Below the pieces are notes generated by a model, which made no database searches, had not been told where the DNA came from, and was given only the letters and a program-made list of their open reading frames with translations. Source: Ramlibacter sp. (GTDB lineage Bacteria > Pseudomonadota > Gammaproteobacteria > Burkholderiales > Burkholderiaceae_C). From it: a DNA stretch of 35,862 nt. A program made the translations under genes and the position numbers. Positions 1 to 35,862 of this stretch are shown here, in pieces. The first letter of the stretch is position 1; every line of letters starts with the position of its first letter. The stretch covers positions 1 through 35,862 of the forward strand of contig JAURKV010000112.1 in assembly GCA_030831585.1 (NCBI GenBank), read 5' to 3'.

Positions 1-733
1 CCGGGTCGTCCATCAGCTCGAGGTCGCCGGTGTGCCCCAGTTCGGCCAGGGCATTGGCGTGGGTCGCGGTGATCGCCAGTGCACCCGCCGTGTGGTATTT
101 GAGCGTGCTCATGGACTTGTGCACGGAGAACGACCATTGGGAATTGACTGGCGCCATGCTGCCGGCGATGCCCATGGCATGGGCAATCGTGGCCACGGGC
201 AAGCGGCGCACCATGCCGATGGCGGCGGTGCCGCCAAAGATGGTGCTGGAGTAACCGTGCACCGGCGGCGGCGAAATCTTGCCGTCCTTGATGTCCCGCA
301 GATAGTCCTGCGCCTTGCCGATGCGGTGGGACATTTCATGCGCCACCGCGACGGCACTGAGCATCTCCTTGCCAGAGCTACCCGTCATCTCGGCATAGGC
401 CAGCGCGCCGGGAATCACATAGGGGCTCACATGGCCCGGCGGCAAGATGGCGTCAAAGTCGAGTGCATTGATCAACTCGGCGTTGGCAAAAGCGGCCGCA
501 TGGACCGACCCCGGACCGCCGCCGATGACCGTCCCCTGGAATCCTTCCGCGCCCGGACCTTGCTGGCGTGCGTGCTCCAGGGCGATCCGGCCACGCGAGT
601 GGCTGAGCCCGCCGAGCGCGCAGCCAAGGGAGTCGAGCAGCAGGCGCTTGCTCTCCTGCGCCACCTCGGGCGGAAGGGCCTCGTAGCGGGTGTCGGCGGC
701 AAAGCCGGCCAGGGTTTCGATCAGGGTGGTCAT
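1..733 (-). CDS. MmgE/PrpD family protein (partial; C-terminus beyond left edge)
   Basis: Absent from the ORF track (no stop in window). Minus strand from ATG at 733 reads MTTLIETLAGFAADTRYEALPPEVAQESKRLLLDSLGCALGGLSHSRG...ALDFDAILPPGHVSPYV..., closely similar to the 6944..8365 product. The frame stays open to base 1. Confidence 0.9.
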   Translation of the reverse strand, partial: MTTLIETLAGFAADTRYEALPPEVAQESKRLLLDSLGCALGGLSHSRGRIALEHARQQGPGAEGFQGTVIGGGPGSVHAAAFANAELINALDFDAILPPGHVSPYVIPGALAYAEMTGSSGKEMLSAVAVAHEMSHRIGKAQDYLRDIKDGKISPPPVHGYSSTIFGGTAAIGMVRRLPVATIAHAMGIAGSMAPVNSQWSFSVHKSMSTLKYHTAGALAITATHANALAELGHTGDLELMDDP

Positions 734-765
734 GGGCGTCCGATCAGGGAGATGACTGCAAACCC

Positions 766-1767
766 TTAGTTGGGCTTGATGCCCTGGGCTCGTACGACGC
801 GGCCCCAGGTGTCGATCTCGCGCCGGTTGTGGGCGGTGAGCGCGTCGCCGGTCAGGTCCATGGGCTCCATGGAGAAATTGACCAGTGTTTCTGCGATCTG
901 CTTGGTGGAAGCTGCCTTGCGCATCGCGTCGCGCAGGGAGGCGAGGACTTCGGGCGGCGTCTTCAGCGGCGCGTAGGCGGCATACCAAGCGGTCAGGTCG
1001 TAGTCGGTGGCGCCCTCCTCCTTGAGCGTTGGCAGGTTGGGCAGGGTTGGCATGCGCGTGGTCTGGGTCACGGCCACGCCGCGCACCCGGCCGGTAGACC
1101 ACTGTGCCCGCGACGACCCCACATCGACAAAGATCATGTCGGCCTCACCCGCAGCCACCGCGGTGATCGCGGCGGCGGTGGTCTTGTAGGGGACGTTCAG
1201 CAATTTCACGCCGGCCGTCACCTGCAGCAGTTCGCAGGCCAGACGCGTCGTTGTCGAGGCGCTGGCGCAGGTGTATTTGCCGGGGTTGGCGCGGGCCGAA
1301 GCAATCAAATCGCGCCCATTCTGGAAGGTGGTGCTGGTGCCCAGATTCATGACCAGGCCGCCTTTGCTAATGCCTGCAACGGGCACCATGTCCTTGAGGG
1401 GATCGTAGGGCAGGTTGGAGATCATCAGCGGATTGAGCACCTGAGAGGAACTGCTGGTGACCATGAGGGTGTAGCCGTCGGCAGGCGCGCTGACCAGGGC
1501 TTGCACGCCAATGACCATCTCGGCGCCCGCCTTGTTTTCGACGACGACATTGAGCCCCGAGGTATCGGTCAATGCCTTGGCGTAGGCGCGGGCCAGAAGG
1601 TCCACCACACTGGCAGCGCCGCTGGGCACGATGACCTTGATCGGCCGGCTCTTGTCGGGGAGGGTCTGGGCCTGTACGGGCGTGACAACCGCAGCTGCGA
1701 CCACCCATGCGGTGACCAGCACCGCACACCGACTGACCGCGTTGGGAATCGAGCGAAACGTTTTCAT
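766..1767 (-). CDS. Bug/TctC-family tripartite tricarboxylate transporter substrate-binding protein
   Basis: Signal peptide, then KSRPIKVIVPSGAASVVDLLARAYAKAL...APADGYTLMVTSSS...LLNVPYKTTAAA...; ATG at 1767 preceded by TAGGAGACGATCC (SD). The ORF track start (2010) is too long. Confidence 0.9.
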   Translation of the reverse strand: MKTFRSIPNAVSRCAVLVTAWVVAAAVVTPVQAQTLPDKSRPIKVIVPSGAASVVDLLARAYAKALTDTSGLNVVVENKAGAEMVIGVQALVSAPADGYTLMVTSSSSQVLNPLMISNLPYDPLKDMVPVAGISKGGLVMNLGTSTTFQNGRDLIASARANPGKYTCASASTTTRLACELLQVTAGVKLLNVPYKTTAAAITAVAAGEADMIFVDVGSSRAQWSTGRVRGVAVTQTTRMPTLPNLPTLKEEGATDYDLTAWYAAYAPLKTPPEVLASLRDAMRKAASTKQIAETLVNFSMEPMDLTGDALTAHNRREIDTWGRVVRAQGIKPN

Positions 1768-1882
1768 GGATCGTCTCCTAGGTTGCTTTTCATCGTGGCG
1801 GCAATGTCGCCGCAAGGTCAACTCGGTGGCCCACGAAGTTCCGTGCTTTGGCGAACTCGGTGCAAGGCCCTTCAGCGCCCCC

Positions 1883-2293
1883 TCATTGCCGCCCCAGCGG
1901 CGGCTCCGCCGGCGGCGGGGCGATGTGCTGCTGGCGGATCTTCCATGGCCCGTCTGGCATCTGCTGCAGCAGCCAGGTGGTGCGGACGGTGGAGCCTGTG
2001 CGCTCACCATCGGACAGGACGAAGGTGAACTCGCCCCAGCCCTGCGCGAGCAGGAAGCCGGGGCCAGCTTCGACGAAGTGCTGGTCCCGCAAGGCCAGCT
2101 GGCAGACCTTGATCACGCCCACATAAGACTCGAAATAGGCCCGGATCGCGGCACGCCCAACGGCATGCGCCGGGCGCCCCCCGAAGAACAGCCCATCTTC
2201 GGTAAAGCAGTCGGCATAAGCCGACACGTTCCAGTTCCGGCCGGCGGCGTTCCACCGGGCCAGGGCTTCGTCCAGAATGGCTTGGTACTGCAT
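1883..2293 (-). CDS. SnoaL/NTF2-like (DUF4440-type) protein
   Basis: ALARWNAAGRNWNVSAYADCFTEDGLFFGGRPAHAVGRAAIRAYF...W...DGPWKIRQQHIAPP: NTF2-fold pattern; lies in operon with the acyl-CoA dehydrogenase. Confidence 0.7.
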   Translation of the reverse strand: MQYQAILDEALARWNAAGRNWNVSAYADCFTEDGLFFGGRPAHAVGRAAIRAYFESYVGVIKVCQLALRDQHFVEAGPGFLLAQGWGEFTFVLSDGERTGSTVRTTWLLQQMPDGPWKIRQQHIAPPPAEPPLGRQ

Positions 2294-2308
2294 GTGCCGT
2301 GCAATTGC

Positions 2309-3505
2309 TCAATAGGACTTGGGCAGGCCCAGCACCTTGTTGGCCACGTAATTGAGCACCATCTCCTGCGAGATCGGCGCCAGACGGAGCAGCCGCACCT
2401 CGCGCCACAGACGCTCGATGTGGTACTCCTTCGAGTAGGCGTAACCGCCATGCGTCTGCATGGCCTGGTCACAGGCCAGGTAGCCGGCGTCAGCACCCAA
2501 GAACTTGGCGGCGTTGGACTCCGGGCCGCAGGGCAGGCCACGGTCGAACAACTCGGCGGCCTGCATGCAGACCGCGTTGGCGGCCTCAAGGCGGATCCAG
2601 TTTTCGGCCAGCGGGTTGGCCACGGCCTGGTTCTTGCCGATCGGCCGGTCGAACACCACCCGCTCGTTGGCGTACTTCACCGCCATGCCCAGGGCCGCGC
2701 GGCCGATGCCCACCGTCTCGGTACCCACCACGATGCGCTCGGGGTTGAGGCCATCGATCAGGTAGTAAAAGCCTTTACCCACTTCACCGATCACGTTCTC
2801 GTCGGCCACTTCCAGGCCGTCGATGAAGACCTCGTTGGAGTCCACCGCAGCCCGGCCCAGCTTGTCGATCACCCGCACATCGCAGTGCTTGCGGTCCATG
2901 TCGGCAAAGAAGAGGGTCATGCCGTCCAGGGGGCGCTTTTCGTCGCGCGGCGAGGTGCGCGCGAGGATCAGGTACTTCTTCGCGTTCTGCGCATTGGTCG
3001 ACCAGACCTTCTGGCCGTTGATCACCCAGCGGTCGCCCTTGCGCTCGGCACGGGTGCGGATGCGGGAGGTATCCACGCCGGAGGTCGGCTCGGTGACGCC
3101 GAAGGCCATCAGGGTTTCACCCCGCGCCAGCGCCGGCAGGACACGCTTTTTCATCTCCTCGGTGCCATGGCGCAGGATGGGCGCCGGAGGGAAGATATAA
3201 AAGTGAACCGCGGACGCACCGCTCATGCCGGCACCCGAGGCCGCCACCTCCTGCAGCATGATCGCCGCCTCGGTCAGGCCCAGGCCCATGCCGCCGTACT
3301 CCTCGGGCATCATCACGCCCATCCAGCCGGCTGCGGCGAAGGCGTTGACGAACTCCCAGGGGTATTTCTCGTTCTTGTCACACTCGCGCCAGTAAGACAG
3401 CGGGTAGCGGTCCGCCAGCTTGCGCGCCGCCTGGCGCACATCGTCGAGGTGCTGCTTGCGGGCATCGGCTGCGGCGTAAAGGGCGTTCAGACTCGTGTCA
3501 CTCAT
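2309..3505 (-). CDS. acyl-CoA dehydrogenase
   Basis: MPEEYGGMGLGLTEAAIMLQEVA...FGVTEPTSGVDTSRIRTRAER...WVINGQKVWSTNA...GGYAYSKEYHIERLWREVRLLRLAPISQEM; SD AGGAGAACAAT. Confidence 0.95.
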   Translation of the reverse strand: MSDTSLNALYAAADARKQHLDDVRQAARKLADRYPLSYWRECDKNEKYPWEFVNAFAAAGWMGVMMPEEYGGMGLGLTEAAIMLQEVAASGAGMSGASAVHFYIFPPAPILRHGTEEMKKRVLPALARGETLMAFGVTEPTSGVDTSRIRTRAERKGDRWVINGQKVWSTNAQNAKKYLILARTSPRDEKRPLDGMTLFFADMDRKHCDVRVIDKLGRAAVDSNEVFIDGLEVADENVIGEVGKGFYYLIDGLNPERIVVGTETVGIGRAALGMAVKYANERVVFDRPIGKNQAVANPLAENWIRLEAANAVCMQAAELFDRGLPCGPESNAAKFLGADAGYLACDQAMQTHGGYAYSKEYHIERLWREVRLLRLAPISQEMVLNYVANKVLGLPKSY

Positions 3506-3525
3506 ATTGTTCTCCTGTTGAGGGT

Positions 3526-4401
3526 TCAGCCGCCGAAGGATTCGGCCAGCGCGATGATTTCGCGTGCGGTCTTCACGTGCGCGATGTCGATGTGCTCGCC
3601 GTCGTACACGCAGGAGGCACGGCCCTGGGCCTGCGCCTGGTCAAGCGCGGCGATCATGCCTTTGTAGAAGGCCACCTGCTCGGGCGAAGGACTGTAGATT
3701 TCATTGAGGATGGCGACGTTCGAAGGGTGCAGCGATAACTCGCCGCTCATGCCCAGCTCCCGATCGAGCAGTGAGGACTGGCGCAAGCCCTCGAGGTCAT
3801 GCACCTGCTGCCACACGCCACCGATAGGCAGCTTACCGGCGGCGCGGGCGGCCATGACGATGCGCGACTTGAGGTAGGCGGTCTCGCGGCCACCGGGCGT
3901 CCACACCGTGCCCAGCGCACGAGCGACGTCGGCGTTCTTGGCGGTGGCGCCCACCAGAAAGGGCACCCGCTCGCGCAGGCCGATTTCATACGCAAACTGC
4001 AGGGAGCGCGCCGTCTCGAGCAGCGGGATGATCTTGGTGGAACCGACCGGGAGGCCCTTGCGCCACTCGACTTCAGCCAGCATCGATGCAGCCGTGTCCA
4101 CATCTTCGGGACCGCAGGGCTTGGAGATGAAGATTCCCTCAACCTCCGCGCTGACCACCGCCATCATGTCGTCGAAGTCGTAGAGGTGCGGGCTGCGGTT
4201 GATGCGCACCCAGGTGCGCTGCCCTCGCTCGGCGAGAAACGCCAGCTTGGACTGAACGATGCCGCGCGCCTCGACCTTCTGCTCGGGCGGCACGCTGTCT
4301 TCCAGATCGAGGATCAGGGCGTCGGCCTTGGCAGTGACGGACTTCTCGATCCAGGAAGCCTTGTTGCCGGGAACGAAGAGGAAGGAGCGAATGGGTTTCA
4401 T
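3526..4401 (-). CDS. HpcH/HpaI aldolase / CitE-like citrate lyase beta family (acyl-CoA lyase)
   Basis: MKPIRSFLFVPGNKASWIEKSVTAKADALILDLEDSVPPEQKVEAR...VRINR...GIFISKPCGPEDVD...IIPLLETARSLQFAYEI...; internal Met start at 4401 fits the family better than 4485. Confidence 0.9.
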   Translation of the reverse strand: MKPIRSFLFVPGNKASWIEKSVTAKADALILDLEDSVPPEQKVEARGIVQSKLAFLAERGQRTWVRINRSPHLYDFDDMMAVVSAEVEGIFISKPCGPEDVDTAASMLAEVEWRKGLPVGSTKIIPLLETARSLQFAYEIGLRERVPFLVGATAKNADVARALGTVWTPGGRETAYLKSRIVMAARAAGKLPIGGVWQQVHDLEGLRQSSLLDRELGMSGELSLHPSNVAILNEIYSPSPEQVAFYKGMIAALDQAQAQGRASCVYDGEHIDIAHVKTAREIIALAESFGG

Positions 4402-4561
4402 GGGAGCGTCCTGGGTTGGCCACGGTCCGGGGCGGAGCCCAGGCGCAAATGACGCCGAGTGCGCCGCCGAAGCCGAAGCGAGCAATGAATCGGAAAACAG
4501 GTGCTGGCGCGCCGGGCAGCCGCGCTGTCGCGGCCGCCGGTGCGCATGACTTCTGCGCTGC

Positions 4562-5518
4562 TTATTGCGGCTCGATACCAGCCTTCTTCAGCACGCCGCG
4601 CCAGAGCTCAATTTCCTCGGCCTGGAACTTGGCCATCGCGTCGCCGCACACCAGGATGGGATCTTGGCCGCGCTTTTCCAGGGTGGCCTTGGTCGCGGGC
4701 GTGTTGAGGGCCTGCATCACCAGGTCGCGCACCTGGGCAACGACTGCCGGCGGTGTCTTGGAAGAAACATACACGCCAAACCAGGGCTGGATGTTGTAGC
4801 CCGGTACCCCAATCTCTCTGGCGCTTGGCACGTTGGGCAGCGAGGCCACCCGCTTGTCACCCGCCACCGCCAGCGCCCGAGCCTTGTTGCTCTGGAGCAG
4901 AGGCCCTACTGACACGTGGTCGATGAAGAACAGGTCGATCACACCGGAGGCCATGTCGGTCAGACCAGCGGCCGAGGCCTTGTAGGGGACGGCGGTGAGC
5001 TTGATGCCCGAGGCCTGGGCAAACAACTCGCCCGCCAGGCGGGTGGTGGCCGAGGAGTAGGCGAAGGTCAGCTTGCCCGGGTTCGCCTTGGCGGCGGAAA
5101 TCAGCTCGGCGGCGTTCTTGATCGGGCTGCTTCCGGTGATGTTGATGACGTTGCTGGTCCTGGACATGGCGCAGATCGGGGTGAAATCCTTGATCGGATC
5201 GAACTGCATGCCCTTTCGCACCAGCGGGTCCAGCACCGGGATCGAGCTGCTGGTCACCATCAGGGTGTGGCCATCGGCAGGCGCGTTGAGTACAGCCATC
5301 GCGCCGATGGTGCCTTCGGCGCCGGCGCGGTTGTCGACAACCGCAGTGACTTTGCCCAGGGCGTTGAGCGCTTGGCCCAAGTCACGCCCATTGGCGTCGA
5401 CCGAGGTGCCGGCGCCAAAGGGAACGATCAGGGTGATCGGCTTGTCCGGGAAGGCCTGGACGCTGGCGGCAGCCAGCAGTGCGCAGGCGGCGGCAATGCG
5501 GGAAATGGTCTTGAGCAA
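4562..5518 (-). CDS. Bug/TctC-family substrate-binding protein
   Basis: LLKTISRIAAACALLAAASVQAFPDKPITLIVPFGAGTSVDANGRDLGQAL...; probable TTG start at 5518 with upstream GGAGACAGCC. Confidence 0.88.
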   Translation of the reverse strand: MLKTISRIAAACALLAAASVQAFPDKPITLIVPFGAGTSVDANGRDLGQALNALGKVTAVVDNRAGAEGTIGAMAVLNAPADGHTLMVTSSSIPVLDPLVRKGMQFDPIKDFTPICAMSRTSNVINITGSSPIKNAAELISAAKANPGKLTFAYSSATTRLAGELFAQASGIKLTAVPYKASAAGLTDMASGVIDLFFIDHVSVGPLLQSNKARALAVAGDKRVASLPNVPSAREIGVPGYNIQPWFGVYVSSKTPPAVVAQVRDLVMQALNTPATKATLEKRGQDPILVCGDAMAKFQAEEIELWRGVLKKAGIEPQ

Positions 5519-5592
5519 GGCTGTCTCCTTGATGGGGGTCGGCAGGATGCAGGTCAGAACAGCTTGACTTGCGTCCAAGCTGAGCTTCACCG

Positions 5593-5603
5593 TGCATCAT
5601 GCA
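5593..5603. promoter_or_regulatory. TGCATcATGCA palindromic operator-like site 1
   Basis: Perfect TGCAT-N-ATGCA inverted repeat, ~75 bp upstream of the TctC start at 5518. Confidence 0.7.
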
Positions 5604-5652
5604 TTATCTATAGATTTGATGGCTTCCGGCAAGGCACGGCGCCGCGCCCAGA

Positions 5653-6633
5653 TCAGTTCTCCTTGGGCAAGCCCAGGTCGTTGACCACCCGGATCGTCTG
5701 CTGCAGGTCGCGGCGCAGGTACTCTGCGGTCTGCTCGGGCGTGAGCTGCCAGGCATCGGCACCGTCCTGGCGCAAGCGCGAGCGCACCGTCTCCGAGCTC
5801 ATGGCCTGGCGCAGCGCCTGATTGAGTTTGGCCACCACCTCCCTGGGTGTGCCGGCCGGAGCGAGCATGGTGAAGTAGACGTAGAAGCTGTAATTGGGAT
5901 AGCCCTGCTCGGCCAGCGTCGGGATATCGGGAAAAGCGGGCGAGCGCTGCGGCGAGGTGATGCCAAAAGCCCTCAGGCGGCCGTCCCTCACCGCCGGGCC
6001 AGAGCTATTGCCACCATCAAAAATGGCGTTGATACGACCGCCGATCACATCGGGCATGGCTGCCGCATTGCCTTTGTAGGGCACGTGGAGCAGCTTGATC
6101 CCGGCCTGGTGCATGAACAAGGCCGCCGCCATATGGGTGCTGGTGCCCAGACCCGCGCTGGCCATACTCATTTTGTCGGGGTTGGCCTTGGCCTGGGTGA
6201 CGAATTCGGCCAGGTTGCGGGACGGCTGGTTGGGCGGGCCCACCATCAGAAAGGGAGCACGGATCAACATGCCGACCGCTGCAAAGTCCTTGTCCAGGTC
6301 GTAGCCGGCGTCGTTCTTGAAGGCCGGCGCCTGTGCCACGGTGTTGGCGCTCAGAAGCACGGTGTAGCCGTCGGCCGGCTGCGACTTCACAAAGCGGATA
6401 CCGATCAGGCCGTCGGCGCCGGTGCGGTTGTCTACAACAACGGGCTGGCCCAGAATTTCGCCCATGGGTTGCGCGAATGCACGAACGGTGACGTCGAGCA
6501 AAGCACCGGCCGCTGAATTGACCACGAATCGGATGGGGCGCGTCGGATAGTCCGCGGCCTGTGCCAGCGGCGCGGCGAGGGTGGCGGAGCCCACGAGCAG
6601 CACGCCCAAGAGCCGGTGCAAGTTGGAACGCAT
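5653..6633 (-). CDS. Bug/TctC-family substrate-binding protein
   Basis: MRSNLHRLLGVLLVGSATLAAPLAQAADYPTRPIRFVVNSAAGALLDVTVRAFAQPM...HVPYKGNAAAMPDVIGGRINAIFD...; SD CCAGGAGACAATCATC. Confidence 0.9.
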   Translation of the reverse strand: MRSNLHRLLGVLLVGSATLAAPLAQAADYPTRPIRFVVNSAAGALLDVTVRAFAQPMGEILGQPVVVDNRTGADGLIGIRFVKSQPADGYTVLLSANTVAQAPAFKNDAGYDLDKDFAAVGMLIRAPFLMVGPPNQPSRNLAEFVTQAKANPDKMSMASAGLGTSTHMAAALFMHQAGIKLLHVPYKGNAAAMPDVIGGRINAIFDGGNSSGPAVRDGRLRAFGITSPQRSPAFPDIPTLAEQGYPNYSFYVYFTMLAPAGTPREVVAKLNQALRQAMSSETVRSRLRQDGADAWQLTPEQTAEYLRRDLQQTIRVVNDLGLPKEN

Positions 6634-6901
6634 GATGATTGTCTCCTGGCCCAAGGGGCTGTTGTTTGCGACAGAAGGTCGCCGAACAGACGGGTTTCGT
6701 CAATCCGGAGAAGCGATGCGTTCCGTACTTCGGAGTTGGCACAAAAGGGGCTGTTGAATAGGGATGCTGCCGGCATGATGCGGCGCCGCATTTCCTGGCG
6801 CAGCCCACTGGCCTGAGCGGGCCAATCGGCAAATCATTTAAACGGCCAAACAAATGGGGGCCAAGCAGACAGTCGACTCAGCGGGGGGTGGGCTTTTAGT
6901 A

Positions 6902-6912
6902 TGCATAATGCA
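6902..6912. promoter_or_regulatory. TGCATaATGCA operator-like site 2 (embedded in TATGCATAATGCATA)
   Basis: Perfect inverted repeat, 31 bp upstream of the 6944 start. Confidence 0.75.
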
Positions 6913-6943
6913 TAGTTAGAACATCTGCTCGGAGACGCGCCCC

Positions 6944-8365
6944 ATGCCCACCCTGATCGAAGACTTGGCAAGCTTTGCGGCCCATACCCGCTTCGAGGAC
7001 CTGCCAGGGCCGGTGGTAGCGGAAAGCAAACGCATCCTGCTCGACTCGATCGGCTGCACTTTGGGGGGCCTGAGCCACTCCAAAGGCACCATCGCGGTCG
7101 ACTATGCACGCCTCATGGGCGCAGGCGCGCCGGGCGCACAGGCGAGCATTTACGGCACCCGGGACAAGGTGTCGACCGTGGCCGCAAGCTTTGCCAACGG
7201 CGAACTGATGAACGCCCTCGACTTTGACGCGATCTTGCCTCCAGGCCATGTGAGCCCTTATGTTCTGCCTGGCGCGATGGCGGTAGCCGAGGCGGCCGGT
7301 GCCAGCGGGAAGGAGCTGATCGTGGCCACCGCCGTCTCGCACGAAATGTCCAACCGCATCGGCAAGGCGATGGACTATCTGCGCGACATCAAGGACGGCA
7401 AGGTGTCGCCGCCGCCGGTGTATGGCTACGCCAGCACCATCTTCGGCGCCACCGCCGCCATCGGCCGCATCAAGGGCCACTCGGCGACAACCATCGCCCA
7501 CGGCATGGGGTTGGCGGGCAGCATCTCGCCTGTGAACTCGCACTGGGTCTGGTCCCAGCATGCACCGGCCACCACCATCAAGTACACCGCAGCCGGGCCG
7601 ATGGTTCAGGCAGCAATGACAGCCGCGCACTTTGCCGAACTCGGCCACCGGGGCGACCTGCTGATGTTGGATGACGCCGAGTTCGGCTTTCGTCGCATCA
7701 TCGGCAGCAGCCGCTGGGAGCCCGGCAAGATCACCCCCGCGCTGGGCAGCACCTGGCTCTTCCCCGCCGAGCAGTCGTACAAGCCCTACCCCCACTGCCG
7801 CATCCTGCACGCGCTGCTCGACTGCCTGATCAAGATCGTGGGCGAGAACGACATCCGGGTCGACGAGATCGAAGGCATCACCGCCTGGGTCGAGGGCTTC
7901 GTCATGCAGCCCTTGTGGCTGCTGCGGACTATCAAACATGTGACCGACGCCCAGTTCAGCGTGGCTCACGGCCTGAGCGTGGGCGCGCACCGCATCCCGC
8001 CGGGCAAGGCCTGGCAGTCCGAGGAGGTGGTGTTCAACGCCTCGGTGCTGGCGCTGATGGACAAGATTCACTTCGAGGTGCACCCCGACTACGAAAATTT
8101 GATCACCGGCCATGCAGCCAGCCGCCCGGCGCGCATCGAGGTTCGGGCACGCGGGCAGGCGTGGGTGATGGAAAAGCGATTCCCGCACGGCAGCCCGTCA
8201 ACAGACCCGAGCACCACCATGAGCGACCAGGAACTGGCAGCCAAATTCGCTGGTAACGCGGACGGCGTGATCCCGAAGGCAAAGATCGAGGCCGCTACCG
8301 AGCGACTGATGGGGCTGGAGCAGGTTCAGGACCTGCGCGAGTTGGTGGCCCTGCTGGTTCCCTGA
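6944..8365 (+). CDS. MmgE/PrpD family protein (2-methylcitrate dehydratase-like)
   Basis: MPTLIEDLASFAAHTRFEDLPGPVVAESKRILLDSIGCTLGGLSHSKG...ALDFDAILPPGHVSPYVLPGAMAVAEAAG...; SD GGAGACGCGCCCC. Confidence 0.93.
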   Translation: MPTLIEDLASFAAHTRFEDLPGPVVAESKRILLDSIGCTLGGLSHSKGTIAVDYARLMGAGAPGAQASIYGTRDKVSTVAASFANGELMNALDFDAILPPGHVSPYVLPGAMAVAEAAGASGKELIVATAVSHEMSNRIGKAMDYLRDIKDGKVSPPPVYGYASTIFGATAAIGRIKGHSATTIAHGMGLAGSISPVNSHWVWSQHAPATTIKYTAAGPMVQAAMTAAHFAELGHRGDLLMLDDAEFGFRRIIGSSRWEPGKITPALGSTWLFPAEQSYKPYPHCRILHALLDCLIKIVGENDIRVDEIEGITAWVEGFVMQPLWLLRTIKHVTDAQFSVAHGLSVGAHRIPPGKAWQSEEVVFNASVLALMDKIHFEVHPDYENLITGHAASRPARIEVRARGQAWVMEKRFPHGSPSTDPSTTMSDQELAAKFAGNADGVIPKAKIEAATERLMGLEQVQDLRELVALLVP

Positions 8366-8411
8366 GGCAGGGAGGCCCCCGATACACCCCTGGCGGATGC
8401 CGGGAGCGACT

Positions 8412-9290
8412 TCAGGTCCGCGCCCGACGTTTGGTGGCGGCAGGCTTGGCAGCCACCTTGGAACGCGCCGGCGCCTTGACGGGCTTAGCCGACTTGACTG
8501 GCTTCGCAGGTGCCTTGGAGGTCCCACGTCCGGTGCCTTTGCTCGGTGCGGCCAGGGGCTCGCCCCAGGCGCCACTGCGCTCAAGCGAGTCGACCAGATG
8601 GTCGCCGCCGCCCATGATGTGGCGGTACATCAGCGATCGCACCGCGTCCGAATCCTTCATGCGAATGGCATCCAGAATGATGGGGTGGTACTCGAAGGTC
8701 TCCTCGAGCTGCCCCTCGATGCTGGCGTAGAAACGATTGGGCAGCTGCTTGGTGAGGCTGCCCAGAAGCAGCGCCAGACGGGGCGACTCGGCGGCCAGGT
8801 TGATAGCGCGGTGAAATTCGTGCCCCAGGCGGGCCACCTGCTCGTCGTTGCGCGCCTTGTACGCTGCTTTGTGCTCAGTGATCAGTTGCTGTAGGTGAGC
8901 CAGACCCTCCTTACCCATTTTTTGCGCTGCGCGGGAGGCCAGTTCGGCGGCAATGACCGCCTGGGCCCAGAAGATATCGCGAAGGTCGCCCTTGCTAAAA
9001 CTGTTGACGACGAAGCCGCGCCGCGGCAGCAGTCGAACGAAGGACTCACTCTGGAGCAGCAGCAGGCCTTCGCGCACGGGCGTTGTGCTCACCCCCAGCT
9101 CACTGGCAATGGCGTCAATTCGAAGGAACTCTCCAGTCTTGAGGCGGCCAGAGACGATCTGCTCACGCAGGTGGCTGGCCACCGATGCGGACAGTTGCAT
9201 GCCGACATCTTTGGGCAGCTGGGAACTTCTGATCGGATCCAAAGGGAACCCCCTTTTTTCGGTTAAGGCCACAGGACGCTGGTCACTCAC
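8412..9290 (-). CDS. GntR-family transcriptional regulator, FCD (FadR-like) C-terminal domain, with Lys/Ala/Pro-rich C-terminal tail
   Basis: HLREQIVSGRLKTGEFLRIDAIASELGVSTTPVREGLLLLQSESFVRLLPRRGFVVNSFS (GntR wHTH), all-helical FCD-like domain, then RGTSKAPAKPVKSAKPVKAPARSKVAAKPAATKRRART. GTG start at 9290. Confidence 0.93.
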   Translation of the reverse strand: MSDQRPVALTEKRGFPLDPIRSSQLPKDVGMQLSASVASHLREQIVSGRLKTGEFLRIDAIASELGVSTTPVREGLLLLQSESFVRLLPRRGFVVNSFSKGDLRDIFWAQAVIAAELASRAAQKMGKEGLAHLQQLITEHKAAYKARNDEQVARLGHEFHRAINLAAESPRLALLLGSLTKQLPNRFYASIEGQLEETFEYHPIILDAIRMKDSDAVRSLMYRHIMGGGDHLVDSLERSGAWGEPLAAPSKGTGRGTSKAPAKPVKSAKPVKAPARSKVAAKPAATKRRART

Positions 9291-9322
9291 AGCCGACCCG
9301 GCGGGCGCTGGGCGCCGGTCTG

Positions 9323-9350
9323 AAAAACGGCCCCTTGCAGTACGGGGCCG
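9323..9350 (-). terminator. intrinsic-terminator-like hairpin in the GntR 5' leader
   Basis: Minus strand: CGGCCCC-gtactgcaa-GGGGCCG-TTTTT; 7-bp perfect G/C stem then T5, ~33 bp before the GntR GTG. Confidence 0.55.
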
Positions 9351-9392
9351 ATGTTAGCCGACCGACGGTTATCTGGTGGCGCTCAGGCAGGA

Positions 9393-9403
9393 TATATCAT
9401 GCA
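9393..9403. promoter_or_regulatory. TATATcATGCA operator-like site 3 (overlaps ATCATGCATGAT)
   Basis: Between divergent GntR (9290,-) and MmgE/PrpD (9446,+); identical ATATATCATGCAT core to the 29995 site. Confidence 0.65.
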
Positions 9404-9445
9404 TGATTGATTTGCGCAATTCATCGCCAAGTTCAGGCCTGCACC

Positions 9446-10849
9446 ATGACCCCCACCGCACCGATAACCCCTGACTCCCTCGAACGCGCCGTCGCCCGCT
9501 TGGTCGTCGGCTTCACATCGCAGCATATCGACCCGGCCTCGCACGCGGCCGCCCGGGCCCTGATCAAGGACCAGCTGGCTATCCAGATCGGTGCTGGACG
9601 CCTGCCCTGGTCGCGCCAGGTGCGGGCCGCCCGCCAGCTGCGGCCGGGTGCGTCCACCCTGGTCGGGGAGGCGACCAAGGTCGCCGCCGCAGACGCCGCC
9701 TACCTCAATGCCACCTACGGCCACGGCTTCGAATACGACGACTTCGCCGGCAATGCCCACCCGGGCTGCTGCGTGGTGCCCACCGCGCTGGCTATCGGCG
9801 AGGAGGTTGGTGCCACCCTGGAGGAGATGCTGGTGGCGATGGTGGCCGGCTACGAGGTCTATGTGCGCATTGGCAATCTGGGCTCGCCCGACCTGCTCAA
9901 TGCCGGCTGGCAGCCGCATGCGGTGCTGGCCAACTTCGGCGCTGCAGCGGTGGCTGCCAAGCTCTATGGCCTGGACGAAGAAAAAACCTTCCACGCCCTG
10001 GCCATCGCCCTGAGCCATGCCAGCGGACCGACCGAGTACGCCTCCACCGGCGGCTCGATCAAGCGCGCCCATGCGGGCCTGGCGGTGCGCAACGGCATCG
10101 AGTCAGCCGAGCTCGCGCGCGCAGGGGTCACTGGCCCCCAGCGCTGGCTCACCGGCCGCCGAGGCCTGTATGCGACCTTCATTCGTAAGCGGGTGACTGA
10201 CGAGGCCAGCGCGGTATTTGCGCTCGACGCTCCCCTCACCCTGCCAGAGCTCTCGTTCAAGGCCTATTGCGCCTGCGCCTGTACACACCCTTTCATCGAG
10301 GCCGGCGCGGCGCTGCGGTCACGCGCGCAGGAAATCGAATCGATCGACATCAAGCTGCAGACCATGGTCGACGCCATCGTCGGTACCGGCAACGAGAACC
10401 TCTTCCAGCCGCGAAACATCGAGGAGCTGCAGTACTCGTTGCCGACGCAGATGGCGCTGGCCGCTACCGGCAAGGGCAACGGCTACCGCACCCACCTGGA
10501 CTTCCTGGAAGGTCGTCTGCAACTGCCGCCAGATTCGGAGGTGATCCAGTTGGCTCGCAAGATGAAGCTGGAGGTGTCGCCTGAGCTCGACGCCCAGTAC
10601 GGCTTGCGCTTCGTTGCCGACGTGACCGCCCATTTTCGCGACGGCAGCAGTCAGCGGGTGTTCATCGACAAGGTGCCCGGCCGGGCCGATTCACCCTACA
10701 CCCCCGAGCAACACCTCACCAAGCTGATGGAGCTCACCGAGGAGGTGATTGGCCAGACGCAATCGGCCCGCCTGTTCGAAATGGTCGATCGGCTCGACCC
10801 GGCCACCCGGGTCGGCGAACTCACGAATTTGTTGCAGCGCCAGCCCTGA
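9446..10849 (+). CDS. MmgE/PrpD family protein
   Basis: SLERAVARLVVGFTSQHIDPASHAAARALIKDQLAIQIGAG...ATYGHGFEYDDFAGNAHPGCCVVPTALAIGEEVG...GGSIKRAHAGLAVRNGIESAELARAGVTGP...; Met at 9446 preferred over 9407, which overlaps the operator. Confidence 0.9.
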   Translation: MTPTAPITPDSLERAVARLVVGFTSQHIDPASHAAARALIKDQLAIQIGAGRLPWSRQVRAARQLRPGASTLVGEATKVAAADAAYLNATYGHGFEYDDFAGNAHPGCCVVPTALAIGEEVGATLEEMLVAMVAGYEVYVRIGNLGSPDLLNAGWQPHAVLANFGAAAVAAKLYGLDEEKTFHALAIALSHASGPTEYASTGGSIKRAHAGLAVRNGIESAELARAGVTGPQRWLTGRRGLYATFIRKRVTDEASAVFALDAPLTLPELSFKAYCACACTHPFIEAGAALRSRAQEIESIDIKLQTMVDAIVGTGNENLFQPRNIEELQYSLPTQMALAATGKGNGYRTHLDFLEGRLQLPPDSEVIQLARKMKLEVSPELDAQYGLRFVADVTAHFRDGSSQRVFIDKVPGRADSPYTPEQHLTKLMELTEEVIGQTQSARLFEMVDRLDPATRVGELTNLLQRQP

Positions 10850-11008
10850 AGGACGGAGGCCAGGGAACGCAGCTATTCCTTCGGCATCGAAGCGCCCGGG
10901 TCACGGACCGACCGGGTCTCACCGGATTGACACTTGGCAAGGCCCGGCGCAACCTGCGCGCGAACACCCACTCGAGACCATTTGGCTTTTTTGTTCTGGA
11001 GACAACTC

Positions 11009-11977
11009 ATGAACCGTCGCCTCACTCTCTCGCTCGCCAGCCTGGCCCTGCTCGCCACGCCCCTGGCGGCCTTCTCCCAGCAGGTCACCATCCCGCCCCT
11101 CATCAAGGTCATCGTGCCCTTTGCCCCTGGGGCTGGCACCGATGTTCTGGCTCGTGCCGTGGCGGCGCAACTCAGCACCCGGCTTGGCACCACCGTGATC
11201 GTGGAAAACCGGGCCGGGGCCTCGGGCACCACCGCCGTTGCCGGCGTGGCCAAGGGCCCGAAAGACGGGTCGCAACTCGTGTTCAATTCCACCAGCTTGG
11301 TCACCGCTGCCGCCACCGCGCGCAACGTGACCTACGATGTCACCACTGACCTGGTGCCGGTAGCCATCGTGGCCGACGGCCCGATGCTGGTGGGGGTGTC
11401 CTCGCAGGCCGGCATCAAGACCCCCGAGGACCTGGTGGCCGCCGCGCGGGCCAAGCCCGAGATGCTCACCGCCGGCTCCGCCGGCGTCGGCTCGCTGGGC
11501 CACCTGGCGGTCGAACTGCTCAACGACGCGGCCAAGATCAAGATCCGCCACATTCCCTACAAGGGCGCCGCCCCGGCGCTGGTGGACGTAGCAGCCGGCA
11601 CCCTGACCCTGACCATCGGCTCCTACTCCACGCTGGCCCCCCAGGTGCAGTCGGGCCGTGTGATCCCGATCGCGGTGACCGCAGCCCAGCCCAACCCGGC
11701 CTACCCGGGTGTGCCCGCCATGGGCCAGGCCGCCGCCGGCTTCAAAACTGGCATCTGGTACGGCCTCTTTGCTCCGGCCGGCCTGCCGCCGGCGCTGCTG
11801 CAGCGCCTGAACCGCGAGGCCAACGAGGTTGCGCGCAGCGGTGAGGTGCGCAAGCTGGTCGAAGCCGACGGCGCCGCCCCGATCAATGCCACCCCGGAGG
11901 AACTCGCGGTGCGCATCCGTCAGGACTACCAGACCTGGAAGAAGCTCGCGACCGACCGACAGATCACGACCGAGTAA
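11009..11977 (+). CDS. Bug/TctC-family substrate-binding protein
   Basis: MNRRLTLSLASLALLATPLAAFSQQVTIPPLIKVIVPFAPGAGTDVLARAVAAQLSTRLGTTVIVENRAGASGTT...; SD TGGAGACAACTC. Confidence 0.92.
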   Translation: MNRRLTLSLASLALLATPLAAFSQQVTIPPLIKVIVPFAPGAGTDVLARAVAAQLSTRLGTTVIVENRAGASGTTAVAGVAKGPKDGSQLVFNSTSLVTAAATARNVTYDVTTDLVPVAIVADGPMLVGVSSQAGIKTPEDLVAAARAKPEMLTAGSAGVGSLGHLAVELLNDAAKIKIRHIPYKGAAPALVDVAAGTLTLTIGSYSTLAPQVQSGRVIPIAVTAAQPNPAYPGVPAMGQAAAGFKTGIWYGLFAPAGLPPALLQRLNREANEVARSGEVRKLVEADGAAPINATPEELAVRIRQDYQTWKKLATDRQITTE

Positions 11978-12005
11978 GCCTCGGCCTGCTCGCTGCTTGC
12001 CAGGA

Positions 12006-12025
12006 CGCAGGAAGACCCTCCTGCG
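12006..12025. terminator. hairpin between convergent genes (possible bidirectional terminator)
   Basis: CGCAGGA-agaccc-TCCTGCG, perfect 7-bp stem in the 49-bp gap between convergent TctC (+) and MFS (-); no T-tract. Confidence 0.4.
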
Positions 12026-12026
12026 C

Positions 12027-13208
12027 TCAAGCCTTGCCGCGATCGAGCATCGAGCGCAGCCCCGTGGCCTGACGGGCGCCAAAGGCCATCAGCGCAGCCC
12101 CGACCCAAAACACGCCGGCCACGCCCACCAGACCGCCAGCCGAGCCGGCAAGCACTGGCATCGAGATGCTTGAGGCGTTGATCATCACCATGCGCAGGCC
12201 TGCCGCCTGGCCCTGGCGATCGGGCGGCGTGATCTGGTGCAGCAGGCCCATCGCCAGGGGCTGGACACTGCCTACCGCCGCGCCAATGAGGATCGAGCAG
12301 ACGGCCATTGCCACCACCGAGGACATCAGGGGGTAGAGGGCCAGCAAGACGGCGGCAAGACCCAGCGCACACGACAGCAGCACCCACTCCTTGACCCGCG
12401 CCGCCATCGCGGGAGTAACGAGGCGAATGAGCGCCGCGGCTAGCGCGAAGGCGCCGAGGATGCCGCCGATCACACCGGCTGACAGGCCGCGGGCATGCCC
12501 GAGCAAGGGCAGCATCACGGTGTGCAGATCCCAGGTCGCCGAAACGAACCAATTCATGGACAGCACACGCCGTATGACGGGATCACGCCAAAGTGCCCAG
12601 GCGCCCTGGCGACTGCCCTGGGCCGACAGGGTGCCAGGGTACTCCCGCATCAACCGGATAAAGGGCCAGGTCAAAAGAGCGATACCGACCTGCAGCATGA
12701 AGGCGGCCTGAAACCCGGCGGCGTCAATCACCAGGCCGACCAGGAGGGGGCCGGCGAAGTTGGCGGCCGCGGGGCCAAAGGTGAGCCAGGCAAAGACCCG
12801 CCGCAAATCTGCCACATCGTCGGAGAGCCGGCCGGCCTGCCGCTGTATCGCCACCACCACCACCGCGATGGCCGCCCCCTCCAGGAAGGCGGTCAGGCAC
12901 AGCACCGGGTAAATTGGCCAGACCGCGGCGATGGCCGCACCGATGATGGCGATGGCCATGCCGACATAGACGGGCCGCCTAACCCCATATCGATCCGCGA
13001 CGTGGCCGGCCGGCAGGGAAAGCAGGATCTGACCCAGGCCGAACAGTGCCAAGGCGAAGCCGGCCGCGGCTGCGCCGTGGCCCAAGTCGAGCACCATCAG
13101 CGGCACGCCCATGCGAAGGCCAGACATGCAAGCGTGCACACCGAACTGCGCACCCACCACGCGAAAGATGCGCTCGCCCAGGCTACGTTCGCATTCAGGC
13201 ACGGCCAT
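12027..13208 (-). CDS. MFS transporter
   Basis: MAVPECERSLGERIFRVVGAQFGVHACMSGLRMGVPLMVLDLGHGAAAAGFALALFGLGQILLSLPAGHVADRYGVRRPVYVGMAIAIIGAAIAAVWP...: multi-TM with MFS loop 2-3 motif. Start at 13208 avoids translating through the operator. Confidence 0.9.
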   Translation of the reverse strand: MAVPECERSLGERIFRVVGAQFGVHACMSGLRMGVPLMVLDLGHGAAAAGFALALFGLGQILLSLPAGHVADRYGVRRPVYVGMAIAIIGAAIAAVWPIYPVLCLTAFLEGAAIAVVVVAIQRQAGRLSDDVADLRRVFAWLTFGPAAANFAGPLLVGLVIDAAGFQAAFMLQVGIALLTWPFIRLMREYPGTLSAQGSRQGAWALWRDPVIRRVLSMNWFVSATWDLHTVMLPLLGHARGLSAGVIGGILGAFALAAALIRLVTPAMAARVKEWVLLSCALGLAAVLLALYPLMSSVVAMAVCSILIGAAVGSVQPLAMGLLHQITPPDRQGQAAGLRMVMINASSISMPVLAGSAGGLVGVAGVFWVGAALMAFGARQATGLRSMLDRGKA

Positions 13209-13270
13209 GAATGGCGCTGCCTTGATACCCGGGACTAGGGAAAACTTGGAGAGAAGCCAGATCAACTGAA

Positions 13271-13281
13271 TGCACAATGCA
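13271..13281. promoter_or_regulatory. TGCACaATGCA operator-like site 4
   Basis: AATGCACAATGCATT between divergent MFS (-) and TctC (+); one mismatch. Confidence 0.65.
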
Positions 13282-13366
13282 TTTTACAGCCGCGTTCGCG
13301 ACGCCTTGGCATGACCAGGCGCCGCACAGGCTGGACCCCCTTCTGTTACCCCCTGGAGATACGTCC

Positions 13367-14347
13367 ATGCGTACTTACCGTCGCACCCTGCTGTCCGGCC
13401 TCGCCGCTCTGGCACTCGCGCTTCCCCTCGCCTCGCCGGTTGCGGCACAGACTGCGGCCATTCCTTCGGTGATCCGCATCATCGTGCCCTTCGCGCCGGG
13501 CGCCAGCACCGATGTGATTGCGCGTGAGATCGCCGCCCAGCTCGGGCCACGCCTGGGCGTGAGTGTCATCGTCGAGAACCGGGCCGGCGCCTCAGGCTTC
13601 ATCGGCGCCTCCGCGGTGGCCAAAGGTCCCAAGGACGGCTCCATGCTGCTGTTCACATCGAACAGCATGATCAGCGCCGCCGCCACCATGAAGACGGTAC
13701 CCATCGATGTGGTCACCGACCTGGTGCCGATCTCGGTCATGGGCGAGGGCCCGATGGTGATCGCAGCCGCGTCCAGCACCAACATCCGCACCCCGGCCGA
13801 CCTCCTGGCCGCCGCCCGCGCCAAGCCCGACGTGCTCAGTCATGGCACCGCCGGCGTCGGAACCTTCCCGCACCTGGCCGCCGAAATCCTTAACGACGCG
13901 GCCAAGATCCAGATCAAGCACATTCCCTACAAGGGCATGTCGCTGGCCACCACGGACCTGGCCGGCGGCACGATCGACCTGATGCTGGCAGTCAACACCA
14001 CATTTGCAGCTGCCATCGACTCGGGCCGTGCACGCCAAGTAGCGGTCACCTCCCTGCAGCCAAGCCCCGCCTTCCCCGGCGTGCCGCCTATGGCCTCGGT
14101 GGTGCCCGGCTACGAGGCCACGCTGTGGACCGCGGTCTATGCGCCGGTCGGCCTGCCGCCGGCACTGCTGCAGCGCCTGAACAAAGAGGTCAACGAGATC
14201 GGCCGCAGCCCTGAGCTTCAGGCCCGGATGAAGGCCGACGGCGCCATTCCGATGGCACTGACCATGGACCAGGCGCGGGCGAAGGTACGCGACGCCTACA
14301 ACACCTACAAGCGCGTGGCGACGGCCAAGGGCATCGTCATCGATTGA
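13367..14347 (+). CDS. Bug/TctC-family substrate-binding protein
   Basis: MRTYRRTLLSGLAALALALPLASPVAAQTAAIPSVIRIIVPFAPGASTDVIAREIAAQLGPRLGVSVIVENRAGASG...; strong paralogue of 11009..11977; SD CTGGAGATACGTCC. Confidence 0.92.
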   Translation: MRTYRRTLLSGLAALALALPLASPVAAQTAAIPSVIRIIVPFAPGASTDVIAREIAAQLGPRLGVSVIVENRAGASGFIGASAVAKGPKDGSMLLFTSNSMISAAATMKTVPIDVVTDLVPISVMGEGPMVIAAASSTNIRTPADLLAAARAKPDVLSHGTAGVGTFPHLAAEILNDAAKIQIKHIPYKGMSLATTDLAGGTIDLMLAVNTTFAAAIDSGRARQVAVTSLQPSPAFPGVPPMASVVPGYEATLWTAVYAPVGLPPALLQRLNKEVNEIGRSPELQARMKADGAIPMALTMDQARAKVRDAYNTYKRVATAKGIVID

Positions 14348-14741
14348 GGTCGGCAAACACCTGGCGCGCCACCTTGAAGGCGCCCAGGCCAGAGGGCATG
14401 CCGCAATAGACGGCCACCTGCAGCAGGCACTCCCGGATCTCTGTCTGGGTCAATCCGTTCGTCAAACCGGCGCGGATGTGGCCCGCCAGTTCTTCTGGCC
14501 GGTTCAATGCAGCCAGCATGCCGATGTTCAAGATGCTGCGGCTGCGCCGGTCCAAGTCGGGCCGGGTCCAGATGGCGCCCCAGCAGAACTCGGTGACGAG
14601 TTCCTGCATGGGCATGCTGAATTCGTCTGCGTTCGCCATCGCCTGATCGATGACCTCATCCCCATTGACCGCGCGGCGCACCGCCATGCCCTTGTCGAAG
14701 AGTTCCTGGCTATTCAACGCAGCTCCCGTTTGTGGTTGCAA
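14337..14741 (-). CDS. carboxymuconolactone decarboxylase (CMD) family protein
   Basis: LFDKGMAVRRAVNGDEVIDQAM...FCWGAIWTRPDLDRRSRSILNIGMLAALNRPEELAGHIRAGLTNGLTQTEIRECLLQVAVYCGMPSGLGAFKVAR. Confidence 0.92.
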   Translation of the reverse strand: MQPQTGAALNSQELFDKGMAVRRAVNGDEVIDQAMANADEFSMPMQELVTEFCWGAIWTRPDLDRRSRSILNIGMLAALNRPEELAGHIRAGLTNGLTQTEIRECLLQVAVYCGMPSGLGAFKVARQVFADLNR

Positions 14742-14795
14742 GAAGAGGGCCGTGCGTCGAAGGGCCGATACGCAAACCGTTGCACGGACAAAACA

Positions 14796-15548
14796 TCAGG
14801 CGTAGGTCGCCGATACGCCACCGTCCACCGCCAGCGTGTGGCCGGTGACGTAGCTGGCCAGGTCGGACAGCAAAAACAGCACCGCATTGGCCACCTCGTC
14901 GGCATCGCCCATGCGCTTGAGGGCACCGCGCCCGGCGATGCCGATCGAGCCCCCGGTCTGCATCGGGGTGTCGATCACTCCTGGCGCCACCGCATTGACC
15001 CGTACGCCGAACTCGCCCATGTCCATCGCCAGGGCGCGGGTGAGGTTGACGACAGCCGCCTTGGAGGCCGAATAGGAGGCGCGGCTGTGCTTGGCGGCTT
15101 GGCCAGCGATCGAGGCCATGTTGACCATGGCCCCGCCGCGCCGCTCGGCCAAGTGGCGTGCGGCCGCCCGGCAGAAGAACATCACCCCGTCGAGGTTGAC
15201 GCCCATCACACGGCGCCAGTCCTCGTCGGAGAGCGAAAGCACATGGCCGGGCCCAACAATGCCTGCGCTGGCCACCGAATGGGTGATGAGGCCGTGCTCT
15301 TGGCGGATGCGGTCGAAGCAGGCGTTCACCGCAGCGGCGTCGCTGACGTCGACCTGGTAGCCATAGCGGCTTGCGTCAGCATCGCCGGCATAGATGTCGG
15401 CCACCGCAGCGGCCAGGCGAGCGCCGTCACGGTCGATCAGCAAGGGCGTGGCGCCCTCCTGCCTTAGCCGGCGGCACACCGCCAGACCGATGCCCGATGC
15501 TGCGCCGGTGACCGGCACCAGGGCCGACTGAAAATTCCAAGCTGCCAT
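14796..15548 (-). CDS. SDR family oxidoreductase
   Basis: [21 protein letters not shown]...[69 protein letters not shown]. Confidence 0.95.
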   Translation of the reverse strand: MAAWNFQSALVPVTGAASGIGLAVCRRLRQEGATPLLIDRDGARLAAAVADIYAGDADASRYGYQVDVSDAAAVNACFDRIRQEHGLITHSVASAGIVGPGHVLSLSDEDWRRVMGVNLDGVMFFCRAAARHLAERRGGAMVNMASIAGQAAKHSRASYSASKAAVVNLTRALAMDMGEFGVRVNAVAPGVIDTPMQTGGSIGIAGRGALKRMGDADEVANAVLFLLSDLASYVTGHTLAVDGGVSATYA

Positions 15549-15587
15549 GTGAAGTCTCCTTCGCTTCCGCGCCCGCCGAGCAGGCGT

Positions 15588-16745
15588 TCAGATACCACCC
15601 GATCGCCGCATCAGCACCAGTTCATCGGCGCTGAATCCCCACTCGGCCAATACCTCGTCGGTGTGCTGGCCCACCTCGGGCGGCGGTCCCTGCACCTGAC
15701 CCTGGCTGCGTGAGAAGCGCGGGGCCGGCGCAGGCTGGGTGACGCCTGCCACCTCCACGAAGTTGCCCCGGGCGCGCTGGTGTGGGTCGCCCGGTGCCTC
15801 GGCCAGCGACAGCACCGGCGAGAAGCAGGTGTCTGTGCCCTCGAAGGCCTGAACCCATTCATCCCGGGTGCGCTGCTTGAATGCGGCAGCCATGGCCGCC
15901 TGCACCTGGGGCCAGCCGGCGCGGTCATGTTGCTCCGGGAAGTCTTGCGCGCGCAGGCCCAGCACCTCCATGGTGTTCAGGTAGAAGCTGTGCTCGGTCG
16001 AACCGACCGCCACCCACTTGGCGTCGCGCGTCTCGTACACCTGGTACCAGGGCGCGCCGGAGTCCAGCCGGTTACTGGCCCGCTCGTCGCGCCAATAGCC
16101 CGCCGCAAAAACGCCATAGACCATGGACATCAGCGAGGTGGTGCCATCGATCATGGCCGCGTCCACCACCTGGCCCTTGCCGGAGTTGCGCGCCTCGTGC
16201 AGTGCGCACAGGATGCCAAAGGCCAGGTACATGGCGCCGCCGCCAAAGTCGCCCAGCAGGTTGAGGGGAATTGCAGGCGGCCCGTCCTTCGGGCCCATCG
16301 CGTGCAACGCGCCCGAGAGGGCGATGTAGTTCAGGTCATGCCCCGGCGCCTTGGCCAGGGGGCCGTCCTGGCCCCAGCCGGTCATGCGTCCGTAAACCAG
16401 CTTCGGGTTGAGGGCCATACAGACATCGGGGCCCAGGCCCAGGCGCTCCATCACGCCGGGACGAAAGCCCTCCACCAACACGTCGGCACGGGCAACCATG
16501 CGCTGGATCGCCTCGACCGCGACCGGTTTTTTGAGGTCCATGGCCACCGAGCGTTTACCCCGGAACATCACATCGAAGCGGCGCTCCACCGGCAAGCCGC
16601 TCTCCCCCGCATGCTTGCGGTCGATGCGGATCACTTCGGCACCCATATCCGCCATGAGCATGGTGCAAAACGGGCCGGGGCCGACACCGCCGACCTCAAG
16701 AACGCGAAGGCCAGCCAGCGGGCCGGGGTGCGGAGGTTTGTTCAC
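15588..16745 (-). CDS. CaiB/BaiF CoA-transferase family protein
   Basis: PLAGLRVLEVGGVGPGPFCTMLMADMGAEVIRIDRK...FRGKRSVAMDLKKP...RADVLVEGFRPGVMERLGLGPD...YGRMTGWGQDGPLAKAPGHDLNYIALSG: AMACR-like signature. Confidence 0.95.
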   Translation of the reverse strand: MNKPPHPGPLAGLRVLEVGGVGPGPFCTMLMADMGAEVIRIDRKHAGESGLPVERRFDVMFRGKRSVAMDLKKPVAVEAIQRMVARADVLVEGFRPGVMERLGLGPDVCMALNPKLVYGRMTGWGQDGPLAKAPGHDLNYIALSGALHAMGPKDGPPAIPLNLLGDFGGGAMYLAFGILCALHEARNSGKGQVVDAAMIDGTTSLMSMVYGVFAAGYWRDERASNRLDSGAPWYQVYETRDAKWVAVGSTEHSFYLNTMEVLGLRAQDFPEQHDRAGWPQVQAAMAAAFKQRTRDEWVQAFEGTDTCFSPVLSLAEAPGDPHQRARGNFVEVAGVTQPAPAPRFSRSQGQVQGPPPEVGQHTDEVLAEWGFSADELVLMRRSGGI

Positions 16746-16825
16746 TGGGGCTCCTTGGTTTCACGCCGGTGCCGCAAGGGTGTGGGGGCAAGCAAATGAA
16801 AGCCTACGCCAATTCGCTGGCCCGC

Positions 16826-18007
16826 TCAGACCGGCAGGTAGACATCGCCCCGGGAGAGCAGGGCATCGATCTCGGCGGGCGGGTATACCTCGGCCAGAAT
16901 CTCCCGTGTGTGCTCGCCCACGCGGGCACGCAGCTCGCTGCGTGCGGGCCGCTGGCCGTCAAAGCGCCAGGGTGGGCGCACCACCGGAATGCCCTTGACC
17001 TCGGGGCCGACCAGGCCCAGCCACTGAGTCTGCTCGTGCTCGACTACCTCGTGCATGGTGAGGGCGGGTGCGAAAGGCACGTCGGCCTCGACCAGCAGGC
17101 GCTCCCACTCGGCACGCGGCTTCTTGCGGAAAGCGGTCTCCATGATGGCCACCAGGGCTTCGTAGTTCTCGGGCACCCTGCGCACGTCGTAGGTGGCGTA
17201 GCGCGGGTCGTCAATCAATTCCGGGTGGCCTGCCACCCGGGCGAGGTTGCCCCAGAACTTTTGCGAGAGGGACAGGTGGACCGTGATCGCGCCCCCATCG
17301 GCGCACTGGAGGCAGAAGTTCTGCGCCTGCGGGTGACGGGAGTTGCGAACCGGGTCGAAATTCGCCTCGTAGGCGTGCGTGAGGGCATCGATGGTGATCA
17401 TCGACACCGCCTCATGAAGCGACGTTTCCAGCAGCGTCCCCTTGCGGTCCGCGCTTCGCTCACGGCCCAGAAGCGCCGCCAGGATGCCCATGGCGCTGCC
17501 AATGCCGGTGATCAGGTCGGCCATGCAGGTACCGGTGAGGCGCCGGTTGCCAGCGTCGTTCATGATGGAGTAGATGCCGCCGATGCTCTGACCGATGGTG
17601 TCGTAGGCCGGCCGGTCCACCCAGGGGCCGCCACTTCCGAAGCCGGAGATCGAGGTGTAGATGAGGCTCGGGTTTAGAGGGCGGCAGTCCGCCTCGCCCA
17701 GCCCCAGCGCCGCCATCTTGCCCGGACGCATGTTCTCAATGAGCACGTCGAACTTGGGCACAAGGGCCTTGACCACCCCGGCGCCGGCCGGGGTCTTCAG
17801 GTTGACGGCGATGCTCTTCTTGCCAGTGTTGTACTGGATGAAATACGCGTTGTTGTTGTCCTCGCCACGGCGGAAGGCTTCCCCTCCACGGGGCTCAACC
17901 TTCACCACCTCGGCGCCGAGGGCTGTGAGGATCACCCCGGCGTAGGGCGCCGAGATATAGGCGCCGACTTCAAGCACCCGGATGCCGGCAAGGGGCTGCG
18001 CTTTCAC
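16826..18007 (-). CDS. CaiB/BaiF CoA-transferase family protein
   Basis: VKAQPLAGIRVLEVGAYISAPYAGVILTALGAEVVKVEPRGGEAFRRGEDNNNAYFIQYNTGKKSIAVNLKTP...; GTG start at 18007 with SD AGGAGACCACAC. Confidence 0.95.
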   Translation of the reverse strand: MKAQPLAGIRVLEVGAYISAPYAGVILTALGAEVVKVEPRGGEAFRRGEDNNNAYFIQYNTGKKSIAVNLKTPAGAGVVKALVPKFDVLIENMRPGKMAALGLGEADCRPLNPSLIYTSISGFGSGGPWVDRPAYDTIGQSIGGIYSIMNDAGNRRLTGTCMADLITGIGSAMGILAALLGRERSADRKGTLLETSLHEAVSMITIDALTHAYEANFDPVRNSRHPQAQNFCLQCADGGAITVHLSLSQKFWGNLARVAGHPELIDDPRYATYDVRRVPENYEALVAIMETAFRKKPRAEWERLLVEADVPFAPALTMHEVVEHEQTQWLGLVGPEVKGIPVVRPPWRFDGQRPARSELRARVGEHTREILAEVYPPAEIDALLSRGDVYLPV

Positions 18008-18051
18008 GTGTGGTCTCCTATCCCTCAAATCTGGCGTTATTGCGTAAACAA

Positions 18052-18062
18052 TGCATTATGCA
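18052..18062. promoter_or_regulatory. TGCATtATGCA operator-like site 5
   Basis: Perfect inverted repeat between divergent CaiB (-) and MFS (+). Confidence 0.75.
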
Positions 18063-18081
18063 CGGCGCCAGGATATCAAAG

Positions 18082-18092
18082 TGCATAATGCG
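18082..18092. promoter_or_regulatory. TGCATaATGCg operator-like site 6
   Basis: One mismatch; exactly 30 bp from site 5, about 3 helical turns. Confidence 0.65.
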
Positions 18093-18117
18093 CCGAAATG
18101 CTCATGGACCGCTGCCT

Positions 18118-19371
18118 GTGAAAGACGCTGCGCCCCTTGCCAATACGGTGCCGGAGCCGCCGCAAGAGCCACAACAGCGCCCTGGGGGTCCAGTGCTGCT
18201 GATACTGGCAACCGCCGCCTTTGTCAGCCTGGCCGGCACCCGACTTTGCGATGCCATGCTGCCGGCCCTGGCCGAGGCCTTTGAAACTGGCACGGTGGAG
18301 GCCTCGGCGGTGGTCTCAGCCTATGCGATCGGCTACGCGGTGACCCAGTTGCTCTGGGGTCCGGTGGGCGACCGCCACGGCAAGCTGCGAGTGATCGCCA
18401 TCGCCGCGCTGGCCTGCACCGCCATCACCCTGGCGGCGGCAGCAGCCACCAGCCTCTCCGCGCTGGTGCTGGCCCGGGCCGCCATGGGCGCTACCGCGGC
18501 GGGCATCTTTCCCTTGGGCCTGGCCTGGATCAGCGACAACGTGCCACTGGCCCAGCGCCAGCAGGCCCTGGCCCGCTTTTCGGGGGTCTCGGTGTTCGGG
18601 ATGATCTTGGGGCCGCTGCTCGGCGGACTGCTGTCCGAGGCCTGGAGCTGGCGCGGTGCCTTTTTGGTGGTGGCGGCTATGTACGCCATCATCGCGTGGG
18701 TCGTCTGGCGGCGTGACCGCGCGGCGAAGGCTGAGGCCGCGACCCAGCCCCAACCCCAGCTGTCTGCGGGCCCGAGCCCCAGCCTGGTTCAAGGCCTGCG
18801 TCACCTCTGGGCCCTGCCCTGGGCGCGGGTGGTGCTGCTGGCCACGGCCGCCGAAGTGGCCCTCGGGATCGGTTGCGTGGCGCTAGCGCCTACCGTGCTG
18901 CATCAGCGCTTCGGCCTGCCCCTGGACAAGGCCGGGGCCGTGGTTGCCCTCTTCGGAGTTGGCGGCTTTTTATTCAGCCGGGCAGCGCCGTGGCTCCTGC
19001 GGCAGATTGCGCGGCCCAGACTTCCGGCACTGGGGGGTGCGATCATGGGCGCAAGCATCGCCAGCCTGGGACTGATCCCGGACTGGGGCTGGGCGGCACC
19101 CGCCTGCGTCTTGGCCGGGTTTGGCTTCTTCACCCTACACAACACGCTGCAGGTGCAGGTGACGCAACTGGCGCCCGATGCCTCGGGGCTGTCCTTCGCA
19201 GCCTTTACCGCCAGCAATTTCTTCGGCCAGAGCGCCGGCGTGGCAATCATCGCGCTGGCATGGGCGCGGTTCGGTGAACTGCCAGTATTCCTGGTCTGCG
19301 GCGCTGGACTGTTGGCACTGGGGCTGGCGATGAGCGTCCTGGTCCAGCGCCGGGTGGAGGCGCTTACTTGA
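18118..19371 (+). CDS. MFS transporter (Bcr/CflA-like drug/efflux type)
   Basis: Multi-TM: VLLILATAAFVSLAGTRLCDAMLPALAEAFETGTVEASAVVSAYAIGYAVTQLLWGPVGDRHGKLRVI...; start uncertain (GTG 18118 or ATG 18088); 18010 would translate through both operators. Confidence 0.88.
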   Translation: MKDAAPLANTVPEPPQEPQQRPGGPVLLILATAAFVSLAGTRLCDAMLPALAEAFETGTVEASAVVSAYAIGYAVTQLLWGPVGDRHGKLRVIAIAALACTAITLAAAAATSLSALVLARAAMGATAAGIFPLGLAWISDNVPLAQRQQALARFSGVSVFGMILGPLLGGLLSEAWSWRGAFLVVAAMYAIIAWVVWRRDRAAKAEAATQPQPQLSAGPSPSLVQGLRHLWALPWARVVLLATAAEVALGIGCVALAPTVLHQRFGLPLDKAGAVVALFGVGGFLFSRAAPWLLRQIARPRLPALGGAIMGASIASLGLIPDWGWAAPACVLAGFGFFTLHNTLQVQVTQLAPDASGLSFAAFTASNFFGQSAGVAIIALAWARFGELPVFLVCGAGLLALGLAMSVLVQRRVEALT

Positions 19372-20146
19372 TCATGCCGTAGCCGCCATCCACAGGGATT
19401 TCGACCGCAGTGAGGTAGGAGCCGGCCTTGGAGGCGAGGTAGAGGGCGGCACCGGCCATGTCGGACTCGTTGGTCAGGCGCCCCAGCGGAATGTTGGCAG
19501 TCATGGCTTCGAGCCCCTTGCGCGCGATGGTGCCCTGGAGCATCTTGCTCGGGAACTGCCCGGGGGCGATCACGTTGGCCACCACATGGCGACGCGCCAA
19601 TTGAGAGGCCAGGTGCTTGGTCAGGTGGTGCAGTGCCGCCTTGCTCGAGGTGTAGGCATAGGTCTCGTGCGCCGGCAGGTACAGGGCGTTGATCGAGCCG
19701 ACGTTGATGATGCGCGCCGGGTCTTCGGCAGTTCCTGCAGCCTCGAGCGATGGCATCAGGTCGCGGATCAGGAAAAAGGTGCCACGCACATTGAGGTCAT
19801 AAACCTTATCCCAGCCAGACTCGGGGTACTCGGCCAGCGGCGCCGCCCACAGCGCACCCGCGTTGTTGATCAACACGTCGAGTTGGGGCACCCGGGCGAG
19901 GAAGTCGGTGGTAAAGCGCCTGCGGTCTTCGTCAGAGGCAATGTCACAAGCCAGCGGGGTGCACTCGCCAAAAGGCGCCAGCTCGGCGGCCAGCGCCTCA
20001 CAAGCCGCGAGGTCGCGCGAGCAGATGTAGACCTTGGCGCCGCACTTGACGAAGGCGGTGGTGATGGCCGCGCCAATGCCCTTGGCGCCGCCGGTGATCA
20101 GGACGGTCTTGCCAGCGACACCGAACAGCTCGTTGAGGAGGTCCAT
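19364..20146 (-). CDS. SDR family oxidoreductase
   Basis: LFGVAGKTVLITGGAKGIGAAITTAFVKCGAKVYICSR...LDVLINNAGALWAAPL...YAYTSSKAALHHLTKHLASQLA... Confidence 0.95.
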   Translation of the reverse strand: MDLLNELFGVAGKTVLITGGAKGIGAAITTAFVKCGAKVYICSRDLAACEALAAELAPFGECTPLACDIASDEDRRRFTTDFLARVPQLDVLINNAGALWAAPLAEYPESGWDKVYDLNVRGTFFLIRDLMPSLEAAGTAEDPARIINVGSINALYLPAHETYAYTSSKAALHHLTKHLASQLARRHVVANVIAPGQFPSKMLQGTIARKGLEAMTANIPLGRLTNESDMAGAALYLASKAGSYLTAVEIPVDGGYGMIK

Positions 20147-20166
20147 GGGGTGATTCCTTTGAATAA

Positions 20167-20177
20167 AACATTATGCA
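20167..20177. promoter_or_regulatory. AACATtATGCA operator-like site 7 (degenerate)
   Basis: AACATTATGCATGATT, 20 bp upstream of the SDR start at 20146; one half-site degenerate. Confidence 0.5.
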
Positions 20178-20204
20178 TGATTGGGCCGGATAACCCCGTG
20201 GCCA

Positions 20205-21080
20205 TCAGGCCAGGGCCCGGCCCAGGAAGCCCACCACCGCCTGACCGAAAGCGTCGTTCGCGTCGCCGGCAATCATGTGGCCGGCCTCTTCGATCACTAC
20301 GTACTCGGACTGCGGCACCATCTCCAGAAATTCGCGCGCACCGGCCTCGCTTAAAACGTCGGAACGGCCACCGCGCATCAGCAACGTGGGCAGGGTCAGA
20401 CGTCGAGCAGCTGCGGCCATACGCGCATAGCGGTGCGGATATTCGCGGACCCGGCTATCGAGCAGGCGGGCGTCCCAGTGCCATTGCAGGCGGCCGTCGG
20501 GTCGCCGGCGCACCACCTTGGCCAGGCCATCCACCCGGGACGGGCGCGACCCGCCACGGTGGCTGGCGATGGCATCGGCCACCTCCTCCAACGAGGCAAA
20601 GCCGTCGGCATGGGCCTCCATGAAGGCCTTGTTACGCAGGAAACCCTCCTCCTCGGTGCGGGGCGCGTAGTCGACCAGGACCAGGCCGGCCGCATCGATC
20701 AGGCCCTCACCCACGCCAAGCAAAAAGGCCTCGGCTGAAAGCGAGGCCCCCACCAGCACCGGCCGTCGCCCGGCCAGTGCGGGCACCGCCAGGAGGTTGC
20801 GCAGGCCACGAATGTGGGTGTCCATTCCGTAGTCACCGTCCGCGGTCCAGTCGGAGTCGCCATGGCCGAGGCAGTCGAACGCCACCGCGCAATAGCCAGC
20901 GTCGCCGAGGCGCCGGCCCGTGTCGCGCCAGGCGTGTCGGGTCTGACCGCCGCCGTGCCCTAGCACGACCAGCGGGGCAGCCGGGTCGCCCCAGCTGTCG
21001 GCTGCCAGGCGTAGACCGGCCTCAGTCGGCCACATATGCATCGGCGTGGGGGTACCCGGCAGTCGTTCGCCTGCGTTCAC
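20205..21080 (-). CDS. alpha/beta hydrolase
   Basis: PLVVLGHGGGQTRHAWRDTGRRLGDAGYCAVAFDCLGHGDSDW...VLVGASLSAEAFLLG...VVIEEAGHMIAGDAND; GTG start overlapping the upstream stop (GTGA). Confidence 0.92.
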   Translation of the reverse strand: MNAGERLPGTPTPMHMWPTEAGLRLAADSWGDPAAPLVVLGHGGGQTRHAWRDTGRRLGDAGYCAVAFDCLGHGDSDWTADGDYGMDTHIRGLRNLLAVPALAGRRPVLVGASLSAEAFLLGVGEGLIDAAGLVLVDYAPRTEEEGFLRNKAFMEAHADGFASLEEVADAIASHRGGSRPSRVDGLAKVVRRRPDGRLQWHWDARLLDSRVREYPHRYARMAAAARRLTLPTLLMRGGRSDVLSEAGAREFLEMVPQSEYVVIEEAGHMIAGDANDAFGQAVVGFLGRALA

Positions 21081-21763
21081 GGCTCAGCCTCCCCGACCCA
21101 AGTGACCACTTCGCTCAGCGGGGCGCGTGTGGTGCGAAAGCCGTTGGCTGGATGCGTGGGATCTGCGAAGCCAATCGAAATGCCGCAGACAACATTCCGG
21201 TCTGTGGGCAGCGGGAGGTGCGAGCGCAGGATGTCGGGCCAGGAGGCTACTGCAGCCTGGGCGATCGTGCCCAGGCCCAGGGCCGTGGCAGCCAGCATGA
21301 AGTTGGACACCCAGGCGCCGCAGTCCATCACCCCGTGCGTGCCCAGGTCCTGCGGACTGGTCACCACCGCCAGGTGCGGCGCGCCAAACAGGCGGAAATT
21401 CTCCAGCCCCTGGGCGGCAGAGGCCGCCCGGTCACCCTTGGGCACGCCGACCGCCTCATACAGGGCCCAGCCGCATTCGCGCCGGCGGTCACGGTAGACC
21501 CCGCTGTACTCGCGCGGCCAGTCGAGCTCCGGGGCGGCCAGCGCTCCGGAGCCGGCGCGCGCGATCAGCGCCGCACGCAGCCGCTCGAGCGGCTCGCCGC
21601 TGGCGATATGAACCTGCCAAGGCTGCGCGTTGCACCAGGAGGCGCTGCGGCCGGCGGCGGCGAGGGCCCGCTCGAGCAGGTCCCGCGGCACCGGGTCGGG
21701 CCGGAAGGCGCGGCAGCTGTGGCGCCGTGCCAGCAGTTGGTCCAGGCTCGCCAGTTCGTCCAT
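21077..21763 (-). CDS. nitroreductase family protein (FMN-dependent)
   Basis: LLARRHSCRAFRPDPVPRDLLERALAAAGRSASWCNAQPWQVHIASGEPLERLR...FGAPHLAVVTSPQDLGTHGVMDCGAWVSNFMLAATALGLGTIAQAAVASWPDILR... Confidence 0.92.
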   Translation of the reverse strand: MDELASLDQLLARRHSCRAFRPDPVPRDLLERALAAAGRSASWCNAQPWQVHIASGEPLERLRAALIARAGSGALAAPELDWPREYSGVYRDRRRECGWALYEAVGVPKGDRAASAAQGLENFRLFGAPHLAVVTSPQDLGTHGVMDCGAWVSNFMLAATALGLGTIAQAAVASWPDILRSHLPLPTDRNVVCGISIGFADPTHPANGFRTTRAPLSEVVTWVGEAEP

Positions 21764-21804
21764 CAGGTGCCGTACATCAAGTGTCGCTCACGAGGCAGCA
21801 CTAC

Positions 21805-23073
21805 TCAGATCACGCCCTGGGCGCGCAGGGCAGCGATCTCGGCCTCGGGAAGCTGGAGCAGCCCGCCATAAACGTCGGCATTGGCAGCGCCCAGAGTCTG
21901 CGCCGGCACGTCGAACTGGGCGTGGGCGTCGGAAAAACGGATCGGGTTGCCGATGCCGCTGGTGCGCTGGTCGCCCATCATCGGGTGCTCGAGCACGGTG
22001 ACCGCGCCGCGCGCGATCAGCTGCGGGTCGGACAGCACCTCGGCGGGCGCGCGCACGCGGGTGGCCGGCACTTGGCGCTTCTCGAGCAATTCGGTCACAA
22101 CCTCGGCAGTGCTGCGCACACGAGTCCAGGCCTCGATGTAGCCGTTGAAGGCGGCGGCGTGGGCCATGCGCGGACCGCGGCTGGCAAAGCGCGGGTCGTC
22201 GAGCAACTCGGGTCTGCCTATGGCCTCCACCAGGGGCCGAATCCACTCCGGCCGGAACGCCACGATGGCCACATGACCATCCGTACAAGGGTAGACCCCG
22301 AAGGGAACCAGCCGGTCGTGCGAATTGCCCGAGCGGCGCGGCACGCCAGCCTGCGCAAATAGATCGAAATGCTCCTCGGCCAAAAGGGAGGCCATGCAAT
22401 CGAGCATGGAGACCTGCACATGCTGGCCACGGCCAGTACGACCACGCTGAATGAGGGCGGCCAATATGCCGTTGACCGCGTACAGGGGTGTCACCAGGTC
22501 GGCGATCGGAATGCCGATGCGGGTGGGTGGGCCGTCGGCAAAGCCGGTCACCTCCATCAAGCCGCAGGCCGCCTGCACCAGAATGTCCATGCCCTTGAGG
22601 CCGGGTACCACGCTGGGCTCTCCAAAGGAGCTGATGGAGCCGTAGACGATGCGCGGATTGACCTCGGCGGTACGGGCGTAGTCGATGCCGAGGCGAGTGG
22701 TGGCGCCCTCGCTCATGTTCTCCAGAACGACGTCGCACTCCTGAACGAGCCGGAAATACAGCTCGCGCCCTTTGGGAGACTTGAGGTCCAGGGTGACGCT
22801 CTTCTTGTTGCGGCCGCGGTTAACGATGGTCACCGAGATCTCGTCCTCGGCCATCGCGCCACCAAAGTTGATGCCGCGCCGGCTGACGAAGGGCGGGTTG
22901 GTCCGGGCGATGTCCCCGCCGCCAGGGGACTCGACGTGGATCACCTCCGCGCCCAGGCCCGCCAGCATCAGGGCGCCATAGGGGCCAGCCAGGGCCACGG
23001 TCAGGTCCAGGACACGGATGCCCTCAAGCGGACGTTGGAGCGGGTTGGCGCTGGCGCCAGGGCTTGCGTTCAT
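21805..23073 (-). CDS. CaiB/BaiF CoA-transferase family protein
   Basis: MNASPGASANPLQRPLEGIRVLDLTVALAGPYGALMLAGLGAEVIHVESPGGGDIARTNPP...VLENMSEGATTRLGIDYA...YGSISSFG; starts next to the upstream ECH stop (SD AGGAGAAGTCCTGAT). Confidence 0.95.
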   Translation of the reverse strand: MNASPGASANPLQRPLEGIRVLDLTVALAGPYGALMLAGLGAEVIHVESPGGGDIARTNPPFVSRRGINFGGAMAEDEISVTIVNRGRNKKSVTLDLKSPKGRELYFRLVQECDVVLENMSEGATTRLGIDYARTAEVNPRIVYGSISSFGEPSVVPGLKGMDILVQAACGLMEVTGFADGPPTRIGIPIADLVTPLYAVNGILAALIQRGRTGRGQHVQVSMLDCMASLLAEEHFDLFAQAGVPRRSGNSHDRLVPFGVYPCTDGHVAIVAFRPEWIRPLVEAIGRPELLDDPRFASRGPRMAHAAAFNGYIEAWTRVRSTAEVVTELLEKRQVPATRVRAPAEVLSDPQLIARGAVTVLEHPMMGDQRTSGIGNPIRFSDAHAQFDVPAQTLGAANADVYGGLLQLPEAEIAALRAQGVI

Positions 23074-23074
23074 A

Positions 23075-23872
23075 TCAGGACTTCTCCTCACGGGGGCCAG
23101 CTTTGCCAGCGGCGAATTGGGTGACGCCATCGGCCAAGGCAGGTGACTCCAGACGATAACGAAACTGCATCCAGCGCTCCAGGGCCAAGCCGTCGTGCAG
23201 CGGCAGCTCCGGTGCGCGACGTGCGGTGTACTTCAGGCTGGCCAGGGCATGCGGGTCGGCCTCGGCGATTTCCTGGGCCAGTTGCATCACAGTGGCTTGC
23301 AACTCGGCGCCTGGGACTGCCAGCGCCGCCAGGCCAATACGCTCGGCCTCGCGACCGCTCATGCGCCGGCCACTCAGAAGATAGTACAGGGCGCGCGGCA
23401 GGCCAATGCGCCGTGGCAGGCGTTGGGTGCTGCCACCGCTGGGAAATAGGTTCTTGCGAATGTGTTCGTCGCCCATCATCGCGTCCTCGTCGGCAACGAC
23501 GATGTCGCAGGACAGGGCCAGCTCCAGCCCCCCAGCCACCGCAATGCCGTTGACGCAGGCGATCACGACCTGCCGGGCCGACTCCAGGCCCTGATAGGCA
23601 GCCTGCATGCGGTCCTGGTTCTGCAGGTGGGCAGCCGGGTCGTGCAAGGCGTGCTCGGCGATCCACTTGAGGTCAGTGCCGGAGCAAAACGCCCGGCCCT
23701 CGCCGCGAATCACGATGACCCGGATGTCGTGCCCCGGCGCCGAGCAGCCCTCGACCGCGGCGCGCAGGGCTATGAGGGTTGGGCCGTCGAGCGCGTTGAG
23801 CCGTTGGGGCCGGTCGAGGGTAAGAACCCGCACCCGCGGCGTGCTGTCGTCAATGCGCAATCCGTCGCTCAT
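23075..23872 (-). CDS. enoyl-CoA hydratase/isomerase family protein
   Basis: RVRVLTLDRPQRLNALDGPTLIALRAAVEG...VIVIRGEGRAFCSGTDLKW...QVVIACVNGIAVAGGLELALSCDIVVADEDAMMGDEHIRKNLFPSGGSTQRLPRRIG: crotonase fold. Confidence 0.95.
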   Translation of the reverse strand: MSDGLRIDDSTPRVRVLTLDRPQRLNALDGPTLIALRAAVEGCSAPGHDIRVIVIRGEGRAFCSGTDLKWIAEHALHDPAAHLQNQDRMQAAYQGLESARQVVIACVNGIAVAGGLELALSCDIVVADEDAMMGDEHIRKNLFPSGGSTQRLPRRIGLPRALYYLLSGRRMSGREAERIGLAALAVPGAELQATVMQLAQEIAEADPHALASLKYTARRAPELPLHDGLALERWMQFRYRLESPALADGVTQFAAGKAGPREEKS

Positions 23873-23985
23873 GGAGTGTGGTCAAGCAGGGGCATGGAGC
23901 CGCAGGGTGCAGGGTGGGCGCAATCCGCGCGTGCAATTTTTCACGCTGGAACGACCGCGACATGGCGGCCGCGACAGCGTGATTA

Positions 23986-23996
23986 TGCATAGTACA
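23986..23996. promoter_or_regulatory. TGCATaGTACA operator-like site 8 (degenerate)
   Basis: ATTATGCATAGTACAT between divergent ECH (23872,-) and ECH (24144,+). Confidence 0.5.
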
Positions 23997-24143
23997 TTCT
24001 GGAGCCTGCCGCGCACGTGATATTGAACACTTGCCGCGGGGGCCGCCGCTGTCGCCAAGGGCCACAGAGACAGCGCCCCGTGTTGCAAAATTCTTGGCGC
24101 GAAACACACAAAGTAATTTTTTTTGACCCGCCGGAGACACCCC

Positions 24144-24935
24144 ATGGCCGACACCCATCAATACGAGACGATTCTTTACCGCGAGGAGGGCCCGGTGGGC
24201 ATCCTCACGCTCAACCGGCCGCATGACGGCAATAAATTCAACCGCCTCGCCTGCCAGGAAGTTCGAGACTGTATCGAGTCGATCCGCCGCGAGACCCGCA
24301 CCCGGGTGCTGGTGATCACCGGTGCCGGCGACAAGTTTTTCTGCATTGGCGGCCACCACGACGGCGACCAAAGCTCCCGCCTCTACCCGGGTGCGCCGTC
24401 CACGCTGGAGATCTACGAAGCCATCGAGCGCCTGCAAAAGCCGGTGATCGCCTCGGTCAACGGCTTTGCCGTGGGCGGCGGGCATGTGCTGCATGTGGTG
24501 TGCGACCTGACCATTGCTAAAGAAAGCGCGATCTTCCGCCAGGTCGGCCCCATGGTGGGGAGCTTCGACGCCGGCTACGGCACCTGGTACCTGGAGGACC
24601 TGGTTGGCAAGAAGAAGGCCAAGGAAATCTGGTTCATGAACGAGAAGCTGACCGCCCGGGAGGCGCTGGGCCTGGGGTTGATCAACCGGGTGGTGCCCGA
24701 CGCCGATCTGGAGCGCGAGACGATGGCGATGGCACTCAAGATCGCCGAGCGCGGCTCGTATGCGCTGGCGGCCTTGAAGGGCGCGTTCAACGCCCGCCAT
24801 GGCGGCGTGGGCGGCCTGGCCCGGGTGACACACGACCTGATGCTGCCGCACTACTACGCCTCGGAAGAAGCGCACGAGCTGCACGACGCGTTTGCCAACA
24901 AGCGGGCGCCTGACACTACGAAGTTCGGTCGGTAA
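24144..24935 (+). CDS. crotonase-fold protein resembling 2-ketocyclohexanecarboxyl-CoA hydrolase (BadI) / MenB
   Basis: FAVGGGHVLHVVCDLTIAKESAIFRQVGPMVGSFDAGYGTWYLEDLVGKKKAKEIWFMNEKLTAREALGLGLINRVVP: the QVGP.(V/M)GS.D.GYGT...VG.KKA.EIW.M block matches recalled BadI/MenB sequences. Confidence 0.82.
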   Translation: MADTHQYETILYREEGPVGILTLNRPHDGNKFNRLACQEVRDCIESIRRETRTRVLVITGAGDKFFCIGGHHDGDQSSRLYPGAPSTLEIYEAIERLQKPVIASVNGFAVGGGHVLHVVCDLTIAKESAIFRQVGPMVGSFDAGYGTWYLEDLVGKKKAKEIWFMNEKLTAREALGLGLINRVVPDADLERETMAMALKIAERGSYALAALKGAFNARHGGVGGLARVTHDLMLPHYYASEEAHELHDAFANKRAPDTTKFGR

Positions 24936-24963
24936 AGGCCGGTCCTTCGGGCTGGGCTTTTTT
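24936..24963 (+). terminator. possible rho-independent terminator after the BadI-like gene
   Basis: AAAGGCCGGTCC-TTC-GGGCTGGGCTTTTTT right after the TAA; imperfect stem (wobble pairs, one bulge) plus T6. Confidence 0.45.
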
Positions 24964-25076
24964 GGCGTTGCCGGGGAACGCCAAGGGTGCTTGGCGTTGG
25001 CGGGGCACGCGCCGGGTGTACAGGTGGCGCTTGACTCTTTGCGGGGCACGCGCCCGGTGTGCGGCAGGGGCCCGGC

Positions 25077-25505
25077 GGCTTCGATGCAGGGGCCCTTCGG
25101 GCTTCCTTGCGGTGCTCGGCCGCCAGGGGCACGCGAGGCAAACTCGGCCCTCCGGGCCTCAAACATGCCTCGCTCTTCGGCCCCCAGCGCCCTGTGCGCC
25201 TCAGCCCCGCATAGGCGCCGCCGAACCCCTGCCGCACACCCTGTGCTTACCTCAGGCGGAGGACTTCTCGACGCCGCCTTTGGTGACGTCGTTGGAAAGG
25301 GTTGTCGGAGAGAGGCCTCCTGAATGAAGGAAGCGGCGGGTGTGCGGTGCGGGGGCAGCGGCGCCTATGCGGGGCCGAGCAGCGCAGCGTCGGGCGGAAA
25401 AAGAGTCGGGGCATGTCTGAGCCGCCGCAGGCGGCGAGTTTGCCCCGGCTCCCGCACGGCGCGAGCAGCACAGGGAAGCCCGAAGGGCCCCCGCATCGAA
25501 GCCGA
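25077..25505. repeat. long imperfect inverted repeat, arms ~25077-25247 and ~25329-25505
   Basis: Left arm GGCTTCGATGCAGGGGCCCTTCGGGCTTCC...CAAACTCG...CAGCCCCGCATAGGCGCCGCCG...CCGCACACCC; reverse complement of right arm GGCTTCGATGCGGGGGCCCTTCGGGCTTCC...CAAACTCG...CGGCCCCGCATAGGCGCCGCTG...CCGCACACCC. Confidence 0.85.
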
Positions 25506-25585
25506 TGCGCCCGTACCGCATGCCCGTCGCGTTGCAGGCCAAGCACCAAGAAAGTGACCCCGAAAGGAGGCGCCGAAGAAAGACC

Positions 25586-26350
25586 TCAGTGCGAAGGCCG
25601 CCCCGCGGTGTTGCCGCCATCCACAGGCACCACCGCACCGGTAACAAAGCTGGCGTCGTCCGAGAGCAAAAAGGCGACGACAGCTGCTACCTCCTCGGGC
25701 TCACCCACGCGGCCCAGCGGATAGGCTGCGCGGATGCCCTCGGTTTTGCTCGGGTCGGCCAGGGTGCTGGCGATCATGGGGGTACGAATCAGCCCAGGTG
25801 CGACTGCGTTCACCCGAATGCCCATAGGGCCGAGTTCCAGTGCCATCGCCTGGGTGATGCCCGACACCCCCATCTTGGCCGCGACGTACGCCAGCCGGTT
25901 GGGAAGGGCGCGGATACCTGCGGTGGACGAAATATTCACGATCGCGCCCGGACGGCCGGCCAACTGCATCGCCCGCACAAAAGCCTGGCAGGTGTTGAAG
26001 GTGCCGTCGAGGTTGACGGCGAGCACACGCTCCCAGGCCTCGGGGGTCCAGTCCATCAGGGTGCCGATGCCGCGGATACCCGCGCAGTTCACGAGGCCGT
26101 ACAGGGGGCCGAGGCGGCTGGCGGCATCAGCCATGGCGCTGGCTACGGCCGCATGGTGGGTGACGTCGACCACCCGCAGATGCAGTTGCGCCGGCTCACC
26201 CTGTGTGCGGGCCAGGTCTGTGAGGGCCGCCTCCTGGATGTCCATCGCCAGCACCGTCGCGCCTTCGTCCAGCAGGCGACGCACACAGGCGGCGCCGATG
26301 CCGCTGGCAGCGCCCGTCACGAGTACGGTGCGGTTTTCTAAACGCTTCAT
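25586..26350 (-). CDS. SDR family oxidoreductase
   Basis: [43 protein letters not shown]...[57 protein letters not shown]; true start 26350. Confidence 0.95.
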
Positions 26351-26354
26351 GGCT

Positions 26355-26963
26355 TTACTCCGGGGCGCTTCCCGAGCTGTGGGTGGGTGCCGTCGCCGGC
26401 CGATGAAACTGCGGCCAGCGTTTGAGCACCAGCGGGCCGTCGGCGGCATAGGCATAGCAGCCGTCGATCTGACGCGGCTTGCCGTTTTCATCGACTCGGT
26501 CGGGGCCCTTGATCAGGAGGAAGCCCAGGGACTGGAAGACGGCGGTTGCCATCGGGGTAAGGATTTCCATCAGGTGGGTGCAGCTGCGCGCGCCGGAGAG
26601 ACGGCTTCGGACCTCGCTGTTCCAGCCCTTGGACATGCGCAGGCCCACAAGAGTTTGCAGCGCTCGACCCCCCTCTGGGCAGTGAGAAAAGGGCGCGTAG
26701 TCGGTGAAGGTCTCGATCTCGCGCACCACCAGGTCGAGGTCGTAGACAAGGCGCACGCCCATGTCGTGGATCGCATCACCGGCGGGCACCGAGCGGCCCT
26801 CGCGGTGATGAAAATCCACGGTCTTGCGGTCGACCACCCGACCCTCAATCTCGAATAAACCGTCGCTGCGCTGGTAGGCGGTGAAGTCGATCTTGCGGGT
26901 GTGCAAAACCTCGCGAGTGACTGCGCTTTTGGGGGCAACGCCCTTGGAGGTGGGGGTGGTCAT
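26355..26963 (-). CDS. DUF2889 domain-containing protein
   Basis: [82 protein letters not shown]...[24 protein letters not shown]; start at 26963 rather than 27269. Confidence 0.82.
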
Positions 26964-27063
26964 CGTGATGCTCGTTGGAAAGCTTGGGTGGAATGGCCGC
27001 GCAAGTCTGTCTGAATCAATCGCCCGGGTCAGCCCGGGGCTTGGTGCCGTCGCAAAGGTGAAC

Positions 27064-27963
27064 TCAAGCGAACTGAATCTCGGCCTGCATGGTGAGCCAG
27101 CCCTCGTGGTCCTGCGCCCACAGGCGGGCACTGCGGCCATCTGCCGCCGGCGCGCCGCAAACCCGAAAGGGGTGCAAGTCGGTGGTCGGGCGCACCGCGC
27201 GGAAGCTGAAGCCCGTGACACGGGCCTCGGGCCGCTCGCGCCGGGCCAGGTCGGCCAGCAAGGTGGCAATCAGCGGGCCGTGCACCACCAGGCCAGGGTA
27301 GCCCTCGGCGCCGGTGGCATAAGGCCGGTCGTAGTGGATGCGATGGGCGTTGAAGGTCAGCGCCGAAAAGCGGAACAAGAGCACCGGGTCGGGCACGATT
27401 TCGCGCGACCAGGTGGCGTCGCTGGGCGCCGCCTGCGGCGCCGGCACTGGGTCGCCGGCTTGCGCCGGCGCGCGGTAGACGATGTCTTGTTCCTCGGTCA
27501 GCGAGAGCACGCCGCCAGCGCGGACTTCGTGGCGCAGCAGCAGAAAGACCAGGTCGCCGCTACGCCCGGATTTATGCGTGACCGACTCGATGCGGGTGCT
27601 GCGCTCCAATGCGTCGCCCACACGCAAGGGCGCATGCCACTTCAGGCGGCCGCCAGCCCACATGCGGCGCGGCAGCGGCACCGGAGGCAGAAAGCCGCCC
27701 AGGCGGGGGTGGCCGTCGGCGCCGATTTCGCGCTGCGGAGCGCGCGGGAGGAAGTAGAGCCAGTGCCACAGGGCCGGCAGGGCGGCGCCCGAAATAGTGG
27801 GGGTGTCGGCATCGCGGTCCAGGGTGGCGGCCAGGGCCCGTACGGGCGCGGCGCCGGCAGGCTCCTCGAAGGATTCGCTGCGGCCCTCCCACGTGCGCAG
27901 GTGAGCCAGCAGCTCCGGGGTGATGCGCACAGGCTCCGAAGGCGTACCAGCTTCAGCCATCAC
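27064..27963 (-). CDS. FAS1-like/HTD2-type acyl-CoA hydratase (mesaconyl-C4-CoA hydratase-like, MaoC superfamily)
   Basis: TISGAALPALWHWLYFLPRAPQREIGADGHPRLGGFLPPVPLPRRMWAGGRLKWHAPLRVGDALERSTRIESVTHKSGRSGDLVFLLLRHEV...SALTFNAHRIHYDRPYATGAEGYPGLVVHGPLIATLLADL. Confidence 0.9.
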   Translation of the reverse strand: MMAEAGTPSEPVRITPELLAHLRTWEGRSESFEEPAGAAPVRALAATLDRDADTPTISGAALPALWHWLYFLPRAPQREIGADGHPRLGGFLPPVPLPRRMWAGGRLKWHAPLRVGDALERSTRIESVTHKSGRSGDLVFLLLRHEVRAGGVLSLTEEQDIVYRAPAQAGDPVPAPQAAPSDATWSREIVPDPVLLFRFSALTFNAHRIHYDRPYATGAEGYPGLVVHGPLIATLLADLARRERPEARVTGFSFRAVRPTTDLHPFRVCGAPAADGRSARLWAQDHEGWLTMQAEIQFA

Positions 27964-29144
27964 ACCACCCCCTTGGCGCGCAGCGCGGCGATGGCCTCCG
28001 GGGAATAGCCGATCTCCTGCAGCACCTCCTCGGTGTGCTCGCCGCAGGAGGGCGGCCGGCGGCGGATGCTGGGCGGCGTGCGCGAGAGCTCCACCGGCGT
28101 CGCGGTCAGCGGCACAGGCTGCGGGAGACCGGGGAAGTCGGTCGGGCGCAGGGCGTCAGCGGCCGCGATGATGGGGTCGGCCAGCGCCTCACGCGGGGAG
28201 TTGACCGCACCGGCCGGCACACGCCCGGCCTCCAACTCAGCGAGGGCCTGCGGCCGGGTACGCACCGCGCACCAATCGGCCATCAAGCGGCTCAACTCCT
28301 CGCCATGCTCGCCTCGGGCGAGGTCATCTTGCAGGCGCGGATCGTCGGCCAGTTCGGGGCGGCCCACCACGCGGGCCCACCGCTTGAACATGCCGGCGCC
28401 GATCACCTGCGCAATGATCCAGCGGTCGTCGCTGCAGCGGAACATGTCAGAGGGCGCGTAGTGCGGCGCCCGGTTCATGGTGGCCTTTCGGTCCACGCCA
28501 AGCGCAGCCTCCTCGATCAGGCTGCCGCTCGAATAAGTGAGCGCGGTGCGAAGCAGGGAGGCTCCCACCTCCTGCCCCATGCCGCTGGTCTTGCGTTCGT
28601 AAAGCGCCATCATGGTGCCGAGCGCGCAGGCCATGCCGGTGCCGAAGTCGACCACCGGCGCCATGATCTTGACCGGATGATCGGGCAGGCCGCTCATATG
28701 GACCGCTCCACTCATGCACTGGGCCACGCCGTCAAAACCGACACGGTCACTGACCGCTTCACTGGTGCCAAAGGCGGTGGAGGCGGTGAGGATCACATCG
28801 GGCCTGATGCGACGCAGGCTTTCGTAGTCCAGCCCGAGTTTGACCAGCGTGCGTGGGGGCATGTTGGCAATCACCACGTCGGCGCGGCGCACCAGGTCGT
28901 GCAGCACCCGCTGCCCGTCGGGGGTGTCGATCTCCAGCGCGATGGAGCGCTTGTTGCGATTGACCTGGAGGAACTGCGCGCCCTCGCCTTGCGAGGACAC
29001 CGGCAAGATGGTGCGGTCTTCGGCGCCGCCCACGCGGTCGACACGAATCACATCAGCGCCGTAGTCGGCGAGCAGCGCGGCGCAGTAAGGGCCAGCGATG
29101 AAGCGGCCGAGGTCGAGAACGCGAATGCCTTGCAAGACCGTCAT
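27960..29144 (-). CDS. CaiB/BaiF CoA-transferase family protein
   Basis: MTVLQGIRVLDLGRFIAGPYCAALLADYGADVIRVDRVGGAEDRTILP...GAQFLQVNRNKRSIALEIDTPDGQRVLHDLVRRADVVIANMPPRTLVKLGLDYESLRRIRPDVI; stop overlaps the next start (ATGA). Confidence 0.95.
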   Translation of the reverse strand: MTVLQGIRVLDLGRFIAGPYCAALLADYGADVIRVDRVGGAEDRTILPVSSQGEGAQFLQVNRNKRSIALEIDTPDGQRVLHDLVRRADVVIANMPPRTLVKLGLDYESLRRIRPDVILTASTAFGTSEAVSDRVGFDGVAQCMSGAVHMSGLPDHPVKIMAPVVDFGTGMACALGTMMALYERKTSGMGQEVGASLLRTALTYSSGSLIEEAALGVDRKATMNRAPHYAPSDMFRCSDDRWIIAQVIGAGMFKRWARVVGRPELADDPRLQDDLARGEHGEELSRLMADWCAVRTRPQALAELEAGRVPAGAVNSPREALADPIIAAADALRPTDFPGLPQPVPLTATPVELSRTPPSIRRRPPSCGEHTEEVLQEIGYSPEAIAALRAKGVV

Positions 29145-29159
29145 GTGGTTCCCTGCCCC

Positions 29160-29909
29160 TCAGCCGTAACGGCCGCCGGTGACATGCAGCACCTCGCCCG
29201 AGATGAAGCTGGCGCGCTCGCTGGCCAGGAAGGCCACCGCGTCGGCTACATCTTCCGGGCGACCCGTGCGCTTGACCGGTTGCACGGCCAGCGCACGCTC
29301 CTTGATCACTTCGTAGGTGTCGAGCGCGCGAATCATCTCCGTCTCCATGAAGCCCGGCGCCACGCAGTTGACGGTAACGCCGTAGCGGCCCTCCTCCATC
29401 GACAGCGCCTTGGCCATTCCGATCAGACCGGCTTTGGCCGCGGAGTAGTTGGACTGCGTCGGGTTGCCGAAGTGGGCGCGGGAGCTGATGTTGATCACGC
29501 GGCCCCAGCCTTGCTCGATCATCTTGGGCATGACGGCACGGCTGGCAAGAAACGCGCCCTTGAGCATGACGTTGATCACCAGGTCCCAGTCGTCTTCGCT
29601 CATTTTGACCAGGTATTTGTCACGCGGAGCGCCTGCGTTGTTAACGAGGATGTGCACGCTGCCAAAGGTGGCCACCGTCTCATTGACGAGGCGCTCCACA
29701 TCGGCCTGCTTAGTGATATCACCCACCACGCAGTGGGCCTGCAAGCCCTCGGCCCGCAAGGCCTCGGCGGTCTTTTGCGCGAGCTCACCGTTGATGTCGG
29801 TGATCACCACCTTGGCTCCCTCCTGGGCCAGGCGACGCGCCGTGGCGGCTCCAAGGCCGCGCGCCGAACCGGTGACGATGGCCACCTTGTCCTTCAGTCC
29901 GAGATCCAT
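29160..29909 (-). CDS. SDR family oxidoreductase (FabG-like)
   Basis: MDLGLKDKVAIVTGSARGLGAATARRLAQEGAKVVITDINGELAQ...ILVNNAGAPRDKYLVKMSEDDWDLVINVMLKGAFLASRAVMPKM...NYSAAKAGLIGMAKALSMEEGRYGVTVNCVAPGFMETEM. Confidence 0.95.
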   Translation of the reverse strand: MDLGLKDKVAIVTGSARGLGAATARRLAQEGAKVVITDINGELAQKTAEALRAEGLQAHCVVGDITKQADVERLVNETVATFGSVHILVNNAGAPRDKYLVKMSEDDWDLVINVMLKGAFLASRAVMPKMIEQGWGRVINISSRAHFGNPTQSNYSAAKAGLIGMAKALSMEEGRYGVTVNCVAPGFMETEMIRALDTYEVIKERALAVQPVKRTGRPEDVADAVAFLASERASFISGEVLHVTGGRYG

Positions 29910-29994
29910 GTCACAGTCCTTTCAGTTCCTCTTGCCGGCGACCCAGAGGCGGCAGCAAGTAGCCTGCCGAAACTTGCCGGGCGAACCATCAAAA

Positions 29995-30005
29995 TATATC
30001 ATGCA
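29995..30005. promoter_or_regulatory. TATATcATGCA operator-like site 9
   Basis: AAATATATCATGCATTAC between divergent SDR (29909,-) and quinone oxidoreductase (30040,+). Confidence 0.65.
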
Positions 30006-30039
30006 TTACTCGCTCGCCCCCTCTGGAGAACACATCATC

Positions 30040-31002
30040 ATGCCCGCTCCCCTCCCCGCCCACCGGCGCGCCGTCGCCTTCGAGACTTTCGGTTCGCCCG
30101 AGGTCTTGCGGGTCCTGGAAGTGCCGCTCCATCAGCCGCAGGCCGGCGAGGTGCTGGTGCAGGTGCAGGCTGCCACTGTGAACCCCACCGACTTGCTGAT
30201 GCTCGGCGGCAGCCAGGCCGCACGCATGCGCGATCTGGTGCCGCCCTATATCGCCGGCATGGAGATCGCCGGCAAGGTGGTCGCCATCGGCGAGGGCGTC
30301 CAGGGCCTGGCCCTGGGCCAAGCGGTGATCGGCATCGTCAACCCGCGCAGGCCGCAGGGCGGCGCGCAGGCACAGTTCGTTTGCCTGCCTGCGGCCTCAA
30401 TAGCGCCGCTGCCGGCTGGCTCTGACCTGATAGCCGCCGCCACCTTGCCAATGAACGGTCTGACCGCCTGGATGTGCCTCGAGTTCATGAAACTGCCCGT
30501 CGGCGCCTCCTTGTTGGTGACCGGCGCGGCCGGCGCGGTGGGCGGCTTCGTGGTCGCGCTGGCCCGGCGCGCCGGCCTGCATGTGGTGGCCGACACCAAG
30601 GAGGAAGACCGTGAACTTCTCACCCGCCTGGGCGCCCACGAGTTGGTGCCGCGAGGTGATGGCTTTGCCACCGCGGTGCGGGTGCGCTACCCGGCCGGTC
30701 TGGACGGGGTGGTCGACACCGCCCTGCTCGGAGACGCCGCCGCGGGTCTGCTGCGCACGGGCGGTGCCATGGTGTCGCTGCGAGGTAGCCAGGATATCCA
30801 TCGTGAGGACATCCGACACACCCATGTGTCGGTGCTGCAGGAGGCCACCAACCAGGAGGCCCTGCGCTGGCTGGTCGATCGGATGCAAGACGGCACCCTG
30901 GCCATGCGCGTCGGCCGGGTGCTGCCCATGGCGCAGGCCGCGGAGGCCTATGGGCTGGTGAGCCGGGGCGGATTGCGCGGGCGGGTGGTGCTCACACCCT
31001 GA
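30040..31002 (+). CDS. zinc-type alcohol dehydrogenase / NADPH:quinone oxidoreductase (MDR) family protein
   Basis: RRAVAFETFGSPEVLRVLEVPLHQPQAGEVLVQVQAATVNPTDLLMLGG...AGMEIAGKVVAIGEGVQGLALGQAVIG...GASLLVTGAAGAVGGFVVALARRAGLHVVADTKEEDRELLTRLGAHE; SD CTGGAGAACACATC. Confidence 0.93.
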   Translation: MPAPLPAHRRAVAFETFGSPEVLRVLEVPLHQPQAGEVLVQVQAATVNPTDLLMLGGSQAARMRDLVPPYIAGMEIAGKVVAIGEGVQGLALGQAVIGIVNPRRPQGGAQAQFVCLPAASIAPLPAGSDLIAAATLPMNGLTAWMCLEFMKLPVGASLLVTGAAGAVGGFVVALARRAGLHVVADTKEEDRELLTRLGAHELVPRGDGFATAVRVRYPAGLDGVVDTALLGDAAAGLLRTGGAMVSLRGSQDIHREDIRHTHVSVLQEATNQEALRWLVDRMQDGTLAMRVGRVLPMAQAAEAYGLVSRGGLRGRVVLTP

Positions 31003-31073
31003 CCTCCCCCGCAGACGCCCCCGCTGCCGCCACAAGTGCGCTGCGGGAGGGCGCGCCCCAGGGGGCGCACGCC

Positions 31074-32033
31074 TCACTCGGGCTGAATGCCCGCGCGGTT
31101 GACCACTTGACGCATCACACCCAGGTCTTCGTTCCAGAGACGGGTTTGCGCGTCGCCACAGAGCACCAGCGGGATCAGGTCACGCTTTTCCATATTCGTC
31201 TGGGCGGTCTGCGACTTTAGGGCCTGGGACATCAGGTCGCGCAACTGGGCGAGCACCGCCGGCGGGGTTTTGGCTGAGGCATAGAAGCCGAACCAGACCT
31301 GGATCTGGTAGCCAGGCACACCCGCTTCGCTGGCAGAGGGCACATCACCCAAGGCCTTGAGCCGCTGCGAGCCCGCCAGGGTCAGCGCGCGCACCTTGCC
31401 GGTTTGATAAAAGGGCGTTGCCGACACATGGTCAATGAAGATCATGTCGACCTGGCCGCCGCCCACGTCGGTGAGCGCCTGCACGCTGGAGCGGTAGGGA
31501 ACGCCGGTGAGCTTGATGCCCGCGGCCTGCATGAACAGCTCGCCCGCCAGACGCTGGACCGTGCTGGCATAACCGAAGGTGATCTTGCCCGGGTCGGCCT
31601 TGGCAGCCGTCACCAGGTCGGCCACGGTTTTATAGCGGGATGCGCCGGTGATGTTCAGAACATTGCTGGTACGGGCGAAGGTGCACACCGAGGCGAAGTC
31701 CTTCACCGCGTCATAGGGCATGTTCTTCTTCATCAGCGGGTCTAGCACGGTCAGCGAGTTGCTGGTGAACATGAGCGTGTGGCCGTCGGCAGGGGCATTG
31801 AGCACCGCCTGCGCGCCCAAGGCGCCCTCTGCGCCCAACTTGTTCTCGACGATCACGTTCTGCTTGGCGATCGCCGAGAGCACCTGAGCGAACTCACGGG
31901 CGTTGACATCGGTGGTTGTGCCTGCGCTAAACGGTACCACCACCGTGATCGGCTTGGTGGGGAAGGTTTGGGCCGTTGCGGCACTCACCAGGGCGAAGCC
32001 CGCTAGGGCTAAAAGGGAAATTCGTTTGAACAT
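31074..32033 (-). CDS. Bug/TctC-family substrate-binding protein
   Basis: MFKRISLLALAGFALVSAATAQTFPTKPITVVVPFSAGTTTDVNAREFAQVLSAIAKQNVIVENKLGAEGALGAQAVLNAPADGHTLMFTSNS... Confidence 0.92.
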   Translation of the reverse strand: MFKRISLLALAGFALVSAATAQTFPTKPITVVVPFSAGTTTDVNAREFAQVLSAIAKQNVIVENKLGAEGALGAQAVLNAPADGHTLMFTSNSLTVLDPLMKKNMPYDAVKDFASVCTFARTSNVLNITGASRYKTVADLVTAAKADPGKITFGYASTVQRLAGELFMQAAGIKLTGVPYRSSVQALTDVGGGQVDMIFIDHVSATPFYQTGKVRALTLAGSQRLKALGDVPSASEAGVPGYQIQVWFGFYASAKTPPAVLAQLRDLMSQALKSQTAQTNMEKRDLIPLVLCGDAQTRLWNEDLGVMRQVVNRAGIQPE

Positions 32034-32085
32034 GCGTGCCTCCAAAGTGAAACGTGGGGACCAGGGAACAACGAAAGGGAGCGGG

Positions 32086-32844
32086 TCAGACCAGTGCGCG
32101 CGTCTGCCCGCCGTCGAGTTGCAGGTTTTCGCCCGTCATGAAGCCGGAGTGAACCGAGGCCAAAAAGGCCACCATCGCCGCCAGCTCCTCGGGCTGGCCG
32201 ACACGCTTCATCGGCACCGCTTTGATGCGCTCTTCCAGGTTGTGGAAGGTGCTGAAGGTGGGGGTGATCACCGTTGCGGGCGCAATCGCGTTGACCGTGA
32301 CCCCGGTGTGCGCCAGTTCGAGGGCCAGGTGCTTGAGAGCTGCCTGTACGCCGGCGCGGAAGATGGTCGACAGGGCGTGGCGGACCATCGGCTGCTTGAT
32401 GCTGGCCGAGGTGATGGCCACCACACGTCCCCAGCCCGAGGCGACCAGCAGGGGGGTGATCCGGCGCAGGATCAGCAGCGCGCCATGCAGCTGCTGCTGA
32501 TAGGCCTGGTCCCAGCGGTCCTGCTCGGTCTCGTCGAGAAAATCACGCATGGGGCTGGGCGGGCGCGGGGTGTTGAGCACCAGAATCTGCACGTCGCCCA
32601 GGGCTTCCGACTGCGCCCCGAGCCGGTCGACGTCCGCGGCACTGGTGATGTCGCCCGAACAGACCTCGACCGAGACCCCGTGCGCCGCGCGCAGGGATTC
32701 AGCGGTGGCGGCCAGTCGCGCCGCGTCGCGCGCGAAGATGAGGAGGTTCACCCCCTCCTGTGCCAGACGCTCGCAAACCGAAAGGCCCAAGCCCTGGCTG
32801 CCGCCAATGACCAGCGCGCGCTTGCCTGCAATACCCAGATCCAT
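32086..32844 (-). CDS. SDR family oxidoreductase
   Basis: MDLGIAGKRALVIGGSQGLGLSVCERLAQEGVNLLIFARDAARL...QILVLNTPRPPSPMRDFLDETEQDRWDQAYQQQLHGALLILRRITPLL... Confidence 0.93.
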   Translation of the reverse strand: MDLGIAGKRALVIGGSQGLGLSVCERLAQEGVNLLIFARDAARLAATAESLRAAHGVSVEVCSGDITSAADVDRLGAQSEALGDVQILVLNTPRPPSPMRDFLDETEQDRWDQAYQQQLHGALLILRRITPLLVASGWGRVVAITSASIKQPMVRHALSTIFRAGVQAALKHLALELAHTGVTVNAIAPATVITPTFSTFHNLEERIKAVPMKRVGQPEELAAMVAFLASVHSGFMTGENLQLDGGQTRALV

Positions 32845-32930
32845 GTTGTCTCCTCTTTGTTGTTGTTTCGGGCACCGGGCGGGCTCGCCTGTGGCCCGGC
32901 TCTAGCTCAGACCGTGCAGCAACGCTTCGG

Positions 32931-33803
32931 TCAGCGACCCACACCCAAATTTTTCGCGATCTCGTCGAGCCGTCGTTTTTTCTGGTCCAGCGTCATCTCG
33001 AAGTCGAGCCGGCCCTGCAGCGTCTCGGAGGGCACCACCAGCGTGTCAAAACCCGCATCGACATAGGGCTGCATCTGCTCTTTGGACGGCTCACCCCACA
33101 CCCGGGCCTGGAAGGAATAGGGATTGGTCAGGCCCGACTCGGCGCGGATCTTGTCAATCGCCTGCTTGTAGCCAATGGCCTCGTCGGGGCGCACCATCGG
33201 ACCGTACCAGCCGTCGCCCGCGCGCGCGGCGCGCTCGAGCGCCTTGGGCATGGTGCCGCCAAACACCATCGGCACGCGCACCGGCCATTCGGTCACGCGC
33301 AGCTCCTTGAAGGGAAAGTGCGGGCCATCGTTGCTGACCCACTCGCCGTTGAACAGGCGCGGCAACAGGGGCACCGCCTCGTTGTAACGCTTGTGACGGA
33401 GCTCGAAGGGAATGCCGAGACCTTCGGACTCTTCTTTCCACCAACCCGCGCCCATGCCAAGCTGGAAGCGGCCGCCACCAATCTGCTGCGCGGTGATCGC
33501 CGCGCGTGCGGTCGCCACCGGATGGCGCAGGGACATCAGATAGATGCCGGTGGTGACGGTGAGCTTTTCGGTGCCACCCAAAATGCCGCCGACCATGGTC
33601 CACATGTCGTACATCTTGCGGGCCACGGTGTGCACTGGCACGAAGGTCTTGCCCTCGTCATGCGGGTGGGCCGACTCGAACTCTCGCGGCTCCAGAATAT
33701 GCTCGCCGAGCCAGATGCCGTGAAAGCCCAGGCCTTCGGCGTGGCGGGCCAGGGGAATGATGTCGTCGGGGCGAATGCCGTAGGTGGCGAAGCCGAATTT
33801 CAT
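32931..33803 (-). CDS. LLM class (luciferase-like) flavin/F420-dependent oxidoreductase
   Basis: MKFGFATYGIRPDDIIPLARHAEGLGFHGIWLGEHIL...TVTTGIYLMSLRHPVATARAAITAQQIGGGRFQLGMGAGWWKEESEGLGIPFELRHKRYNEAVPLLPRLFNGEWVSNDGPHFPFKEL. Confidence 0.93.
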   Translation of the reverse strand: MKFGFATYGIRPDDIIPLARHAEGLGFHGIWLGEHILEPREFESAHPHDEGKTFVPVHTVARKMYDMWTMVGGILGGTEKLTVTTGIYLMSLRHPVATARAAITAQQIGGGRFQLGMGAGWWKEESEGLGIPFELRHKRYNEAVPLLPRLFNGEWVSNDGPHFPFKELRVTEWPVRVPMVFGGTMPKALERAARAGDGWYGPMVRPDEAIGYKQAIDKIRAESGLTNPYSFQARVWGEPSKEQMQPYVDAGFDTLVVPSETLQGRLDFEMTLDQKKRRLDEIAKNLGVGR

Positions 33804-33897
33804 GAAGCGGTCCTGTGCGCGAGCGGCGCTCGATAGGGAGCTTGCAGCTTAAAAAGGGCGGGCGGCGCCGTCCAATGGTGAATTTGAATACGCAATA

Positions 33898-34830
33898 TCA
33901 AGGCACCGAATCCCGGACGCCCGGGTCGGCCACGTCCGCACCGGCCAAATCCAGCCAGGCCTGACCGAGCGCCTCGGTGAAGCAGGTCAGCACCTCGTCG
34001 GCCGCCTGCGCCGACCGGTGGACGAAATTCAGGGGCAGCGAGGCCTGGAAGCGGGAAAGCTCAAAGAACCGACCCGCCGCGGCGCCGGCATTGGCTTCCA
34101 TGCGCTGCACAAAACCGATACCCATGCCGCCAGCCACCATGGCCCGCAACAAAGAGGCGTGGCTGACCTCCACCGCGCCACGGATATCCAGACCTTCTTC
34201 GCGGAACAGGCGCTCGATCAGCTCCTGGCTCGGGGTGCTGCCGCCCGTCACCACCCAGGGCTGGGCGGCGATTTCCGCAGGTCGGGCATACTCGAGCCGC
34301 TCGCGCCAGGCGGCCGGCGCCACCAGCACATAGTCCAGCTCCCCCAGGGAGTGACAGACCAGATCGTCCCCGCGCACCGTGCCGACGATGGCGCCGCCGT
34401 CGAGCTCACCGGCCTTGATCGCCTGCCGGATCGAGCGGGTGTTCCCCGCTTCCAGGGACAGTTCGGTCATCGGAAATCGGTCGCGCATCATCCGCATGGC
34501 GCTCGCCAGCGAGGCCAACAGCCGGGGGTTGGCAATGGTGCCGATAGAAAGCCGGCCGGCCGGCACGCCGGCGAGCTGGCGCGCGCGCTCATTGAGCTCG
34601 TGCGAAGCCTGCACCACCTGGCCGGCCCATTCGGCAATGCGCTGGCCGGCGGCGGTGACCTCCAGGCCGCGGGCGGTGCGGCGAAACAGGGTCAGGCCAA
34701 AATGCGCCTCCAGCGCCCGGATATGGTGGCTGGCCGTGGGCTGGCTGATATGCAGCCGCTCTGCGGCGCGGGTGAGATGCCCCTCTTGCACCACGGTGAC
34801 GAGGGTCTTGAGCTGGGTGAGGTCGTACAT
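33898..34830 (-). CDS. LysR-family transcriptional regulator
   Basis: MYDLTQLKTLVTVVQEGHLTRAAERLHISQPTASHHIRALEAHFGLTLFRRTARGLEVTAAGQRI: LysR wHTH. Confidence 0.95.
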   Translation of the reverse strand: MYDLTQLKTLVTVVQEGHLTRAAERLHISQPTASHHIRALEAHFGLTLFRRTARGLEVTAAGQRIAEWAGQVVQASHELNERARQLAGVPAGRLSIGTIANPRLLASLASAMRMMRDRFPMTELSLEAGNTRSIRQAIKAGELDGGAIVGTVRGDDLVCHSLGELDYVLVAPAAWRERLEYARPAEIAAQPWVVTGGSTPSQELIERLFREEGLDIRGAVEVSHASLLRAMVAGGMGIGFVQRMEANAGAAAGRFFELSRFQASLPLNFVHRSAQAADEVLTCFTEALGQAWLDLAGADVADPGVRDSVP

Positions 34831-34880
34831 GGGTCGCGCCCGCCTGGCGCCTGCGGGCGCGAAGCCCCGGAAAGTGTCAA

Positions 34881-34891
34881 TGCATGATGCA
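34881..34891. promoter_or_regulatory. TGCATgATGCA operator-like site 10
   Basis: Perfect inverted repeat (ATGCATGATGCAT), 50 bp upstream of the LysR start. Confidence 0.72.
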
Positions 34892-35186
34892 TCGGGTGCG
34901 TTGGCCGCGTCAACCGGGCCGACCCTGAGGCCATCGGCCGCAGCTTACAGGCCGCAGGTCATTCGGAGATCCGATAGGCCCTATCCGAAAACATCATTGG
35001 ACGCCCCCCCCGGGGGCCACCTAACCTTCCCTTCCAAAGTCGCCACCCGGTTCGGTGGTGCCGGAACCTGTACAGACGCCCCATGCCTCCCTTCCGCACG
35101 AACGCCGCCAGACACCGCCAGGTGCCGCCGGGCGCCGCGTCCCGGCGCCTGGTACCGCAAGCGTCATGCGCCCCGGAGACCCCGCA

Positions 35187-35862
35187 GTGAGCGAGACAGC
35201 CGACACTCGAGCCCTGACCGAGACCCTGACCCGGCAGCCGCTGACCAAGCTGCTGGCCCAGGCCCGCGCGCTGGCCATCGCCGCCCATGGCCCGCGCGTG
35301 AGCTATTCGCGCAAGGTGTTCATTCCGCTCACCCGCCTGTGCCGCGACAGCTGCGCCTATTGCACCTTTGCCACCACGCCCTCACAGGTGCAGCGCCCCT
35401 ACCTGCGACCGGAGGAGGTGCTGGCCATCGCCCGAGCGGGCCAGGACGCCGGCTGCCAGGAGGCCCTGTTCACCCTGGGCGACAAGCCCGAGCTGCGCTA
35501 CGAAGCTGCGCGCCAGGACCTCGCCCAATTGGGCTACCGCAGTACCACCGACTACCTGGCCGCCATGTGCGCGCTGGTGATGGCGGAGACCCGTCTGTTG
35601 CCGCATGTGAACGCCGGCGTGATGAGCGGCGAGGAAATGCTGCAGCTGCGCGAGGTGTCGATCTCGCAGGGGCTGATGCTCGAATCGACATCGGACCGTC
35701 TGTGCGAGCGCGGCGGCCCGCACTTTGGCTCCCCAGACAAGACGCCTGCGGTGCGTCTGGCCATGCTCGAGACCGCGGGCAAACTGGCCATTCCGATGAC
35801 CACGGGCATCTTGATCGGCATTGGCGAAACGCGTCAGGAGCGCATTGAGGCGCTGCTGGCCA
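35187..35862 (+). CDS. cofG: CofG-like radical SAM 7,8-didemethyl-8-hydroxy-5-deazariboflavin (FO) synthase subunit (partial, runs off right edge)
   Basis: Absent from the ORF track (no stop in window). MSETADTRALTETLTRQPLTKLLAQARALAIAAHGPRVSYSRKVFIPLTRLCRDSCAYCTFATTPSQVQRPYLRPEEVLAIARAGQDAGCQEALFTLGDKPELRY...MLESTSDRLCERGGPHFGSPDKTP. CX3CX2C at 35340-35363; GTG 35187 with GGAGA SD (an in-frame ATG at 35166 lacks an SD). Confidence 0.88.
   Translation, partial: MSETADTRALTETLTRQPLTKLLAQARALAIAAHGPRVSYSRKVFIPLTRLCRDSCAYCTFATTPSQVQRPYLRPEEVLAIARAGQDAGCQEALFTLGDKPELRYEAARQDLAQLGYRSTTDYLAAMCALVMAETRLLPHVNAGVMSGEEMLQLREVSISQGLMLESTSDRLCERGGPHFGSPDKTPAVRLAMLETAGKLAIPMTTGILIGIGETRQERIEALLA

Follow-up and report, generated by a model that had tools for sequence, protein, structure and literature searches.

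A MenB/BadI-like crotonase of a third, uncharacterised branch, predicted to hydrolyse C-C bonds, in a catabolic gene cluster of Ramlibacter sp.

The window analysed here is one whole contig (C63; 35,862 nt) of a Ramlibacter sp. genome that is 81% complete and consists of 295 contigs. By its predicted gene content, this 36-kb contig is a dense carboxylic-acid catabolic cluster (Table 1). The gene under study, a stop-free open reading frame of 263 codons, encodes a protein that matches Pfam ECH_1 (E=4.6e-50) and contains the blocks GGGHVLHVVCDLTIA, RQVGPMVGSFDAGYGT and VGKKKAKEIW, on which a preliminary description of the DNA had based its recognition of the protein. Its copies in metagenome-assembled genomes of two sister species are 98-99% identical, and differ from it at 21 and 49 synonymous versus 3 and 4 non-synonymous codons; this excess of synonymous differences indicates that the gene is under purifying selection.

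Table 1. Genes and operator-like sites in the window.
Feature	Coordinates	Strand	Remark
Acyl-CoA dehydrogenase	2309-3505	-	leftward gene run; motif site 5592 upstream of first gene
CitE/HpcH-type lyase	3526-4485	-	in run of acyl-CoA dehydrogenase
Motif site GTGCATCATGCAT	5592-5604
Motif site ATGCATAATGCAT	6901-6913		perfect
GntR/FCD transcriptional regulator	8412-9290	-	candidate owner of operator; beside site 9392
Motif site ATATATCATGCAT	9392-9404		between GntR gene and PrpD gene
Motif site ATGCACAATGCAT	13270-13282
Motif site ATGCATTATGCAC	18051-18063		between CaiB and MFS genes
SDR oxidoreductase	19364-20146	-	own motif site at 20166
Motif site AAACATTATGCAT	20166-20178		upstream of SDR 19364-20146
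Alpha/beta hydrolase	20205-21080	-	operon of CaiB 21805-23130
Nitroreductase-family flavoprotein	21077-21763	-	operon of CaiB 21805-23130
CaiB-type CoA-transferase (family III)	21805-23130	-	in leftward operon of ECH; profile
Enoyl-CoA hydratase (ECH) family	23075-23872	-	divergent from hydrolase gene and syntenic with it in two sister species
Palindrome ATGCATAGTACAT, operator-like	23985-23997		divergent promoter region of ECH/hydrolase gene; identical in sister species
Third-clade MenB/BadI-like crotonase, predicted beta-ketoacyl-CoA C-C hydrolase, 263 aa	24144-24935	+	profiles, alignment, tree
SDR oxidoreductase	25586-26347	-	last of leftward run 29909-25586; start inferred from sequence
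DUF2889 protein	26355-26963	-
HTD2/FAS1-type dehydratase (hydratase) domain protein	27064-27963	-
CaiB-type CoA-transferase	27960-29144	-
SDR (FabG-like) oxidoreductase	29160-29909	-	motif site at 29994
Motif site ATATATCATGCAT	29994-30006		between SDR 29160-29909 and zinc-type oxidoreductase gene 30040
Motif site ATGCATGATGCAT	34880-34892		perfect; upstream of LysR

The locus L039 of a sister species is syntenic with positions 16153-24936 of the window, at 90% nucleotide identity, and the synteny ends at the stop codon of the predicted hydrolase gene. The left block (ECH, CaiB, nitroreductase, alpha/beta hydrolase, SDR) therefore travels with the gene and the right block does not; in the sister species the right-hand neighbours were not found conserved beside the gene. 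The best NCBIfam model for the CaiB of the left block is succinyl-CoA:mesaconate CoA-transferase, at a score below cut-off. The preliminary description had counted CaiB, ECH, SDR, acyl-CoA dehydrogenase and HTD2 genes as nearby. This holds for CaiB and ECH, which adjoin the gene, and more loosely for the SDR and HTD2-like genes, which lie 0.7-2.1 kb downstream; the acyl-CoA dehydrogenase gene is about 21 kb away, and it is a shared palindromic motif that links it to the rest of the cluster. The 650 bp that follow the hydrolase gene (24936-25585) are G+C-rich and hold no convincing gene. Within them, positions 25401-25532 match, at 80%, the inverse of a stretch (5627-5756) of the related locus L038, which hints at an inverted repeat.

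We located this palindrome, ATGCAT-N-ATGCAT, nine times in the window, each time between genes and at a gene start; about one occurrence would be expected by chance. Counting every position with at least 10 of the 12 bases matching gives 11, some of them overlapping, against 1.2 expected. In the whole genome, a tolerance of up to two mismatches gives 40 positions, compared with 4 for the reversed pattern, and 11 of the 40 fall in this contig, which makes up 1% of the genome. By proximity, the local GntR/FCD protein is the probable regulator that uses this motif as its operator. A cluster in Acidovorax delafieldii (L040) combines an orthologue of the predicted hydrolase, a divergent DUF2889 gene beside it (63% identical), an SDR near it (69% identical to the product of 19364-20146) and a GntR/FCD gene (60%), likewise beside the orthologue, with a CitE lyase gene of the same family next to it, along with EtfBA and a mesaconyl-CoA hydratase-like gene; motif sites lie upstream of the orthologue, SDR, EtfB and lyase genes. 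As a clade-wide feature the motif was rejected: the other loci, 1.06 Mb in all, have 41 sites with at least 10 of 12 bases matching, which is roughly what background would give. Sites outside the window were seen on contigs C150 (three, at 26333, 26470 and 30209), C124 and C42, where related GntR/FCD proteins may control further regulons.

To place the protein in its family we compared it with curated profiles, solved structures and a tree of 64 proteins, in which the ordinary hydratases included E. coli PaaF and PaaG as well as paralogues from the same genome; EchA20 and MrcE lay outside the sampling. The protein scores 249 bits with PRK07396 MenB (NF005637; curated cut-off 380), 222.8 bits with TIGR01929 menB (cut-off 342.7) and 205.4 bits with TIGR03210 badI (cut-off 467.6), reaching none of the three cut-offs, and its best NCBIfam model outside MenB and BadI is the enoyl-CoA hydratase PRK05809, at 130 bits. 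Among solved structures, comparison by sequence as well as by fold gave MenB as the closest match. In the tree, MenB, BadI and the clade of the window protein stand together against ordinary enoyl-CoA hydratases with support of 99/98. The preliminary description had called the protein BadI/MenB-like rather than a generic hydratase and had proposed a phylogeny with BadI and MenB as the check; scores and tree both bear it out. The clade itself is monophyletic (100/99) and is joined at 100/100 by actinobacterial proteins of 50% identity. The BadI side lies elsewhere in the tree (99/96), and the branching order of the clade, MenB and BadI has support of 88/44 only. By profiles and tree, the window protein is thus a member of the MenB/BadI crotonase group, in a third, uncharacterised branch. 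Identity with MenB was rejected on cut-off, residues and tree, and identity with BadI on cut-off, BadI-specific residues and the separate clade.

The branch is uncommon: members were found in 3 of 300 other genomes of the family and 2 of 59 other congeners, and in none of the 398 other genomes sampled from the phylum. Public annotation calls them merely 'enoyl-CoA hydratase-related protein'. The window copy and its nearest relatives (L038-L042) form an offshoot inside the clade (100/99). Apart from this, the proteins L134-L137 are MenB-like, score 309-318 bits with TIGR01929, below its cut-off, and fall on the BadI side of the tree, where they make up another unassigned subgroup. The records L088, L093 and L112 are environmental assemblies titled Bordetella parapertussis, a title that the isolate names make doubtful.

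Alignment of the clade reveals seven positions invariant in 85 of 85 members, Gly70, Gly112, Gln133, Gly135, Ser140, Asp142 and Trp163, equivalent in E. coli MenB to Gly86, Gly133, Gln154, Gly156, Ser161, Asp163 and Trp184. In MenB, the oxyanion hole consists of Gly86 and Gly133, Asp163 is indispensable, a change of Arg91 to alanine abolishes activity, and Ser161 binds a product analogue at its C1-OH (PMC3637252). With MenB the window protein thus has in common the crotonase fold, 40-44% identity, the oxyanion glycines, the Gln154/Gly156/Trp184 anion pocket, Ser161 and Asp163; it differs in lacking Arg91, Tyr97 and part of the A-loop, and in its catabolic neighbourhood. The Arg91 position is occupied by Asp75 (Met or Leu in most clade members), and the Tyr97 A-loop is shortened, with Ser78 at the Tyr97 position. 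With BadI it has about 40% identity and the Gly-Tyr-Gly-Thr after the catalytic Asp in common, whereas the BadI-invariant Asp, Gln, His and Glu (E. coli MenB columns 87, 88, 91 and 109) are absent, these columns holding His71, His72, Asp75 and Leu88. At the position of Tyr258 in MenB and BadI, 78 of 85 clade members have Leu, so their chemistry may differ from that of MenB and BadI; in the window protein and L038-L042 the Tyr is kept, as Tyr238. Other near-invariant positions are peculiar to the clade, for example RRETRTRV at 48-55, Trp148 and Glu151-Asp152. By this alignment, the residues common to the clade and MenB are as compatible with condensation as with cleavage. A structure prediction, which the preliminary description had also proposed, gave an AlphaFold model with a pLDDT of 72 and values below 50 over the active-site stretches; this is too weak for geometry, and site geometry is therefore left out of these statements.

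The relatives of the window gene usually lie in a conserved operon. A survey of 86 clade loci from alpha-, beta- and gammaproteobacteria, many on cut contigs, gave the recurring order CaiB, hydrolase, AMP-ligase, ECH, SDR, acyl-CoA dehydrogenase, HAD1, HAD2 and quinone oxidoreductase, with the ligase present at 74 loci, ECH and acyl-CoA dehydrogenase at 57 each, CaiB at 54, HAD1 and SDR at 50 each, HAD2 at 49 and the oxidoreductase at 35. Annotated plasmid copies show the same operon, and plasmids of Rhodococcus and Streptomyces carry similar gene sets. Cultured carriers include Bradyrhizobium, Afipia, Cupriavidus basilensis (plasmid pRK1-1) and Celeribacter indicus P73. HAD1 matches the first 289 of the 507 positions of the 3-hydroxyacyl-CoA dehydrogenase model PRK08268; in Celeribacter HAD1 and HAD2 are fused in a 505-aa protein, and Salipiger also has one protein of PaaH length. 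PaaH acts on a dicarboxylyl-CoA, and the match suggests that HAD1 and HAD2 are a split, PaaH-like 3-hydroxydicarboxylyl-CoA dehydrogenase. The betaproteobacterial operons adjoin a sigma-54 activator gene; in the 271-bp intergenic region upstream of the window gene no sigma-54-type site was seen by eye.

In the bad-ali pathway, the reference for the enzyme types of alicyclic-acid degradation (PMC9795900), the same types surround BadI as surround the hydrolase in the clade operons; the differences are that the ligase, dehydrogenase and hydroxyacyl-CoA dehydrogenase of the clade operon belong to other families, and that CaiB genes are present. The operon ligase scores 232 bits with AliA against a cut-off of 792, and for the operon acyl-CoA dehydrogenase the cyclohexane-1-carbonyl-CoA dehydrogenase model ranks second, at 276 bits against a cut-off of 650. 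By its predicted enzymes, the clade operon is catabolic, with the enzyme types of bad-ali drawn from other families. The window's offshoot, judged by its neighbourhood, has left this operon. L041, of the same subclade, has the order hydrolase, dehydrogenase, ligase, with a ligase that matches the cyclohexanecarboxylate-CoA ligase (AliA) model at 479 bits, about equal to the 480 bits of a medium-chain ligase; the best matches to these two enzymes in the window genome, which is 81% complete, are at 35% for the dehydrogenase and 33% for the ligase. The setting of CoA activation and beta-oxidation in the preliminary description therefore applies to the orthologue operons, and in the window genome lacks a close ligase and acyl-CoA dehydrogenase.

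What reaction the window protein catalyses can be argued from these placements. An ordinary enoyl-CoA hydratase or isomerase, MenB-like in sequence alone, would have the crotonase fold and suit the public label, but it is very unlikely given a best ordinary model at barely more than half the MenB score, a tree that excludes ordinary hydratases, and a separate ECH gene already in the operons. Least likely of all is a biosynthetic synthase that forms a ring by Dieckmann condensation as MenB does. The slightly higher score with MenB than with BadI and the retained Ser161-Asp163 equivalents would agree with this; against it stand the absence of Arg91, which is essential in MenB, and of the Tyr97 loop, the catabolic neighbours, and the window genome (81% complete), in which a search for menB gave nothing at E<=1e-80 and the best menD match, at 61.8 bits, stays below the cut-off of 244.

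The preliminary description had likened the protein to 2-ketocyclohexanecarboxyl-CoA hydrolase (BadI) and MenB. A functional but diverged BadI in the bad-ali pathway for cyclohexanecarboxylate would explain the common fold group, the match to the badI model and orthologue operons with the same five enzyme types; we regard it as improbable, because true BadI proteins of congeners score 511-536 bits, over the cut-off, one genome (G317) carries both a BadI-clade protein and a third-clade member, the clade is separate and without the BadI-invariant Asp/Gln/His loop and Glu, and the operon ligase and dehydrogenase fall far under the AliA and AliB cut-offs. Somewhat less remote, though still unlikely, is hydrolysis of an acyclic beta-ketoacyl-CoA in place of thiolase, with no ring involved. 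No thiolase lies next to the hydrolase in the core operon of the 86 loci, the CaiB, HTD2-type hydratase and CitE lyase of the window resemble the catabolism of branched C5-dicarboxylates (itaconate, mesaconate), and the A. delafieldii cluster has its mesaconyl-CoA hydratase-like gene; yet some clade loci have thiolases nearby, and the characterised group members considered (MenB, BadI and EchA20) all act on rings.

We consider it fairly probable that the protein carries out hydrolytic C-C cleavage of a beta-ketoacyl-CoA, probably one with a ring, both the reaction and its direction being read from sequence. Membership in the third branch, together with the conserved acid-degradation operon usual there, points to a probable hydrolytic opening of an acid, perhaps ring-shaped. 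The ring opening of a cyclic acid suggested in the preliminary description thus gains from the alicyclic-acid enzyme types of the orthologue operon, while the cyclic substrate itself is plausible. The hydrolase would bind the beta-ketoacyl-CoA and stabilise its thioester oxyanion, and the Asp142/Ser140 region and the Gln133-Gly135-Trp163 anion pocket would promote a hydrolytic retro-Claisen cleavage, which is a retro-Dieckmann cleavage if the keto group lies in a ring; the outcome would be a dicarboxylyl-CoA or a pair of fragments. In most of the bacteria, activation by CaiB or ligase followed by acyl-CoA dehydrogenase, enoyl-CoA hydratase and SDR would prepare the substrate, and the PaaH-like 3-hydroxyacyl-CoA dehydrogenase would start beta-oxidation of the product. 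In the window, a GntR/FCD regulator with ATGCAT-N-ATGCAT as its binding site would control the expression of the hydrolase gene together with those for CaiB, ECH, HTD2, SDR, CitE and acyl-CoA dehydrogenase.

Crotonase C-C hydrolysis opens some saturated rings in anaerobes and aerobes, and to our knowledge few ring-opening crotonases have known substrates. In the literature on pathways matching the operon we found only the bad-ali, limonene (mrc, lrc), oestrogen (edc) and steroid (EchA20) systems. EchA20, the steroid ring-D hydrolase, is a crotonase of the MenB side with a proposed reverse-Dieckmann hydrolysis, 28% identical to MenB and 24% to BadI (PMC5380842), and is thus farther from both than the window protein (about 40%). 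For MrcE-type systems, hydrolytic ring opening has been predicted, with genes for a hydratase and a dehydrogenase in the cluster (PMC4109377, PMC12583861). A relationship of MrcE to BadI has been described, and we liken MrcE to the window clade by description rather than sequence. As a wider proposal, which we hold to be possible and offer tentatively, the clade may comprise undescribed ring-opening hydrolases for cyclic carboxylic acids on a route parallel to bad-ali, encoded in a mobile, often plasmid-borne operon in Alpha-, Beta- and Gammaproteobacteria with a related one in Actinomycetota; most members would have changed Tyr258 to Leu, and in the window subclade the enzyme would have come under GntR/FCD control, alongside CitE- and HTD2-type enzymes, to act on a different substrate. 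The third clade and its conserved operon would then point to a hitherto overlooked route by which alicyclic acids from plants, petroleum or pollutants are degraded, and the cultured carriers of the operon make the clade's function testable.

Some further features of the contig are recorded here. It holds at least five TctC-type solute-binding receptors (766-2010, 4562-5590, 5653-6654, 13277-14347 and 31074-32045), with a sixth likely at 10934-11977, as well as two MmgE/PrpD genes (6944-8365 and 9407-10849) and four CaiB genes. A fragment of CofG, an F420 precursor synthase, lies at the right contig end (35151-35861; 274 bits, cut-off 213), and an LLM F420-type oxidoreductase gene at 32931-33803 scores 135 bits, below its cut-off of 167; the two suggest F420 use in a Comamonadaceae bacterium.
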